Part shown: positions 1 through 64,000 of the stretch, one piece after another
Position numbering within the stretch: the first letter of the stretch is position 1
Layout: each line of letters begins with the position of its first letter
The notes under the pieces: model-generated
Databases searched by the model: none
Told to the model about the DNA's origin: nothing
What the model saw: the letters and a program-made list of their open reading frames with translations, nothing else
Assembly: GCF_011927795.1 (NCBI RefSeq)
Contig: NZ_JAATJJ010000001.1
Location: forward strand, 682,001 to 746,000
Source of the DNA: Saonia flava
Lineage (GTDB): Bacteria; Bacteroidota; Bacteroidia; Flavobacteriales; Flavobacteriaceae
Direction: 5' to 3'
Length of the DNA: 64,000 bases
Translations under genes and position numbers: made by a program

Positions 1-759
1 TCTGGTCATTGCAGCCAATCCAATCCAACTTCCTATCTCAATCATATCGGGCAGCATGGTATGCTCGGTACCTCCAAGAACATCAACCCCCTCAATAACC
101 AATAAATTGGAACCAATTCCAGAAATCTTGGCTCCCATTCTGTTTAACATTTTACAAAGTTGCTGTAAATAGGGTTCACATGCAGCATTATAAATAGTGG
201 TTGTACCCTCCGCTAGAACGGCCGCCATAACTATATTGGCCGTGCCCGTAACAGAAGCTTCATCTAAAAGCATGTAAGCTCCTTTTAGCTTTTTAGCCTC
301 AACCCCATAAAAATGCTCTTCTTTGTTGTAACGAAATTTGGCCCCAAGATTAATAAACCCTTCAAAATGAGTATCCAATCTTCTCCTTCCAATTTTATCC
401 CCTCCTGGTTTGGGTATATATCCTTTTCCAAAACGAGCCAAAAGTGGCCCTACCAACATAATAGAACCTCTAAGTCCTCTACCATCTTGTTTAAACTGGT
501 CGGATTGTAAATAGTCCAAATTAACATCATCGGCCTTAAAAGTATAGGAGCCTTTGCCTTTTTTTTGAATCTTCACCCCCAAATCTTCCAGTAAAGCAAT
601 AAGTTTATTAACATCCACTATATTGGGAATGTTATTTATTGTAACTTTTTCTGAAGTAAGTAATACAGCGCAAAGAATTTGTAACGCTTCATTTTTGGCA
701 CCTTGTGGGGTAATCTCACCATGAAGTTTGTGCCCACCCTCTATTTTAAATGTTCCCAT
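1..759 (-). CDS. murA: UDP-N-acetylglucosamine 1-carboxyvinyltransferase MurA (partial, C-terminus beyond left edge)
   Basis: First committed step of peptidoglycan synthesis: transfer of enolpyruvate from PEP to UDP-GlcNAc in the cytoplasm. The ORF is open to base 1, so only the first 253 residues are present. The start ATG is at 759-757 and gives [16 protein letters not shown]. Residues 20-24 (GAKNE) match the substrate-binding KN motif of the EPSP synthase/MurA fold. The flexible-loop segment reads [21 protein letters not shown]. The position normally held by the catalytic Cys (Cys115 in E. coli) is Asp121 here, read from GAT at 399-397. Asp at this site is known from fosfomycin-insensitive MurA enzymes. 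It lies 13 bases after the DUF4290 gene, probably in one transcript with it. Identification is firm. Confidence 0.96.
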
Positions 760-772
760 TTATGGAAGATAG

Positions 773-1426
773 TTAATATCGTTTTTTACCTCTGTTGTTT
801 CTCTGGTTCTTTTTCCCTCCCGTATTTCTACTATTGGATTTACTGGATATATTTTTTAGAAATAGGGAACTATCGGTAAGTGTTATATCGGCCGAAGCCA
901 AATCAATTTGACCGTCACTTAATTCCAATAAATGTTTAAAAATCACATAATCTTCAACCGTGTCCTTGTTCCAATTTAAATAGCACTTTTTCATATGGTT
1001 GGCAATAGCATACTCTAAACCCTCTCTCATATCACCTTTTTCCCAGCTAATGGCAACATCAATCATTCTTTTGATATTGTTACCATAGAAACGATATTTT
1101 GGGAAATTCTGCGGATATTCTAAAGGCTCCGGTCTTTCTTGCAACATTTCCTTTGTGGTAATAGGGAAAGGAGAGTCCACATCCAATTTAAAATCGGACA
1201 TTATGAAAAGTTGATCCCATAATTTATGCTGAAAATCAGGAACATCCCTTAAATGTGGTTGTAGGTTACCCATTACACTAATAATGGACTGGGCCACCTT
1301 ATTTCTTTCATCTCTATCTGCTATGGAAACGGCATGGTCCACCATTTTCTGAAAATGACGACCGTATTCTGGAATAATGAGCTGTGAGCGCTCAGTATTA
1401 TATTCTAAATTTTCTACTAAGTTCAA
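773..1426 (-). CDS. DUF4290 domain-containing protein
   Basis: Conserved Bacteroidetes protein of unknown function, recognised from the N-terminal pattern NLVENLEYNTERSQLIIPEYG and the YRFYGNNIKRMID segment. It has 217 residues with no signal peptide or membrane segment, so it is probably cytoplasmic. The last 20 or so residues are a low-complexity basic tail rich in Gly, Asn, Lys and Arg (GGKKNQRNNRGKKRY), which suggests nucleic-acid or ribosome contact (inference). It sits immediately upstream of murA on the same strand, a pairing I recall as common in flavobacteria. No function is assigned. Confidence 0.88.
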   Translation of the reverse strand: MNLVENLEYNTERSQLIIPEYGRHFQKMVDHAVSIADRDERNKVAQSIISVMGNLQPHLRDVPDFQHKLWDQLFIMSDFKLDVDSPFPITTKEMLQERPEPLEYPQNFPKYRFYGNNIKRMIDVAISWEKGDMREGLEYAIANHMKKCYLNWNKDTVEDYVIFKHLLELSDGQIDLASADITLTDSSLFLKNISSKSNSRNTGGKKNQRNNRGKKRY

Positions 1427-1508
1427 ATTGATTTTTTTGATTAAAATGTACTATGGAAGTGTTCTAATAACGTCTGCAAATTAACAAAATTATGCCACAA
1501 ATACTATT

Positions 1509-1796
1509 TTATAATGATATTACGCCTTTTACCTTGCCAACTTCCCTATACTTTTCTATTACAGCATCGGGTCCTGGCAAGTTAACAGTAATAGAAATAC
1601 TGGTATATTTTCCTTTTTTTGATTGCTTAGACTCTATAACGGCTCCTGTGTTGTCAAAAATTTGGTTGATTTCAGCAATTTTGGATGTATCGGTTGGAAC
1701 AATAAATTTATACAGATAATCCGCAGGCCATGCATTATGGTCTGCCAATTGCGCTCTTAATCTTTTGTAAAATTCTTCAGATTTTTGAGTTTCCAT
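1509..1796 (-). CDS. DUF493 family protein
   Basis: Small cytoplasmic protein of the DUF493 (YbeD-like) family, whose fold resembles the ACT/allosteric regulatory domain of D-3-phosphoglycerate dehydrogenase. Function is unknown. The frame could begin at a TTG at 1811, but that codon lies inside a promoter-like TATATTTG. I therefore place the start at the ATG at 1796, giving METQKSEEFYKRL and 95 residues. The FIVPTDTSKIAEINQIF and GKYTSISITVNL segments are typical of the family. Divergent from the AAA ATPase gene across a gap of fewer than 90 bases. Confidence 0.85.
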   Translation of the reverse strand: METQKSEEFYKRLRAQLADHNAWPADYLYKFIVPTDTSKIAEINQIFDNTGAVIESKQSKKGKYTSISITVNLPGPDAVIEKYREVGKVKGVISL

Positions 1797-1808
1797 CACT
1801 TTTTTTTG

Positions 1809-1816
1809 CAAATATA
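1809..1816 (-). promoter_or_regulatory. Bacteroidetes-type -7 element for the DUF493 gene
   Basis: On the minus strand this reads TATATTTG, an exact TAnnTTTG match followed by CA, 12 bases before the chosen ATG at 1796. No TTG is seen at the usual distance upstream, so support rests on the -7 element and position. The leader would be very short. Confidence 0.4.
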
Positions 1817-1855
1817 ATGTAACACTTCTGATTTTTTAGTCTTGTGGGGATTTCA

Positions 1856-1863
1856 TTACTTTG
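1856..1863 (+). promoter_or_regulatory. Probable -7 element for the AAA ATPase gene
   Basis: TTACTTTG followed by CACC closely resembles the Bacteroidetes -7 region TAnnTTTG, about 20 bases upstream of the TTG start chosen at 1883. It lies downstream of the alternative GTG start at 1844, which argues against that longer start. No well-spaced TTG was found upstream. Confidence 0.35.
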
Positions 1864-1882
1864 CACCACAAAATTTCTTCAT

Positions 1883-2440
1883 TTGGATTCAAAAAGAATT
1901 GTTATTACAGGTGGTCCTGGAACAGGAAAAACTTCAGTGGTAAATAAGTTGGAACATGCTGGCCATTATTGTTTTCATGAGATTATAAGAAGTATGACTT
2001 TAAAGGCTAAGGAAGAAGGCAACCCAAACACTTTTGTATCCAATCCATTGGCATTTGTATCCGACCCCTTTGAATTTAATAGACAGCTCCTTGCTGGAAG
2101 GTTGGAACAATATAAAAAGGCCTCCGAAATTAACAAAGAAACTATTTTTTACGATAGGGCCCTTCCAGATGTTTTGGCATATATGGATTATTTTGAGCAA
2201 GAATATGGGAACGATTTTATTGATATCTGTACGTCCCATAGATACGACAAGGTATTTTTATTACCTCCTTGGGAAGACATTTATATATCTGACAATGAAC
2301 GATTGGAAAATTTTGAAGAAGCAACCCTTATTCATGACCAATTAGAAAATACGTATCAGAATCTAGGGTACAATGTTATTGAAGTCCCAACAGGGGCAGT
2401 TAGCGAAAGAGTCCAATTTATACTTAAAAAATTGAAATAG
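1883..2440 (+). CDS. AAA family ATPase (AAA_28 / NadR-like P-loop kinase fold)
   Basis: P-loop NTPase with Walker A ITGGPGTGKTSV directly at the N-terminus, as in single-domain relatives of the NadR kinase domain. Substrate is unknown. The open frame extends to a GTG at 1844, but a promoter-like TTACTTTG lies inside that extension. Starting at TTG 1883 gives MDSKRIVITGGPGTGKTS and about 185 residues, the usual length of the family. Other conserved stretches are FHEIIR, FYDRALPDVLAYM and LLPPWEDIY. The stop codon overlaps the GTG start of recQ by one base, so the two genes are probably translationally coupled. The start is uncertain; the family is clear. Confidence 0.82.
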   Translation: MDSKRIVITGGPGTGKTSVVNKLEHAGHYCFHEIIRSMTLKAKEEGNPNTFVSNPLAFVSDPFEFNRQLLAGRLEQYKKASEINKETIFYDRALPDVLAYMDYFEQEYGNDFIDICTSHRYDKVFLLPPWEDIYISDNERLENFEEATLIHDQLENTYQNLGYNVIEVPTGAVSERVQFILKKLK

Positions 2441-4338
2441 TGCATACAGACCCAAAAGACATTTTATTGCACTATTGGGGGTTTTCGGCATTTAAAAGCT
2501 CACAAGAAAAGGTAATCGATGCCGTAATGAACAATGATGATGTTCTTGCCTTATTACCTACTGGTGGAGGAAAATCTATTTGTTACCAAATACCCGCTAT
2601 TGCGAAAGAAGGAATTTGTGTTGTTGTATCACCTTTGGTTGCCCTAATTCAAAATCAAGTAGATGGCCTAAAACAAAAAGGAATTAAGGCCATCGCATTA
2701 ACGGGAGGCATTTCCCATGATGAAATAATAGACCTTTTGGACAATTGCCTATATGGTAAATACAAATTTCTATATCTCTCCCCTGAACGCTTGGAACAGG
2801 ACATTGTAAAGGATAAAATTCGTCAAATGAACGTAAACCTCATCGCTATTGATGAGGCCCATTGTATTTCCCAATGGGGAAACGATTTTAGACCTGCTTA
2901 TCTAAATTGCCATATATTAAGAGAATTAGCACCAGAAGCTTCATTTATTGCTCTAACTGCAACCGCTACAGCCAAGGTTGCAAAAGATATTGTTGAAAAC
3001 CTAAAATTTATTGCCCCAGTAGTTATTAAAAATTCTTTCTCTAGAGAGAATATATCCTTCAATGTAATTTGGGAAGAAGACAAACGTTATAAATTAAAAT
3101 TGTTGTGCTCCAGGGCCGAGAAAAGTTCTATTGTTTATGTTCGTTCAAGGCGATTGGCAGAGGAAATTTCCACCTATTTAAATCAACATAACAATAAAGC
3201 CAGTTTTTTTCATGGTGGAATGACCAAGAAGGAAAAAGAAAAAACATTGCATAATTGGCTGGAAAACAAAACCAAAGTTATGGTGGCCACAAATGCTTTT
3301 GGAATGGGGATAGACAAATCCGATGTGGAAATGGTCATCCACTATCAGATTCCTGATAGTATTGAAGATTACTACCAAGAAGCAGGAAGAGCAGGTAGAA
3401 ATGGCCAACCTTCGAAGGCTATTTTAATCACCAATACCGATGATGAACGCCTAGTACAGAAACAATTCTTAAGCGTATTGCCAGACGTATCTTTTATAAA
3501 GCTTTTATACCAAAAGCTAAGTAATTATTTTCAGATTGCCTACGGCGAAGGGCATAACGAAACTTTTCAATTTAGGTTCAATGACTTTTGCAATACCTAC
3601 AAACTGAATTCAATTTTAACCTACAATGGATTGCGATTATTAGATCAAAACTCCGTCTTGGCATTATCAGAAACTTTTTCCAAAAAAACCACTATCCAAT
3701 TTATTGCCTCTAAAAATGTATTGTTTGAATATCTGGAATCCAACAAAACAAATGCTCCAATTATTCAAACAATTTTAAGAACATATGGAGGTTTGTTTGA
3801 ATATGCCACAAAAATAAATACCCTTTTAATTTCTAAAAAAACCGGTGTAGAAGAAGTAGTAGTTTTTAAAGTATTGGAGCAACTAAAAAAAGATGAAGTC
3901 ATTGAATACCAGAGTCAACAAGGCGATTTAGAAATCACATTCCTTGTCCCCAGGGAAGACGAACGGACCATAAATCGTTTTTCTGATAAAATTGTAAGTC
4001 AAAGACAGCTTAAAATTGACAATGTAAACAGCATGCTTAACTACGTGAAAGACAATAATGAATGTAGGAGCATACAATTGCTTAGATATTTTGGGGAGAA
4101 AAGAACAAAAAGGTGCGGTATTTGCGATGTTTGTACAAAAGACAAAAAACCCAATAAGGAATTGTTAAATACCATTGAAAAAGAAATAGTTGCTGCTTTA
4201 GGGAAAAAGCATAGTTCTTCAAGGGAATTAATCAGTTCTTTGAACTATGATGAAGGTATTATTCTCACCATTATCCAAAATCTATTGGAGAATGAGCTGA
4301 TTTCAATAAATACAAAAAATGAATATCAACTTAGATAA
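2440..4338 (+). CDS. recQ: ATP-dependent DNA helicase RecQ
   Basis: 3'-5' superfamily 2 helicase for recombination and replication-fork repair. Walker A is LLPTGGGKSICYQ at about residues 39-50 and the DEAH box is IAIDEAHCISQWGNDFRPAY at about 135-155. Motif VI appears as YYQEAGRAGRNGQPS. A zinc-binding RQC segment (RCGICDVC) follows near residues 560-570. I see no clear HRDC domain in the C-terminal 70 residues, so this is the shorter (632-residue) form. The GTG start overlaps the TAG stop of the upstream ATPase gene by one base. fmt follows two bases after its stop. Confidence 0.95.
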   Translation: MHTDPKDILLHYWGFSAFKSSQEKVIDAVMNNDDVLALLPTGGGKSICYQIPAIAKEGICVVVSPLVALIQNQVDGLKQKGIKAIALTGGISHDEIIDLLDNCLYGKYKFLYLSPERLEQDIVKDKIRQMNVNLIAIDEAHCISQWGNDFRPAYLNCHILRELAPEASFIALTATATAKVAKDIVENLKFIAPVVIKNSFSRENISFNVIWEEDKRYKLKLLCSRAEKSSIVYVRSRRLAEEISTYLNQHNNKASFFHGGMTKKEKEKTLHNWLENKTKVMVATNAFGMGIDKSDVEMVIHYQIPDSIEDYYQEAGRAGRNGQPSKAILITNTDDERLVQKQFLSVLPDVSFIKLLYQKLSNYFQIAYGEGHNETFQFRFNDFCNTYKLNSILTYNGLRLLDQNSVLALSETFSKKTTIQFIASKNVLFEYLESNKTNAPIIQTILRTYGGLFEYATKINTLLISKKTGVEEVVVFKVLEQLKKDEVIEYQSQQGDLEITFLVPREDERTINRFSDKIVSQRQLKIDNVNSMLNYVKDNNECRSIQLLRYFGEKRTKRCGICDVCTKDKKPNKELLNTIEKEIVAALGKKHSSSRELISSLNYDEGIILTIIQNLLENELISINTKNEYQLR

Positions 4339-4339
4339 A

Positions 4340-5287
4340 ATGAATAAATTAAGAATTGTATTTATGGGAACGCCGGACTTTGCCGTGGCCACCTTAAGCA
4401 CTCTCCACCAAAATTCCTATAATATTGTTGGTGTTGTCACCACTCCGGACAAACCTGCCGGTAGAGGTAGAAAACTAAGTGAATCCGCGGTAAAAAAATA
4501 TGCCATTGACCACAGTCTTAAGGTGCTGCAACCAAAAAACCTTAAAAGTGAGGACTTTATAAAAGAACTTACTCTTTTAAAACCAAACCTTATTGTTGTT
4601 GTAGCATTTAGAATGCTGCCCAAAATAGTTTGGGGCATGCCCAAATATGGAACTTTTAACCTACATGCATCCCTACTCCCACATTACAGGGGAGCCGCTC
4701 CCATTAATTGGGCAATCATAAATGGCGAGACAGAAACAGGGGCAACAACTTTTTTTATTGATGATAAAATTGATACAGGAGAAATAATACTTCAAGAAAA
4801 AACACATATAGGAAAAGAGGAAACGGCCGGCAGCCTGCATGATAGATTAATGGTGTTAGGGGCGGAACTTGTTCTAAAAACTGTAAAACTTATTGAAAAA
4901 AATAATGTTTCCACAATACAGCAGAAGAATATATTAGGCTTAAGGTCTGCCAATAAAATACATAAGGAAACCTGCAAGATTGATTGGAATAAACCTTTAA
5001 ATGACATATATAACCATATTCGTGGCTTAAGCCCCTACCCTACGGCATGGACCAATCTTATAAATGGAGATGAAAGCACACTTTTAAAAATATATAAGGC
5101 CTCTATGGAAATAGAGGAACACAATTATAAGATAGGTGCACTTATTCCCTCTAAAAAGGAGTTGAAAGTTGCAACCAAAGAGGGGTATATAAATCTATTG
5201 GAATTACAACTCCCGGGAAAGAGGAAAATGGAGGTCAAAGATGTGCTAAATGGGTTGGTATTGTCAAAAAATGCCTATGTCTTGTAA
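4340..5287 (+). CDS. fmt: Methionyl-tRNA formyltransferase
   Basis: Formylates initiator Met-tRNA using 10-formyl-tetrahydrofolate. The N-terminal signature MNKLRIVFMGTPDFAVATL fixes the start at ATG 4340; an upstream in-frame ATG at 4319 lies inside recQ and would add seven residues unusual for the family. The folate/formyl site is visible as GTFNLHASLLPHYRGAAPIN (Asn and His of the catalytic triad), followed by DDKIDTGEI containing the catalytic Asp. The C-terminal domain begins near YNHIRGLSPYPTAWT. At 315 residues it has normal length. It follows recQ after a one-base gap. Confidence 0.96.
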   Translation: MNKLRIVFMGTPDFAVATLSTLHQNSYNIVGVVTTPDKPAGRGRKLSESAVKKYAIDHSLKVLQPKNLKSEDFIKELTLLKPNLIVVVAFRMLPKIVWGMPKYGTFNLHASLLPHYRGAAPINWAIINGETETGATTFFIDDKIDTGEIILQEKTHIGKEETAGSLHDRLMVLGAELVLKTVKLIEKNNVSTIQQKNILGLRSANKIHKETCKIDWNKPLNDIYNHIRGLSPYPTAWTNLINGDESTLLKIYKASMEIEEHNYKIGALIPSKKELKVATKEGYINLLELQLPGKRKMEVKDVLNGLVLSKNAYVL

Positions 5288-5389
5288 ACCCTTGCTATCA
5301 CTAGGCTGAGAAGAATAGTAAAAAAACCCTTACTTTATTAACAAACACTCCAAGTTATCAACAAAAATGCGGATTTCCCTTGGATTTAC

Positions 5390-5419
5390 TTGTGTTAATG
5401 ACAAATCCATATAAATTTG
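5390..5419 (+). promoter_or_regulatory. Promoter of the HU gene
   Basis: TTG at 5390-5392 and TAAATTTG at 5412-5419 are separated by 19 bases, the textbook Bacteroidetes sigma-70 arrangement. The element lies 43 bases before the HU start codon. This is the best promoter match in the window. Confidence 0.75.
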
Positions 5420-5462
5420 TTTAGATATAAATTATTTTAACAACAATTAATTTACTTACATT

Positions 5463-5735
5463 ATGAACAAAACAGAATTAATCGATGCCATGGCAGCTGA
5501 TTCAGGCATCACAAAAGCAGCAGCTAAAAAAGCATTGGAATCTTTCTTGGGAAATGTTGAAGGATCACTTAAAAAAGGTGACAGAGTTTCTTTAGTTGGT
5601 TTTGGATCTTGGTCAGTTTCTAGAAGAAATGCTAGAGATGGAAGAAACCCACAAACAGGAAAAACAATTAAAATTGCAGCTAAAAATGTTGTTAAGTTTA
5701 AAGCTGGTGCAGAATTAGGCAAAGCAGTAAACTAA
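5463..5735 (+). CDS. HU family DNA-binding protein
   Basis: Histone-like nucleoid protein that bends DNA as a dimer. The 90-residue length is typical. MNKTELIDAMAADSGITKAAAKKAL forms the helical dimerisation part. GFGSWSVSRRNARDGRNPQTG is the DNA-intercalating beta arm with the conserved RNPQTG, and the chain ends in FKAGAELGKAVN. It is monocistronic: a strong consensus promoter lies upstream and a rho-independent terminator downstream. Codon use is strongly biased towards a few codons, as expected for an abundant protein. Confidence 0.96.
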   Translation: MNKTELIDAMAADSGITKAAAKKALESFLGNVEGSLKKGDRVSLVGFGSWSVSRRNARDGRNPQTGKTIKIAAKNVVKFKAGAELGKAVN

Positions 5736-5754
5736 ACCATCTTTTTAAATATAT

Positions 5755-5787
5755 AAAAAGCATTTCCCCAACAGGAAATGCTTTTTT
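5755..5787 (+). terminator. Rho-independent terminator after the HU gene
   Basis: Perfect inverted repeat AAAAAGCATTTCC / GGAAATGCTTTTT with a six-base loop and a trailing T run, about 20 bases after the HU stop codon. Confidence 0.9.
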
Positions 5788-5850
5788 GTTTAATATTCTT
5801 TGCCAATTATAAGATTTATCTTATTTTTAATTGTACCATAACTATACAAC

Positions 5851-6411
5851 ATGGACGGTCCTGAGCCTAAAAAAGGTGAACTTCTAATAGCTGAACCCAC
5901 CCTAACGGGGGATGTTTCCTTTAATCGGTCAGTAGTTTTATTGGCGGAACATAATGACGAAGGCTCTATTGGGTTTATACTGAATAAACCTTTGGATTAT
6001 GACATTAGTGATCTAATTAGTGAAATACATGTTCCTTTTCAAGTCTTCAATGGTGGTCCTGTAGAACAGGACAATCTTTATTTTATACATAATGTACCAC
6101 ATTTGATTGATGATAGTATTGAAATTTCAAATGGAATCTATTGGGGAGGAAATTTTGAAAAAGCCGTAGTTTTAATCAATAAGAAAATGATTACCGCTGA
6201 TGATATCCGCTTTTTTTTGGGGTATTCTGGGTGGGATTCCCTTCAGTTACACCAAGAACTTTCTTCAAAATCTTGGGTAGTGGTACAAAATAAGTATAAA
6301 AGTAGTATTATACAGAAATCAACCAATGCCTTTTGGAAAGAAAAAATGATTGAATTGGGTGGTGATTATCTTTTATGGTCCAATGCTCCCGAAAATCCAA
6401 ACCTTAACTAG
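5851..6411 (+). CDS. YqgE/AlgH family protein
   Basis: Conserved protein of unknown biochemical function. Homologues were linked to alginate regulation (AlgH). The family signature is at the N-terminus: KGELLIAEPTLTGDVSFNRS followed by VVLLAEHNDEGSIGFILNKP. The second conserved block is FNGGPVEQDNLYFIHNV. GYSGWDSLQLHQEL is the third. The 186-residue length is usual. There is no signal peptide, so it is probably cytoplasmic. The gene converges with the aminotransferase gene and their 3' ends overlap by four bases. Confidence 0.93.
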   Translation: MDGPEPKKGELLIAEPTLTGDVSFNRSVVLLAEHNDEGSIGFILNKPLDYDISDLISEIHVPFQVFNGGPVEQDNLYFIHNVPHLIDDSIEISNGIYWGGNFEKAVVLINKKMITADDIRFFLGYSGWDSLQLHQELSSKSWVVVQNKYKSSIIQKSTNAFWKEKMIELGGDYLLWSNAPENPNLN

Positions 6412-7253
6412 TCTTCTTTAGCTATTTTATTTAGTTCATCCAGTAGTTTCGTGGCCACCGTACTATGGTATTCTTTTTTTCTATATTTGGTCACCGGTTG
6501 TATCCCTATAATACTATTTGTAACAAACAGTTCATCTGCTTTTTGAAGTTCAAAAGGAGAGATTGAGGTTTCTTCCAGTATTAATTCTTCATGTTTATCA
6601 ATAATAGCAATAAGTTTTTTTCTAACTATCCCATTTAAGCAGCCATCCTTTTTGGGAGGGGTTTTAACAGTTTTTCCTTTAATAAGAAATACATTCCCGT
6701 TAAGGGCCTCTACCACCTGTTTGCTGCCGTTCAATAGTATACAATTGTCATAACCATTCTCTTTGGCATAAATACTCCCCACAACATTAATTGCCTTATT
6801 ATTGGTCTTTAATGTGGAAAGCATATCTGCGTTGATAAAAAAATCTTTGAAGAGTTCTACTTCATATGATGAACCATCAATTCTAAACCTTCCATTTGCT
6901 AGTACATTTGCTTCTATGACATACGAAACATCGTTATCTTGGGGTAAATAAAGACCACCATTGTTTCGAAAGACAGTTAAACGTACGCGAGAAAATCCAT
7001 CTGTTAAACCATTACCATCAACCGTCGCTGTAATTTGACTTTCTAGAAACTCCATGGTAAAACTCATAGGAATATTCATGCGCATAATTCGCATGGACGC
7101 CATTAGGCGCAAATAATGGTCTTCCCAAAAGGCAATACGCCCATTGATTACCCTTATACTTTCAAACAACGCATCGCCATACCTTAATCCCCTATTCAGA
7201 TGATTTAGGTACAATGAATCTTTTGATATTATTTTTCCAGAAAAATTAACCAT
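6408..7253 (-). CDS. Aminotransferase class IV (PLP-dependent; BCAT/ADC lyase-like)
   Basis: Fold-type IV PLP enzyme related to branched-chain aminotransferase, D-amino-acid aminotransferase and 4-amino-4-deoxychorismate lyase (PabC). The fold signature starts with NRGLRYGDALFESIRV near residues 20-35. The PLP lysine is probably Lys149 in STLKTNNKAINVVGSIYAKE. The glycine-rich phosphate-binding loop appears as DGCLNGIVRKKL. Which reaction it performs cannot be told from the sequence; a PabC-like or BCAT-like role is plausible. The start codon at 7253 immediately follows the T run of a terminator hairpin for the upstream gene, so it needs its own promoter or readthrough. Confidence 0.88.
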   Translation of the reverse strand: MVNFSGKIISKDSLYLNHLNRGLRYGDALFESIRVINGRIAFWEDHYLRLMASMRIMRMNIPMSFTMEFLESQITATVDGNGLTDGFSRVRLTVFRNNGGLYLPQDNDVSYVIEANVLANGRFRIDGSSYEVELFKDFFINADMLSTLKTNNKAINVVGSIYAKENGYDNCILLNGSKQVVEALNGNVFLIKGKTVKTPPKKDGCLNGIVRKKLIAIIDKHEELILEETSISPFELQKADELFVTNSIIGIQPVTKYRKKEYHSTVATKLLDELNKIAKED

Positions 7254-7278
7254 AAAAAAAGCCTTGAAAATGCAAGGC
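7254..7278 (-). terminator. Terminator of the START-like gene, abutting the aminotransferase start codon
   Basis: On the minus strand GCCTTG, loop CATTTT, CAAGGC and then seven T. It lies about 30 bases after the START-like gene stop, and the T run ends directly at the ATG of the aminotransferase gene. Confidence 0.7.
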
Positions 7279-7286
7279 CAAAGATA
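7279..7286 (-). promoter_or_regulatory. Candidate -7 element for the aminotransferase gene
   Basis: On the minus strand TATCTTTG matches TAnnTTTG exactly. It lies between the START-like stop and the terminator hairpin, so a transcript starting just downstream would begin within the hairpin sequence. No TTG is found 19 bases upstream. Confidence 0.4.
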
Positions 7287-7306
7287 CTCTTATTCTATTT
7301 TAATTT

Positions 7307-7690
7307 TTAGGTTGACCCCAATACATGTTTTAAATCTGATATTTGGTTTGTCCATAACATTTTGGCCTCATCCAATTCATCTTCTTCGGCAAAATCAGAA
7401 ATAAACAAGGAAACATCCTTAGTTATTTCGTCAACTATTATTTTCATTTCAAAAAAGCTATCATCTTCATTATCCACCCAAGTAAACCTTACAAACTCAT
7501 CTGTTTTTCTTTTTAAAAGTTTTGCCTCTTCCTCTGAGCCATCCCAAATAAAACTAAAAAGCTCACCTCTAGAATTTACATTGTCTGCAAACCATTCCGA
7601 CAAACCTGAGGGAGTAGATATATATTGATAAAGTAATTGCGGTGAAGATTGTATTACGAACTCAATTTCAAATTTTATTTTTTCACTCAT
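7307..7690 (-). CDS. START-like domain-containing protein
   Basis: A 127-residue SRPBCC/START-superfamily protein of the type found in Bacteroidetes. It begins MSEKIKFEIEFVIQSSPQLL, which is the first strand leading into the YQYISTPSGLSEWFADNV helix and turn, as in AHSA1-like proteins. Later FIWDGSEEEAKLL and VRFTWVDNEDDSFFEM form the curved sheet, and the C-terminal helix is DEAKMLWTNQISDLKHVLG. The fold has a hydrophobic cavity, but the ligand is unknown. The chain is acidic with no signal peptide, so it is probably cytoplasmic. Confidence 0.85.
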   Translation of the reverse strand: MSEKIKFEIEFVIQSSPQLLYQYISTPSGLSEWFADNVNSRGELFSFIWDGSEEEAKLLKRKTDEFVRFTWVDNEDDSFFEMKIIVDEITKDVSLFISDFAEEDELDEAKMLWTNQISDLKHVLGST

Positions 7691-7776
7691 TCTCTAAAAC
7701 ATTTTCCTATGGGCAATATATATATTTCTTTATGATTAAAAAATAAAACCCCAATAATAATTTAATCGCACTAATT

Positions 7777-7807
7777 TTGATGGAGCAAAAATTAAACTTT
7801 ATATTTG
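7777..7807 (+). promoter_or_regulatory. Promoter of tRNA-Met
   Basis: TTG at 7777-7779 and TATATTTG at 7800-7807, separated by 20 bases, lie 19 bases upstream of the mature tRNA 5' end. Good consensus and position. Confidence 0.7.
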
Positions 7808-7826
7808 CAGCCGTTTTAGAGTACGC

Positions 7827-7900
7827 GGCGAGGTAGCTCAGCTGGTTAGAGCGTCGGATTCATAACCCGGAGGCCGAGGGTTCAAGTCCCTCTCTCGCTA
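7827..7900 (+). tRNA. tRNA-Met (anticodon CAT, elongator type)
   Basis: Cloverleaf read by eye: acceptor GGCGAGG / TCTCGCT (with G-U pairs), D arm GCTC...GAGC, anticodon loop TTCATAA with CAT, T arm GAGGG-TTCAAGT-CCCTC, discriminator A. CCA is not encoded. The sequence resembles bacterial elongator tRNA-Met rather than the initiator, whose anticodon stem has three G-C pairs. A tRNA-Ile whose CAT anticodon is modified to lysidine is the alternative. The last pair of the anticodon stem is an A-C mismatch (A31/C39) in my folding. Confidence 0.92.
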
Positions 7901-7907
7901 CAAATGG

Positions 7908-7940
7908 AAAACCCAAGGTATGTCCTTGGGTTTTCTTTTT
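7908..7940 (+). terminator. Rho-independent terminator after tRNA-Met
   Basis: Perfect 11-bp stem AAAACCCAAGG / CCTTGGGTTTT with loop TATGT, followed by CTTTTTC. It may also help end the convergent leftward operon, whose last stop is at 7953, though the T run on that side is short. Confidence 0.85.
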
Positions 7941-7952
7941 CTTTCAATATTA

Positions 7953-9467
7953 CTACTCCCTCTTTACTATAACCCTTTGATATCGCGTTAAAGCAGGGAA
8001 TCCGGCATCCGTACCTTCAACAATTACATGAAACTCCTCCCCTATTTTAGCATTTTCGGGCAATTGAACCATGACAGATTCTTCTTCGGTATTGTATGTA
8101 ACAATTGCCGTTCCATCACCTGCTTCTGCATAGGGCCACACTTTAAAAGACACATCATGCCCATCTGGATCATCAAAGGCAAGATTCAGCGTGATTTTTT
8201 CACCGATAGTTGCTCTAATATTTGTTCCTTCGGCAACCTTAATCAGTGGAGCGTGGTTGGCCGCCTTAAATGATTTTATACACCAATCTGCACGGGCGGC
8301 AAAATCCATTTGCATAGATTTTATCCAGCGAGTTTGCGGATAACTGGTATCCATCTCACCGGTTTCCGGATTTAAATCCGAGGCAGCTTTACCATCCTCA
8401 TAGCGAAAAGGGTTTTCTTTAGACTTTACAAAACGACCACTCCAGCCACCACGCGAAGGATTCTCGTAATTGGCCAAGCCCACATCAACTAAATGTAAAA
8501 AGGCAGGGGAATCACCCTCAGAGATAAAATCATATTTGGAAAAACTACCACGTTCTGTTTTTGTTATTTTTGAAATATCTCCCTCAAAATGGTTGGGATC
8601 ACCCATTTGCTTTTGACCATCGCCATACGTGTAGTATTTTTTAAACAAGGGCCCATGGTTATTAATAATGTTAGGCCCCATAAAACTACCTTCCAAATAA
8701 GGTTGTTGGCTTTTGGGCACCACCATTTTCCATGGGTAAGCAAAGCACCAAAATTGATTGGCATTGTAAAAAACCCTAATCTCTGGCCAATTTGGGCCAA
8801 TGTATTTATTGTAGGTGGCATCTTGATCCATAATAGTGTAGATTATCGCTTTTTTAGAAACCTTTTCCTTAATTGCTTTCCAGTTTCTTTTCTTGGAATA
8901 GTCTTCTTCAATGGATTTTAAGGCACGGGCAATGGTATTGGTACCTCCCCAAGCCTGCAAAAAGATTTCTCTCGTGTCATCGTCCAATAATTTTTGGGCA
9001 ATCCATTCTGAACCCTCGGTGCGTTGATCCATTTCACCTTCAAAATCAATGTTACCCACCTTCACCAAATCCAATAAATCTTCAGCGGATGGATAATTTT
9101 TATCATGCAACAATAGATTGGGATGTACTTTTTTATATTCTGTCAACAATTCTTCTATCCAACTGGTTCCGGGCCAACGTAAATTGGTGATGTTTTCCCC
9201 GTAAATATTTCGAGTCATCTCCATTTCCGAAGTGAACTTGGTCCCCTTTCCATCTCCCTTCCAGTGCCACATGGAACTAGAATACACCAAACCTTCTGTA
9301 TCAAACTCATTGGTATACATAAGATAACGGATAAACGTATCTACATCGTCTATTTCTCCATCTGTGGTAACAATAGTTCTAGGTTTATCGTTTTGTGGCT
9401 GCGCAATTGTAAACAAAGGTGTTATGAGTATAATTACTTGAACTGTGAGGCAAAAAATCTTTTTCAT
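7953..9467 (-). CDS. Secreted DUF1593 nucleoside-hydrolase-like protein
   Basis: Exported protein with an N-terminal DUF1593 (Sde182-like, nucleoside-hydrolase fold) domain and a C-terminal immunoglobulin-like beta domain. The frame opens at 9539, but I place the start at ATG 9467, giving the signal peptide MKKIFCLTVQVIILITPLF ending near TIAQ. The motif RTIVTTDGEIDDVDTFIR is the Asp cluster that binds calcium in nucleoside hydrolases; WGGTNTIARAL is a second conserved block. The C-terminal 90 residues (GEKITLNLAFDDPDGHDVSF onward) form the beta domain. DUF1593 proteins were described as cellulose-associated in Saccharophagus; substrate here is unknown, but a glycosidic-bond role is plausible. 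Last gene of the leftward operon. Confidence 0.85.
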   Translation of the reverse strand: MKKIFCLTVQVIILITPLFTIAQPQNDKPRTIVTTDGEIDDVDTFIRYLMYTNEFDTEGLVYSSSMWHWKGDGKGTKFTSEMEMTRNIYGENITNLRWPGTSWIEELLTEYKKVHPNLLLHDKNYPSAEDLLDLVKVGNIDFEGEMDQRTEGSEWIAQKLLDDDTREIFLQAWGGTNTIARALKSIEEDYSKKRNWKAIKEKVSKKAIIYTIMDQDATYNKYIGPNWPEIRVFYNANQFWCFAYPWKMVVPKSQQPYLEGSFMGPNIINNHGPLFKKYYTYGDGQKQMGDPNHFEGDISKITKTERGSFSKYDFISEGDSPAFLHLVDVGLANYENPSRGGWSGRFVKSKENPFRYEDGKAASDLNPETGEMDTSYPQTRWIKSMQMDFAARADWCIKSFKAANHAPLIKVAEGTNIRATIGEKITLNLAFDDPDGHDVSFKVWPYAEAGDGTAIVTYNTEEESVMVQLPENAKIGEEFHVIVEGTDAGFPALTRYQRVIVKRE

Positions 9468-9538
9468 GTTAAAGTCATTTTCTATAACTGTTTTAATCTT
9501 AGGTTTTCTTTTGTAATTTCTGTTTAGACTATTATTCA

Positions 9539-10567
9539 TTAAAATTCTAAATAAACATCAAAAAAAGGAAGCACTTGCTGGGGAATACGACCTTCTTTGG
9601 TATAAATATCACTAACATGTGTACCTATGTATTCTTCCGAAAAATGGGCAACTCCCACATTTTCCAACTGTTGACTAAACATTTTACATTGAATAGTAAA
9701 ACGTTCGCCAGCATTCCTGCCCCAGTCTAATTTAATAGCCTTTAACTTTTTTAGATTGTCAATATAGTCCGGTACCATATATAATGGCATGTTTTTATGC
9801 CATTTTTTCAACACTTCTTGATTCACTTTTAACTGTTCATTATCGTATTCAAAAGGAAGGTCACAATAAAAGGGTGGTTTATTGGAGTTTGGTGACCAAG
9901 AACGTCCAAAAGCCATCATAACCTTACCAAAATAAGTCTTAGAAAGACCTTCTAGAGTATTTATTTCAGAAAGCTCTTTAAAGGTGTTGCTGTTAGGTCC
10001 ATATTCACGAACAATAGCCAAAGCACCGGGACTTATTGCATAAACGGTCCCAAACACCTCAGGGTATTTCATTGCTATTTTTAAGGCTCCGTAGCCACCC
10101 ATACTGTGCCCAGTGATACCACGACTTTCCTTTTTAGCAAGAGTTCGATAATTTTTATCTACATGATTTACAACATCAAAAACAGTAAAATCTTCCCAAT
10201 TACCAAAAACACCTGAATTAGAATAAAAACTTCCGTCATAAGTAGTTTTTTGGTCCGACATAACCATAATAAAAGGATCAATTTTATTTTCTACAATGGC
10301 ATAATCCAATATGCCCTGCATTTGTGTTAATAATTTATCGTCAGTAAGAAAACCATGCAAAAAATAGATGACAGGATATTTTTTATCTGATTTTCCATAA
10401 TTTGGAGGCAAATACACTGAGACAGAACGTTTAGGATTTTCCCCGAATTTATTTTCTAAATTTTTTGAATAAATAGAATCAATTACAACTTTTCCCTTGT
10501 CAATTGTTTGGCCATGAGCCAAAACACAAACACTTATCATTAAAGAGAATACTATTATTTTTTTCAT
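9539..10567 (-). CDS. Secreted alpha/beta-hydrolase esterase (esterase D / PF00756 type)
   Basis: Exported serine esterase resembling the feruloyl-esterase/S-formylglutathione-hydrolase family. The signal peptide is MKKIIVFSLMISVCVLAHGQ. The core starts with SVSVYLPPNYGKSDKKYPVI and the oxyanion segment is YFLHGFLTDD. The nucleophile Ser155 lies in GHSMGGYGALKIA. The family acts on acyl esters of carbohydrates or phenolic acids; the actual ester here is unknown. The gene lies one base after the AtuA C-terminal-domain gene, so it is surely co-transcribed with it. Length (342 residues) is normal. Confidence 0.88.
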   Translation of the reverse strand: MKKIIVFSLMISVCVLAHGQTIDKGKVVIDSIYSKNLENKFGENPKRSVSVYLPPNYGKSDKKYPVIYFLHGFLTDDKLLTQMQGILDYAIVENKIDPFIMVMSDQKTTYDGSFYSNSGVFGNWEDFTVFDVVNHVDKNYRTLAKKESRGITGHSMGGYGALKIAMKYPEVFGTVYAISPGALAIVREYGPNSNTFKELSEINTLEGLSKTYFGKVMMAFGRSWSPNSNKPPFYCDLPFEYDNEQLKVNQEVLKKWHKNMPLYMVPDYIDNLKKLKAIKLDWGRNAGERFTIQCKMFSQQLENVGVAHFSEEYIGTHVSDIYTKEGRIPQQVLPFFDVYLEF

Positions 10568-10568
10568 A

Positions 10569-10877
10569 TTATTTGGTTTTAATGGACATATCCATTAAAT
10601 GTCCCCCTAAAGATTTACCATGTTTGTCCAAAGCTAAAGAACGTGTTACTCCTCCTCCTAATGCATCATACAAGACAAAATTAAGAGCTGAAATATTTGG
10701 CAACTCATACCTAATAATTTCACCTTTAACCACTTCCGAAAAATGTTTTTTTACTTTTTCCACGGTTACTTCTTTAAGTAACAATGAATAATCCTTGTCG
10801 TGATAAGCAACAACTGAAATATTGGCAATATTTCCCTTGTCCCCTGTTCTGGAATGTGCTATTTCCCTTAATTTCAT
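10569..10877 (-). CDS. AtuA C-terminal ferredoxin-fold domain protein
   Basis: A 102-residue protein equivalent to the C-terminal domain of AtuA-type proteins. The signature MKLREIAHSRTGDKGNIANI is typical, followed by YELPNISALNFVLYDALGGG. No signal peptide, so cytoplasmic. Its ATG follows the TAA stop of the AtuA gene with no base between, in the same frame. The two therefore look like one ancestral protein split by a single stop codon, although separate genes are common in this family. Function is expected to require the partner. Exact reaction is unknown. Confidence 0.85.
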   Translation of the reverse strand: MKLREIAHSRTGDKGNIANISVVAYHDKDYSLLLKEVTVEKVKKHFSEVVKGEIIRYELPNISALNFVLYDALGGGVTRSLALDKHGKSLGGHLMDMSIKTK

Positions 10878-12227
10878 TTAGAGAGATTTATAATGGACTT
10901 CTGGTTGAACTAATGTTTCCTTTATTAATATGGATTGTATGGCCACAACTTTTTGGACATTTTTAAAAACTCCTCCACCACCTGCAGGCCCGTTGGTATA
11001 TAGTGCCTCTACTTCATTCCCAATTTTAATAGCCTCTTTTCTTGTTGATGTCCTCGCAGCCACTCGTACTCTTATTTCATAGGGATTTATATCTAATTTA
11101 GTATTCCCATATAGGGAATTTTGCCCAATACAATCAAAACGCACCTCTTTTACCTCTGGCAAATATGTAGAAATTCTAGTTTTAAGAATGGATATTGCCA
11201 ATTGCGCTCTTTCAATGGCCCCAGGTCCTCCGTAACTAATTTGGCCTTCTCCTATAAAACCATCTTCATAGCCAATAGATACTTTTAATTTGCCCGTTTT
11301 CTCCTTACCCTTACCTCCTATTACTTCAATTTTATTCTTTTCAACTTCCTTAAAAGTGACTTCACTAAAATCAGCAATTACATCGGGCGTTAGATAATTT
11401 TTAGGGTCATGAATTTCGTACAACAATTGTTCTTTACAGGTTGCTGTAGTAACCATTCCACCAGCATTGGGTAATTTGGAAATAGTAAAACTTCCTTGGG
11501 AGGTTACTTCAGCAATGGGGAAACCAAGGTTGGCCAAATCTGGAACATCTTTATAACCTGGATCAGCAAAATACCCCCCGGTAATGTGCCCTCCACACTC
11601 CATTAAATGACCTAAAATTGTGCCTTTTCCAAGGAGTTCATAATCATTAAAAGACCAACTAAATTCGTACACGAGGGGTGCAATAAAAAGGGAAGGGTCT
11701 GAAAACCTTCCAGTAATTACAATATCTGCTCCATTTTCTAGAGCTTCTACCGCAGCACTTGCCCCAATGTAGGCATTGGCGGAAATAATGGAATTCCCCA
11801 AAGAGGACATGGTTTTTTTAGTTTCTAAAAGCTCATAATCATTCTTTTGCACAAAAGTTAAAACCTCATCTCCTGTTATGGCGGCCACTTTTAACTTTTT
11901 CAGTCCCAAATTTTTCGCTACTTCTATTACCTTTTCCATGGCCGAAACAGGATTTGCAGCACCCATATTTGTTATGATTTTAACCCCATTTTGTATACAC
12001 GCAGGAAGACACATATACATACGCTCTTCCAATAAGGGATCATAACCCATTTTTGGATTCAATGATTTTCTTTGTTGCGCCAGAGCTATGGTACGTTCTG
12101 CCAAACATTCAAAAACCAAATAATCCAATTCCCCTTTCTTGGCAAGTTGCAATGCTGGTTCTATTCGGTCACCAGAATATCCGGCACCCGAACCGATTCT
12201 AATTTTTTTATTCTTCTTATCAATCAT
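10878..12227 (-). CDS. Acyclic terpene utilisation AtuA family protein (DUF1446)
   Basis: Cytoplasmic protein of the DUF1446/AtuA family. AtuA is encoded in the Pseudomonas geraniol/citronellol degradation operon, but its biochemical role is not settled. Family features are IRIGSGAGYSGDRIEPALQL at the N-terminus, YLVFECLAERTIALAQ, the ITNMGAANP motif, DIVITGRFSDPSLFIAPL and HITGGYFADPGYKDVPD. The gene starts directly after the stop of the upstream carboxylesterase and is directly followed by the AtuA C-terminal-domain gene. No acyl-CoA carboxylase genes are nearby, so the role may differ from that in Pseudomonas. Its neighbours (esterases, CitMHS transporter) suggest catabolism of a released carboxylic acid. 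Confidence 0.88.
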   Translation of the reverse strand: MIDKKNKKIRIGSGAGYSGDRIEPALQLAKKGELDYLVFECLAERTIALAQQRKSLNPKMGYDPLLEERMYMCLPACIQNGVKIITNMGAANPVSAMEKVIEVAKNLGLKKLKVAAITGDEVLTFVQKNDYELLETKKTMSSLGNSIISANAYIGASAAVEALENGADIVITGRFSDPSLFIAPLVYEFSWSFNDYELLGKGTILGHLMECGGHITGGYFADPGYKDVPDLANLGFPIAEVTSQGSFTISKLPNAGGMVTTATCKEQLLYEIHDPKNYLTPDVIADFSEVTFKEVEKNKIEVIGGKGKEKTGKLKVSIGYEDGFIGEGQISYGGPGAIERAQLAISILKTRISTYLPEVKEVRFDCIGQNSLYGNTKLDINPYEIRVRVAARTSTRKEAIKIGNEVEALYTNGPAGGGGVFKNVQKVVAIQSILIKETLVQPEVHYKSL

Positions 12228-13772
12228 TTAATCTTTCTCTATACTTCTATAATAAGAATCCCATACCTTCATTTTTCCTAAATCGGGCAATTGCTTTGTC
12301 TCAATTCTTTTGTCTATAATTACGACCTTGTTATTTATTGAATTATAAGCATTCCAAATAGGTAAGTTTTTTCCATTTGGATTACCATATTTGACAAAAT
12401 TGGTCCAATAGGTTGACATTGTATTGGCAATTTTATAATCTATTTTTTCCCAAGGCCTATCAGATGTATTCAAATTATCGTAGGCATATACTATCTCACT
12501 AGAATGAAAGGCCCCAAAATTTGTACTTTCATCATAAAAAGGAAGATTCCTATTAAAATTATAAAGGTAAACTTTTGAACTACCTGTAGTGCTTTGCATA
12601 CCAGCCCAAGTATATACCTGTAAACCAAATGTTTCGTCTCTACCTAAATGCTTTTGGGCAATACTTGCTTCTTTATCCGAATCACCTGGATATTGCTCTA
12701 AGAAAGTATCTGCCATACCTCCAAAACGAGATATCATCCATGCTTTATAGTCAGCTGAAGATCTATTTCCACTACCTACAAGATCATCTTTATTCCATCC
12801 CATAAGCATAGGTACATCATTCTGTATTCCTTCTTTATAGGTATTGTATATACTTTTAGGAATTATATATCCATCTATAACGGGCCAAGAAGTTCCGCCA
12901 GACTGTGCTAATAACTCCTCCGCACTCATTTTTCTAAGTTCTTTCAAAGAATTTACCTTCAATTCATTGGCGTATTCCAAACCTGTTGTTTCAGCACTGG
13001 CCAAATTCTGTTTTGGTCTATTGGGTTGTGTTCTAAAGCTTCCACCACTTTCAGCAATAGCTTTATGAAAGAGACCTTTTGCCAATGGAGAGGTAGTTAA
13101 ATAATTTACAGCAAAAGCACCAGCCGATTGGCCGGCAATTGTTACGTTGTTAGGGTCTCCTCCAAAGGCACTAATATTACCCTTTACCCACTTTAATGCC
13201 GCAATCATATCTAACAGAGCATAATTCCCAGAAGATTTATTTTTAGACTCTGCAGTTAACTCTGGATGAGCCATAAATCCAAAAACGCCAACACGGTAAT
13301 TAATACTAACAAATACTACGTCTTTTTTTGCAGTAGACGTACCATCATATATAGGGCATCCGCTACCTCCACTTCTAAATCCACCACCATATATATAAAC
13401 CAATACAGGTTTTTTAACTTCTTTTTTTATTGATTTTGTCCACACATTCAAATAAAGGCAATCTTCACTTATAGGAGCTTCTGGAATAAGATATTCCTTA
13501 GGCCAAAACATAAAAGGGGTTGGTTTGGCCTGCATGGGGCTTGCCCCAAATTCATAACATTTCTTAATGTCCTTCCACGGTTTTTTGGGAATAGGAGCTT
13601 TCCATCTCAATTCATTTATAGGAGGTTCGGCATAGGGAATACCCTTAAAAACCTTAATGTTTTCTTGAAGCAGAACACCTTCTACTTTTCCTGAGTTCGT
13701 CTCCACTATGGGGCCCTGGGCGATTAAAAACATAGGAGTTAATATCCATACTAATAATATGTATTTATTCAT
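12228..13772 (-). CDS. Secreted type-B carboxylesterase (first of four)
   Basis: Exported carboxylesterase/lipase of the PF00135 family. The signal peptide is MNKYILLVWILTPMFLIAQ. Conserved blocks are FKGIPYAEPP, SEDCLYLNVW (residues 102-111), the oxyanion loop YIYGGGF (126-132), and the nucleophile Ser216 in IAGQSAGAF. The catalytic His is probably in GAFHSSEIVYAY. Length (514 residues) is complete. The ATG of atuA follows its stop directly. With the CitMHS transporter and the second esterase upstream it forms a tight cluster, pointing to release and uptake of an organic acid. Substrate not known. Confidence 0.9.
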   Translation of the reverse strand: MNKYILLVWILTPMFLIAQGPIVETNSGKVEGVLLQENIKVFKGIPYAEPPINELRWKAPIPKKPWKDIKKCYEFGASPMQAKPTPFMFWPKEYLIPEAPISEDCLYLNVWTKSIKKEVKKPVLVYIYGGGFRSGGSGCPIYDGTSTAKKDVVFVSINYRVGVFGFMAHPELTAESKNKSSGNYALLDMIAALKWVKGNISAFGGDPNNVTIAGQSAGAFAVNYLTTSPLAKGLFHKAIAESGGSFRTQPNRPKQNLASAETTGLEYANELKVNSLKELRKMSAEELLAQSGGTSWPVIDGYIIPKSIYNTYKEGIQNDVPMLMGWNKDDLVGSGNRSSADYKAWMISRFGGMADTFLEQYPGDSDKEASIAQKHLGRDETFGLQVYTWAGMQSTTGSSKVYLYNFNRNLPFYDESTNFGAFHSSEIVYAYDNLNTSDRPWEKIDYKIANTMSTYWTNFVKYGNPNGKNLPIWNAYNSINNKVVIIDKRIETKQLPDLGKMKVWDSYYRSIEKD

Positions 13773-13791
13773 ATTGTACTTCTTTTCTAGG

Positions 13792-15093
13792 TTAAATGGG
13801 TATTACTCCAATTAAAATAGCAACCAAAGCCATTACAATAGTAGTTGCAAAGGCATATTTAAAAGTGAAGCGCTGGTGCTCTGCCAAATCTACTTTTGCC
13901 AATCCAATTAAAAGAAATGTAGTTGCCGTAAGCGGGCTCAGTGGGAATCCTGTAGTCATTTGACCTAAAATAGCGGCTTGTCCCACACTTATTTGTGCCA
14001 CTCCCATTTGCCCTGCTACCTCGGCTATTACAGGTAAAAAGCCAAAATAAAAGGAATCTGGATCAAATACCATACTCAATGGCATACCTGCAACTGCCAT
14101 TATAACGGGTATTTGCTGTCCCGCACTTTGGGGTATTACATTGGCTGCGGCATTTGCCATTTCCGAAATCATTCCGGATTCCTTCATAATACCCGTAAAA
14201 ACACCTGCTGCCAACAAAATACTTGCCATTAACAATGAAGCCTTGGCATGCGCATCTATTCGCTTTTTCTGCTCTGAAAGACTTGAATAATTTACGGTTA
14301 AAGCGATAATTGCTCCAAGCATAAATACTAATGCAGGAGCTATTTTTCCAGAAACCAACGTGGTAATTACCAGTATCGTCAAAGTAATATTAAACCAAAA
14401 TAAATTTGGTCTACGTAATTGACGCTCTTTATACGAAAGTTCCCTTGAGTAATGTTCATTTACATGTTTCGAAGAATCAATTTTTAACCTTTTTGCTTCT
14501 TTTTTTCCCAAATACCAAGCTACCAGAATCACAAACAATAGCCCAAACAACTGAGGTATCATAACTGGTGTGTATAAATCTGTAATTTCAACTTGCAATG
14601 CAGTTGCTGCTCTAATTGTAGGCCCCCCCCAGGGTACCAAATTCATAGTTCCTGCCCCCAAAGCTACAACACAAGCCAATACTCTACGATCCATTTGAAG
14701 TTTCTCAAACAACGGCAACATAGCAGGTATGGCAATCAAAAAAGTTACTGCTCCAGAACCATCTAAATGTACAATCATTGCAAGAACCGCCGTGCCTATT
14801 GTTATTTTGGAGGGATTGTGCCCCACTAATCTTAGAATAGTATTAATAATGGGATCAAACATGCCTGCGTCTGTAAGAACACCAAAAAAAAGTATGGCGA
14901 ACACAAACATGGCAACCACAGGTGCAATGTTCTTAATACCTTCCACTGCAAATGTTGCAGTTTCCAAACCAAATCCCGCTAGTAATGACCCTGCAATGGG
15001 GACCAAAATTAAAGCAGTTAAGGCGCTCACCTTTTTAGAAAGGATGAGCGCCAGTAAAAGTATTGTTATTCCTAATCCCGTATAGAGAATCAA
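13792..15093 (-). CDS. CitMHS-family organic-anion transporter
   Basis: Inner-membrane transporter of the CitMHS family (citrate-metal:proton symporters such as Bacillus CitM). It has 433 residues and about 12 hydrophobic segments. Recognisable features are GVLTDAGMFDPIINTILRL, MIVHLDGSGAVTFLIAIPAM (membrane re-entrant type motif) and LGAGTMNLVPWGGPTIRAAT. Citrate complexed with a divalent cation is the known substrate of the family, but other carboxylates are possible. Its start overlaps the stop of the upstream carboxylesterase by four bases, which implies translational coupling and a shared pathway: ester hydrolysis outside, acid import here. Confidence 0.88.
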   Translation of the reverse strand: MILYTGLGITILLLALILSKKVSALTALILVPIAGSLLAGFGLETATFAVEGIKNIAPVVAMFVFAILFFGVLTDAGMFDPIINTILRLVGHNPSKITIGTAVLAMIVHLDGSGAVTFLIAIPAMLPLFEKLQMDRRVLACVVALGAGTMNLVPWGGPTIRAATALQVEITDLYTPVMIPQLFGLLFVILVAWYLGKKEAKRLKIDSSKHVNEHYSRELSYKERQLRRPNLFWFNITLTILVITTLVSGKIAPALVFMLGAIIALTVNYSSLSEQKKRIDAHAKASLLMASILLAAGVFTGIMKESGMISEMANAAANVIPQSAGQQIPVIMAVAGMPLSMVFDPDSFYFGFLPVIAEVAGQMGVAQISVGQAAILGQMTTGFPLSPLTATTFLLIGLAKVDLAEHQRFTFKYAFATTIVMALVAILIGVIPI

Positions 15094-16718
15094 TTTTTAA
15101 AAGCTTTATCCAAAAACTCATACCGAGCATCATTCGTTGCTTTAATCTGCTTGCTTTGAGTATCTATTATCATTACAGGAGGCATTTTATCTTTTGCTTT
15201 TGCAGCATCCCATTGAGGGAGACCATCCATATTTGGATTTCCAGTTTTTATAAAGTTTGCAAAATAATTGGACATGTCTTCAGATACTTTAAAATCATCT
15301 TCTGTCCATGCATAATCGTCCACTAAATGAAGGTTGCCCATACAATATTCAATTTCACAAGCATGTGGTGCTCCCACAGGTTCTGGAGCTTTAGGGGCAT
15401 CTTCACTCTTTTTGACCGTCCCTCCAGCAAGTCCCGAAGCTAACGTATTGTCTCTCAATGGAGGTCGCTTTTTGCTATATAGATAGCGATAAACAGGTTG
15501 GTCGCTATGTTTTCTATGAAGATCAAACCATTTCCACGTACTGTAAGCAATAAATCTATCTGAAGATAAAGCAGTCGCGGATAATTCAATTTCCTTTTCT
15601 GTACCGGAAGGATACAATTCAAGAACCCTATTATATTCCTTAGGGTAAGCCTCCTTTACTTTGTTTTCATAATTCTCTTTTGTATAAGGGCCTTGAGTAA
15701 ATGCCATTCCAGGAATTTCGGCCGAGTTCCATCCCAATAACAACGGTACCATAGCTTGTTCTTTGCTTTCAAAAATTTCGGTTAAGGTTTTAGGCAAGAA
15801 ATAACCATCTAAAACTGCTGGAAAACCAAACCTTTTGCTTTCATTATAGATTTCATAAACATCCCTTGTGCTTAATTTTCTTAAATCTGCTATTGAGTTG
15901 TAACCTGCTTTTAATGCAAATTCCACTCCTAATTTCTCTGCTTCTTCCAGAGATACGGGAGCCATTGTAGGGTTTATACCTGCTCCGCTTTCACCAATTG
16001 CCCCAGCTATTAAATTCTTGGAAAGAGGGGAAGCCATTTGTTGGCTTACGCCTATTGACCCAGCTGACTCACCGGCGATGGTCACTTTGTTGGGATCACC
16101 CCCAAAAGCAGCTATATTTTTTTGCACCCATTTTAATGCCGCATTCTGATCTAACAGACCATAATTGCCAGAACCTTTATAGGAAGTCTCTGCACTTAAA
16201 TCTGGATGTGCCAAAAAGCCAAACACATTTAGTCTATAATTTACCGTTACAGCTACAATGCCTTTCTTGGCCATACTTTCACCATCATATCTATATTCTG
16301 AGGCATCTCCAGCAACATTGCCCCCTCCAAAGAAGTAAACCAAAACTGGCAAATCTTTTGTATTTCTTTTAGCTGGAGTCCATATATTTAAATACAGACA
16401 ATCTTCACTTACACCATTGGAGCGGGATTTCATATCACCAAAAACCATAGTTTGCATGGGTCTAGGTCCAAAAGCTTTTGTTTCTTTTACACCACTCCAA
16501 TTATCCATTGGCTGAGGTGCTTTCCATCGTAAATCCCCTACAGGTGGCTTAGCAAAAGGTACACCAAAATAGGTTTGTATTCCTGTATGGGTACTGTAGT
16601 TTCCCTCGATTATCCCATTCTCTGTTTTCGCCTGAACAGGAAACGAATTTAAATTCTGGGCATTTGTTTTGTAATACGCCATTAGTGTTAAAACACTACA
16701 TACTATTAATTTCTTCAT
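15090..16718 (-). CDS. Secreted type-B carboxylesterase (second of four)
   Basis: PF00135 esterase with signal peptide MKKLIVCSVLTLMAYYKTNA. Conserved SEDCLYLNIW (residues 104-113), oxyanion FFGGGN (129-134) and nucleophile Ser218 in IAGESAGSIG. The His is probably in GAPHACEIEYCMG. An insert rich in Pro and Ala (KKSEDAPKAPEPVGAPHA) precedes the catalytic His. It shares GESAG-type active-site context with the esterase at 12228, unlike the other two, whose elbow reads GxSGGGAK. The last four bases overlap the start of the transporter gene. Substrate not known. Confidence 0.9.
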   Translation of the reverse strand: MKKLIVCSVLTLMAYYKTNAQNLNSFPVQAKTENGIIEGNYSTHTGIQTYFGVPFAKPPVGDLRWKAPQPMDNWSGVKETKAFGPRPMQTMVFGDMKSRSNGVSEDCLYLNIWTPAKRNTKDLPVLVYFFGGGNVAGDASEYRYDGESMAKKGIVAVTVNYRLNVFGFLAHPDLSAETSYKGSGNYGLLDQNAALKWVQKNIAAFGGDPNKVTIAGESAGSIGVSQQMASPLSKNLIAGAIGESGAGINPTMAPVSLEEAEKLGVEFALKAGYNSIADLRKLSTRDVYEIYNESKRFGFPAVLDGYFLPKTLTEIFESKEQAMVPLLLGWNSAEIPGMAFTQGPYTKENYENKVKEAYPKEYNRVLELYPSGTEKEIELSATALSSDRFIAYSTWKWFDLHRKHSDQPVYRYLYSKKRPPLRDNTLASGLAGGTVKKSEDAPKAPEPVGAPHACEIEYCMGNLHLVDDYAWTEDDFKVSEDMSNYFANFIKTGNPNMDGLPQWDAAKAKDKMPPVMIIDTQSKQIKATNDARYEFLDKAFKN

Positions 16719-16747
16719 TCTGTATAAATATTAATTCTTCTTTTTGA

Positions 16748-18433
16748 TTAGTTATTAGTTTTGTTTCTTTTCTGTATAATTTCTTGCAGTTTTTCTTCAT
16801 TTACCCCAAAAATTCCGTTCTTTCCCACATCATTCATAAACTCATTGATATACTGCTGGTTTAGCTCATCACTATCTCCATATTTTGTGCGTATTTGCTC
16901 TAGTTCTTTATGAAGTTTTTTCCTTATGTCCACATAGGCGGGATCATTATATACATTTGTGAGTTCCTTTGGATCCTTTAAACGATCTATAAGTTCCCAA
17001 TGATCCATATCAAAATAGTAATGAATCAGTTTATACTCCTTGGTCACTATGGCATAATGTCTATTTACCATATGTTCTGCTGGATATTCATAGTAATGAT
17101 AATACACAGATTTTCTATTCCAATCCTCCATTTTTCCTGTAAGAATGGGCACCAGACTTTCTCCCTGCATATCCGCTGGCTGTTCCACACCCGCAACATC
17201 TAAAAAAGTTTGGGCAAAATCCAAGTTCTGCACCATTTCATCAGATTTGGACCCTGCCTTCACTTTACCTGGCCATGCTACAAGCAAAGGGGTTTTAAAA
17301 GACTCATCATAGATAAATCTTTTATCAAACCACCCATGTTCCCCTAAATAAAATCCTTGGTCAGAAGTATAAACTATTATAGTATTCTCCATCAAATTAT
17401 TTGTTTCAAGATAATCCAAGAGCCTTCCCACATTTTCATCCACAGCCTTGATTGTCCCCAAATAATCCTGCATATATCTTTGATATCGCCACTTCATCAA
17501 TTCTTCTTCACTCATCTTAGGGTAGGCTTCTTTAAATTCATCGTTTATTTTTTGGTAGGCATTTTTAAAATTTGCCATTTGTGTAGTGTCTAGGCGATCT
17601 TTAATACCAAAACTATATCTTAGTTTGTCTATGCCGATTTCAGGAAGTCCCATTGCATCAATGGTTTCAGGAAAAATTTTGGAGTCCCCCGTCCAGCTAA
17701 GATGTTTAAGAATACTCATTTCTGCCTCTTTCGCTGCAGGCCTTGATTTATAATCATCAAAAAGTGTTTCTGGTTCTGGAATTATTTTATTGGTAAACTC
17801 TTCCATATGGCGTTCCGCCATTACCCATGACCTATGTGGTGCTTTATGCAAATACATCAACATAAAGGGATCCTCTTCTTTACGTTCATTTTCAAGCCAA
17901 TCAAGGGTCATATCCGTAATAATATCCGTTACATACCCTTTCACATTTATCTCCCCATCATTTTTTGTTATAAAATCCGGATTGTAGTAGGCACCTTGCC
18001 CCGGAAGAATTTTAAACTGATCAAAGCCTTTTGGGTTGTTTCCAAAATGGAGCTTGCCGAACATTGCTGTTTGATACCCTGAATTTTGTAGAATTTGAGG
18101 AAAGGTTACGTTGGTGGTATCAAATGGAAAGTGGTTATCTATTTTACCATTAATGTGGGAATGTTTTCCAGTTAAAATAACAGCTCTAGATGGTGCACAA
18201 ATTGAATTTGTAACACTTGCATTGGTAAACAGCATACCCATTTCTGCAATTCGGTCAATGTTTGGTGTTTTTATTAGGCGGTTATCATAGGCCGATATCG
18301 CCTGATAGGCATGATCGTCGGACATAATGAATATAATATTGGGTCGCTTATTTGTTTTCTCTTCTTCTTTTGTTTGGCATCCTGAAAAAATAAATAGTAT
18401 AACTAAGGGCAATACTGCTGAATATTTATTCAT
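16748..18433 (-). CDS. Lipoprotein sulfatase (type I, formylglycine-dependent)
   Basis: Sulfate-ester hydrolase. The N-terminus is a lipoprotein signal, MNKYSAVLPLVILFIFSGCQ, with lipobox Cys19. The metal-binding start is RPNIIFIMSDDHAYQA. The maturation motif CAPSR has Cys79 as the residue oxidised to formylglycine. Further sulfatase features are FGKLHFGNNPKGFD, YTSDQGFYLGEHGWFDKRF and the metal-site lysine context. The 561-residue length is complete. No anSME maturase is present in the window. It is the promoter-proximal gene of the leftward operon, 29 bases before the next gene, so sulfate removal is tied to the esterase steps. Substrate probably a sulfated glycan or glycoside. Confidence 0.9.
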   Translation of the reverse strand: MNKYSAVLPLVILFIFSGCQTKEEEKTNKRPNIIFIMSDDHAYQAISAYDNRLIKTPNIDRIAEMGMLFTNASVTNSICAPSRAVILTGKHSHINGKIDNHFPFDTTNVTFPQILQNSGYQTAMFGKLHFGNNPKGFDQFKILPGQGAYYNPDFITKNDGEINVKGYVTDIITDMTLDWLENERKEEDPFMLMYLHKAPHRSWVMAERHMEEFTNKIIPEPETLFDDYKSRPAAKEAEMSILKHLSWTGDSKIFPETIDAMGLPEIGIDKLRYSFGIKDRLDTTQMANFKNAYQKINDEFKEAYPKMSEEELMKWRYQRYMQDYLGTIKAVDENVGRLLDYLETNNLMENTIIVYTSDQGFYLGEHGWFDKRFIYDESFKTPLLVAWPGKVKAGSKSDEMVQNLDFAQTFLDVAGVEQPADMQGESLVPILTGKMEDWNRKSVYYHYYEYPAEHMVNRHYAIVTKEYKLIHYYFDMDHWELIDRLKDPKELTNVYNDPAYVDIRKKLHKELEQIRTKYGDSDELNQQYINEFMNDVGKNGIFGVNEEKLQEIIQKRNKTNN

Positions 18434-18487
18434 GGAAGAGTATGTTTAATTGGTTCGGTTTTTATCGTTATAAATTAACACAAATTT

Positions 18488-18536
18488 TTATTGTCTCAAT
18501 TTATTACAATAATACTTTGTTTTCTTGAATTATTGT
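18488..18536. promoter_or_regulatory. Inverted half-sites in the sulfatase/Nudix-regulator divergent region
   Basis: TTATTGT (18488-18494), ACAATAAT (18506-18513) and ATTATTGT (18529-18536) form two nested inverted repeats. The 143-bp region lies between divergent genes, so the sites could serve both promoters. A -7-like TACTTTG at 18513-18519 lies between the second and third half-sites. Binding by the adjacent regulator is an inference. Confidence 0.35.
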
Positions 18537-18576
18537 TCTTTATTTGAGAAAAAATCAGTTTTTGACTTAAAAAAAT

Positions 18577-19296
18577 ATGGATATCCCATCTAAAGAAGGC
18601 TTTCTTTCCAATATTGCATATGACTCTGTAATATTTGGTTTTTCAGGGAACACCTTAAAAATCTTAATTCTAGAATATCACAACACAGGTTTTTTTGCTT
18701 TGCCCGGTGGTTTTGTAAAAATAGATGAGGACTTAAATGATGCTGTGAAGAGAGGACTAAAAGAGCGAACAGGTCTTGACAAAATTTTTTTAGAGCAGTT
18801 CTATACTTTTGGAAAAACTTCCAGAAAAGATTCAGCTGCCATGGAGACCATTTTAAAAGCAAATGGTTTTAAAGTGGATAAGCAAAGTTGGCTTCTTGAT
18901 CGTTTTATTTCTGTAGCATATTATGCGCTAATTAATTATGAAGATGTTTCTCCACAACCAGACGAACTTTCAGATTCCATAAACTGGTACCCCATTGATG
19001 AATTACCACCCCTAATTTTTGGTCATGATGAAATAGTTAAAAAAGCCATTCAAACTTTAAGGGACAATCTGGAAAGAAAATTGGTTGGAATCAACCTACT
19101 GCCGAGTAAGTTCACCATGAAGGAGCTCCAACAAGTGCATGAAGCTATTTTAAATAAAAAACTTCGAAGAACAACTTTTCAGCGTAAAATGTTGGGTATG
19201 GAAATATTGGAACGACATGAAAAACAATTTTCCGGAAAGGCCCACAAAGCCCCATATCTATATAGTTTTAATAAGGTTACTAGTGGGCAACAATGA
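18577..19296 (+). CDS. Nudix-related transcriptional regulator (NrtR/AraR type)
   Basis: Nudix-fold domain (about residues 10-145) plus a C-terminal winged helix (about 155-230), the architecture of NrtR and of the Bacteroides arabinose regulator AraR. The Nudix box begins GGFVKIDEDLNDAVKRGLKE and ends RTGL. The consensus REUxEE is changed to RGLKER, so two of three catalytic glutamates are missing and hydrolase activity is unlikely; the domain probably senses a sugar or derivative. The C-terminal half has FTMKELQQVHEAIL and RTTFQRKMLGMEIL, typical of the wing. It is divergent from the sulfatase operon and upstream of GH78, so regulation of these genes is likely. No signal peptide. Confidence 0.88.
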   Translation: MDIPSKEGFLSNIAYDSVIFGFSGNTLKILILEYHNTGFFALPGGFVKIDEDLNDAVKRGLKERTGLDKIFLEQFYTFGKTSRKDSAAMETILKANGFKVDKQSWLLDRFISVAYYALINYEDVSPQPDELSDSINWYPIDELPPLIFGHDEIVKKAIQTLRDNLERKLVGINLLPSKFTMKELQQVHEAILNKKLRRTTFQRKMLGMEILERHEKQFSGKAHKAPYLYSFNKVTSGQQ

Positions 19297-19331
19297 TTCA
19301 AAACCATATCAAAATATAATCCGATGAACAT

Positions 19332-19353
19332 AACAGTGCGGAACGGTATAGTT
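19332..19353 (+). promoter_or_regulatory. Candidate operator upstream of GH78, shared with the SusC and rhamnose promoters
   Basis: AACAGTGCGGAACGG followed by TATAGTT. It matches the site at 39356-39377 upstream of SusC at 19 of 22 positions, and the first 13 bases match the site at 38257-38269 with two differences. It lies 62 bases upstream of the rhamnosidase ATG. Probably bound by the GntR-type regulator at 38296 (inference). Confidence 0.6.
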
Positions 19354-19415
19354 AAGCCTTTTAAATAAACTTGTTATCTGGTATTTTCCAAGAAAACTTT
19401 ATTAATGATAACACG

Positions 19416-22400
19416 ATGTTGATGATAAAAACAAAAAACTACAAAGCGACAACCTATGCACTGTTTATAGTTTTGCTATTTCATAACCTTTTATGTTTTT
19501 CCCAAACAGAAATAGGCAATTTAAAAGTAGAGTATCAAAAAGAACCATTGGGAATTGATATTGAAAAACCTCAGTTCAGTTGGCAAATGATTGCGATTGA
19601 TGAGGCCAGAAACCAGTATCAAACTGCTTATAGACTTGTTGTAAAAAGCGAGAATGACGAAATAGTGTGGGATACGGAGAATGTGATTTCCGATGAATCC
19701 CTGGCCATTCAATACAATGGAAAACCTTTAAAGTCATCAACACGATATAACTGGACTGTTTCTGTATGGAATCAAGACCAAAAAGAAATTAAATCCTCTT
19801 CTTGGTTTGAGACGGGCTTACTGAATCCAGATTCGAACCTATCAGCATGGAATGGAGCAAAATGGATTGGTGGCACTGCTGAAGATATACCATTTAACTC
19901 CCATTATTTATCCGTATTTAAAGTGCACTATGAACTTCAGCTTGATGAAAAATCCAAAAGTACCAAAGCGGCATTTGTTTTTGGAGGAAATGATTCTCGG
20001 TTAATGGATCACAACAAAAATATACAAGGTGTAGAGTCTAAGGTAAATGGAAATTATATTGCTTTTGAGTTGGATATTGAAAACATAGATGGTACACCAG
20101 AAGGTCTGGCCAAATTCAATGTGTATAGAGTAGGTTATGATAAGGCCGACACAAAAGATATTCCTTTTAGAAGTTTTGATATTCCACTTCAACTAATAAA
20201 TATTGAAAACAAATATGCTTCACACGAATTTAATGTAGAATCTAATTTTGGCATTTTTGAAGTTTTCCTCAATGGCCAAAAGAATGAAAATAAAATAGTC
20301 AGAACAGAAAACCCTAGCCCTTCACCCTACGCCAATAATGGTATGAACTTAAATCCTGTAGGAAAAGGGAATGATTATATCTGTTTTCCTGTGGTGGGAG
20401 ACATTGGATTTTCCATAGAAAAAAAGCAAAAGGCATATTTTACCAATTTTCAAATTAAAAATTATAGGAGTCCATCAAACAATTTATTCCTTGAAGAACT
20501 GGATGAAGACTACAAGGGTATTTTCAAAAACATTCCAATTAAAAATGAATCGTACTTTCTAGATGGCCGTAAAGAAGGGTTGCTTTTGCTAAAGAACCCA
20601 AGCAAAAATTCTACCCCCATACTTAGAACTACATTTTCAACAAACAATAAAAAGATCAGCAAAGCACGTTTGTATGTGACAGCAAGGGGTATTTATGAAA
20701 TGTACCTAAATGGTGAAAGAATAAGTGAAGACTATTTTAATCCAGGACTTACACAGTACAACAAAACCCATATGTACCAAACCTATGATGTGACCAATAA
20801 AATACAGAACAACAGCTCCAATTCAATAGGCGCAATGTTGGGAGAAGGATGGTGGAGCGGAAATATCACCTACAGTGGAGAACATTGGAACTACTTTGGG
20901 GACAGGCAATCCTTATTGACCCAACTTATTATCACTTATGAGGATGGTAGCGAACAAATAGTTGTTTCCAAACCGAAAACATGGAACTATTTTAATAATG
21001 GGCCCATTGTTACAGGAAGTTATTTTCAGGGAGAAGTATATGATGCTAGAAAAGAGAAGGGTATAGAGGGTTGGGCAACCGCTGCATATGATGATCATTC
21101 GTGGAAATCCGCTGTAGAAATTCCAATTGAAGGTACTACCTTTTTGGAATCCAGTACAGACTTGTCTGGAACCCCAACAAATTTTAATTATGATGATTTA
21201 CAATTGATCGGTCAGATTGGCAAGAATGTTCAAATTGTAAAAACATTGTCTGCGCAAAGTGTAGAAGAAGTGAGGCCGGGTGTTTTTGTTTATGATATGG
21301 GTCAAAATATGGTAGGATTCCCAAATATTTCCTTGGGAAAAGGGCAAAAAAATGATACAGTTACCTTGCGCTATGCGGAGGTGAAGTATCCCGACCTATC
21401 CGAATACAAGGATAATGTGGGGATGATTATGCTAGAAAATATTAGAGCAGCATTGACTCAAGACCTGTACATTAGAAAAGGTCAATTAAATGAAGTAATA
21501 CAACCAATATTTACTTTTCACGGATATCGGTTTTTAGAAATTACGGGAATAAATGAACCCCTTCCCTTGGAAGCGGTTAAAGGAAAAGTGTTAAGTTCCA
21601 TAAATGGGTTGGCGTCCAGTTATGAGACTTCTAATGAGCTGGTGAACAAACTTTGGGAAAATATAACCTGGTCTATGCGTGGCAACTTTCTTTCCATTCC
21701 CACAGATACTCCTGCAAGAAATGAACGTATGGGTTGGAGCGGGGATATTAATGTATTTTCCAAAGCCGCCACCTATATTGCAAATGCAAATCCTTTTCTT
21801 AAAAGACATATGATGGCCATGAGAGATATCCAGGCCAAGAATGGACGTTTTACAGATGTTGCACCAGTTGGTGGAGGTTTTGGAGGTACTTTGTGGGGAA
21901 GTGCAGGTATTATTGTAGCTTGGGAAACCTACCGGCAATATGGAGACAAGCAGCTTCTTAGGGAGCATTATCCTGCGATGAAAAAGTATATTGCGTTCTT
22001 GGCTTCTAAAGAAAATGAAGAAGGTGTTATAGAAGAAGGTCCCTTAGGCGATTGGCTAAGCCCAGAAGGAAAAAAGAATGACAATACCTTACTATGGAAT
22101 GCCTATCAAGTATATGATTTGGAAATTGTATCTAAGATAGCTACGCTATTGGGGTATAGTGAAGATGCAATTAAGTTTAAAGAAGCCTACACTAAGCGCA
22201 AAGCATTTTTTAATAAAACCTATGTGCACCAAACTAGTAAGAAGACCATAGGTACAGGGAGGGAATCATTTAGTTTTGGACCTCCATTGCCAGCAGAAAA
22301 AAAGCCAAAACCTGGGGATTTAGTGGATAGTCAAGCATCCTATGCCATACCATTGGCACTAAATGTTGTGGATGATGGTAGCAAGGTCAAGTTTGCCGAG

Positions 22401-23066
22401 CATTTAGCCCATACCATTTCTAGAAAAAATATAGATGATAGTGGCATGGAAAGACCTGCCTATTCTCTAATGACAGGCTTTATAGGCACAGCATCTATTA
22501 GTGAGGCACTATCACAAAACAATTACAATGCCCATGCATACCGTTTATTGCAACAAGAACAATATCCATCATGGCTATATTCTGTGAAAAATGGCGCCAC
22601 TACTATTTGGGAACGCCTAAATTCTTATACCGTTGAAAATGGTTTCGGAGGCAATAACAGCATGAATTCTTTTAATCACTATTCTTTTGGGGCGGTTGCT
22701 GCTTGGATGAACAATTATTCTTTAGGTATTCAACGACATGAAAAAAAACCCGCATTCAAAGAATTTATTCTACAGCCAACGCCAGACCCGGATGGTGTAA
22801 TGACCTGGGCTAAAGGCCACTATGATTCTATGTATGGCACTATTAAAAGTGAGTGGAAACAAGTAGATGGTACATTGTACTATGTCGCAACGGTTCCAGC
22901 CAATACTAAAGCAACCCTTTATTTGCCATCAGACTCTTTAAAGAAAATTACAGAGAGTGGTAAAAAAGTAAAGAAAAGCAAAGGAGTTAAGTTTTTAGGT
23001 AAAGAGGAAGATAAACTTATTTTTCACCTAAAATCTGGCACTTATGAATTTGAAATAAAAAAGTAA
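19416..23066 (+). CDS. GH78 alpha-L-rhamnosidase (large, multidomain)
   Basis: Secreted inverting glycosidase removing terminal alpha-L-rhamnose. Start chosen at ATG 19416; the frame opens at 19371, but the upstream 15 codons precede a good signal peptide. An ATG two codons later (19422) is also possible. The mature part begins near TEIGNLKVEYQKEPLGID. An inserted beta-sandwich-like region occupies about residues 160-370. The rhamnosidase N-terminal sugar-binding domain follows (RLYVTARGIYEMYLNGERIS). The catalytic (alpha/alpha)6 domain carries TDTPARNERMGWSGDINVF, matching the conserved acid-bearing motif of GH78, and GATTIWERLNSY near the C-terminus. A beta-sandwich ends the chain. About 1216 residues is longer than most GH78 enzymes because of the insert. 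Confidence 0.93.
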   Translation: MLMIKTKNYKATTYALFIVLLFHNLLCFSQTEIGNLKVEYQKEPLGIDIEKPQFSWQMIAIDEARNQYQTAYRLVVKSENDEIVWDTENVISDESLAIQYNGKPLKSSTRYNWTVSVWNQDQKEIKSSSWFETGLLNPDSNLSAWNGAKWIGGTAEDIPFNSHYLSVFKVHYELQLDEKSKSTKAAFVFGGNDSRLMDHNKNIQGVESKVNGNYIAFELDIENIDGTPEGLAKFNVYRVGYDKADTKDIPFRSFDIPLQLINIENKYASHEFNVESNFGIFEVFLNGQKNENKIVRTENPSPSPYANNGMNLNPVGKGNDYICFPVVGDIGFSIEKKQKAYFTNFQIKNYRSPSNNLFLEELDEDYKGIFKNIPIKNESYFLDGRKEGLLLLKNPSKNSTPILRTTFSTNNKKISKARLYVTARGIYEMYLNGERISEDYFNPGLTQYNKTHMYQTYDVTNKIQNNSSNSIGAMLGEGWWSGNITYSGEHWNYFGDRQSLLTQLIITYEDGSEQIVVSKPKTWNYFNNGPIVTGSYFQGEVYDARKEKGIEGWATAAYDDHSWKSAVEIPIEGTTFLESSTDLSGTPTNFNYDDLQLIGQIGKNVQIVKTLSAQSVEEVRPGVFVYDMGQNMVGFPNISLGKGQKNDTVTLRYAEVKYPDLSEYKDNVGMIMLENIRAALTQDLYIRKGQLNEVIQPIFTFHGYRFLEITGINEPLPLEAVKGKVLSSINGLASSYETSNELVNKLWENITWSMRGNFLSIPTDTPARNERMGWSGDINVFSKAATYIANANPFLKRHMMAMRDIQAKNGRFTDVAPVGGGFGGTLWGSAGIIVAWETYRQYGDKQLLREHYPAMKKYIAFLASKENEEGVIEEGPLGDWLSPEGKKNDNTLLWNAYQVYDLEIVSKIATLLGYSEDAIKFKEAYTKRKAFFNKTYVHQTSKKTIGTGRESFSFGPPLPAEKKPKPGDLVDSQASYAIPLALNVVDDGSKVKFAEHLAHTISRKNIDDSGMERPAYSLMTGFIGTASISEALSQNNYNAHAYRLLQQEQYPSWLYSVKNGATTIWERLNSYTVENGFGGNNSMNSFNHYSFGAVAAWMNNYSLGIQRHEKKPAFKEFILQPTPDPDGVMTWAKGHYDSMYGTIKSEWKQVDGTLYYVATVPANTKATLYLPSDSLKKITESGKKVKKSKGVKFLGKEEDKLIFHLKSGTYEFEIKK

Positions 23067-23085
23067 TTTAATTAAACTAACACCA

Positions 23086-24693
23086 ATGAAAAAAGTAAAT
23101 CTAGTAGTTATGCTTCTTGCTTGCATAACAAGTGTTTTTGCCCAAGAGGTAATAACAGGGAACAATGTAGCTGTGACCAATACCGAGTCCGGCAAAGTAC
23201 GCGGATATATTCACAATGATATTTATACCTATAAAGGTATTCCATATGCACAAGCGGAACGTTTTACGGCTCCTTCAAAGCCTGCGCCATGGGAGGGTGT
23301 AAGAAGTTCAACCATGTATGGGCCAGTCGCACCATTATTAAGTCCTACAACTTCTATCCAGGATGAATCAGAATTTGTTTTTGACCATGATTGGGGGTAT
23401 ACAAATGAAGATTGCTTACGAGTAAATGTCTGGACCCCTGGGATAAATGACGGCAAAAAAAGACCTGTCCTGTTCTGGATTCACGGAGGTGGTTTTACAG
23501 CAGGCTCTAGCCAAGAACTTCCGTCATATGATGGAGAAAATTTAAGCAAAAAAGGAGATGTGGTCGTTGTATCCATAAACCATAGATTAAATGTGCTGGG
23601 CTTTCTAGATTTATCTGCCTACGGAGAAAAGTACAAGCATTCCGCAAACAACAGTATTTTGGATATGGTCGCTGCCCTAGAATGGGTAAAAACCAACATT
23701 TCCAACTTCGGTGGAGACCCCAACAATGTAACCATTTTTGGTCAATCAGGAGGAGGTGCCAAAGTAAATACATTAATGGCAATGCCAAAAGCCAGTGGAC
23801 TGTTCCATAAGGCCATTAACCAAAGTGGAGCTTTTAGAAGCGGTATTTTAGAAAAAGAAGACACACAACGGATTGGAGCAGAGACTTTAGCTGCATTAAA
23901 TTTGGATGCCTCACAGGTAGATAGTCTACAAACTATTCCTTTTGCCGAGCTATCTGCAGCAAGTAGCAAAGCCTTAGAGGTAGTGGCCGAAAAAATGAAA
24001 GCAGAAGGGAAACCAGTTATAGGCTTTGGTCTAAGTTGGGGACCAAGTAGAGACGGTAATGACCTTCCGTATCAAGTTAATTCAGAGGAGGCCTACGCTT
24101 TATCAAAACACATTCCTCTAATGATTGGAACGGTAAAGAACGAATTTGCTCCTTTTGCCAACATGCGGTTTTTAAATGCTAGCGAAGAAGAAATCATGGC
24201 TCATATTAAGAATCAATACAAAGAAAAGGCAGATGCCTATTTAAAAGCGGTTAAAAAGGCATATCCAAATGATACCGCACCCAAAGACTTATTGGATGTT
24301 GACACAACTTTTAGGCCTGGAGCAGTTGCACAAGCCAATACTAAATCTGCTTTAAAAGGAGGAGCTCCTGTATACATGTATTTATTTACTTGGCAATCAC
24401 CGGTATTTAATGGCAAATACAAATCCCTTCATTGTATGGAATTACCTTTTGTATTTGACAATATTGAAAAGGCCAATAAGATGACTGGAGGTGGTAAAGA
24501 AGCTCATGTATTAGCAGGGAAGATGAGCCAAGCTTGGATAAATTTTGCAACAACAGGAAATCCAAATAATAGTAGTTTGCCAAATTGGCCAACCTATACA
24601 AGCAGTAATACGGCTACTATGCATTTTGATACTACTTGTGAAGTGAAGCCACAATTAGATAAAGAATTATTTGAAATAGTAAGTGGAAATTAA
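23086..24693 (+). CDS. Secreted type-B carboxylesterase (third of four)
   Basis: PF00135 esterase, 535 residues, signal peptide MKKVNLVVMLLACITSVFAQ. Conserved NEDCLRVNVWTP (residues 108-118), oxyanion WIHGGGF (131-137), and nucleophile Ser221 in IFGQSGGGAKVNTL. Catalytic His probably in KSLHCMELPFVF. The GxSGGGAK elbow groups it with the fourth esterase at 44376, which also neighbours a GH78 gene. It lies 19 bases after the rhamnosidase gene and just before GH3, so deacylation and rhamnose removal probably act on the same substrate. The exact ester is unknown. Confidence 0.9.
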   Translation: MKKVNLVVMLLACITSVFAQEVITGNNVAVTNTESGKVRGYIHNDIYTYKGIPYAQAERFTAPSKPAPWEGVRSSTMYGPVAPLLSPTTSIQDESEFVFDHDWGYTNEDCLRVNVWTPGINDGKKRPVLFWIHGGGFTAGSSQELPSYDGENLSKKGDVVVVSINHRLNVLGFLDLSAYGEKYKHSANNSILDMVAALEWVKTNISNFGGDPNNVTIFGQSGGGAKVNTLMAMPKASGLFHKAINQSGAFRSGILEKEDTQRIGAETLAALNLDASQVDSLQTIPFAELSAASSKALEVVAEKMKAEGKPVIGFGLSWGPSRDGNDLPYQVNSEEAYALSKHIPLMIGTVKNEFAPFANMRFLNASEEEIMAHIKNQYKEKADAYLKAVKKAYPNDTAPKDLLDVDTTFRPGAVAQANTKSALKGGAPVYMYLFTWQSPVFNGKYKSLHCMELPFVFDNIEKANKMTGGGKEAHVLAGKMSQAWINFATTGNPNNSSLPNWPTYTSSNTATMHFDTTCEVKPQLDKELFEIVSGN

Positions 24694-24703
24694 AAAAGTA
24701 AAA

Positions 24704-27016
24704 ATGATGAATACAAGGAAGAGGCTAGGATTGTACGTAACGGTCATTAGTGGAGCACTACTAAGCAGTTGTGGAGAAAAATATACCGAAGAAGTAAAGG
24801 AAGAATACACCTTAGTAGTTAATAAGGGGGGTGAAAATTTAGGGTATCATCCAAGTTCAGGAGTTGCTTTACTAGTTGACAATGGTTTTGCTTTTAAGGA
24901 TTTAAATAAAAATGGAAGTGTAGATGCCTATGAGGATTGGCGCCTATCTGCTGATGAAAGGGCCAAAGATTTGGCATCTCAAATGAGTATAGAGCAAATT
25001 GCTGGCCTCATGTTATATTCTGGCCATCAATCTATCCCTGCAAGGCCGCAGGGTTATTTCTCCGGCACTTACAATGGTGAACCTTATACAGAAGGAAAAA
25101 CCGACCCATCCAATCTAACAGATCAGCAAAAAAAATTTATAGAGGAAGATAATTTGCGACATGTACTATTGACCACTGTTAAATCGCCAGAAATAGCAGC
25201 GAAATGGAATAATAAGTTGCAAATTTTTTGTGAGGGTATAGGTTTGGGAATACCGGCCAATAATAGTTCAGACCCTAGACATGGAACTATAGCCAGAATG
25301 GAATATGATGCGGCTGCAGGTGGAGCAATTTCCATGTGGCCCAGTTCATTGGGCATGGCAGCAACTTTTAATCCAGAACTGGTAGAACAATTTGGAAGGA
25401 TTGCTTCAAAAGAATATAGGGCTTTGGGCATAACTACAGCATTATCGCCTCAAATTGACATTGCAACTGAACCAAGATGGGCAAGGTTTAATGGTACTTT
25501 TGGAGAAAGCCCTAAATTATCTGCAGCTATGGCACAGGCTTATACTGATGGTTTTCAGTCATCTGAAGATGGTGATTGGGGCTTTGAAAGTGTAAATGCA
25601 ATGGTTAAGCATTGGCCTGGTGGAGGGTCTGGTGAAGCTGGTCGTGATGCACACTATGGTGCTGGCAAATTTGCAGTATATCCTGGAAATAATTTTGATG
25701 AACATATGGTGCCTTTTCTTGAAGGTGCATTTAAATTAAAAGGAGGTACAGGTAGCGCTTCTGCTGTAATGCCATATTATACCATTTCATGGAACCAAGA
25801 TGTTAAAAATCATGAAAACGTAGGGAATGGATATAATAAATACATAATTACAGATTTACTTCGTGACAAGTATGGCTATGATGGTGTGGTATGTACGGAC
25901 TGGAGCGTAACTCACGAACACACGGTAATGGATAATTTTATAGATGGAAAACCTTGGGGGTTAGAAACTATGACCGAAGCAGAATTGCATTACAAAGCCT
26001 TAATGGCGGGAGTAGATCAATTTGGCGGTAACAATGATGCAAAACCCATATTGGATGCCTATCAAATGGGTATAGAAGAGCATGGAGAAGAAGCTATGAG
26101 GGCGAGAATGGAAGTATCTGCAGTTAGACTTTTAAAGAACATTTTCAGGGTTGGCGTTTTTGAGAATCCGTATGTGCTACCTGCTGAAACTAAAGAGTTT
26201 GTGGGGCAACCATCCTTTATGAAAGCCGGTTTTGATGCTCAAGTTGCATCTATAGTCATGCTAAAGAATGCTGAAAATGCACTCCCAGTTCAAGACAAAA
26301 AAACAGTCTATGTTCCAAAAAGATATGTCCCTGCCAGTAGAAACTTCTTGGGTATGGAAACACCCGAATCTACGGACTACCCAGTAAATATGGAACTAGT
26401 AAAAAAATATTTTAATGTTACCGATAGCCCTGAGAGTGCCGATATTGCATTAGTTTTTATACAAAGTCCTTCTTCTGGAATTGGTTACAGTAAGACAGAT
26501 TTAGATGCAGGAGGAAATGGTTATTTCCCAATAAGCCTTCAATATGGTGATTATACTGCAACAGAAGCCAGAGAAGTTAGTATTGCCGGAGGAGATCCCC
26601 TAGAGGATTTTACAAATAGAGGTTATAAGAATAAATCCATTTCAACACATAACGCAACAGATGCAGAATTGGTACTAACCACCAAGAAAGTGATGAAAGA
26701 CAAACCTGTGTTGACGATTATCAATACAACCAATCCTATGGTTTTTTCTGAAATTGAACCATATTCTGATGCTATATTGTTAAGTTATGGAGTTCAGGAC
26801 CAGGCACTTTTAGAGGTTATTGCTGGTAAAGCAGAGCCATCTGCCTTACTGCCCATGCAAATGCCAGCAGATATGGTTACGGTAGAAAAGCAATTTGAAG
26901 ATGTGCCTTTTGATATGACGCCCTATACGGATTCAGCAGGAAACACATATGATTTTGGCTTTGGAATGAACTGGAATGGGATAATTTCTGATGAGAGAAC
27001 AACAAAATTTAACTAA
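24704..27016 (+). CDS. GH3 family glycoside hydrolase (lipoprotein)
   Basis: Retaining exo-glycosidase of family 3, probably a beta-glucosidase or beta-xylosidase type. The frame opens inside the preceding gene at 24683; ATG 24704 gives MMNTRKRLGLYVTVISGALL followed by SSC, a lipobox with Cys23. The (alpha/beta)8 domain holds TALSPQIDIATEPRW, VKHWPGGGSGEAGRD and the nucleophile Asp399 in YDGVVCTDWSVTHEH. The second alpha/beta domain follows. Near residues 64-82 the segment DLNKNGSVDAYED looks like an EF-hand-type calcium loop, unusual to see so plainly at this position. No fibronectin-III tail is evident. Followed by a strong hairpin. Confidence 0.88.
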   Translation: MMNTRKRLGLYVTVISGALLSSCGEKYTEEVKEEYTLVVNKGGENLGYHPSSGVALLVDNGFAFKDLNKNGSVDAYEDWRLSADERAKDLASQMSIEQIAGLMLYSGHQSIPARPQGYFSGTYNGEPYTEGKTDPSNLTDQQKKFIEEDNLRHVLLTTVKSPEIAAKWNNKLQIFCEGIGLGIPANNSSDPRHGTIARMEYDAAAGGAISMWPSSLGMAATFNPELVEQFGRIASKEYRALGITTALSPQIDIATEPRWARFNGTFGESPKLSAAMAQAYTDGFQSSEDGDWGFESVNAMVKHWPGGGSGEAGRDAHYGAGKFAVYPGNNFDEHMVPFLEGAFKLKGGTGSASAVMPYYTISWNQDVKNHENVGNGYNKYIITDLLRDKYGYDGVVCTDWSVTHEHTVMDNFIDGKPWGLETMTEAELHYKALMAGVDQFGGNNDAKPILDAYQMGIEEHGEEAMRARMEVSAVRLLKNIFRVGVFENPYVLPAETKEFVGQPSFMKAGFDAQVASIVMLKNAENALPVQDKKTVYVPKRYVPASRNFLGMETPESTDYPVNMELVKKYFNVTDSPESADIALVFIQSPSSGIGYSKTDLDAGGNGYFPISLQYGDYTATEAREVSIAGGDPLEDFTNRGYKNKSISTHNATDAELVLTTKKVMKDKPVLTIINTTNPMVFSEIEPYSDAILLSYGVQDQALLEVIAGKAEPSALLPMQMPADMVTVEKQFEDVPFDMTPYTDSAGNTYDFGFGMNWNGIISDERTTKFN

Positions 27017-27050
27017 AATATAGGGTAACAGATTAAACCTTTTTTTAAAT

Positions 27051-27085
27051 AAGGCGTCTAAAAGAATGTGTCTTTTAGACGCCTT
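27051..27085 (+). terminator. Terminator hairpin after the GH3 gene
   Basis: Perfect 14-bp stem AAGGCGTCTAAAAG / CTTTTAGACGCCTT with loop AATGTGT, 35 bases after the GH3 stop. The T run after the stem is short, so termination may be partial. The hairpin includes the GTG at 27068 that opens the next frame, which argues against that codon as a start. Confidence 0.7.
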
Positions 27086-27100
27086 TATCCTACACTTTTA

Positions 27101-29485
27101 ATGAGAATGAATAAGATGAGAACATGGCTACTTACCCTTATGGTCCTTTTTAATGGGGCTTTTATTTTTGCCCAAAATAGTACAGTGGAAATTAGTGGTA
27201 AAATAGTTGAGGAAAATGGGGAGCTACCTATAGAATTTGCTACCGTTTTGGTTGGTGACAATGAAACAAAAAAACCTATTGTTGGAACAACAACTCTGGA
27301 GGATGGCAGCTTTTCCCTAGAGACAACTGCCACTAATTTTTATATAGAGATTAGTTTTATTGGTTTTGCAAAAAAAACTATGGATAACCCAGCCATTTCA
27401 AATGGAAAAATAGATTTAGGAACCATTTCCTTATCTGAGGATTCACAGCAACTAGACGAAGTAGTCGTCGCAGGTGAAATATCCCAAACGGAATTTAAGC
27501 TAGATAAACGTGTTTTTAATGTAGGTAAGGATTTAAGTAGCACAGGAGCAAGCGCGCTAGAGGTTTTAAACAATGTGCCTTCTGTTAATGTAAGTATAGA
27601 AGGAGCAGTAAGCTTAAGAGGTAGCACGGGTGTCCAAATGCTAATAAATGGGAAGCCATCTGCTATTGCCAATGACCAAGGAAACGCTCTAGGGACTCTT
27701 ACGGCGGATATGATTGAACGTATTGAGGTAATTACAAACCCTTCTGCAAAATATGATGCAGAAGGCACTTCGGGAATAATTAACATTGTCTTAAAAAAAG
27801 AGGAGAAAAAAGGGCTTAATGGGGCCGTTACCTTAAATACGGGAGTACCCAATAATCATAGTATAGGACTAAGTTTAAATAGACGTACAGAAAAATTTAA
27901 CCTTTTTAGTCAACTGGGTTTTGGCAGAAGAACATTTCCTAGTGACGACGAAAGTGAAAATCGTAATCTAGTAGACAATACTTCTGTTCTAAGTAGAGGA
28001 GAGAGTGATAAGAACGAAACTTTTTTCAATATAATTCTGGGTACGGATTATCATATAAATGACTATAACGTCTTAACCCTTTCTGGGCATTATGCATATG
28101 AATGGGAAAAAGAAAATTCTGATGCAAGTTTTGATTTTATTGACGCAGGAAATAATATGACCGATAGCTATAGAAGAATAGAACTGACAACAGCTACCAA
28201 TCCAAAATACCAGTATGAATTACAATATAAAAAGGATTTTGAAGGAAATGAAGACCAATCTTTGCTGCTCAGCGCAACTGGAAATCTATTTGCTAAAGAC
28301 CAGTCTTCTGAATTCGCCAATACAATTACTCTGGGAGATGGGGAAGACAACGAGCAATTGACTCGAACCGATTTTAGTCAAGCAGAATATACCTTTAAAG
28401 CAGATTACACACATCCCTTCTCAGAGGTTTACACTATAGAGACCGGAACACAGTACCAAATAAACGATGTGGCCAATGACTATGCTGTGAGCGACTTAGT
28501 AAATGGAAGTTTTGTTGATAATGAATCGTTAACTAATGTATTTGAATGGGTACAAAAAGTCTTAGGGGTATATGCAACCGGAGCCTATGAGGCAGATAAG
28601 TGGGGTGTTAAACTTGGACTTAGACTGGAGAACACCGATTTAGCCACTTTACTAGAAAATACAAATGAGGAGAGTAAAAGAAACTACACCAACATTTTCC
28701 CTAGTGGACATACTTCCTATAAAATAAGCGATAATTTTTCACTACAGGCAGGATATTCCAAAAGGATATTTCGTCCAAGATTATGGGATTTAAATCCTTT
28801 TTTCAATATTAGAAATAATTTTAATATTCGTACTGGGAACCCAAATCTTTTACCTGAGTATACCGATTCTTTTGAAATGACAAGCATTAACAAATTCGGG
28901 AGGATCACCCTAAATTTAGGCGTGTTTTACAGACATACTGATGATGTTGTAGAGCGGGTAACTGTTTTTGAAGACAATGTTAGTACCTCTATGCCCGCTA
29001 ACGTGGGTACAAATGACCTTACGGGAATAGAGTTCAACGCCAAGTATATGCCCAATAATTGGTTGACCATAACCAATGACTTTAATTACAGCTATTTTAT
29101 AAGAAAGGGAATCTTTGAGTCTAATTCCTTTGATTTTAATGGAAATCAATGGTCTACTCGCTTAACAAGTAAAATTAAACTACCTGCAGATGTTGATGTT
29201 GAACTAACAGGAAACTATCGTTCAAGTGTGAAAACTATTCAACAAGAAATGTCCGATAACATTTTTATGGATATGGGTGCAAGGAAAAAAATACTAAAGG
29301 GCAAAGCTATACTCAGTCTTAGTGTTCGGGATGTTTTTGCGTCTCGTATTTTTGAGAGTGTTACCAGTCAACCGGATTTTTATTTGCGAGATTATAGAAA
29401 ACAGGGAAGATTTGTCACCTTTGGCATTAGTTTTGGCTTTGGAAAAGGTGAGGCCATGGAGTTTTCTGGACAGAAGCATTTTTAA
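27101..29485 (+). CDS. TonB-dependent outer membrane receptor (carboxypeptidase-regulatory-like plus OMP beta-barrel)
   Basis: Outer-membrane receptor with no SusD partner beside it. Start chosen at ATG 27101; the frame opens at a GTG inside a terminator. The signal peptide is MRMNKMRTWLLTLMVLFNGA ending FIFAQ. Residues about 25-105 are a CarboxypepD_reg-like domain (VEISGKIVEENGELPIEFAT). The plug follows with QLDEVVVAGEI, ALEVLNNVPSVNVSIEGAVS and MIERIEVITNPSAKYDAEGT. The remainder is a beta-barrel of the outer-membrane beta-barrel family (PF14905-like), ending FGISFGFGKGEAMEFSGQKHF. Such receptors import small chelates, cofactors or peptides as well as glycans. The PepSY and YceI genes downstream suggest a shared ligand. 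Confidence 0.88.
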   Translation: MRMNKMRTWLLTLMVLFNGAFIFAQNSTVEISGKIVEENGELPIEFATVLVGDNETKKPIVGTTTLEDGSFSLETTATNFYIEISFIGFAKKTMDNPAISNGKIDLGTISLSEDSQQLDEVVVAGEISQTEFKLDKRVFNVGKDLSSTGASALEVLNNVPSVNVSIEGAVSLRGSTGVQMLINGKPSAIANDQGNALGTLTADMIERIEVITNPSAKYDAEGTSGIINIVLKKEEKKGLNGAVTLNTGVPNNHSIGLSLNRRTEKFNLFSQLGFGRRTFPSDDESENRNLVDNTSVLSRGESDKNETFFNIILGTDYHINDYNVLTLSGHYAYEWEKENSDASFDFIDAGNNMTDSYRRIELTTATNPKYQYELQYKKDFEGNEDQSLLLSATGNLFAKDQSSEFANTITLGDGEDNEQLTRTDFSQAEYTFKADYTHPFSEVYTIETGTQYQINDVANDYAVSDLVNGSFVDNESLTNVFEWVQKVLGVYATGAYEADKWGVKLGLRLENTDLATLLENTNEESKRNYTNIFPSGHTSYKISDNFSLQAGYSKRIFRPRLWDLNPFFNIRNNFNIRTGNPNLLPEYTDSFEMTSINKFGRITLNLGVFYRHTDDVVERVTVFEDNVSTSMPANVGTNDLTGIEFNAKYMPNNWLTITNDFNYSYFIRKGIFESNSFDFNGNQWSTRLTSKIKLPADVDVELTGNYRSSVKTIQQEMSDNIFMDMGARKKILKGKAILSLSVRDVFASRIFESVTSQPDFYLRDYRKQGRFVTFGISFGFGKGEAMEFSGQKHF

Positions 29486-29503
29486 CAATTAACAAAAAAT
29501 ACA

Positions 29504-30013
29504 ATGAAGAAATCTACTGGATTATACATGCGCATCATACATAGGTATTTGGGCTTTTTTTTAGCCGGCATAATGGCTATGTACGCCATTAGTGGGATAA
29601 TCATGATATTTAGGCAAACTGATTTTTTAAAGAAAGAAGTTTTGGTTGAGCGTACAATTAAGCCCAATTTATCAGCAGAGGACGTGGGCAAAGAATTAAG
29701 AATACGAAATTTAAAACCTCAAAAAAAAGAAGGAGCTATTATATACTTTCAACAGGGTCAATACAATGTTGCTACTGGGGTTGCAAATTACTCGGAAAAG
29801 AAGCTTCCCTTTTTTATTGAAAAAATGGAACATTTACATAAGGCAACCACTAATAGTCCTATTTATTGGCTTAATATTTTCTTTGGAGTATCCTTATTAT
29901 TTTTTGTTATTTCCGCTTTTTGGATGTTTCTGCCTAAGACCTCAGTATTCAAGAAAGGATTATATTTTTCTCTGGCAGGTATATTGCTGACACTATTATT
30001 ACTATTTATATAA
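29504..30013 (+). CDS. Small PepSY-associated membrane protein
   Basis: Inner-membrane protein of 169 residues. It has an N-terminal hydrophobic helix (YLGFFLAGIMAMYAISGIIM), a periplasmic segment of about 80 residues, and two C-terminal helices (WLNIFFGVSLLFFVISAFWM and YFSLAGILLTLLLLFI). The HRYLGFF start and the EKMEHLHKATTNSPIYWLNI segment resemble PepSY-associated TM proteins that accompany TonB-dependent receptors, often in iron uptake. Function is not established. It lies 18 bases after the receptor gene and 41 before YceI. Confidence 0.7.
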   Translation: MKKSTGLYMRIIHRYLGFFLAGIMAMYAISGIIMIFRQTDFLKKEVLVERTIKPNLSAEDVGKELRIRNLKPQKKEGAIIYFQQGQYNVATGVANYSEKKLPFFIEKMEHLHKATTNSPIYWLNIFFGVSLLFFVISAFWMFLPKTSVFKKGLYFSLAGILLTLLLLFI

Positions 30014-30054
30014 AATCTATTGTTCATTAATTAACCCATTAAAATAAATACACT

Positions 30055-30615
30055 ATGAAAAATTCAATGACTGTTTTAGTATTGTTGGTATGTGCTACCC
30101 TAACAGCTCAATCCACATGGAAATCGGACGGAGCCCATTCTAGAGTAGGTTTTGACATTGCCCACCTTATGATTTCTGAAGTAAGTGGTAGTTTTGGAGA
30201 ATTTGAAATTACGGCAACAGCTGATGACAAGTTTGGAGAACCATCGTTTATGGTGGAAATTAAAACAGCGAGTATCAACACTGAAAATGATAGAAGAGAT
30301 GATCATTTAAGAAGTGCCGATTTTTTTGATGCGGAAACTTACCCTTCTATATCCTTTAAAAGTACTTCATATGAAAAAACGGGAGAAAAAACTTTTAAGG
30401 TAAAGGGAGATTTAACCATGCATGGCGTTACAAATGAAATTACCCTAGATGGAAAAGTAAATGGTATAATTACAGACCAACGTAGTAAGAAGTTAAAAGC
30501 GGGGCTAAAATTAACGGGGACAGTTGATAGGCTAGCTTTTAAAGTTGGTGGAGATACACCAACATTGGGTGACGAAGTAGAATTGACAATTAACTTGGAA
30601 ATGGCCCAACAATAA
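30055..30615 (+). CDS. YceI family periplasmic protein
   Basis: Lipocalin-like periplasmic protein; a crystallised YceI family member binds a polyisoprenoid. Signal peptide MKNSMTVLVLLVCATLTAQ. The family start is STWKSDGAHSRVGFDIAHLM. Later come HLRSADFFDAETYPSISFKS, KVKGDLTMHGVTNEITLDGK and VGGDTPTLGDEVELTINLEM, all typical. The 186-residue length is complete. It is last in the run that includes the receptor and the PepSY protein, with a terminator downstream. A decayed relative lies at 48480. Ligand here is unknown; an isoprenoid, quinone or hydrophobic aglycone is plausible. Confidence 0.92.
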   Translation: MKNSMTVLVLLVCATLTAQSTWKSDGAHSRVGFDIAHLMISEVSGSFGEFEITATADDKFGEPSFMVEIKTASINTENDRRDDHLRSADFFDAETYPSISFKSTSYEKTGEKTFKVKGDLTMHGVTNEITLDGKVNGIITDQRSKKLKAGLKLTGTVDRLAFKVGGDTPTLGDEVELTINLEMAQQ

Positions 30616-30648
30616 ACAAACCTATAATTTATTGAAATATGATTCCTC

Positions 30649-30677
30649 AAACTCCCTTATATCTTAAGGGAGTTTTT
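30649..30677 (+). terminator. Rho-independent terminator after YceI
   Basis: 11-bp stem AAACTCCCTTA / TAAGGGAGTTT, loop TATCT, then TTG, 34 bases after the YceI stop. The convergent transcript from the rhamnose operon ends at 30758. Confidence 0.8.
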
Positions 30678-30757
30678 GCTTAAGCCCATTAAGAGTTTTA
30701 TCGTGTGTTTTCTTCCTGTTTTACGTAAACATAGTTGTGTAAAATACAAACACTCTT

Positions 30758-32170
30758 TTACCGAGCCTTCTTCTGTAGTATCTTACTAAATATTAAAAAC
30801 AAGAATCCGCATAACAACCATGCAGGAAGCGTCACAAATGACAAGAAAATATCAAATTTCACCGATATAAAATAGAACAACACAAATGATAGTCCCCATG
30901 CCGCAATCATAGAAGTGTTAAAAGGTATTCCAGCCTTTTCCGCATAAAATTTTTGAATCCCAAATTTATCACCAAAGAAGTGTTCGAATACTATAATGGC
31001 CCCAACCGGTGCAAGTACAAACCCGTAAAATGCTACAAAATCCAACAACTTCATTGCAAAAGCAGGAAATAACCCTGCTATAGTGGCAATGGTTCCTGCA
31101 ATTATGGTCACCCAAAAAGTAGAAAGCTTTGGCATAATGGCCTGAAAGGCAAGTCCCGCTCTATAAATAGTGGGGTTAGCTGTGGTCCATCCAGCCAATA
31201 TTACCGCTATAATTCCAAAAACACCAATTGCATTGTAGGCTAATGGCCCTGGCGCTACAGAAGGTGCCTGCCCCGCTGTCAATAAGGCTTGCGCTTCTGG
31301 TGTTCTAATATAAACAGCATACAATAAAGCAGCTGCAATCCATGCCATATAATGTCCAACGTACATACCAGCTGCGGTAGTCCACCCGGAACTAGCGTTC
31401 TTCGCAAAACGAAACACAGAAAGATCGGACATTCCTATGTGCATAGCTCCATTAGCAAACCACGACCAGAAAACAATATGCCATATCGTATATTTTATCT
31501 GGCCTGGAAAAGGTTCTGAACCTTCTCCCCAAATATTCCAAAAATCCGAAAAACCAGTAACCCCAAGTTGTTTTAGGGCCACAAAACCACAGGCAAGAAA
31601 TGCGGTTATAATTATAGGGGACATCCAATTAGCAGCCTTTGAAACTGTAGTAAAACCTTTTGCTGCAATCAAAGAAATCAATGCGCCTATAATGATTACA
31701 ATCACAATCCATGTTGGACCGTTTGGCATGGTATCGGTAAGCTTTGGCATTTCCATATCAAAAGGAATACCTACTGCGGTTGCAGAAACAGTAATCATTG
31801 CTCCTGCCAAAAAGCAGAACAAAATTCCATTGGCCAAATTATATCCAATTACCAATTTTTTACCAACAATTTTCTCTAAATGATAGTATAGGGTAAGCCT
31901 ATATTTAACAGCTATTTCAGATGTTAAAAACCGCCAGCTAAGAACCGCCAGAAGATTCCCGATCAATAACCCAATAATCAAATCAAAAGCACTGACTCCA
32001 GCCGTTAAAAAAAGTGGTCCAATAACAAACTCGGTTCCTGCAGCATGTTCCCCTGCATACATACCTAAAAAGCTTTTCCAACTTTTCCAGTTTGATTGTG
32101 GCACTGGGGTTCTTTCAAATTCTCCTCCTGCTGCCGCTTCAATATCTTCTTCAATATTATACTGACTCAT
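30758..32170 (-). CDS. NCS1-type (purine-cytosine permease-like) transporter
   Basis: Inner-membrane permease of 470 residues with about 12 hydrophobic segments, resembling the NCS1 nucleobase/vitamin family. The N-terminal cytoplasmic stretch ends in NWKSWKSFLGMYAGEHAAGT. Then follow membrane segments such as FVIGPLFLTAGVSAFDLIIG and ILAGWTTANPTIYRAGLAFQ, the latter resembling the NCS1 substrate-site region. It is the last gene of an operon otherwise wholly devoted to L-rhamnose catabolism, three bases after the lactate dehydrogenase gene. No other rhamnose permease is seen in the window. It may therefore carry rhamnose, lactate or lactaldehyde, though the family normally carries nucleobases. 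The substrate is unresolved. Confidence 0.82.
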   Translation of the reverse strand: MSQYNIEEDIEAAAGGEFERTPVPQSNWKSWKSFLGMYAGEHAAGTEFVIGPLFLTAGVSAFDLIIGLLIGNLLAVLSWRFLTSEIAVKYRLTLYYHLEKIVGKKLVIGYNLANGILFCFLAGAMITVSATAVGIPFDMEMPKLTDTMPNGPTWIVIVIIIGALISLIAAKGFTTVSKAANWMSPIIITAFLACGFVALKQLGVTGFSDFWNIWGEGSEPFPGQIKYTIWHIVFWSWFANGAMHIGMSDLSVFRFAKNASSGWTTAAGMYVGHYMAWIAAALLYAVYIRTPEAQALLTAGQAPSVAPGPLAYNAIGVFGIIAVILAGWTTANPTIYRAGLAFQAIMPKLSTFWVTIIAGTIATIAGLFPAFAMKLLDFVAFYGFVLAPVGAIIVFEHFFGDKFGIQKFYAEKAGIPFNTSMIAAWGLSFVLFYFISVKFDIFLSFVTLPAWLLCGFLFLIFSKILQKKAR

Positions 32171-32173
32171 AAT

Positions 32174-33352
32174 TTAGTTGGTTTTAGATATTAAATGGTT
32201 TGGGAAATCTTCAATTCGCTCACAGCAAACTTGTTCCATAACTTGTTGCAATTGTGTTTTTAAAATAGAAATGGTATGATTGCCTCCTTGGTTTCCAAGA
32301 GCGGAAACCCCATACATAAATGACCTGCCCAAAAAGGTAAATTCTGCTCCAGTTGCAAGGGCTCGTGCTATATCCGGACCGGAACGCAGACCACTATCCA
32401 TCATTACTTTTATTTTGTCCCCGTACTTTTCTGATATTGGAACTAAAGGTTTTATGGTAGATTGGCCGGCATCCAATTGCCTTCCCCCATGGTTGGAAAC
32501 TATAATACCATCCAACCCCAATTGTATGGCCTTTTCCGTATCTTCTTCACTTGCAACACCTTTCAAAACAATTTTACCTTTCCACATATCACGGATGGGC
32601 TTTATTTTCTCCTCGTTCAATCGACCAGAAAAAGTATCATTCATGAACTTGCCCAACTGCTTTAAATCCAGATTCTCTGGCATATAAGGCTTAAGGGTTG
32701 CAAAATTAGGTTGTCCATACTTAAGTGTTTTAATTGCCCACTCTGGTTTTCCAAGAATTTGCAACATATTTTTTAAAGACATTTTTGGTGGCATTGCCAA
32801 GCCATTTCTAATATCCCTTGGTCTGTATCCAAATGTGGGCACATCACTTAACAGCACCAAAACTGGATACTCGGAAACTGCGGCCCTTTTTAACATATCA
32901 TCTCGCAGGCTATTTTCTGCGGGATGGTACAATTGAAACCATGCCTTTCCTTCTGTAATTTCGCCAATACGCTCAATACTACTTGTACTTACTGTACTTA
33001 AAATAAATGGGATATTATGGTCAAAAGCTGATTTTGCCAGTATTTCAGGAGAGTTTGGCCACATTAAGCCTTGTAGCCCCACAGGTGCTATCCCAAAAGG
33101 TGCATCATATTCATGACCAAAAAGATTGGTTTTCATGGAAGACCTAGTATGTTTGGTAAGGTAATATGGTTTTAGTTCAACTTCTCGAACTTCTCTAGTA
33201 TTCTTATCCAAATTCACATCTTCATTGCAACCCCCGTCCAGATATTCGAAAGCAAATTTTGGAATCTTTTTTTGGGCTCTATTTCTTAAATCTTCAATAG
33301 AAGGATATTTAGAATTAAAACTGTCTTGTATTGTTTTTGGTATTCTCCCCAT
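32174..33352 (-). CDS. FMN-dependent L-lactate dehydrogenase (LldD-like alpha-hydroxy-acid oxidase)
   Basis: Oxidises L-lactate (or another L-2-hydroxy acid) to pyruvate using FMN. The 392-residue chain has the family start with IEDLRNRAQKKIPKFAFEYL. The FMN-binding lysine is Lys264 in IVLKGV. The active-site base His288 lies in IIVSNHGGRQLDAGQ. The C-terminal VMMDSGLRSGPDIARALATG and FLGRSFMYG are also diagnostic. Here it would complete the pathway: L-lactate from lactaldehyde becomes pyruvate. The gene lies two bases after the kinase gene and three before the permease. Soluble or membrane-associated; no signal peptide. Confidence 0.92.
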   Translation of the reverse strand: MGRIPKTIQDSFNSKYPSIEDLRNRAQKKIPKFAFEYLDGGCNEDVNLDKNTREVREVELKPYYLTKHTRSSMKTNLFGHEYDAPFGIAPVGLQGLMWPNSPEILAKSAFDHNIPFILSTVSTSSIERIGEITEGKAWFQLYHPAENSLRDDMLKRAAVSEYPVLVLLSDVPTFGYRPRDIRNGLAMPPKMSLKNMLQILGKPEWAIKTLKYGQPNFATLKPYMPENLDLKQLGKFMNDTFSGRLNEEKIKPIRDMWKGKIVLKGVASEEDTEKAIQLGLDGIIVSNHGGRQLDAGQSTIKPLVPISEKYGDKIKVMMDSGLRSGPDIARALATGAEFTFLGRSFMYGVSALGNQGGNHTISILKTQLQQVMEQVCCERIEDFPNHLISKTN

Positions 33353-33354
33353 TA

Positions 33355-34728
33355 TTATGCCAATTTTAAAGGAATAAGCTTGTTCATCTTATAGTTTTCC
33401 TTTAGGAATTTTTTATTCAATTTTTTGTTGGATATCACCATTGCAGCTCCTAAAGCCGAGCCTAAGGGAGAAGCTGTGGTCCTAATGGTAAATTTCTTAA
33501 AATGAAGCCCCATTAGTTTTACAAAAATATCATTGTCCGTAAAACCACCATCAATGTATATTTTCTTTACAGCAGTATCTCCTATGGCTGTTTTTATCAT
33601 TTTAACTTGTAATTCCATTAACTCGATAATCAATTGATGATAGGCTTCTTCAAAAGTTATAAAGGGTTCCAAGTTTGTTTTCTGAAGTTGTTTTCTTTTT
33701 AAACGTATACCTTCAAACTTAAAATAAATGGAGGGTACTTTTATTAATTTAAGATAAATTGACAGGTCAAACTTTACAGTTTTGTGATAACCATATTTTT
33801 CACCAAAGTGCTCCCCTATTTTTTTTACTTGAATTTTGTACTCATTTCCCATAAAAAAACGAGTTGCCTTAATACGAGTGCCATCAATTCGCATATAATT
33901 TAGGCAATCATCAGCTATGTCTCTATCATTGAGCTTTTCATCATTAAATGGATTTAAGGCAATACTCCAAGTGCCTGTTGACAATAGTAAAAAAGGTTTG
34001 CTTTCCCCAAAAAAATAAGGTAAAAGTGCCGATGAGCTATCGTGCACCCCTACTCCAATCTTAATCCATTTTTGATTGTATATCATATTGATACTGGTCT
34101 GAGTAGACACAATAGCAGGAAATTTTTCATTTATTTTTTCAGCATAAACCCAATCGTGATAATCATTTTTTTCATAATTCCACAAGGCGGTGTGGCAACC
34201 AATACTTGTGTACTCACTTAAAGGAATACCTGTAAACAAATAAGAAATGTACTGTGGAAAATGCAATGAATACTTTATTTTTTTAAAAATATCTGGTTTG
34301 GATTTTTTTAACCAGTACAACTGCATTCCAGAATTTAACATGCCCGATTTTGGTGAACCTGTTTCCGAAGGAACGGAAGGATAAGTGCTATGAAACTCCT
34401 CATTGACCTCCTTTGGAATAGGCTTTAGGTAATTATATAAATGATTAAGCACATTGCCCTCCTTGTCCAAATGCACAAAGCTGGCCCCGTAAGTAGAGAA
34501 ATTTATTGCTTTTATATCGTAAGTTTCCGCACTTAGGATTCTATCGAACAATTCTTTTAACCAATGTTCCAGTGCAGGTAAGTTTTCTGTAGGGAACCCA
34601 TCTTCATCATTAATCTCTTCAAAATGAATGTATTCCCTATAGACTTCCTGAAATTTCGCATCGAAAAGAAAAAACTTTTTATTGGTCTTGCCTATGTCAA
34701 AAACAGCGGTAACCTTAATTTTCCCCAT
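33355..34728 (-). CDS. FGGY-family carbohydrate kinase, probable rhamnulokinase
   Basis: Phosphorylates a ketose, here probably L-rhamnulose to its 1-phosphate. The chain begins MGKIKVTAVFDIGKTNKKFF, the phosphate-1 loop of the FGGY/actin fold. Other features are INFSTYGASFVHLD, IGVGVHDSSSALLPYF, LLSTGTWSIALNPF (phosphate-2 region) and IYIDGGFTDNDIFVKLMG (adenosine site). The 457-residue length is normal. The rhamnulokinase assignment relies on its position between the rhamnose isomerase and lactate dehydrogenase genes; family members also act on xylulose or fuculose. It lies eight bases after the isomerase gene. Confidence 0.88.
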   Translation of the reverse strand: MGKIKVTAVFDIGKTNKKFFLFDAKFQEVYREYIHFEEINDEDGFPTENLPALEHWLKELFDRILSAETYDIKAINFSTYGASFVHLDKEGNVLNHLYNYLKPIPKEVNEEFHSTYPSVPSETGSPKSGMLNSGMQLYWLKKSKPDIFKKIKYSLHFPQYISYLFTGIPLSEYTSIGCHTALWNYEKNDYHDWVYAEKINEKFPAIVSTQTSINMIYNQKWIKIGVGVHDSSSALLPYFFGESKPFLLLSTGTWSIALNPFNDEKLNDRDIADDCLNYMRIDGTRIKATRFFMGNEYKIQVKKIGEHFGEKYGYHKTVKFDLSIYLKLIKVPSIYFKFEGIRLKRKQLQKTNLEPFITFEEAYHQLIIELMELQVKMIKTAIGDTAVKKIYIDGGFTDNDIFVKLMGLHFKKFTIRTTASPLGSALGAAMVISNKKLNKKFLKENYKMNKLIPLKLA

Positions 34729-34736
34729 ATCTTTTA

Positions 34737-36017
34737 TTATAATCCTGATGCTTTTGAGTTAGCTCCACGTTCATTAATTAGATTTTGACGAATGCCTAAA
34801 TTTCTATAGGCCTTAATTGGATTAATAGCTCCTCCTTGGATTAGGCGTGCTTCGGCTATTAAAGGTCTAACATCGGTTCTATATGCTCTCTGTAAAATCT
34901 CTTGGCATAACGTTACATCATTGTCCTTTTGAGCCTCTTTCAGCATTTTTTGGTCAATTAACAAGGCCTTGGCGTATGCCTCTTGGATAGCATCCAAAGA
35001 TTGGATTAAATCCTCCAAAGGGTCTTTTAAATTGTGGCTGGCATCTATCATCCAAGACAACTCCGGATTTTTCGGATTGTTTTCCATACCATAAACCAGC
35101 TCATTAAAAATAAGAAATAAGGCGTAAGGTTTTATGCTTCCCACGGTTAAATCATCATCACCATATTTGCTATCATTAAAATGAAATCCACCCAATTTAC
35201 CTTTGTACATAAGTGTTGCCACAATTTGCTCTATATTGGTATTGGGCAAATGATGCCCTAAATCCACAAGGGTAGTCGCTCTTTCTCCACAGGCATTGGC
35301 CAACATAAAAGACGTGCCCCAATCTTGTATGATTGTGCTATAAAAATTGGGCTCATAAGGTTTGTACTCTATCAGCATTTTCCAATCTTGTGGCAAAGAA
35401 GCATAGATTTTTTTTAGGCTACTTTCCGTATTTCCGAGTGACTCCTGAAAATTGTTTTGCCCTGGAAAAGATGCCCCATCGGCTAGCCATACGGTTAAGG
35501 CTTTGGAACCCAATTTCTTCCCAATATTAATCACATCAATATTATGGGCAGTAGCTTGTTCCCGCACAACAGAACTTCTATCTCCCAAAGAACCATATTT
35601 ATAACTTTCCTTTTGGTTTAGTTGGTCTTGAAATGTATTGGAATTAACAGCATCAAAAGTAATATCCAGTGAACTTGCCAATTCTGAAATTGCTTTATAG
35701 TCTTCTGGAACGTCCCATGGAATATGTAATGATACCGCCCCTGCAGTTTTAGTTAATGCATGTAAAACGCCCACATCCTCCAGTTTTTGTCCTAAAGTGG
35801 AAGGCTCTCCGTAATATGAAAATCTTGCAAAACGCGTACCTCCCGCTCCAAGCGCCCAGCTGGGAATTGCCACTTGAAATTGGGATAGTTTTTTTACCAC
35901 CTCATCAACTTCATGACCCTGATTGGTTAACTGAGCTCCCAAAAAATTATAATGATCTTGGTGGCTTTTTAAATCCCTCTTGTTAACTTCTTCTATCTGT
36001 TTTTTTTCTATTCTCAT
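34737..36017 (-). CDS. rhaI: L-rhamnose isomerase (RhaI-type TIM-barrel sugar isomerase)
   Basis: Metal-dependent isomerase converting L-rhamnose to L-rhamnulose. The frame opens at 36056, but ATG 36017 gives MRIEKKQIEEVNKRDLKSHQ, the better family-like start, and 426 residues. Visible are IPSWALGAGGTRFARF, LTVWLADGASFPGQNNF, MLIEYKPYEPNFYSTIIQDW (metal ligand Glu and substrate site), LVDLGHHLPNTNIEQI and GGFHFNDSKYGDDDL (His and Asp ligands). This is the RhaI type distinct from E. coli RhaA in sequence. The gene is followed eight bases later by the kinase. Confidence in rhamnose specificity comes from both sequence type and operon. Confidence 0.9.
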   Translation of the reverse strand: MRIEKKQIEEVNKRDLKSHQDHYNFLGAQLTNQGHEVDEVVKKLSQFQVAIPSWALGAGGTRFARFSYYGEPSTLGQKLEDVGVLHALTKTAGAVSLHIPWDVPEDYKAISELASSLDITFDAVNSNTFQDQLNQKESYKYGSLGDRSSVVREQATAHNIDVINIGKKLGSKALTVWLADGASFPGQNNFQESLGNTESSLKKIYASLPQDWKMLIEYKPYEPNFYSTIIQDWGTSFMLANACGERATTLVDLGHHLPNTNIEQIVATLMYKGKLGGFHFNDSKYGDDDLTVGSIKPYALFLIFNELVYGMENNPKNPELSWMIDASHNLKDPLEDLIQSLDAIQEAYAKALLIDQKMLKEAQKDNDVTLCQEILQRAYRTDVRPLIAEARLIQGGAINPIKAYRNLGIRQNLINERGANSKASGL

Positions 36018-36102
36018 TAATATAATAACTGTTGAAGTTAAAAAAACCTTCCCCAATATTCGCTATTATGTATCAAGGAAGGCAAATTAAAATAACTTAA
36101 AA

Positions 36103-38202
36103 CTAGCGTAAAAAGGCGTTGGGCATTCCCCCATCGACATTTATCGTATTCCCCGTAGATTTATCTAAAATGGCCACCAAGGAAAACACTCCATTGGCAA
36201 TATCTGCTGGGTATATTATTTCATTCAGTAAATTTCTCTTGGCATAATGTGTCGGCAATTCTTCTACTGTAATTCCATAAGCCTTTGCCCTTCCTTCTGC
36301 CCAATCACCTTCCCAAATTTTACTACCTACAATAACACCATCTGGGTTTACGGTATTCACCCTAATTTTATCTTTTCCCAATTCAGCGGCCAATAGTCTT
36401 GTCATGTGCTGTTGAGCTGCTTTTGCTGTTCCATAGGCAATATTGTTTGGCCCCGAAACCAATCCATTTTTACTGGCAATGTGGATTATATCTCCTCCTA
36501 ATTTTTGCTTTCTAAGAATGGAAACCGCCTGTTTTGCCAATTCAAATTGCCCTTTCACCAATACATTTTGAAGTATATCCCAATCCCTTTCTGTAGTTTC
36601 CTCCAAAGGTTTGGAAATGGCCAACCCGGCACTATGCACAACAATATCAACGCCTCCGAATTCCAAACATGCATGTTTATATGCATCGATAATCGACTCC
36701 GTTTTTGTTACATCACAAACGGTATAACTGGCGATATCGGCAGAATAAGTATTAAACGCTTTCAACAAGCTATCTTCGGCAATATCGGCCAACACCACAT
36801 TGGCACCTTCAGCAGCCAATTTATCAGCTATAGCCTTACCAATTCCTCCACCGGCTCCAGTTATTAAGGCCACTTTTCTGGATAGTGGCTTTTCTTTGGG
36901 CTGACGTTGAAGCTTTGCTTCTTCCAACAACCAATATTCAATATCAAAAGCTTCTTGTCTAGGTAAAGAGGTATACTCTGTAATTGCCTCTGCCCCTCTC
37001 ATTACATTGATGGCATTGATATAAAATTCGCTTGCCACTCGTGCAGTTTGTTTGTTTTTTGCAAAAGAAAACATACCCACACCAGGATAAAGAATTATAA
37101 CAGGGTTAGCATCCCTAATTGCAGGACTGTTGTTCTTCTTGCAGTTTTCGTAATATTCTCTATACTCTTTTCTGTACTGATCAAAAGCTGGATTAAGTTT
37201 CTTTAAAACAGCTTCTGTATTGGTAACATCCTCCGAAGTGTCCATATCTAATACCAAAGGTTGAATTTTTGTTCTCAAAAAATGGTCAGGGCAAGATGTA
37301 CCCATTGGGGCAAGACGCTCAAGGTCATTACTGTTAATATATTCCATAACAATTTCGGTATCCGAAAAATGGCCTATCATTCTAGCTTCTGAAGAACATA
37401 ATCCTCTAAGTAAGGGCATTAGTTGCGAAGCTTTTTCTTTGCGCTCATCAATGGAAAGTGATTTTACTTTTTGCCCTCCAAAAACTGTTCCTTGCTCCTT
37501 AATTTTCTTCTCAATGTATTCAGAGGCCGTTTCAATGACCTCTAAACTATTTATATAACATTCATAAGAAGTGTCCCCCCAAGTGAATAAACCGTGACTG
37601 CCCAATACAATTCCACGAATTCCCGGATTGTCATTTAGACATTTTTCCAATTGCAACCCTAAATCAAAACCAGGTCGTTGCCAAGGAACCCAGCCCATTG
37701 TATCACCCCAAATCTCTTTGGTTACTTTTTCACTGTCTTTTGCAGCTGCAACCGCTATCAATGCGTCTGGGTGCAAATGGTCGATATGTTTAAATGGTAA
37801 CAACCCGTGCAATGGTGTATCTATAGATGGGGCTTTACTATCCAAATCGTAAATACAATGGTTAAAAAGGCCTACCATTCGGTCTTCATCTGCCAAACCA
37901 CCGTAAACATTCTTTAAGTTACGAAGCCTTTCCGTATACAGCCCCGCAATACCTGCCTTAGTCAATGTGCCAATATCTCCCCCAGAACCTTTTATCCACA
38001 TAACCTCTGCCTCTTCATTAGTAAGAGGGTCCTTTTCTATGGTCTTACAACTGGTATTACCTCCACCATAGTTAGTTACTCTCAAGTCGGCTCCCAATAT
38101 GTTGGAACGATATAAAAATAAGGCAACTTGGTCATCACCAAGTTCAAGTGCTATTTTTTCGTCCCATAGATAATTTACGTGGCTAAAAATTTTAACTCCC
38201 AT
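36103..38202 (-). CDS. Bifunctional rhamnulose-1-phosphate aldolase / short-chain (lactaldehyde) dehydrogenase
   Basis: Fusion of two enzymes. Residues 1 to about 400 are a class II (zinc) aldolase: VTNYGGGNTSCKT, HIDHLHPDALIAVAA with His142 and His144, and VLGSHGLFTWGD with His203. Residues about 440-699 are a short-chain dehydrogenase with the nucleotide motif TGAGGGIG at 448-455, HIASKNGLVSGPNNIAYGTA for the active-site Ser/Tyr/Lys, and VNVDGGM-like end. The aldolase splits L-rhamnulose-1-phosphate to DHAP and L-lactaldehyde, and the dehydrogenase would oxidise lactaldehyde to L-lactate, as in RhaEW-type proteins. It is the first gene of the leftward rhamnose operon, with a candidate operator just upstream. 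Confidence 0.92.
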   Translation of the reverse strand: MGVKIFSHVNYLWDEKIALELGDDQVALFLYRSNILGADLRVTNYGGGNTSCKTIEKDPLTNEEAEVMWIKGSGGDIGTLTKAGIAGLYTERLRNLKNVYGGLADEDRMVGLFNHCIYDLDSKAPSIDTPLHGLLPFKHIDHLHPDALIAVAAAKDSEKVTKEIWGDTMGWVPWQRPGFDLGLQLEKCLNDNPGIRGIVLGSHGLFTWGDTSYECYINSLEVIETASEYIEKKIKEQGTVFGGQKVKSLSIDERKEKASQLMPLLRGLCSSEARMIGHFSDTEIVMEYINSNDLERLAPMGTSCPDHFLRTKIQPLVLDMDTSEDVTNTEAVLKKLNPAFDQYRKEYREYYENCKKNNSPAIRDANPVIILYPGVGMFSFAKNKQTARVASEFYINAINVMRGAEAITEYTSLPRQEAFDIEYWLLEEAKLQRQPKEKPLSRKVALITGAGGGIGKAIADKLAAEGANVVLADIAEDSLLKAFNTYSADIASYTVCDVTKTESIIDAYKHACLEFGGVDIVVHSAGLAISKPLEETTERDWDILQNVLVKGQFELAKQAVSILRKQKLGGDIIHIASKNGLVSGPNNIAYGTAKAAQQHMTRLLAAELGKDKIRVNTVNPDGVIVGSKIWEGDWAEGRAKAYGITVEELPTHYAKRNLLNEIIYPADIANGVFSLVAILDKSTGNTINVDGGMPNAFLR

Positions 38203-38241
38203 TCAGTTTATTTTTTTATAATTGCAGTAAAAGTAGAAAAG

Positions 38242-38269
38242 CAAAATCTATTAAGTGTTCTGTACTGTT
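38242..38269 (-). promoter_or_regulatory. Promoter and operator of the rhamnose catabolic operon
   Basis: On the minus strand AACAGTACAGAAC (38269-38257) is followed by TAGATTTTG (38250-38242), close to a TAnnTTTG -7 element with one extra base. The 13-base core is identical to the first 13 bases of the SusC-upstream site. A bound regulator would sit between the -33 and -7 positions, consistent with repression. The GntR-type regulator is the divergent neighbour, so it may also be autoregulated. Confidence 0.6.
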
Positions 38270-38295
38270 AAGTAATTTAAGATAAAATTAATGAA

Positions 38296-39318
38296 ATGTT
38301 GAAACTCATTGTAATAAAAGAAGAATCTAAAGTACCTAAGTATAAACAGATTATTGATTCAATCTTATCGGCAATTGAAAATGGGAAAATTAAACTAGAT
38401 GACAGATTACCTTCCGTTAATGATCTTTTAATCGAGTTTGATATTTCCAGAGATACAGTGGTAAAGGCATATAACCATTTAAAGAAAAACAAAATTATAG
38501 ATTCAATTCCTGGCAAAGGTTTTTACGTAATTAAAGACCAGCTGGCAATTAAGGCAAAAGTATTTCTCTTGTTTAACAAACTAAGTCCCCACAAAAAAAT
38601 TATATATGATTCCTTTGCAACAACTCTTGGTGATAATGCAACTGTAGATTTTTTTATTTATGAAAATAACTATAGACATTTTAAGGATTTAATTATGGAG
38701 TCCAAGAAAAGGGTATATACACATTACGTAATTATTTGTCATTTTGAGGAAGGTGGTGATGATGTCCTTAATTTTGTAAAAAAAGAAATACCATTAGAAA
38801 AATTAATAGTATTGGATAAAAAACTTGATGGTTTAGCTGGTAAGGTTTCTAGTGTCTATCAAGACTTCGAAAATGATATATATTCTGCTTTAGTACAATT
38901 AAACTCTAAGCTTAAAAAATACAACCATATTAAATTACTTCTCCGCAAAAAAACATACCACCCAGTAGAAATAAAAAATGGTTTCTTTAAATTTTGTGGT
39001 CAATTTGCATATGATTTTGGGATTATTGAAGAAATCGAAAACAGTAAAATTGATAAAGGAACTGTTTATATAAATCTTAAAGAAAGTGATTTAGTTGTAC
39101 TCATTAAGAAAATTAAAGAGTCTAAACTTTCACTTGGGAAAGATATCGGCATTATTTCCTATAATGAAACACCCCTCAAAGAAGTTTTGTTAGACGGTAT
39201 TACTGTTATTTCCACTGACTTTGAAAATTTAGGCAGAAAAGCCGCTGAAATCATACTAAACAATCAGTTTTTACATATTGATAACCCGTTCCATGTTATT
39301 CCTAGAAACTCATTGTAA
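38296..39318 (+). CDS. GntR-type transcriptional regulator with periplasmic-binding-protein-like sensor domain
   Basis: DNA-binding protein, probable rhamnose-responsive regulator. Residues about 13-80 are a GntR winged helix: PKYKQIIDSILSAIENGKIK, LPSVNDLLIEFDISRDTVVK and the wing IPGKGFYVI. Residues about 85-340 resemble a LacI-type sugar-binding domain, ending LGRKAAEIILNN and a FHVIPRNSL tail. No signal peptide. It is encoded divergently to the rhamnose operon and upstream of SusC; candidate operators lie on both sides of the gene. Ligand is inferred to be L-rhamnose or rhamnulose from context. This architecture is used for sugar regulators in Bacteroidetes. Confidence 0.88.
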   Translation: MLKLIVIKEESKVPKYKQIIDSILSAIENGKIKLDDRLPSVNDLLIEFDISRDTVVKAYNHLKKNKIIDSIPGKGFYVIKDQLAIKAKVFLLFNKLSPHKKIIYDSFATTLGDNATVDFFIYENNYRHFKDLIMESKKRVYTHYVIICHFEEGGDDVLNFVKKEIPLEKLIVLDKKLDGLAGKVSSVYQDFENDIYSALVQLNSKLKKYNHIKLLLRKKTYHPVEIKNGFFKFCGQFAYDFGIIEEIENSKIDKGTVYINLKESDLVVLIKKIKESKLSLGKDIGIISYNETPLKEVLLDGITVISTDFENLGRKAAEIILNNQFLHIDNPFHVIPRNSL

Positions 39319-39355
39319 ATCAATTAATTATCTCTTGTCTATTAATTAGGTTCAG

Positions 39356-39377
39356 AACAGTACAGAACGGAATAGTT
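39356..39377 (+). promoter_or_regulatory. Candidate operator upstream of SusC
   Basis: AACAGTACAGAACGG followed by AATAGTT. It matches 38257-38269 (opposite strand) exactly over 13 bases and the GH78-upstream site 19332-19353 at 19 of 22. Within it AGAAC-6-GTTCT forms a short inverted repeat together with the next two bases. It lies 119 bases before the SusC ATG. Confidence 0.65.
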
Positions 39378-39441
39378 CTCCCCTAACATTAGTTTAACAT
39401 TGTATTGAACAATTGCCACTAAGGCTTGTTCATTACCCATG

Positions 39442-39462
39442 ACAATCTGATTTTTAGATTGT
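39442..39462 (+). other. Hairpin in the SusC leader
   Basis: Perfect 7-bp stem ACAATCT / AGATTGT around a GATTTTT loop, 34 bases before the SusC start codon. It is not followed by a T run, so it is not a typical terminator. It may stabilise the leader or be chance. Confidence 0.35.
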
Positions 39463-39496
39463 TACTACTAATTTAATTAACTTTTAAAATAAACTA

Positions 39497-42400
39497 ATGA
39501 GAACTAAAAAAACTTTAATGTTACCGTTTCTCTTATTGTTGTTTTTTTGCATCATCACTACCCAAGCTCAGCAAAATATAACAATTAGCGGAACTATTAC
39601 GGATGCAGAAAGTGGGGAGCCACTACCTGGAGTTACAGTCATAGTACAGGGAACTACCAATGGCACCAGTGCTGACTTTGATGGAAATTATTCCATATCA
39701 ACTTCATCCAATGCTACTTTGGTGTTTTCTTATGTAGGTTATGGAACACAAAACATTTCGATTAATGGAAGAACTCAAATCAATGTCAATCTATCTGTTG
39801 ACAGCCAGCAGTTAGATGAAGTTGTAATTGTGGGATATGGTACTCAGACCAGTAGAAAGGTTACGGGTTCGGTTCAGCAAATAGATTCTGAAGAACTTGC
39901 TGATATTCCCGTTCCACAAGTTACGCAGAAGCTCCAAGGTCGATTGGTTGGGGTTCAAATAAACCAAACAACGGGAAAACCCGGCGAGGGCATGCAAGTT
40001 CGTGTAAGGGGTCAGGCATCTATTTTGGCAGGTAGCGACCCGTTGTATGTTGTTGATGGATTTCCGATTGTAGGTGATATAAGTACTATAAATCCTGATG
40101 AAATTGAAAGTATAAGCGTTTTAAAAGATGCAGCATCGACCTCTCTTTATGGTTCAAGAGCGGCAAATGGTGTTGTGTTGATTACTACTAAATCAGGAAA
40201 ATCTGGACAGGCAGGATTATCCTTTAGCTATTATGCAGGTATTCAGGCAGTACCCCAAAAAGGGCGTCCAGATATGATGAATGGTACCGAGTTTGCTCAA
40301 TTTAGAAAAGAATCTTTTGAAGATTTGGGGCAACCAGTTCCTGAACCCTTTCAGAACCCTGAACAGTATGGTGAGGGATATAATTGGTATGATGCAATGC
40401 TCAGGAATGCTCCTATGCAAAGCTATAATCTAAATTGGAATTCTAGTACAGAAAAATCATCTGTTGCCATTGTAGCAGGATTTTTTAACCAAGAAGGTGT
40501 GATGATTAATTCTGATTTTAAAAGATATTCTTTACGAGCAAATTCTAATTTTAAGTTAAGTGATAATCTTAATCTTGGTATTTCAGTAGCACCGTCTTAT
40601 TCTATAGATAATATACCTAGTTCCGATGGTGCTTTTTACGCCACTAATGTTGATGCGGCCATACCTGGAGGTTTAATTACAAACGCTTTGCAAACATGGC
40701 CAATTCTTCCCTTTAAGAATAATGATGGAACATATCCTTTATCGGCTTGGATACCAGGTATTAGTGCTTTTCCAACCCCAAACTGGGTATATGCTGCACA
40801 AGAGATTACCAATGAAACCAAAGAAACAAGAGTCTTAGGGAATCTGTTTATAGAATATCAACCTATTGACGGGTTGCGACTGAAAAGTACATTAAACGGT
40901 GACATGGGAAACACCTCTTTTTTTAATTTTAGTCCATCAAATGTGTCAACTACTTTTGCTGCGTTGCCTCCAACAATTGCAACATCTATTAGAAGAGAAA
41001 GCAAATATGTTAGTTGGCTAAATGAAAATACGGTAAACTATTCTAAATCATTTGGTGATCATAGTATTGCCGTACTAGGGGGAATCTCTTTTCAAAAATT
41101 TAATGCCGATAATTCTCAAATTTATCTTTCCAATTTCCCAGATGATCGTATTAGAACCATTCAGTCTGCCTTGAACATAGATCGGACACGATCTTTTAAC
41201 AATATTAATGAATGGAGCTTAACATCATTTTTCTCAAGACTTAATTATGATTATAAGGGAAAATATCTTTTTTCCGCTTCATTAAGGCGAGATGGTTCAT
41301 CAAGATTTGGTTCAAATAATCGTTGGGGTAATTTTCCGTCAGCTTCTGTTGGATGGGTGTTTTCAGATGAGTCTTTTTTGGAAGATTCAAAATTCATGAG
41401 TTTTGGAAAAATACGAGCCAGTTATGGAATCATTGGAAATAACAATATTGGTAATTATACCCAATATGCTTTAGTCGATAATTCTTTGAACGCGGTTTTT
41501 GGTAATTCGATTGCGAGCGGGGCAGCGATAACCACCTTTGGCAATTCCAATTTGGGCTGGGAACGTACCAAGCAGATGGACATTGGTCTGGACCTTCGAT
41601 TGTTCAATGACAGAGTAGAATTCATTTATGATTATTATAAAAAGAACACAACGGATCTTTTGTTCAATGTTTCCGTGCCTCAGGAATCTGGTTTTGAAGA
41701 TTTTAATGATAATGTAGGTGAATTGGAATTTTGGGGTCATGAATTTGCCCTTATAAGTCGCAATGTAGCAAATGACAATTTTACTTGGACTTCTAACTTC
41801 AATATTGCCTTTAATAGGAACAAGGTGGTGTCTTTGGCAGAAGGAGTGGATAGAATTTTTTCTGGAGGAGCTTACGGCAGTATAACTCGCCCAGGTGAAC
41901 CTTTGGGACAGTTTTGGGGATTGATTCATGATGGTGTCTATGACAACCAGCAAGAGTTTGATTCTTCTCCTAAAGCTGTTGAATCTGAGGTTGGTACGAT
42001 TAAGTTTGTGGATACCAATGGGGATGGAGTAATTACCAATGGAACAGAAAATGATGATAGAACAGTGATAGGTAATCCATTTCCGGACTACATATTTGGT
42101 CTTACCAATGATTTTAGATACAAAAATTGGGATGCAAGTATTGTCATTTCTGGATCGATAGGTAATGATATAGCCGTAACAAATGATCAAGGAACTACCA
42201 ATTTGGATGGTCCGTTCAATGTTCTCAGGGAGATTGAAGATAGGTGGAGATCTCCTGAAAATCCTGGAAGTGGTAGATACGGAAAGACTACTAGCGCAAC
42301 TTTTATGGAGCGAGACTGGTTCAGCTCCAGATTTATTGAAGACGGTAGTTATTTGACAGTAAAGAATATAACACTAGGGTATTCTTTACCATTAAATAAA

Positions 42401-42595
42401 AAATCATTCCTAAAAGCAGCTCGACTTTATGGTTCGGTTCAGCAAGCTTTTGTTTTTACTGGCTATAGGGGTGCGAATCCTGAAATTAGTACTACAACCC
42501 AGGGAGAACAGGCAACTGCCTTAGCTCTAGGTTTTGATTGGGGAGCCTACCCTGTTCCAAGAACATTCACTTTTGGTTTTAATCTTACATTTTAA
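39497..42595 (+). CDS. SusC/RagA family TonB-linked outer membrane protein
   Basis: Outer-membrane transporter for oligosaccharides, working with the SusD protein that follows. Signal peptide MRTKKTLMLPFLLLLFFCII ending TTQAQ. Residues about 27-115 are the CarboxypepD_reg-like domain (ITISGTITDAESGEPLPGVT). The SusC signature LDEVVIVGYGTQ precedes the plug, which includes GRLVGVQINQTTGKPGEGMQ, VRVRGQASIL, DPLYVVDGFPI and LKDAASTSLYGSRAANGVVL. The barrel ends in FTFGFNLTF. The length, 1032 residues, is normal. The candidate operator and a hairpin lie in the leader. Likely cargo is a rhamnose-containing oligosaccharide or glycoside. Confidence 0.96.
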   Translation: MRTKKTLMLPFLLLLFFCIITTQAQQNITISGTITDAESGEPLPGVTVIVQGTTNGTSADFDGNYSISTSSNATLVFSYVGYGTQNISINGRTQINVNLSVDSQQLDEVVIVGYGTQTSRKVTGSVQQIDSEELADIPVPQVTQKLQGRLVGVQINQTTGKPGEGMQVRVRGQASILAGSDPLYVVDGFPIVGDISTINPDEIESISVLKDAASTSLYGSRAANGVVLITTKSGKSGQAGLSFSYYAGIQAVPQKGRPDMMNGTEFAQFRKESFEDLGQPVPEPFQNPEQYGEGYNWYDAMLRNAPMQSYNLNWNSSTEKSSVAIVAGFFNQEGVMINSDFKRYSLRANSNFKLSDNLNLGISVAPSYSIDNIPSSDGAFYATNVDAAIPGGLITNALQTWPILPFKNNDGTYPLSAWIPGISAFPTPNWVYAAQEITNETKETRVLGNLFIEYQPIDGLRLKSTLNGDMGNTSFFNFSPSNVSTTFAALPPTIATSIRRESKYVSWLNENTVNYSKSFGDHSIAVLGGISFQKFNADNSQIYLSNFPDDRIRTIQSALNIDRTRSFNNINEWSLTSFFSRLNYDYKGKYLFSASLRRDGSSRFGSNNRWGNFPSASVGWVFSDESFLEDSKFMSFGKIRASYGIIGNNNIGNYTQYALVDNSLNAVFGNSIASGAAITTFGNSNLGWERTKQMDIGLDLRLFNDRVEFIYDYYKKNTTDLLFNVSVPQESGFEDFNDNVGELEFWGHEFALISRNVANDNFTWTSNFNIAFNRNKVVSLAEGVDRIFSGGAYGSITRPGEPLGQFWGLIHDGVYDNQQEFDSSPKAVESEVGTIKFVDTNGDGVITNGTENDDRTVIGNPFPDYIFGLTNDFRYKNWDASIVISGSIGNDIAVTNDQGTTNLDGPFNVLREIEDRWRSPENPGSGRYGKTTSATFMERDWFSSRFIEDGSYLTVKNITLGYSLPLNKKSFLKAARLYGSVQQAFVFTGYRGANPEISTTTQGEQATALALGFDWGAYPVPRTFTFGFNLTF

Positions 42596-42606
42596 AAAAA
42601 ACGGTC

Positions 42607-44100
42607 ATGAAAAGAATTAATATAATACTAGCAGTTTTTACAATTTTCACCTTTTTGTCGTGTGAGGAGGACTTTTTGGAAATTCCCCCAGAAGATTCAC
42701 TTAGTCAAACTATTTTCTTCCAAAAGCAGGGTGATTTTGAGCAGGCCATTAATGCCACCTATGCCCCCTTAAGGGATTTGTATAACATTGGAGGGAATAA
42801 TCAAGGTGCATGGGGAATGGGAGAACTTCCATCTGACAATACATATTACAGATACAATCCTAGCTATAGGGCGGTTCAGGCCGGTGAGAGTATAGCTGAT
42901 TTTTATGTAAATGATGGAAATGCAACCATTGAAAATAAATACACTATCAACTACTTGATCATAGCCAGGGCAAATCAAATACTTGATTTAATTGACGATG
43001 TTGAGTTTGAGGATGATTCTATGAGGGATAATATCAAAGGGCAAGCGTATTTTTTAAGAGCGTTGTCTTATTTCGACTTGGTTCAGTATTTTGGTTCAGT
43101 TCCGTTACATTTGGTTCCTGCAACAAGTAGAAATGATGCAGCTTTACCCTTATCAACTTCCGAAGAGATACTCGCTCAAATTCTAAATGATGCTAATGAC
43201 GCAGTTTCATTTTTACCTACAAAATCCAATCAAGAAGCAGGTAGGGCAACAAGAGGTTCGGCTCAAATGTTGTTGGCCAATGTAAACCTAGTACAAGAAA
43301 ATTGGAGTGGAGCGGAGTCAGTGTTATCAGATTTGCTTACTTCAGGAGAATATGATCTTTTGGGAAATTATGCCAATGTTTTTGATTTGAATAACAAAAA
43401 TAGTGTTGAGTCTATATTCGAGGTGCAATTTTTGGAGGGAACAGATGGGTTTGCCAGCTCTTTTATGTACTCATGGTTACCAATGCCTTTAACAGCAGAA
43501 CAAGTTGCCACAATATCAGGGGTGACCAATTCTCAAGCATCTAACAACCAGGGATTTAATATCCCCACACCAGACGTTATTGAAAGTTATGAAGACAACG
43601 ATTTAAGAAAAACAGTGTCTATAGATAGTATTGATCTTGATGGTAGATACTATCCCTATATCAATAAATTTTGGCAGCCACACTCCAACCCAGGGTTAAC
43701 TGGTGCTAATTGGCCTGTTTATAGGTTTTCTGAGGCATTATTGTTTTATGCAGAAGCTATTAATGAGCAAGGCCGTCCTGGAGATGCAGAACCATATCTG
43801 AATCAAGTAAGAAATCGAGCGGGACTTGCCCCACTAAACGGATTAAGCCAAGAAAATATGAGACAAGCAATAATGAATGAACGTAGAGTAGAGCTTGCCT
43901 TTGAGAACAAAAGATGGCCAGATCTTGTAAGGACGGGAATGGCTCAATCTGTAATGTCAGATTTTGGAACAAGGGTAAAAGCAAATCCACAAGATTATTA
44001 TTTTCCTGATGGTTTTGCTCCTCCTGCTGCGGCTTTCGGAACTATATATGAGGTATTTCCATTACCAGCGAGTGAAGCATTGTTAAATCCAAATTTTTAA
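42607..44100 (+). CDS. SusD/RagB family glycan-binding lipoprotein
   Basis: Surface lipoprotein that captures substrate at the mouth of SusC. Lipoprotein signal MKRINIILAVFTIFTFLSCE with lipobox Cys19. The start EEDFLEIPPEDSLSQTIFFQ is typical, as are INYLIIARANQILDLIDD, GQAYFLRALSYFDLVQYFG and YRFSEALLFYAEAINEQG with the later RNRAGLAPLNGL and NERRVELAFENKRWPDLVR. The TPR-like helices are intact and length (497) is normal. It lies 11 bases after SusC. A palindromic hairpin follows 60 bases after its stop. Confidence 0.96.
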   Translation: MKRINIILAVFTIFTFLSCEEDFLEIPPEDSLSQTIFFQKQGDFEQAINATYAPLRDLYNIGGNNQGAWGMGELPSDNTYYRYNPSYRAVQAGESIADFYVNDGNATIENKYTINYLIIARANQILDLIDDVEFEDDSMRDNIKGQAYFLRALSYFDLVQYFGSVPLHLVPATSRNDAALPLSTSEEILAQILNDANDAVSFLPTKSNQEAGRATRGSAQMLLANVNLVQENWSGAESVLSDLLTSGEYDLLGNYANVFDLNNKNSVESIFEVQFLEGTDGFASSFMYSWLPMPLTAEQVATISGVTNSQASNNQGFNIPTPDVIESYEDNDLRKTVSIDSIDLDGRYYPYINKFWQPHSNPGLTGANWPVYRFSEALLFYAEAINEQGRPGDAEPYLNQVRNRAGLAPLNGLSQENMRQAIMNERRVELAFENKRWPDLVRTGMAQSVMSDFGTRVKANPQDYYFPDGFAPPAAAFGTIYEVFPLPASEALLNPNF

Positions 44101-44159
44101 TTAGCTTAAATTATATTGGTATTAGTTAGAGTGATTTTAAAAAATGGATGTTTGGCTAT

Positions 44160-44180
44160 CCCGGTATAAATTATACCGGG
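44160..44180 (+). terminator. Palindromic hairpin after SusD
   Basis: CCCGGTAT, loop AAATT, ATACCGGG: an 8-bp perfect stem (extendable) followed by TTAGTTCTTTT. It probably terminates or attenuates the SusCD transcript ahead of the esterase and GH78 genes. An operator role is the alternative because the palindrome is nearly symmetrical. The remainder of the gap to 44375 shows nothing recognisable. Confidence 0.6.
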
Positions 44181-44375
44181 TTAGTTCTTTTGCTAGGTTA
44201 TTTAATTACAAATTTTAATGTAGATTTTAAACAGATGAAAGAAAATAGTAAAAGAATGAAAGTCGTCTTTTGAGAAAATTGATTGGAGCATTAGGAATTG
44301 ACTTTAATATTAGAACTTAATAAGTTTTAGCACTAACAAAAGAATTTGGGAAAAAAGAACGATTTAATTAACACA

Positions 44376-46052
44376 ATGAATACCAGAAGAGAATTTATAA
44401 AAAAAATGGGGGCATGTTCCACATCTCTAATGTTACCAGGTATATTGTTTCCCTTTACTTCTTTCTATGGTAATCGTGGGACCTCAAATTGGGTTACTAC
44501 AGAAATAAATACCGGAAAGATACGAGGAATTCGAAATGATGGGGTTAGTGTGTTTATAGGTATTCCCTATGCCGGAAAAGTCTCTGGAAATAGAAGGTTT
44601 CGCAAACCAGGCGTTATGTCCGCATGGACCGGGATTCGCGATACATATGAACTGGAAGCACCTGCAATACAGGGCCCTAGAAGAGGTGAACCCACTCCAG
44701 CTGAGGATTGTTTGTTTTTGAATGTATGGACACCAGCGAACGATGGAAAAAAACGCCCGGTCATGTTCTACAGCCATGGTGGAGGATTTGTAATTGGATC
44801 AGGAGGTTCTGCAGGGCAAGATGGTTCTAACTTGGCTCGAAATTTTGACGTTGTAGTTGTTGAAACCAATCATCGATTGGGGATGCTCGGTTTCATGTAT
44901 TTGGATGAAGTAGCAGGATCTGAATATGTAGGTTCTGGAAATATGGGATTATTGGACATTGTTGAGGGATTGAAATGGGTTCATGAGAACATTCATGTAT
45001 TTGGGGGAGACCCGAATAATGTTATGATTTTTGGTGAATCTGGAGGAGGTGCCAAGACATCATGTCTCTATGCCATGCCCGATGCAGCTCCTTATTTCAA
45101 TAAGGCTTCCATAGAAAGTGGTCCTGGAGTGCGTATGCTTACTAAAGACATGGCGGCCCAAAATACGGAATATGTTTTGCAAGAATTTGGTCTTACTAAC
45201 AAAACTTGGCGAAAATTACTTGATATTCCAACAGATGAAATTCTAAAAGTACAGGCTAAGGTTCCTTTTACACCTCCGTACCAAGGCAAAAGTACAAATC
45301 AAAAAGCAGCTGATCCTACCCCAGTAGGTTTCGGACCCGTGGTTGACGGAATAGCTCTTCCCTATCATCCTTTTGATCCTATTGCTCCTGATATTTCAAA
45401 AGACAAGCCATTAATGGTAGGGTGGAACGAGGATGAATTTACTTTTTTTATGTGGGAACGCAGAGATACAGAATTTCCAACTCTTGATTTTGATGGTTTG
45501 AAAGTTAGATTGGAATCACAGTTTGGTGAGGATACACCCAAAATTATTGAGACTTATAGAGACTCACTTCCAAATGCATCACCTGCCGATATTTACATAG
45601 CTGTTTCTTCGATTACAATGATAGGTTTGGGCTCTGTTGAAATTGCCCAACGCAAATTGGAACAAGGAGGGGCACCCGTATATCTTTACAATTTTGGTTA
45701 TAAGTCGGAAGTTAAGATACCAGGAACTGATTACGCAATGGGAACACCCCATGCTATGGATATTTCATTTAAGTTCAATAATGAAATACCCCCAAAAGAG
45801 GGCGAACCTGATAGACCAAGTTTTTTTGGTGGTGGAAGACCTGAGCGTTTTCAAGCTTCACATAACATGGCGGCATTATGGACAAGTTTTGCAAAAAATG
45901 GACGTCCGTTAGTAAAAGAGTTGCCAGAATGGCCTGCCTATAGTCTGTCCAACAAGGCAACTATGCGTATAGATGCCCAGTGTGAAATAATTAAAAACCG
46001 TTATGCCAAGGAATTGGAAATGTGGACTGAAATAGGAAGGCTTAATGAATGA
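44376..46052 (+). CDS. Tat-exported type-B carboxylesterase (fourth of four)
   Basis: PF00135 esterase. The frame opens at a TTG at 44346, but ATG 44376 gives MNTRREFIKKMGACSTSLML, a twin-arginine signal (RREFIKK). The three other carboxylesterases here have Sec signals. Conserved AEDCLFLNVWTP (about residues 109-120), oxyanion YSHGGGF (132-138) and nucleophile Ser222 in IFGESGGGAKTSC. The His is probably in GTPHAMDISFKF. The GGGAK elbow links it to the esterase at 23086. It precedes the second GH78 gene by 45 bases, so the pair repeats the GH78-esterase neighbourhood seen at 19-24 kb. Substrate unknown. Confidence 0.9.
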   Translation: MNTRREFIKKMGACSTSLMLPGILFPFTSFYGNRGTSNWVTTEINTGKIRGIRNDGVSVFIGIPYAGKVSGNRRFRKPGVMSAWTGIRDTYELEAPAIQGPRRGEPTPAEDCLFLNVWTPANDGKKRPVMFYSHGGGFVIGSGGSAGQDGSNLARNFDVVVVETNHRLGMLGFMYLDEVAGSEYVGSGNMGLLDIVEGLKWVHENIHVFGGDPNNVMIFGESGGGAKTSCLYAMPDAAPYFNKASIESGPGVRMLTKDMAAQNTEYVLQEFGLTNKTWRKLLDIPTDEILKVQAKVPFTPPYQGKSTNQKAADPTPVGFGPVVDGIALPYHPFDPIAPDISKDKPLMVGWNEDEFTFFMWERRDTEFPTLDFDGLKVRLESQFGEDTPKIIETYRDSLPNASPADIYIAVSSITMIGLGSVEIAQRKLEQGGAPVYLYNFGYKSEVKIPGTDYAMGTPHAMDISFKFNNEIPPKEGEPDRPSFFGGGRPERFQASHNMAALWTSFAKNGRPLVKELPEWPAYSLSNKATMRIDAQCEIIKNRYAKELEMWTEIGRLNE

Positions 46053-46097
46053 AAATAAAAGCGAGAAATAAATATTAAACCGATAAATCTATTGAAC

Positions 46098-48449
46098 ATG
46101 AAAAAATTAATAATATTGATTATTGGCCTCGTTGCCTTTAACATCTCTGCCCAATTTGGTACCCCATCTGGACAAATGGAGTGGAAAGCAAGTTGGATTA
46201 CATTGGGCGAAGCAAATAATGAAGAAGCTGGCTTATATCTTTTTCGAAAATCCATTCAACTGGAGTCGGTACCTCAAACATTCAAAGTGCATTTATCCGC
46301 AGATAATAAATATAAGCTGTTCGTCAACGAAAAATTAGTGTCGGTTGGTCCTAATTGGGGAGACATCAAAAACTGGAACTATCAAACCATGGATTTGGCG
46401 CCCTATCTTAAGCGGGGAAAAAATACACTTGCAGTTAAGGTATGGAATGAGGCGGAATTGAGGCCCGTGGCTCAATTTTCATATAAGACAGCATTGATTA
46501 TGCAAGGAGATGACGAAGTAAGCAATGTTTTAGATACCAATACGAGTTGGAAAGTTATTGAAGATAAAAGCTACATACCCTTGGCGCAGAATGTTCCAGG
46601 CTATTATGCTGCTGGAGCAGGAGATTTTATAGATTTCAATAAATCAGTTGGAAATTGGAAAAGTCAAGATTTTGATGATAGTACATGGAAATTGGCAAAA
46701 TCGGTCTTTGAAACTGAAGCTAGGGGCTTTGGGTTTCGTCAACGTGATGGTTGGAATTTAGTGCCGTCCATTTTACCGGAAATGGAATTGACCAAGGAAA
46801 GGTTAGAAACTGTGCGTAAGACAGAAGGAGTGAAAGTCCCATCCTCTTTTCCAAAAGAACCGGCATCAATTAAAATAGATGCAAATTCCAATATAAAGAT
46901 TTTGTTAGATCAAGAACATTTGACCAATGCATACCTTACGTTGTTGTTCAGCAAAGGAAAAAACAGCGAAATCACAATTTCCTATGCAGAAGGCCTTCAC
47001 GACAGTGAGGGTGCCAAGAATAACCGAAACGAAATTGAGGGAAAAACTATAATAGGAAGAAGGGATAGTATTATCTCCAATGGTTTTGATAATCAGGAAT
47101 ACACGACACTTACTTATAGGACGTATAGATATGTTGAACTTAACGTTAAGACCAAAAATGAACCATTGTTCATTAATGATATTTACGGTACATTTACGGG
47201 TTATCCTTTTCAAATGAAAGCCAACTTGGTATCTGATAGAAAGGAACTTGCAGATATAATGGAAATTGGTTGGCGCACTGCACGACTTTGTGCTGTGGAC
47301 ACCTATATGGATTGTCCCTACTATGAGAGGCTACAATACGTTGGGGATACACGTATTCAACATTTTGTTTCCTTCTATAATAGTGGGGATGATAGATTGA
47401 TTAAGAATACAATTAATCTGTTAGATTATTCGCGGCAACCAGATGGATATACCCTGAGTAGATATCCCGATCGTCAAAACCAAGTAATCCCAACATACGC
47501 TTTGTGGTACGTTAGTATGTTGTATGATTATATGATGTATGGCAATGATTCTGATTTTCTAAAGGAAAAACTTATGGGGTCACGACAGGTATTGAACTAT
47601 TTTATCACATATCTTGATAAGGACGGGTCTTTAAAAAATGTTCCAGGTTGGAACTACACGGATTGGGTGCCAGAATGGAACTTTGGTATGGCACCAATGG
47701 CTGAGGACGGATCATCATCAGCTTTAGACCTCCAAATGCTACATGCATTACAATCAGGGATTGCGCTTGAAAAAGAGTTGGGAAGAAACGAGTTTGTAGC
47801 CTTATATTCCGAAATGGCAAAGCAATTGGCCCTAACCATTAAAAACAAATATTGGGATAGTTCCAAACAACTATTTGCAGATACACCAGCAAAAGATAAG
47901 TTTTCTCAGCATTCCAATTCTTTGGCAATTTTGGCAGGCATTGTAGATGATGATACTAAAAAAGCTATAGGTCAATCTCTTTTAGAAGATAGTTCGTTGG
48001 CACCAGCATCTATTTATTTTAAATACTACCTACACTTGGCATTAAATGAAGCCGGCTATGGAGACCAGTATCTGAATTGGTTAGATATATGGAGGAAAAA
48101 TATGGAACTAGGACTTACTACTTGGGGAGAAACATCTCAAGTAGAAAATACACGTTCTGATTGCCATGCATGGGGATCAAGCCCTAATATTGAATTCTTC
48201 AGAATTCTTTTGGGAATCGAAAGTGCATCGCCCAATTTTAAGACTGTCAAAATTGAACCACATTTAGGAAATATTGAAAAAATAGGTGGAGAGATACCTC
48301 ATCCATCCGGAATGATTTCTGTGGATTACAAAAAATCAAGAAAAAAACTAAAAGCAACTATTAATTTACCTTCTGGGACTTCTGGGACTTTTGTTTGGGA
48401 AGGTAAAAATTATGATTTAAAGGAAGGTGAAAACACTTTTGAGATATAA
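46098..48449 (+). CDS. GH78 alpha-L-rhamnosidase (second, shorter type)
   Basis: Secreted rhamnosidase-like enzyme of about 783 residues. ATG 46098 gives the signal peptide MKKLIILIIGLVAFNISAQ; the frame opens two codons earlier at a TTG. Residues about 25-200 are the N-terminal beta-sandwich (FKVHLSADNKYKLFVNEKLV, YLKRGKNTLAVKVWNEAE). The catalytic (alpha/alpha)6 domain carries DTYMDCPYYERLQYVGDTRI, the form of the acid motif seen in the shorter GH78 enzymes, and LTTWGETSQVENTRSDCHAW near residue 680. A C-terminal beta-sandwich follows (FKTVKIEPHLGNIEKIGGEI). It differs strongly from the GH78 at 19416 in length and motif, so the two probably cut different linkages. Confidence 0.9.
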   Translation: MKKLIILIIGLVAFNISAQFGTPSGQMEWKASWITLGEANNEEAGLYLFRKSIQLESVPQTFKVHLSADNKYKLFVNEKLVSVGPNWGDIKNWNYQTMDLAPYLKRGKNTLAVKVWNEAELRPVAQFSYKTALIMQGDDEVSNVLDTNTSWKVIEDKSYIPLAQNVPGYYAAGAGDFIDFNKSVGNWKSQDFDDSTWKLAKSVFETEARGFGFRQRDGWNLVPSILPEMELTKERLETVRKTEGVKVPSSFPKEPASIKIDANSNIKILLDQEHLTNAYLTLLFSKGKNSEITISYAEGLHDSEGAKNNRNEIEGKTIIGRRDSIISNGFDNQEYTTLTYRTYRYVELNVKTKNEPLFINDIYGTFTGYPFQMKANLVSDRKELADIMEIGWRTARLCAVDTYMDCPYYERLQYVGDTRIQHFVSFYNSGDDRLIKNTINLLDYSRQPDGYTLSRYPDRQNQVIPTYALWYVSMLYDYMMYGNDSDFLKEKLMGSRQVLNYFITYLDKDGSLKNVPGWNYTDWVPEWNFGMAPMAEDGSSSALDLQMLHALQSGIALEKELGRNEFVALYSEMAKQLALTIKNKYWDSSKQLFADTPAKDKFSQHSNSLAILAGIVDDDTKKAIGQSLLEDSSLAPASIYFKYYLHLALNEAGYGDQYLNWLDIWRKNMELGLTTWGETSQVENTRSDCHAWGSSPNIEFFRILLGIESASPNFKTVKIEPHLGNIEKIGGEIPHPSGMISVDYKKSRKKLKATINLPSGTSGTFVWEGKNYDLKEGENTFEI

Positions 48450-48479
48450 ACTAAATATTAAAATTTAGAACAAAAAAAA

Positions 48480-48873
48480 ATGAAAAGACACACTATAATA
48501 TTGTTCTTCTTGCTCTCTACCTACATGTTTTTTTCACAGTTTGGACCTATGGGACCCTAGAGCAAGGTAGCTCCTGATGTTTTAAAAGTTGCTCTTTCCA
48601 GCGACTTCTTCAAAGCAAAAAAAAGAAAACACCCTAAAGGTTTTCAGTATAGGCATCATTAACTTTGAAGCAGTTAATGATGCTGATTTTTTCGATGCTG
48701 CCAATCTCAGTTCAATCAATTTTAATTCCATATCATACAAGAATACGGGTGAAAAAACATTTAAATTAACTGGAAATTTTACTAGGAAAGGAGTGACCAA
48801 TGAGATTACATTGGACACTAAGCTTAATGGTATTATTATAGATAAACGTTGTGAAAAAATTATTGATTTTTAA
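48480..48873 (+). pseudogene. Decayed YceI-like gene
   Basis: A signal-peptide-like start at 48480 (MKRHTIILFFLLSTYMFFSQ) runs into a TAG stop after 26 codons. From about 48589 another frame encodes DADFFDAANLSSINFNSISY followed by KNTGEKTFKLTGNFTRKGVT and NEITLDTKLNGIIIDKR. This closely follows the middle of the intact YceI at 30055 (SADFFDAETYPSISFKSTSY, KTGEKTFKVKGDLTMHGVT, NEITLDGKVNGII). The N-terminal half and the C-terminal strand are missing, and the frame ends at 48873. It is therefore a truncated, frame-disrupted copy just after the second GH78 gene. The first 26 codons could belong to a different lost gene fused by deletion. Confidence 0.72.
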
Positions 48874-48941
48874 TATCAATATTCCAATAATTATCCCAAT
48901 GGTTTTACCATATTCCTCTACCTCATTGCAAATATATTATA

Positions 48942-49610
48942 TTATCCCTCTATTTTTCTTCCATCCAATAAGTTAATAATCCGTGAGCCATACCCTGCAT
49001 TTTTTTCAGAGTGTGTTACTTGGATTACTGTGACCCCTTCACTATTTAATTGTTTAAAGATTTCCATAATCTCCTCTCCTTGCTGGGAGTTTAAATTTCC
49101 TGTAGGTTCATCTGCCAAAATAAGCTTAGGTTTTCCTATCAAGGCCCTGGCCACTCCCACCAATTGTTGTTGACCTCCACTTAATTGAGTTGGAAATAAA
49201 TCCTTTTTACCCACAATATTAAATCGGTCCAACATATCCGCAACTACTGCCTTTCGTTCAGAGGATTTCATGTTTTTATATAAAAGTGGCATTTCCAAAT
49301 TTTCATAAACCGTAAGTTCATCTATTAAATGATACGCCTGAAAAACAAAACCTATGTACTGCTTGTACAAATTGGCCCGGTGTTTTTCTTTAAGCGTGTG
49401 CACCGATTCATCCATAAAATTATATTCTCCTTCGTCAAAAGCATCCAACATTCCAATGACATTTAATAAAGTTGATTTTCCTGAACCCGATGGTCCCATT
49501 ATGGAGATAAATTCTCCTTCTTCTACTTCAAGGTTTATATCTTTTAACAAGAAGACACGTTGCCCCCCTGAATTTACCCATTTAAAAATATTATTTAGTT
49601 GTAGTAGCAT
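48942..49610 (-). CDS. ABC transporter ATP-binding protein (MacB/LolD type)
   Basis: Cytoplasmic ATPase of 222 residues for the FtsX-type permeases upstream. Walker A GPSGSGKST is at residues 39-47, Q-loop FVFQAYHL near 88-95, signature LSGGQQQ at 143-149, Walker B LILADEPTGN at 163-172, and the H-loop His in VTHSEKN. The family serves mechanotransmission-type ABC systems (MacB, LolCDE, FtsEX) which move lipoproteins, peptides or toxins or transmit signals rather than import. It is last in a leftward array with six permease genes and is the only ATPase of the array in the window. Confidence 0.92.
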   Translation of the reverse strand: MLLQLNNIFKWVNSGGQRVFLLKDINLEVEEGEFISIMGPSGSGKSTLLNVIGMLDAFDEGEYNFMDESVHTLKEKHRANLYKQYIGFVFQAYHLIDELTVYENLEMPLLYKNMKSSERKAVVADMLDRFNIVGKKDLFPTQLSGGQQQLVGVARALIGKPKLILADEPTGNLNSQQGEEIMEIFKQLNSEGVTVIQVTHSEKNAGYGSRIINLLDGRKIEG

Positions 49611-49641
49611 TTTTTTAGTATTAAGTAATTAGTCTTATTTT

Positions 49642-52056
49642 TTATTCTGTTCGTAAACTTTTTACAGGGTTTTGTAATGCGGCTTTTACGGTTTTACTCC
49701 CGACGGTAAATATCGCAATAACCATTGCCAAAATGCCCGCTGCTGCAAAAAACCAAACAGTTAAATTAATTTTAAAGGCATAATTTTCAAGCCATACTTT
49801 CATGAACCACCATGCTATTGGTGAGGCAATTAAAAAGGAAATGAAAACCAATTTTAGAAAATCTTTTGTAAGCAATACGGTAACCGACGTTACGCTAGCA
49901 CCCAATACTTTTCGGACTCCAATTTCTTTAGTTCGTTGCGCCACAATCAGCATTGACATTGCAAAAAGTCCAATGCAGCTAAGAGCAATAGCAATGACCG
50001 AACCACTAGTAATCATTGTGGCCATTCTTTTTTCCCGGCCAAATGTACGGTCAACATTTTCATCTAAAAACGATCCTAAAAAGTCAGCTTGTGGTTCTAT
50101 TTTTTTCCAAGCCCGTTCTACATCATTAAATGATTTAGCCATATTTTCAGATGAAATTTTAACAAAACCGTAGTATAGACCCGAATTTCGATCTAAGAAA
50201 AAAGTCAAAGGTTCAATGGCTCTTGAAATATCTTGAAAGTTATAATCCTTTACTACGCCTATTATTGGTGATCGAAGACTATCACTCATTGGAAGGAAAG
50301 CGCTCAAAGGATCGGCTTCGCCTAATTCTTTTGCCATACTTTCATTAATAATTACGGCTTGGACGTCCCCTGGGTAGTTTTTATCAAATGATCGACCCTG
50401 AATGAGTTCAAGGCCTAAGGTCTCTAAATAATCATAATCGACGGTAACGGCATTTGTACGAACGCCTCTGCCCTGATAATCAAAACCCCAGACACTAGTA
50501 AACTGACTTCCATCTTTGCCTCTGCCCAAGTTATTGTCAGCAGCAGTTACGCTCAGTATATTTGGATTACCAGCAAGTTCGTTTCGCAATAATTGAATGG
50601 CTTCATAACTGTTCTTTTTGCCATCAATAGGAAAAGAAAGCACTTGTTCTTTATTAAACCCTAAGTCCATATTACGCATAAAAAATACTTGACTCCATAA
50701 AACTAATGTTCCGCTGATCAATAAAATAGCAATCCCAAATTGAACTACCATCAAAATATTTCGCACACGGTTACTGCCCGAAGTTTCTAACTTCCCTTTC
50801 AATGATTGAATTGTGCCCAAACGACTCAATAGTAGTGCAGGATAGCCCCCAACTACCAACGTTATCAGAAGTACCATTACTAAAAAACCTAGAATGACCT
50901 TAGAAGAGGTCATAATTTCTAAAGAAATGTTGGTACGGAAAACTGTTTTAAAATCATCAATAAACAAAACACTCAAAAGAATTCCTATGCTCACCGATGC
51001 TATAAACACAAATAAGCTTTCACTCCAGAATTGAAAGAATAGCTGCTTTTGGCGAGCACCTAAGGTCTTACGCATTCCTATTTCCTTAAGTCGTTGTGCG
51101 CTTTTTGCTATACTCATATTAATAAAGTTCACACAAGCAATAAATAGAATAAGAAATGCAACACCTAATATTAAATAAGGTACAACGCGACTAACCTGAG
51201 CATAGCCTTTTCTAAAACTGGTAAAATGAACATCTTTCAGCGGCAATAATTTCAATTGCAGGAACAATCCATCGACATCAGCTACTGCGCCATCACGTTT
51301 TAAGTTATCAATGCCTTCTTGGTAATGTAATTCTACAAAGGAACGTGTATTTTGTTCAAATTGCTGTGGCGAGACCCCATCCTGTAATTTGAGGTAAACC
51401 TGATGATATTGTGAGTTCCAAGTTTCCATACTTTCAGCGTAGCCAGCATGGTTCTCAAAAGGAATTGCCATATCAAATTCTAGGGTGTTTTGAGCATTAT
51501 TATCTGCAACTATAGACGCTACAGTAAAAGGCACTTCTTTATTATCTATTAGAATATTAACAATTTGGCCTACTGCCTCAGTACTACCAAAAAGCATATT
51601 GGCAGTATTTTCGCTGACCACCACCGACTTCTTATCATGTAAAGGATTGTTCTCAATACCTTTTAAAGCCGGAAACGTAAACATTTCAAAAAAATCGCTA
51701 TCCACCCAAACCGCATCAAGGTTGATTTCTTTATCCTTATAAGTAGTCAAGGCTTCCTGTTCAAGAAATCGGGTGATTTTATCTATTCCAGGTACTTCTG
51801 ATTGCAAGGCCTCTGCAAACGGAGCTGCTTGACTTGTACCTGCTTCTGGGCCTTTCGGAGTTTGTTGAGTAACATAAGTCTGATAAATTCGATCTCCATT
51901 TTCATGAATGCTGTTATAAGAAAGGTCATAAAAAGCGGCCATTGACAGTAAAATGGCAACTCCAAAGGCTACTGAAAGTCCAATTACATTGATAAGTGTA
52001 AAGGTTTTATCTTTCATTAAATTTCTCCAGGCAATTTTTAAATAGTTCTTTATCAT
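49642..52056 (-). CDS. ABC transporter permease, MacB/FtsX type (array member 1, nearest the ATPase)
   Basis: Inner-membrane permease of 804 residues with two FtsX-type halves. It starts MIKNYLKIAWRNLMKDKTFT, the array's shared N-terminus. After TM1 (LINVIGLSVAFGVAILLSMA) a large periplasmic MacB-like domain follows, then three helices near residues 285-430 (FLILFIACVNFINMSIAKSA), a second periplasmic part, and three C-terminal helices. RTKEIGVRKVLGAS marks the coupling helix region of the second half, and the chain ends ALQNPVKSLRTE. It lies 31 bases upstream of the ATPase gene. Substrate is unknown. Confidence 0.9.
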   Translation of the reverse strand: MIKNYLKIAWRNLMKDKTFTLINVIGLSVAFGVAILLSMAAFYDLSYNSIHENGDRIYQTYVTQQTPKGPEAGTSQAAPFAEALQSEVPGIDKITRFLEQEALTTYKDKEINLDAVWVDSDFFEMFTFPALKGIENNPLHDKKSVVVSENTANMLFGSTEAVGQIVNILIDNKEVPFTVASIVADNNAQNTLEFDMAIPFENHAGYAESMETWNSQYHQVYLKLQDGVSPQQFEQNTRSFVELHYQEGIDNLKRDGAVADVDGLFLQLKLLPLKDVHFTSFRKGYAQVSRVVPYLILGVAFLILFIACVNFINMSIAKSAQRLKEIGMRKTLGARQKQLFFQFWSESLFVFIASVSIGILLSVLFIDDFKTVFRTNISLEIMTSSKVILGFLVMVLLITLVVGGYPALLLSRLGTIQSLKGKLETSGSNRVRNILMVVQFGIAILLISGTLVLWSQVFFMRNMDLGFNKEQVLSFPIDGKKNSYEAIQLLRNELAGNPNILSVTAADNNLGRGKDGSQFTSVWGFDYQGRGVRTNAVTVDYDYLETLGLELIQGRSFDKNYPGDVQAVIINESMAKELGEADPLSAFLPMSDSLRSPIIGVVKDYNFQDISRAIEPLTFFLDRNSGLYYGFVKISSENMAKSFNDVERAWKKIEPQADFLGSFLDENVDRTFGREKRMATMITSGSVIAIALSCIGLFAMSMLIVAQRTKEIGVRKVLGASVTSVTVLLTKDFLKLVFISFLIASPIAWWFMKVWLENYAFKINLTVWFFAAAGILAMVIAIFTVGSKTVKAALQNPVKSLRTE

Positions 52057-52077
52057 GATTCTCGCATTTTGATTGGT

Positions 52078-54438
52078 TTATTCCGTTTGTAGACTTTTAG
52101 AAGGACTAGTTCTTGCCAACTTTAGGGTATGATAACTTACCGTAAACAGAGTGATGAACAATATAAGGGCACTGACAAGGCCAAACATCCACCATTGAAT
52201 TTCAATATGAAAGGCAAAATCCTGTATCCAACTGTTCATGACGTACCAGATTAAGGGAATGGCTATCAAAAGAGCAATTCCTACCAACTGTAGATACCCT
52301 TTGGAAAGCAACTTGAACAACGATCCAATATTCGCCCCCAATATTTTTCGCACCGCTACTTCCTTTAAGCGCTGTTGGGCCGTAAACATGGCCAGACCGA
52401 AAAGCCCCAAACAAGAAATAATTATGGAAACAACAGCGAAAATACCTACCAGTTGTTGTACCCTATGTTCATTCGCATATCCTTTTTCAATAGCTTCGTC
52501 CAAAAAGCGAAAATGAAACGGGAGTTCGCTGAACATTTTGTGTGATTTTTCCATATGAGCTAAGGCACCCACTGTTTGGCCTGGTCTTACTTTCACATAT
52601 AACAGATAGGTTTCCTTTGGCCTACAACGTATAATCATAGGGCCAATGGAATTATGTAGTGACGCGAAATGAAAATTGTCTGTTACACCCACAATTTTAC
52701 CACCTTCATCTCCCCAAAAACTTAGTGATTTTCCAATGGGATTTTTTAGCCCCATCACTTCTACAGCTTCCTGATTAACAAGATAATTAAGGGTGTCCGA
52801 TGCAAAATGGGATGAAAAATTACGTCCTTCCTTTATCGGAATATTGAGCATCTCCGTAAGTCCGAAATCACTGGTAATAATTGAAAACCACTTTTGCCCG
52901 TCTTGAGGGGTCCCACCTTCCCAAACAGGGTCCGAAGTAGTACCTCCTTGATCAATAAAATTGGAACTGGCAGAACTCACTTTTTCAATTCCCGAAAAAT
53001 TGGCCAATTCGGCCTTTAATGCTCCAGATTGTAGATACGTAGCATTATCCATCGGCATATAAACGATATGTTCTTTGTTAAGCCCTAGATTCTTGTTCTG
53101 AATATACCGAAGTTGTAAATAAACGACCAGAGTGCCCATGATCATAGCCATGCAAAGGAAAAACTGAAGTACAACCAGCCCTTTACGGATAGTAGTCTCC
53201 CCTCTGCTATCCTTTAACTTTTCGTGCAAACCATTTCTGCTTTTTAAAGAGGAAAGGGAAAAGGCGGGATATAGCCCTGAAAGAAGGACCGTCACCAATG
53301 AAATAACTGCCAGGATACCATAAAATCGAATATTTGTAAAATCGATGTGAAGTTGTTTTTCGGTAATAGTATTGAAGACAGGCGTAGAAATTTTAGTTAA
53401 AAATACCGCAATACAGACCGATACCAACACCAATACCATTGCCTCCATTAAAAATTGGGCAATTAATGTCCATTTACCAGCTCCCAAAACTTTTTTAATA
53501 CCAATTTCCTTGGAACGTTTTACCGCCCATGTGGTAGTCAGGTTGATAAAATTGAAACATGCGATAAGTAATATAAAAATGCCGATTAAGGCAAAAAGAA
53601 TAACATTGTCTATTCGACCCCCTATAGGTAATCCATTCTCAAATTTAGAATAGAGATAACGATCTTTTAAGGGCTGAAGGGATAAGGTTCTAAAGTCATC
53701 GTCACCCATTTGAGCTGGGAGGTGCTTCATTTTTTCTCCCAATTGACCTAAAGCTGCATTTTCACCATAAAAAACAAAGGTCTTTACCCATGTATTTCCC
53801 CAACTTTTATTGTTCATTGGCAAAAAGTTGTCCAACGGAACCACAGCATCGAAGCGAAGCGTAGATTGTTCAGTAATTTTTTTAAAAACACCCGTTATTA
53901 AAAAAGGTTCCGAGACTTCATCCAGCATCAGGTTAATTGTTTGCCCCATGGCATTGACATTGGGAAAGTAGTGATTCGCCATTTCCTCAGATAGTACAAT
54001 GTTCTTTATATCCTGCAAACATTGATTTGGTTGTCCTTCACTCAATGGGAAAGAAAACATGTCAAAGAACCCGGTATCAGCGCCGATTACTTGTGCACCT
54101 ATTGATTTTTCCACTTGGCCCAAAATAGATTCCCTTGGCCCTGTCCTTCTGATAACCGCCTTAATTTCCGGAATCTGTTCAGATAGTGCCTCTGCAACCG
54201 GATATCCGGTTCCATCCCAAGTAGCCATTGATCCATCATCATTTTTAATATTGGTCAGCACTTGGGCGATTTGATTTCCTTTGGAATGGAAATTATCCTT
54301 TCCGAACTCGTCCATAATCCAAAGTGCAATCAAAAAAACACACCATAGTCCGACTGCAAGACCGAAAATATTAATAAAAGAAAACACCCTGTTCTTCAAT
54401 AGGTTCCGCCAAGCAATTTTTAAATAGTTTTTTATCAT
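52078..54438 (-). CDS. ABC transporter permease, MacB/FtsX type (array member 2)
   Basis: Paralogue of 786 residues, starting MIKNYLKIAWRNLLKNRVFS. Same layout: TM1, MacB-like periplasmic domain, three helices (LLIACFNFINLTTTWAVKRS followed by KEIGIKKVLGAGK), second periplasmic domain, and a last FtsX half with RLKEVAVRKILGANIGSLF. The C-terminus is ARTSPSKSLQTE, the most divergent version of the shared tail, in which NPV is replaced by SPS. It lies 21 bases from the next permease downstream. Confidence 0.9.
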   Translation of the reverse strand: MIKNYLKIAWRNLLKNRVFSFINIFGLAVGLWCVFLIALWIMDEFGKDNFHSKGNQIAQVLTNIKNDDGSMATWDGTGYPVAEALSEQIPEIKAVIRRTGPRESILGQVEKSIGAQVIGADTGFFDMFSFPLSEGQPNQCLQDIKNIVLSEEMANHYFPNVNAMGQTINLMLDEVSEPFLITGVFKKITEQSTLRFDAVVPLDNFLPMNNKSWGNTWVKTFVFYGENAALGQLGEKMKHLPAQMGDDDFRTLSLQPLKDRYLYSKFENGLPIGGRIDNVILFALIGIFILLIACFNFINLTTTWAVKRSKEIGIKKVLGAGKWTLIAQFLMEAMVLVLVSVCIAVFLTKISTPVFNTITEKQLHIDFTNIRFYGILAVISLVTVLLSGLYPAFSLSSLKSRNGLHEKLKDSRGETTIRKGLVVLQFFLCMAMIMGTLVVYLQLRYIQNKNLGLNKEHIVYMPMDNATYLQSGALKAELANFSGIEKVSSASSNFIDQGGTTSDPVWEGGTPQDGQKWFSIITSDFGLTEMLNIPIKEGRNFSSHFASDTLNYLVNQEAVEVMGLKNPIGKSLSFWGDEGGKIVGVTDNFHFASLHNSIGPMIIRCRPKETYLLYVKVRPGQTVGALAHMEKSHKMFSELPFHFRFLDEAIEKGYANEHRVQQLVGIFAVVSIIISCLGLFGLAMFTAQQRLKEVAVRKILGANIGSLFKLLSKGYLQLVGIALLIAIPLIWYVMNSWIQDFAFHIEIQWWMFGLVSALILFITLFTVSYHTLKLARTSPSKSLQTE

Positions 54439-54462
54439 GATTATGTTATTGATTAAACTATG

Positions 54463-56889
54463 TTATTCTTCTTTCAAAGACTCAACAGGGTTGGCCATTG
54501 CAGCTTTAAAGCTCTGCCAACTTACCGTTAATAATGCTATAGCTAAAGCCACAATACCAGCCAAGGCAAAAACCCACCAACTAATATTAGTTTTATAGGC
54601 AAAGCCCTCCAACCATTTATTCATTGCATACAATGAAATAGGTACAGCTATAATAAATGCCAATGCTATCCATTTTACAAAATCTTGGTTCAACAATTTC
54701 ATAATACCAGCGACACTTGCCCCATTTACCTTTCTTACACCAATTTCCTTTTTACGTTGAACAACAGTATAGGATGTTAGACCAAAGAGGCCCAAGGAGG
54801 CAATAAGTATTGCAAGTAATGTAAAAACCTGAAAAGCAATACCAAATGCTTTATCATCATTATACTGGGCTTGAAATTTTTTATCTAAAAAAGTATAGTT
54901 AAAACTACTTCTTGGAAATATTTCATTCCATTTTTTTTCAATTTGATTTATTGAATTTGTGAACCCAGATTCCGATATAGCGGTATCATCAAGTTTAATA
55001 AGCAAGTTGTATACGTCATATTGATTTCGAATTATCATTGGTAAAACAGCCCTCTTTGAACCAAAATGATGGTAATCTTTAATAATCCCTGTTACTTGCC
55101 AATCACTGTTTCCCCAAAACTTTAAATTCTTACCTAAAATTTCATTTACAGAAGTTATATTATGTAATCTTAGGAAGGCTTCATTCACAACAACTTGATT
55201 GTAATTCTTGGCTGCTGTAGGTATAAAAGTATGCCCAGCCAAAAATTCTATCCCAACTAGGTTAAAGTAATCCGGTCGTACATGGTACGAATAGAAAACA
55301 TTATTATTATCTACATCTCCGTTTGGCAATGTTACCCCTCTAGAAGAAGACAAATTATCAAAACTATCACCAGGATATGTTTGTGCAATAGCAACGTTTT
55401 TAACAAAAGAAAGATTCTCTAATTCTGATTCTAACACATTGTATTTGCTAATTACTAAAGAGTCTACTTCTTTACTAACAACTTCTCCATGCAGCGCAAT
55501 AATTTGGTTTAAATTTGTGCCAATAGGCTGATTTTGAAGAAAATTTATTTGCTTGGTAACCACTATGGTACCTACCAATAATATAATAGTTGCTAAAAAT
55601 TGTGCTACTATTAGCCCTTTTCTAACATTTAAACCTCCTGTAGAAGTTTTAATTTTTCCTTTCAACGCTTTTGCTGGCGAATAGCTACTTAATACTATTG
55701 CAGGATACAATCCAGCTAAGACCATCCCAAATAAAATAAACCCAAAAATGGGTAAAAAACTTTCTATATCTGCCCACTCCAAGCTTAAATTTTTACCCGT
55801 ATAATTATTATAAAGAGGTAACAAAACAAGAGTCAATACTAGAGCTATAACTATGGCGACCATGTTTAAAAGAATAGATTCCACTAATGATTGCATCATT
55901 AATTCTGGTCTTTGCGCACCAGAAACTTTCCGTATTCCCGTTTCTTTTGCCCTTTCCAAAGATTTGGTGGTAGACAAATTAATATAATTTAGCCACGAAA
56001 GAATTAATATGATAAACGCAATAGCAGATAAAAATTTTATTCTTGTAATACTTCCATTAGCTTCAACTTCATAAGGTTTATTGGAATAGAGATGAATGTC
56101 CTCAATAGGTTCTATATTATGACGCTCTTCTGTATCTTCTTCTATATCACTATCTATGATTTTTTGCCTTAATTGGGCTGCATTTGTATTGGAAGCCGTT
56201 TTAATGTAGGTATAATAATTATTCATGTTCCAATTGGGCTTCAATTGGTGCTCATTAAAAATACCCCAGGTGTTTTCTGTATTAAAAGAAATTAGAAAAT
56301 TATTTTTAAAATGAATATTCTGAGGCGGATCTGGCATAACTCCCGTAACAGTTAAAACAACTTCAGTACCATCCCAAAATGCGGATACCGTTTTTTGGAA
56401 AGGATCTTCAGAACCAAATAATTTTCTTGCCAAAGTTTCAGAAAGAACAACGGTATTTGGGTCTTTTAAAACAGTTTCTTTTGTCCCCTTTAATAATGGG
56501 TACTTAAAAATATTGAAATAAGAAGCGTCAGCTAAAGACCCCATTGGTTGTTCAAAAATATTGTCTCCTAAAACAAAAGTCACCTTCTCAAAATAATAGA
56601 AACGCACATAATCTAAAACCTCAGGAAATTCTTGCTTTAAAGATGGCCCTGATGCATTATAAGTCATAGCATCACCTGCCTCAAATGTATCCCCAACAAG
56701 GTAATCCATGTAGGCACGATATACATTTTCTGACCCCTCAAATTTATCATAGCTGCGTTCGTTTTTAATATAAATCATTATCAATACAAAAGAAGCAATG
56801 CCTATGGCCAAACCAAAAATGTTTATAAAGGAATACAGCTTGTTTTTCAATAAATATCTTGTAGCGATTTTTAAGAATAGTTTATACAT
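54463..56889 (-). CDS. ABC transporter permease, MacB/FtsX type (array member 3)
   Basis: Paralogue of 808 residues starting MYKLFLKIATRYLLKNKLYS, so its N-terminus differs from the K-x-YLKIAWRNL start of the others. Duplicated MacB-periplasmic/FtsX layout, with coupling motifs AKETGIRKVSGAQ and RKKEIGVRKVNGAS. Ends AMANPVESLKEE. It is more AT-rich at its wobble positions than member 4 beside it, by impression. A 146-bp repeat lies immediately upstream of its start codon (56896-57041). Confidence 0.9.
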   Translation of the reverse strand: MYKLFLKIATRYLLKNKLYSFINIFGLAIGIASFVLIMIYIKNERSYDKFEGSENVYRAYMDYLVGDTFEAGDAMTYNASGPSLKQEFPEVLDYVRFYYFEKVTFVLGDNIFEQPMGSLADASYFNIFKYPLLKGTKETVLKDPNTVVLSETLARKLFGSEDPFQKTVSAFWDGTEVVLTVTGVMPDPPQNIHFKNNFLISFNTENTWGIFNEHQLKPNWNMNNYYTYIKTASNTNAAQLRQKIIDSDIEEDTEERHNIEPIEDIHLYSNKPYEVEANGSITRIKFLSAIAFIILILSWLNYINLSTTKSLERAKETGIRKVSGAQRPELMMQSLVESILLNMVAIVIALVLTLVLLPLYNNYTGKNLSLEWADIESFLPIFGFILFGMVLAGLYPAIVLSSYSPAKALKGKIKTSTGGLNVRKGLIVAQFLATIILLVGTIVVTKQINFLQNQPIGTNLNQIIALHGEVVSKEVDSLVISKYNVLESELENLSFVKNVAIAQTYPGDSFDNLSSSRGVTLPNGDVDNNNVFYSYHVRPDYFNLVGIEFLAGHTFIPTAAKNYNQVVVNEAFLRLHNITSVNEILGKNLKFWGNSDWQVTGIIKDYHHFGSKRAVLPMIIRNQYDVYNLLIKLDDTAISESGFTNSINQIEKKWNEIFPRSSFNYTFLDKKFQAQYNDDKAFGIAFQVFTLLAILIASLGLFGLTSYTVVQRKKEIGVRKVNGASVAGIMKLLNQDFVKWIALAFIIAVPISLYAMNKWLEGFAYKTNISWWVFALAGIVALAIALLTVSWQSFKAAMANPVESLKEE

Positions 56890-56895
56890 AAGTAT

Positions 56896-57041
56896 TTCTT
56901 GTTTTTCTTTTGAATTACATCGTGGTCATTCCGACAGAGTCTTGATTTCAACATCGAGACGACGAGGAATCTTAACCCACTTTGTGTTTATTCATTTTTA
57001 GATTTCTCATATGCATCTTTCGGATTCAATCCGAAATGACA
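56896..57041. repeat. 146-bp intergenic repeat, copy 1
   Basis: Differs from 59482-59627 by one base (C at 57031, T at 59617). Ends carry imperfect inverted sequences, GTCATTCCGA near the left end and the complement of GTCATTTCGG at the right. An internal hairpin TTTCGGAT / ATCCGAAA lies near the right end. The start TTCTTGTTTTTCTTTTG may be outside the mobile unit. Resembles a small non-coding interspersed element; no ORF. Confidence 0.9.
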
Positions 57042-57058
57042 TTTTGTCTCTCAAAATT

Positions 57059-59479
57059 CTATTCTGTACGTAGACTCTCCACTGGATTTTGTTTTGCTGC
57101 CCTGATTGCTTGAAAACTGATTGTAAAAATGGCTACTAATAATACACCCAAGATAGCGGCTCCGAATACCCACAATGGTATGGCGATACGATAGGTATAG
57201 TTTTGCAACCACTGCTCCATAAAATAATAGGCAACGGGAATCGCTATCACGCCTGAAACCAAAATCAATACCGCAAAATCTTTTGAGAGCATTTTAAATA
57301 AGCTCGAGATAGATGCCCCCAACACTTTTCGAATACCAATTTCCTTGGTACGTTGTTCGGCCATAAATGTGGCCAATCCAAATAGTCCTAAACAGCTTAT
57401 GAAAAGTGCGAGAAAGGAGAATATTCCTGACAATTTTCTCATTCGCTCCTCTGTTTTAAATTTGTTTCCGAAGGCGGCATCTACAAATTGATATTCAAAT
57501 GGAACGCTGGGTGCAAACTTTTGAAAGACCGTCTCGATCTGGGCCAACGATTCTGTGGGGCTTTTACTTGGAGCCAATTTTAGATTGATCAAATTGGTTT
57601 CGTCGTAACGTATCGTATAAATGCACTGCTTCACGGGTTCAAAGGGCGATTCAGTTATCAGGTTTTTGACTACGCCTATAACTTTATGCTCCCCGTCAGA
57701 CCATCGTATGGTTTTCCCGATAGGGTCTTGCAGGTTCATATACTCTACGGCAGCCTCGTTCAGGATGTACGCCGTGGAATCTGAAGCAAAATCCCTTGAA
57801 AAATCCCGTCCCTGGGCCATTTCCCATCCCACGGTTTTTCCAAAATCGTGCGACACATAATTACTGTTAATATTGGTCATAAAACTGGGGTCCTTTCCTT
57901 CCCATTCATAGCCGCCGTTACTGTGCCAAATCTCTGTTAAAGGACTTGAGGATTCTGCCATTTCAGCTACTACTCCTGTTTTTTTCAATGCTTCACGAAG
58001 CGAATTATACTTACCCTCAAAATCTTCAGTGTTTTTTTCAACCATGATAAGTTCGCTTTTGTCATAGCCTATAGGCTGATTTTTGGTATGTTGAATCTGC
58101 CGATTGACCACCACTGTGCCGACTACCAAGATTATGGAAACTGTAAATTGGATAATGACCAAGGCTTTTCGGAAAGACATTGCCGATGTTCCTGTTAGAA
58201 GGGATCCCTTTAGTACTTTCATGGGGCGGAACGATGAGAGGTAAAGCGCCGGGTAGCTTCCGGCCATAATACTTGTTGCCAAGACCAACCCCAAACCAAT
58301 GGACCAAAAGATGGGATTGAAAAACGGTAAAACTATTTGTTTGTCCGCCAATTGATTGAATAGCGGCAATAACAACGCAACAAGCACAATGGCCAGTACA
58401 AATGCGCTAAGAGTAACCACAAAAGATTCGAACATAAACTGCCCGACCAATTGATTTTTGTTAGACCCAACGGTTTTTCGTATACCTACTTCTTTGGCTC
58501 GTTTCTGTGCTCGAGCTGTGGAAAGGTTCATAAAATTGATACAGGCCAATAACAGCACAAAGATTCCGATGATGCCGAACATTCGCACATATTGAATCGC
58601 TCCACCTACGGATACACCGTTTTTAAAACTTGATTTTAAATGCCAATCTTTCATGGGGTGAAGAAAGATTTTTGGATCACTTTGTTTGCTACCCTCGGGC
58701 ACATGATCGTAGAGTATATTCTTTATTTTATCATTCACAGCATGCATAGACGACCGATCGGATATCTGCACATAAACCTGATAGGAATTATTGTCCCATA
58801 ATTTTCGATCGCGTGCTGTTTTCACCCAATCGTTCGAGGCCACGTAAAGGTCCCATGGAGCTATAAATTGGAGTTTTTCTGATTCTGTAAAAGCCCTAAG
58901 TGCGTCAAAAATGTCAGCATTAGTGGGTAGCTCTTCAAAAACCCCTTTTACGGTAACGTTTCTGTCATTATTTATCTTCATGGTTTTGCCCATGGGGTCT
59001 TCATTTCCAAAGAAGGCTTTGGCCGTAGATTCAGAAATCACGATAGAATTGGGGTCGTTTAGGGCATCATGATTTCCCTTTAGCATATGTAACGAGAACA
59101 TACGCAGGGCATCTTTTTCCATAAAGGCACCATATTCGTTCAGGTTTTTTTCTTCGACGGATAGTATGTTGTCTCCAGGGAAGGAACCCATGACCACATG
59201 TTCAAAATCTCCTGCGTACGTATTTCGTAATTCATCGGCCAATGGATAGGGTAAGGTAAATCGGGTACGGGTCTCGCCATTGTTTGTTTTATTAACCAAT
59301 ATCTGCGCAATGTGCCCATGGTTTTTAAAATTTGTATTGTAAGTTGTTTCGTCAAAAATCCATAAACCTATAAGAATAGTCACGGTAAGACCCAAGGCCA
59401 GTCCCCCAATATTAATAATGGAATATCCTTTGTTCTTGGTTAGATTCCTCCAAGCGATTTTTAGATAGTTTTTGAACAT
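57059..59479 (-). CDS. ABC transporter permease, MacB/FtsX type (array member 4, flanked by direct repeats)
   Basis: Paralogue of 806 residues starting MFKNYLKIAWRNLTKNKGYS. Layout as in the array, with coupling motifs AKEVGIRKTVGSNKNQL and RTKEIGIRKVLGASISSLF, and tail AKQNPVESLRTE. Copies of the 146-bp repeat lie directly upstream (59482-59627) and just after the stop (56896-57041), so this gene is an intact cassette between direct repeats. Close in sequence to member 5 (both contain FMNLSTARxxKRAxEVGxRK and SSFRPxxVLKG), suggesting a recent duplication. Confidence 0.9.
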   Translation of the reverse strand: MFKNYLKIAWRNLTKNKGYSIINIGGLALGLTVTILIGLWIFDETTYNTNFKNHGHIAQILVNKTNNGETRTRFTLPYPLADELRNTYAGDFEHVVMGSFPGDNILSVEEKNLNEYGAFMEKDALRMFSLHMLKGNHDALNDPNSIVISESTAKAFFGNEDPMGKTMKINNDRNVTVKGVFEELPTNADIFDALRAFTESEKLQFIAPWDLYVASNDWVKTARDRKLWDNNSYQVYVQISDRSSMHAVNDKIKNILYDHVPEGSKQSDPKIFLHPMKDWHLKSSFKNGVSVGGAIQYVRMFGIIGIFVLLLACINFMNLSTARAQKRAKEVGIRKTVGSNKNQLVGQFMFESFVVTLSAFVLAIVLVALLLPLFNQLADKQIVLPFFNPIFWSIGLGLVLATSIMAGSYPALYLSSFRPMKVLKGSLLTGTSAMSFRKALVIIQFTVSIILVVGTVVVNRQIQHTKNQPIGYDKSELIMVEKNTEDFEGKYNSLREALKKTGVVAEMAESSSPLTEIWHSNGGYEWEGKDPSFMTNINSNYVSHDFGKTVGWEMAQGRDFSRDFASDSTAYILNEAAVEYMNLQDPIGKTIRWSDGEHKVIGVVKNLITESPFEPVKQCIYTIRYDETNLINLKLAPSKSPTESLAQIETVFQKFAPSVPFEYQFVDAAFGNKFKTEERMRKLSGIFSFLALFISCLGLFGLATFMAEQRTKEIGIRKVLGASISSLFKMLSKDFAVLILVSGVIAIPVAYYFMEQWLQNYTYRIAIPLWVFGAAILGVLLVAIFTISFQAIRAAKQNPVESLRTE

Positions 59480-59481
59480 GA

Positions 59482-59627
59482 TTCTTGTTTTTCTTTTGAA
59501 TTACATCGTGGTCATTCCGACAGAGTCTTGATTTCAACATCGAGACGACGAGGAATCTTAACCCACTTTGTGTTTATTCATTTTTAGATTTCTCATATGC
59601 ATCTTTCGGATTCAATTCGAAATGACA
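59482..59627. repeat. 146-bp intergenic repeat, copy 2
   Basis: Second copy, 2586 bases to the right of copy 1 and in the same orientation. The single difference changes the hairpin arm ATCCGAAA to ATTCGAAA, which still allows a G-U pair in RNA. Located between permease members 4 and 5, where neighbouring gaps without the repeat are only 21-24 bases. Confidence 0.9.
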
Positions 59628-59667
59628 CTTTTTTTACCTCAAGCATCTTTCGTCCTTATTATTCATT

Positions 59668-62046
59668 TCATTCCGTTCGTAAGCTTTTTACGGGGTTTAC
59701 CATAGCGGCTTTTATTGCCTGAAAACTTACCGTCAACAATGCGATACAAATGGCCGCAAATCCGGCAAGGGCAAAGACCCACCAATTGATTTCTATTCGA
59801 TAGGCAAAGCTTTCCAGCCAGTTTTGCATTAACCACCAGGCTATAGGGCCTGCAATCAAAAGAGCGATAATGACTAGACCTATAAAGTCCTTGGAGAGTA
59901 GTTGTACAATTCCGGAAACACTTGACCCTAACACCTTTCTAACACCAATTTCCTTCTTGCGCTGGTCTGCAGTATATGCCGCAAGTCCAAATAACCCTAA
60001 ACAAGAAAGAATGATGGCCAGAACAGAAAATATCTTAGCCAACTTCCCAACCAATGCCTCGTTTCTAAACCTAGAATTAAACAAATCGTTTTCAAAACGA
60101 TACTCAAAAGGAAATGCAGGATTATATTCTTTTAGAATTTTCTCGATGGAGGCCAATGCATCCAGTCTTGATGATTCTGGTTTTATTTTTATATACATGC
60201 TATTTGCATAGTCGTAATTGTTATAGAACATGACGGGACCAGTTTTTCCATTGCCGTACATATCTCCATAAAGGTAATCCTTGACCACACCTATAATAGT
60301 ATAATTGATGTCATTACGCATTACCGTTTTACCAAGTGCGCTATTATCTCCCATAAGGTTCGCAAAGGATTGGGTTATAATAATATTGGTACTATCTACA
60401 GCTCTATTATCATTAAAACCATGACCCTCAAGTAATTCCAACCCTACAGTGCTAATAAAATTTGGACTTACATATCTAAATCGGACAAGTACATCGTCTG
60501 TGTCCATACCTCCTTGCCAACTTAAACCAGACCCATTATTACCGCTGGATAGCATATTCGTATTTGTTAACGCAACATCCTCTACCGTACCGGAAGCGAT
60601 CATGGCCTCCTTTATTGGATCAAACTTATCTATCATGTTTCCATTGATCGGTACATTGACCAATCTTTCTTTTTCATAACCCACATCACGGGCTCTAACA
60701 TGTTGTATTTGCTGATAAATTATAATACTGCTGATAATAAAAACTATAGAAACTATAAATTGGGTAATTACAAGACCTTTTCTAATGATGGCCGCATTAC
60801 CTTGACTTTTACTAATCCCTTTAAGTACGTGAACAGGTCTAAAAGAGGAGAGATACAAGGCAGGGTACCATCCCGCCAAAAGGCCACAAACCAATGTAAT
60901 ACCCATAAGGGAAAACATATGTAATGGTTGGAACAATCTCAATTCAATCTGTTTATCGACCAAGGTGTTGAAAGATGGTAGTAACATTACCAAAAAAGCA
61001 ATACTAAGAATAGCGGCAATACTTGCCAAAATGACCGATTCAATCATAAATTGACCAACCAATCTTCTCTTATTGGACCCCAATACTTTTCGCACACCTA
61101 CTTCATTGGCTCTTTTTCCGCTTCTTGCTGTTGATAAATTCATAAAGTTTATACATGCTATCAATAGAATAATTAGTGCAATAAATGCTAATGACCTCAC
61201 CAATTTAATTTGGCCCCCTACTTTTTTCCCTCCCCTAAAATCCGAACGTAAATGCCAATCCTTTATAGAATGCAGGAAAGCCACATTAGGGTTTTCATCA
61301 TCATCAGACCTTTTTGAGGCAATCATACCCCTTACCTTAGTATCTACTTCCTTAAAATTAGAATTAGGTGCAAGTTCTACAAAGGTATCCGCGAAATTAT
61401 TGCCGTATTCCTCAGTCCAGGACATATCTGTTTCTCCTAGCTGAAATCTTTCGAATGGTAAAAGCCAATTAAAACCAAACGTAACATTCCTAGGTAAATC
61501 TTTAACAACTCCGGTAACGGTAAAACTATATTCATTGTTAATTTTCAATACACGGTTCAGCACTTTTTTGTCCGGACCAAAAATTGTATATGCCGTTTCT
61601 TGAGTCAGAACAATTCCATCTGGTCTAGATAGCGCGCTTTTCATTTCCCCTTCTATAAATGTTAAACTGAAAATATCCAAAAAATCAGGATGTACATATC
61701 TACCATATCTGTTGATTCTATTTTCTCCAACCGTAAGTAAAATCTCCCCACCCCAAGTTGTAGACGACTTTGTAATCTCTGGTATTTCGTTTTTTAAGTC
61801 TTTAGCCAGCGGTCCGGGAGTGGAGTAAAAAGTGTACACCTCACCTTCAAAGGTTTGGTTAGTAGGTACGATATAGACCAAATCTTGTTTAGGAAAAACG
61901 CTATCAAAGTTTAGTTCATCCTCAACCCAAAGAAAAATTAGGCTTGCACAAGTAATGCCAATGGCTAGCCCAAAAATATTGATTGCGCTAAATCCTTTAT
62001 TTCTCCAAAGGTTCCGCCAAGCGATTTTTAGATAACTTTTAAACAT
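59668..62046 (-). CDS. ABC transporter permease, MacB/FtsX type (array member 5)
   Basis: Paralogue of 792 residues starting MFKSYLKIAWRNLWRNKGFS. Same two-half layout, with motifs ANEVGVRKVLGSNKRRL and RKKEIGVRKVLGSSVSG, and tail AMVNPVKSLRTE. The segment SMYIKIKPESSRLDALASIE resembles the equivalent part of member 4. It lies 21 bases after the stop of member 6. Function is as for the array: a probable efflux or mechanotransmission permease, substrate unknown. Confidence 0.9.
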   Translation of the reverse strand: MFKSYLKIAWRNLWRNKGFSAINIFGLAIGITCASLIFLWVEDELNFDSVFPKQDLVYIVPTNQTFEGEVYTFYSTPGPLAKDLKNEIPEITKSSTTWGGEILLTVGENRINRYGRYVHPDFLDIFSLTFIEGEMKSALSRPDGIVLTQETAYTIFGPDKKVLNRVLKINNEYSFTVTGVVKDLPRNVTFGFNWLLPFERFQLGETDMSWTEEYGNNFADTFVELAPNSNFKEVDTKVRGMIASKRSDDDENPNVAFLHSIKDWHLRSDFRGGKKVGGQIKLVRSLAFIALIILLIACINFMNLSTARSGKRANEVGVRKVLGSNKRRLVGQFMIESVILASIAAILSIAFLVMLLPSFNTLVDKQIELRLFQPLHMFSLMGITLVCGLLAGWYPALYLSSFRPVHVLKGISKSQGNAAIIRKGLVITQFIVSIVFIISSIIIYQQIQHVRARDVGYEKERLVNVPINGNMIDKFDPIKEAMIASGTVEDVALTNTNMLSSGNNGSGLSWQGGMDTDDVLVRFRYVSPNFISTVGLELLEGHGFNDNRAVDSTNIIITQSFANLMGDNSALGKTVMRNDINYTIIGVVKDYLYGDMYGNGKTGPVMFYNNYDYANSMYIKIKPESSRLDALASIEKILKEYNPAFPFEYRFENDLFNSRFRNEALVGKLAKIFSVLAIILSCLGLFGLAAYTADQRKKEIGVRKVLGSSVSGIVQLLSKDFIGLVIIALLIAGPIAWWLMQNWLESFAYRIEINWWVFALAGFAAICIALLTVSFQAIKAAMVNPVKSLRTE

Positions 62047-62067
62047 GGTTTTCGTTTTTTGATTGGT

Positions 62068-64000
62068 TTATTCTGTTCTTAAACTTTTTACTGGGTTTGC
62101 ATTTGCAGCTGCAATGGTCCGAATACTTATGATTGCCAGTGCAACCAAAAGCATTGCAATTCCGCTAATGCCAAAAATCCACCAACTTATATCTGTTTTG
62201 TAAGCAAAATCCTGTAACCAATTATCCATACCGTACCAAGCAATTGGGGCGGCGATGACAAAGGCTATACTAACCAAAACCAAAAACTCCTTGCACAGTA
62301 ATAGGTTGAGTTGCACCAAAGAGGCTCCCAATACTTTCCGTATTCCAATTTCCTTGGTTCTCCTTTCCGTTGTATACACAACCAATCCCAAAAGACCCAG
62401 GCAACTAATGGCTATGGAAAGACCTGTTGCCCAATTTAAAAGAACTGATGTTCTACGTTCTTGTTCATAGAATCTCCTTACCATATCGTCCATGAAATTT
62501 ACTTCAATATCGGAATCGGCATACACCTTATCCCATACCTTTTCAATTTGCGTAATTGTTTGAGGCCAATTTTGTGAATCATTGGCTTCCAATGAAAAAT
62601 GAATGGTGTTAAACCTTGAGCGATTATTCCAGCCCCAGTCTCCAGCAAAGGCCATTGGCTCAATCCCCGCCTTTAGCGTACGCTGATTAAAATCTTCCAT
62701 CACTCCAACAATTGGGTAAGGTTCGTCACTCATTTTAAGTACCTCACCCAAAACATCCTGGGGGTTATTAAAACCTAACAACTTCATATAGGTTTCATTG
62801 ATTACCATTTCCTTGATAGTGTCATTTAATTGCTGCCGACCGGCTATGAGTTCAATATCATATAGATTTAAATAGTTTTTATCACCATAAAGAAATTGTA
62901 ATTCAGTATGAACTTCACTTTCATTTTTAAAATAAGTTACATGAGAAGTATTTGTGCTATTGGATGCGGGGGGATTACCACTTAGGCTTATTTCTTTTAT
63001 CCCTGGCAAGGCCCCAATCTCATTTAACAACCTTACTCTTTTTTCCATAGATTGATATTGCCATGGAGTTCTTATACTAGCAAGAGCCTCTGTCCTTATG
63101 CCCATATCTTTGGACATTAAAAAACTTAATTGTTTCCCAACCAGTAAAGTCCCAATAATGAATACCTGCGCAATTACAAATTGAAATACGGTTAGGTATT
63201 TTCTTAAAGCGGATTTATCCCCTTTGAATAAAGACTGGTTTTTAAGTACAGAGGCCGCTTTAAAATTTGACAGAACAAGAGCAGGATAAAATCCTGATAA
63301 AAAAGTTACCACAAGCAGCAGGATAAAAAGAATTGAAATAACTACTGGTTCAGAAAATATTTGAAAATCCAGTCCTGAAGGAATAAAATCTGAAAACAGC
63401 CTCAACAACCAAAATGAAAAGGCCAAGGAAAGTATGCCTGCTGCGAATGTCAATATAAAGGTTTCTCCCAAAAATTGAAACACCAGCTGTTTTTTAGAAC
63501 TGCCCAATGTTTTTCTAACCCCAATTTCTTTAGCACGTTGTGTTGCCTGTGCAGTATTAAGGTTTATAAAGTTTATACAGCCCAGTAACAGTAAAAATAA
63601 TGCAATACAGGCCAGACTTATCAATGTTGACTTACTGGCCCTACCAGTACTAAAATCAAATGTATAATAGTTGGTATCAAAATGCATATCCCCTAGTGGT
63701 TGCATATAAAACCTTCTTTTTTGACCAAAAGCAACAGTTTCAGGATCTTCATGTTCTTTTACAATTTTGTCCAATTCTTCCTGAATTGTGGTAACATTGG
63801 TACCATCCTCTAGCTTTAAAAACAATTGCGAAGCTGAACTTGTACTTCCCCATTGGGGGTCCCGTAGCAAATCGGACGAATCTAAATTACCGGCCGTTTC
63901 TACCGAAATAAACTCCTCAAAAATAATATCTGTTCGTTGTTCAAAATTGGCAACAATCCCAGTGACAGTTAATGGAACACTGTCATTGTACATCAACGTA
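62068..64000 (-). CDS. ABC transporter permease, MacB/FtsX type (array member 6, N-terminus beyond right edge)
   Basis: Open to the right edge of the window; about 644 residues are visible. The visible part begins in the first periplasmic MacB-like domain. Then come three helices including LLLGCINFINLNTAQATQRA, with AKEIGVRKTLGSSKKQL, a second periplasmic part, and the last half with RTKEIGIRKVLGASLVQLN. The tail is ANANPVKSLRTE. A Met at 63996 is internal and not the start. The family's usual length of about 800 residues suggests roughly 150 residues are missing. Confidence 0.88.
   Translation of the reverse strand, partial: TLMYNDSVPLTVTGIVANFEQRTDIIFEEFISVETAGNLDSSDLLRDPQWGSTSSASQLFLKLEDGTNVTTIQEELDKIVKEHEDPETVAFGQKRRFYMQPLGDMHFDTNYYTFDFSTGRASKSTLISLACIALFLLLLGCINFINLNTAQATQRAKEIGVRKTLGSSKKQLVFQFLGETFILTFAAGILSLAFSFWLLRLFSDFIPSGLDFQIFSEPVVISILFILLLVVTFLSGFYPALVLSNFKAASVLKNQSLFKGDKSALRKYLTVFQFVIAQVFIIGTLLVGKQLSFLMSKDMGIRTEALASIRTPWQYQSMEKRVRLLNEIGALPGIKEISLSGNPPASNSTNTSHVTYFKNESEVHTELQFLYGDKNYLNLYDIELIAGRQQLNDTIKEMVINETYMKLLGFNNPQDVLGEVLKMSDEPYPIVGVMEDFNQRTLKAGIEPMAFAGDWGWNNRSRFNTIHFSLEANDSQNWPQTITQIEKVWDKVYADSDIEVNFMDDMVRRFYEQERRTSVLLNWATGLSIAISCLGLLGLVVYTTERRTKEIGIRKVLGASLVQLNLLLCKEFLVLVSIAFVIAAPIAWYGMDNWLQDFAYKTDISWWIFGISGIAMLLVALAIISIRTIAAANANPVKSLRTE

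Follow-up and report, generated by a model that had tools for sequence, protein, structure and literature searches.

Eight open reading frames, identified from the ORF list and by family profile searches, occupy positions 7953-18433 on the minus strand of the window, the 64,000 nucleotide stretch of the Saonia flava genome analysed here. From right to left, these encode a secreted sulfatase with a lipoprotein-like start and a CAPSR motif at residue 79 (16748..18433; PF00884, 179 bits; SGSH_C, 239 bits); a secreted carboxylesterase and putative acyl esterase, est135a (15090..16718; PF00135, 366 bits; GESAG motif); a CitMHS transporter with 11 hydrophobic segments (13792..15093; TIGR00784, 422.7 bits against a cut-off of 259.7); a second secreted carboxylesterase, est135b (12228..13772; PF00135, 368 bits; GQSAG); an AtuA protein (10878..12227; PF07287, 520.2 bits against a gathering score of 22.8); a small AtuA ferredoxin-like protein (10569..10877; PF23544, 126 bits against a gathering score of 27); a secreted esterase, est756 (9539..10567; PF00756, 96.6 bits; GHSMG); and a secreted Sde182_NH-like (DUF1593) protein (7953..9539; PF07632, 237.5 bits; PF21027, 63 bits). 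The tight spacing of this leftward run, recorded in a preliminary description of the locus, was borne out by the ORFs, profile matches and spacings: successive intervals are 29, -4, 19, 0, 0, 1 and -1 bases, the last becoming approximately 71 if the DUF1593 protein starts at an internal ATG ahead of its signal peptide-like stretch. The CitMHS and AtuA proteins are the only matches to TIGR00784 and PF07287, respectively, in this genome. Divergent from the operon is a gene for an NrtR/AraR-like Nudix-winged-helix protein (18577..19296, plus strand; NrtR_WHD, 64 bits; NUDIX, 34 bits), which is likely to be its local regulator.

The plus strand beyond this regulator encodes a GH78 alpha-L-rhamnosidase (19371..23066; PF17389, 318 bits), a third carboxylesterase, est135c (23086..24693; PF00135, 330 bits), and a GH3 glycosidase (24683..27016; PF00933, 120 bits). 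Profile searches further identified a minus strand set of L-rhamnose catabolism genes (32174..38202), comprising L-lactate dehydrogenase-like, rhamnulokinase-like and rhamnose isomerase-like genes and a rhamnulose-1-P aldolase/dehydrogenase fusion, the last being the only one of the four above cut-offs (NF006191, 1342 bits; TIGR02632, 938.5 bits), and, on the plus strand, SusC-like and SusD genes, a fourth PF00135 esterase and a second GH78-like gene (39497..48449). GH78 and L-rhamnose catabolism thus co-occur in one region, as expected of rhamnoside utilisation. The window shares GH78, GH3, the rhamnose pathway and SusCD, all within one 30 kb region of it, with Bacteroidota rhamnoside utilisation loci, and differs from them in having an extra branch for organic acid uptake and, putatively, cleavage.

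Conservation of this branch was assessed by comparing 47 loci carrying a close-clade AtuA, 11 of them from Bacteroidota including the window, with 18 hand-picked distant-clade loci (8 from Bacteroidota, 5 weaker matches, 4 other distant loci and G202; one, L014, is short, with 2.4 kb ahead of AtuA and 0.8 kb behind it). CitMHS adjoins AtuA in 38 of the close-clade loci, being absent from the other nine, and in none of the distant ones (Fisher's exact test, 9e-10), while an AtuA ferredoxin-like gene directly follows AtuA in all 47 close-clade loci. The CitMHS-AtuA-ferredoxin unit is found again in further genera and phyla, which shows the gene order not to be a product of chance; these three genes are the core of the operon. 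Among 249 sampled genomes of the window's family, CitMHS scores above the cut-off in just five, the same five that have a close AtuA (Fisher's exact test ignoring kinship among genomes, 1.3e-10).

The recurrence check proposed in the preliminary description gave a positive result, in that CitMHS lies next to AtuA with a related esterase within approximately 5 kb in 9/9 other Bacteroidota genomes with a close AtuA, as well as in the metagenome-assembled genome L010; relatives of the window's GH78 (60-61% identity) occur in three of these ten (G222, G247 and L010). The esterases have relatives in varying subsets of the same genomes: est135a in G104, G222, G247, G321 and G429 (68-82%); est135b in G222, G321, G354 and L010 (45-49%); est756 in G104, G172, G222, G247, G368, G429 and L010 (55-80%); and est135c in G104, G222, G247, G429, G486 and L010 (59-79%). 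The regulator is found in G104, G222, G247, G321 and G429 (64-71%) and, at 37%, in L010, and the GH3 in G222 (79%), G247 (63%), and G104 and G429 (33-34%). Of the model originally offered, the polycarboxylic acid ester (for which 3-hydroxy-3-methylglutarate, HMG, was one of the two groups suggested), import of the acid through CitMHS and its conversion by AtuA fit the evidence, but the sulfatase and DUF1593 protein do not stand as fixed parts and are better regarded as accessory: the former has a 64% relative in G429 alone (1/10) and weak fragments of 27-33% in one further genome, and the latter has related genes in just 3/10 (G104, G247 and L010).

Of the neighbours in Bacteroidota loci with no or a weak match in the window, 87 of 114 were scanned, the commonest family being the PF00756 esterases with seven members. 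The corresponding survey outside Bacteroidota covered 24 close-clade loci, with the AtuA ORF called in 18 and missed in L081, L083, L085, L088, L091 and L094; scanning 98 of 162 neighbour proteins from 15 loci, leaving out L087, L092, L100 and many short ORFs, revealed no extra family shared by more than four of the 98, the commonest being a transport component. In the AtuA phylogeny the 11 Bacteroidota copies are spread over three groups. Several independent recruitments of AtuA into esterase clusters were considered, and this idea was dropped since neither a single group of all 11 copies (p-AU 0.216) nor one of those from the window, G104, L010, G172, G222 and G247 (p-AU 0.451) could be rejected.

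The AlphaFold2 model of the window AtuA (pLDDT 88.7) has one whole-length match among the solved structures listed, 9evf, a 'citramalate lyase - ADP - pyruvate complex' (Foldseek E value 3.7e-27, TM 0.70; VIA Z 31.4, rmsd 5.3, 415 residues aligned). This structural match suggests that AtuA is probably an acetate-releasing lyase encoded beside its transporter, and the presence of ADP in 9evf may point to dependence on a nucleotide. The overall fold is the same as that of the citramalate lyase CmlA (9erq, 9evf) over the whole length, and profile alignment brings out stretches in common, among them GR..DP, EC and LYE..DP; as identity is just 16-17%, the substrate cannot be transferred from one to the other. 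The window's AtuA further differs from CmlA in its linkage to CitMHS and, in relatives from bee gut bacteria, to CoA-transferase and thiolase genes. For the small ferredoxin-like partner, searches of structure databases found no solved relatives; its R.GDKG motif is invariant in 11/11 aligned sequences.

Directly after the unit in 8/8 Neisseriaceae loci, in G898 and in the Orbaceae locus L011 are genes for a thiolase and a two-subunit CoA-transferase, which we take to be AtoD/AtoA (the subunit models being named acetate CoA-transferase alpha and 3-oxoacid CoA-transferase B). Across 44 Orbaceae genomes, the PF01144 pair is present in 7/7 with AtuA and 2/37 without (Fisher's exact test, 9e-7). 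All the CoA-transferase-linked AtuA loci fall in one 16-row group of the tree (support 99) to which the window does not belong, and 6/7 Orbaceae loci of that group have no adjacent CoA-transferase or thiolase genes, so the window AtuA could differ in substrate. Such genes adjoin AtuA in 0/11 Bacteroidota loci; the window's genome has a PF01144 pair, and profile searches found PF01144 to be absent from the AtuA-bearing genomes G486, L010 and L002. It could also be that the adjacent CoA-transferase serves acetate instead. None of the eight Neisseriaceae genomes has an HMG-CoA lyase above the model cut-off (best 64 bits, cut-off 246); HMG-CoA lyase-like genes score 188-204 bits, again below it, in ten Bacteroidota genomes searched, so the cut-off discriminates coarsely and those Bacteroidota may have a route through CoA. 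Neither the solved citramalate lyase in the AtuA family nor this CoA-transferase/thiolase link in HMG-consuming bee symbionts featured in the preliminary description.

The available text of PMC11343714 describes depletion of HMG by Snodgrassella alvi, conserved in five strains, with acetate made from it, and lists this depletion for S. alvi exclusively and not for Gilliamella. The LysR-CitMHS-AtuA-ferredoxin operon of Snodgrassella and Orbaceae encodes proteins 57-59% (AtuA), 50-51% (CitMHS) and 64-68% (partner) identical to those of the window, but the window's esterases and glycosidases were not found near it, and a LysR regulator takes the place of the NrtR-like one.

Gene content, co-occurrence, fold and the linkage in bee gut bacteria were computed; as to substrate, product, CoA independence and esterase specificity, we infer, with about even credence, that the operon is an HMG ester branch of the rhamnoside utilisation region, through which HMG is imported and split without CoA. 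The three secreted esterases of the operon, two of PF00135 and one of PF00756, would free HMG from acylated rhamnose-containing glycosides, assisted by the divergently encoded rhamnosidase (GH78) and glycosidase (GH3). HMG would then be imported by CitMHS and cleaved directly to acetoacetate and acetate, with no HMG-CoA made, by AtuA and its partner as putative lyase subunits A and B, through acetate-releasing chemistry like that of citramalate lyase; a two-subunit CoA-transferase, with its genes in another part of the genome, would then activate the acetoacetate. We know of no HMG assay for any AtuA protein of this set, and no paper in the collection searched combined two or more of HMG, acyclic terpene utilization, CitMHS, citramalate lyase and hydroxymethylglutarate lyase. 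A lyase acting on free HMG is suggested by the CoA-transferase/thiolase gene linkage together with S. alvi physiology, as far as the latter is given in PMC11343714. HMG-acylated rhamnosyl flavonoids exist, and HMG esters on plant flavonoid glycosides are documented in the available text of PMC11044239.

AtuA and its partner might instead be a true citramalate lyase, with esterases freeing citramalate for import by CitMHS and cleavage to pyruvate and acetate. That the solved family member is a citramalate lyase favours this, as does the fact that pyruvate needs no CoA-transferase, in keeping with the Bacteroidota loci; we nevertheless judge it unlikely, as the window AtuA is very distant (E value 0.21 in a single-sequence search) and the linkage in bee gut relatives points to acetoacetate there. 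Equally improbable is that the pair splits citrate, or a different tricarboxylate, into acetate and an oxo-acid, with esterases acting on citrate esters. The TIGR00784 model, whose cut-off the window protein exceeds, is named citrate:proton symporter; yet a cell that respires has no need of a dedicated lyase for citrate, and the co-occurrence with CoA-transferase fits acetoacetate. S. alvi grows on citrate according to the available text of PMC11343714, and profile searches found one CitMHS in S. alvi, so CitMHS could carry citrate; Gilliamella depletes citrate according to the same text, yet 37/44 Orbaceae genomes, with genera not told apart, have no AtuA.

Marginally less probable again is that the grouping is one of bystanders, with acetyl or feruloyl groups as the targets of the esterases, and with CitMHS-AtuA serving unrelated free acids. 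PF00135 and PF00756 span many substrates, and in the loci read outside Bacteroidota no window esterase was found near AtuA, save one weak 31% match in G787, so that those modules act on free acids there; but a related esterase lies within approximately 5 kb of AtuA in all 11 Bacteroidota close-clade loci read and in 0/8 distant-clade Bacteroidota loci inspected over 20 kb, and the est135a and CitMHS genes overlap by 4 bases. In the Pseudomonas Atu (acyclic terpene) pathway, AtuA probably acts on a CoA ester and is accompanied by acyl-CoA carboxylase and acyl-CoA dehydrogenase genes; the PF07287 family and AtuA_ferredoxin domain are common to both systems, whereas in the window these are two separate proteins, and the neighbours scanned include an acid transporter in place of the carboxylase and dehydrogenase. 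The least likely substrate is a longer 3-hydroxy-3-alkylglutarate or terpenoid acid as in that pathway, possibly as a CoA thioester, which the naming of PF07287 for acyclic terpene use and the CoA-ester precedent would favour, but against which stand the CitMHS-type transporter linked in all five family genomes and a Pfam scan of 27 window proteins (up to 48.9 kb) in which no family of acyl-CoA ligases, carboxylases or dehydrogenases was matched, the preliminary description having correctly stated that genes for the latter two were missing.

The HMG reading extends, with rather less confidence and just short of an even balance, to a CoA-free route of CitMHS and a two-protein AtuA lyase across Bacteroidota, Pseudomonadota and Bacillota, one that would explain HMG use by Snodgrassella and that in Bacteroidota would be built into HMG-stripping rhamnoside loci. 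Such a route would provide a candidate enzyme and transporter for an open point in the honey bee gut symbiosis, the conversion of host HMG to acetate by Snodgrassella, the HMG-consuming step in these bacteria having so far had no named enzyme. It would also offer a testable chemistry for a family that is widespread and takes its name from terpene use, and it leads to the proposal that some glycoside utilisation loci may harvest the acyl group besides the sugar.

Eight leftward open reading frames occupy positions 7953-18433, as the preliminary description had claimed, and Pfam and NCBIfam profiles bear out the families it named: in order, a sulfatase, a PF00135 esterase, a CitMHS transporter (TIGR00784, 422.7 bits against a cut-off of 259.7), a second PF00135 esterase, AtuA (PF07287), a small ferredoxin-like partner (PF23544), a PF00756 esterase and a Sde182_NH-like (DUF1593) protein. 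Intergenic spacing ranges from -4 to 29 bases, or approximately 71 before the DUF1593 gene should this begin at its internal start. The sulfatase contains CAPSR and the esterases GxSxG motifs. Judged by eye, the sulfatase, esterases and DUF1593 protein have starts resembling signal peptides, and no hydrophobic segment was found in AtuA or its partner; hence ester cleavage is probably extracytoplasmic and AtuA cytoplasmic. The partner (10569-10877, reverse strand) has R.GDKG and G.T..L..D..GK motifs, both kept without exception across the 11 sequences aligned, which could be ligand-binding loops. Directly beyond the operon's end lies a tRNA-Met gene (7827-7901, forward strand), where the cluster may have inserted.

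A contig scan of genomes recovered 16 AtuA relatives. In 12 of these, the ones 52-59% identical to the window's protein, CitMHS, AtuA and the partner follow in that order on one strand; CitMHS was not seen beside AtuA in the remaining four (34-41% identity). Across a close clade of AtuA sequences at least 52% identical to that of the window, CitMHS adjoins AtuA at 38 of 47 loci (12 of 12 from the contig scan, 16 of 25 from Pseudomonadota, Bacillota and Orbaceae, nine of nine from Bacteroidota, and the window itself), vs none of 18 more distant loci (13, the four from the contig scan and genome G202). Other transport genes were identified alongside at three of the nine close-clade loci lacking CitMHS: G1037 has a TRAP permease, G787 an ABC permease with a solute-binding protein, and G965 a periplasmic binding protein. 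All distant sequences fall on one side of a branch in a 65-row AtuA tree, with a support of 59 that is not strong, and CitMHS linkage requires seven changes on this tree, compared with 20.9 when labels are shuffled. The same association is found at the genome level. In a draw of 249 genomes of the family to which the window belongs, six had AtuA matches, five in the close clade (including the window's) and one at 38% identity; in a second search, of 249 family genomes whose listed identifiers agreed with the first, CitMHS exceeded its cut-off in exactly those five (Fisher p 1.3e-10, relatedness ignored), and genome G066 had a 26.6 bit fragment. Each of the five, and of five further close-clade genomes at class level, has a single CitMHS copy, adjoining AtuA, and none of nine distant-clade genomes tested passed the cut-off. 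The CitMHS-AtuA cluster is real and conserved. In a phylum-wide sample of 395 Bacteroidota, the distant AtuA group (at most 42% identical to the window where listed) accounts for 146 of 152 AtuA-matching genomes, and no CitMHS was present in the eight such loci read.

At least one related esterase lies within about 5 kb in all 11 Bacteroidota close-clade loci read (the window, nine others and that of a Flavobacteriaceae metagenome-assembled genome, L010), with PF00135 relatives in the stretches read from nine (the exceptions being G172 and G368), whereas none of the window's esterases was detected over 20 kb in eight distant-clade Bacteroidota loci (E 1e-10, 30% coverage). Among the ten other close-clade loci, the regulator beside the window's operon is matched in six, GH78 in three, DUF1593 in three and the sulfatase in one (64%). 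Thus the cluster of the preliminary description recurs as a unit of esterase, CitMHS, AtuA and partner, to which the sulfatase is an optional addition. The L010 locus carries, within about 15 kb, two DUF1593 genes, GH78, CitMHS, AtuA, the partner, PF00756, a regulator and two PF00135 genes. Relative to 9539-16718 of the window, genome G247 has CitMHS 82% identical and the esterases at 15090-16718 and 9539-10567 80% identical, with AtuA only 52% identical, a pattern that would fit an in-place exchange of AtuA. Two genomes of one genus (G321 and G354) carry methylmalonyl-CoA mutase genes close to the module.

A PDB search with the window's AtuA returned as its top row 9erq/9evf, 'AtuA family protein | Citramalate lyase, subunit A', at E 0.21 for the single sequence, the one other row being an unrelated chain (E 0.56); with an 11-sequence profile, 9erq/9evf was the sole row (E 2.1e-8). 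An AlphaFold2 model (pLDDT 88.7) matched 9evf, a citramalate lyase-ADP-pyruvate complex, at E 3.7e-27 and TM 0.70, and in a second comparison at Z 31.4 (rmsd 5.3 over 415 residues, 16% identity), the next-best row reaching Z 10.5 across 90 residues. The substrate of citramalate lyase is a tertiary hydroxy acid, which the enzyme cleaves to an oxo acid and acetate, and 3-hydroxy-3-methylglutarate (HMG) shares this bond arrangement; analogous cleavage by AtuA would convert HMG to acetoacetate and acetate. In the Pseudomonas terpene pathway, a lyase step releases acetate from 3-hydroxy-3-isohexenylglutaryl-CoA, and its chemistry would be the same.

Neighbouring genes offer a clue to the product. 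Two CoA-transferase subunit genes and a thiolase gene follow the partner on the same strand in all eight Neisseriaceae loci (seven Snodgrassella, one uncultured) and in G898, and an Orbaceae locus (L011) adds a TIGR00366 membrane protein to this set. The subunits at locus L005, which we take to be AtoD and AtoA, exceed the cut-offs for acetate CoA-transferase alpha (NF007394, 371.8 vs 315) and 3-oxoacid CoA-transferase B (TIGR02428, 303 vs 244). Among 44 Orbaceae genomes, a PF01144 pair occurs in seven of seven with AtuA vs two of 37 without (Fisher 9e-7 on pairs; in one more genome without AtuA a lone match lies in a frame of 496 aa), and CitMHS in seven of seven vs none of ten tested from the 37. 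In Bacteroidota the pair lies away from the module, at C1:2303163-2304444 in the window's genome and likewise elsewhere in eight of nine relatives (in G368 the halves are on separate contigs), and is only permissive evidence there; no PF01144 was found in the G486, L010 and L002 genomes. As the CoA-transferase-linked loci all belong to a single group of 16 rows in the tree (support 99), which takes in six Orbaceae loci without adjacent CoA-transferase or thiolase genes and excludes the window, the window enzyme's substrate may differ.

The bee-gut symbiont Snodgrassella alvi is described as depleting HMG in the bee gut, exclusively so in one legend, with citrate depleted also by Gilliamella; consumption is described as conserved across five strains, HMG on top of citrate raises growth rate 3.5-fold with no growth on HMG alone, and acetate is formed when HMG is given (PMC11343714). 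The main text of that article does not mention AtuA, CitM, a lyase, acetoacetate or a transporter, and refers to a study where genes for breaking down ketone bodies promoted growth in the gut. No HMG-CoA lyase exceeded the model cut-off (246 bits) in the eight Neisseriaceae genomes, seven having best scores of 59-64 bits (608-612-aa frames) and one no match. This makes the AtuA pair a natural candidate for the HMG step that is left unnamed in S. alvi, whose single CitMHS may carry citrate. In Bacteroidota, processing of HMG by a CoA route is a possible alternative, given HMG-CoA-lyase-like genes in the ten genomes searched, although these score 188-204 bits, below the cut-off.

Divergent from the operon are genes for a Nudix-winged-helix regulator, a GH78 rhamnosidase, a third PF00135 esterase, GH3 and an outer-membrane beta-barrel protein. 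Farther along are L-rhamnose catabolism genes, comprising an aldolase-dehydrogenase fusion (1342 bits, cut-off 1240) and a kinase and isomerase matching their families below cut-off, as well as genes for SusC-like and SusD proteins, the fourth PF00135 esterase and another GH78-like protein; the whole looks like a rhamnoside-utilisation region. Within the L-rhamnose cluster, a 470-aa protein (30758-32170, reverse strand) without a Pfam match and weakly resembling TIGR00800 (NCS1; 44 of 353 bits) is perhaps its sugar transporter; six consecutive leftward frames of about 640-810 aa span 49642-63996 (reverse strand). Rhamnosyl flavonoid glycosides acylated with HMG have been documented (PMC11044239), and those met by the window's host may be sulfated, going by the sulfatase gene. 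The cluster is more informative than the sequence-only preliminary description could tell, and is best filed as a putative AtuA-family lyase module with HMG as its predicted substrate, tied to the removal of esters in loci for rhamnoside use.
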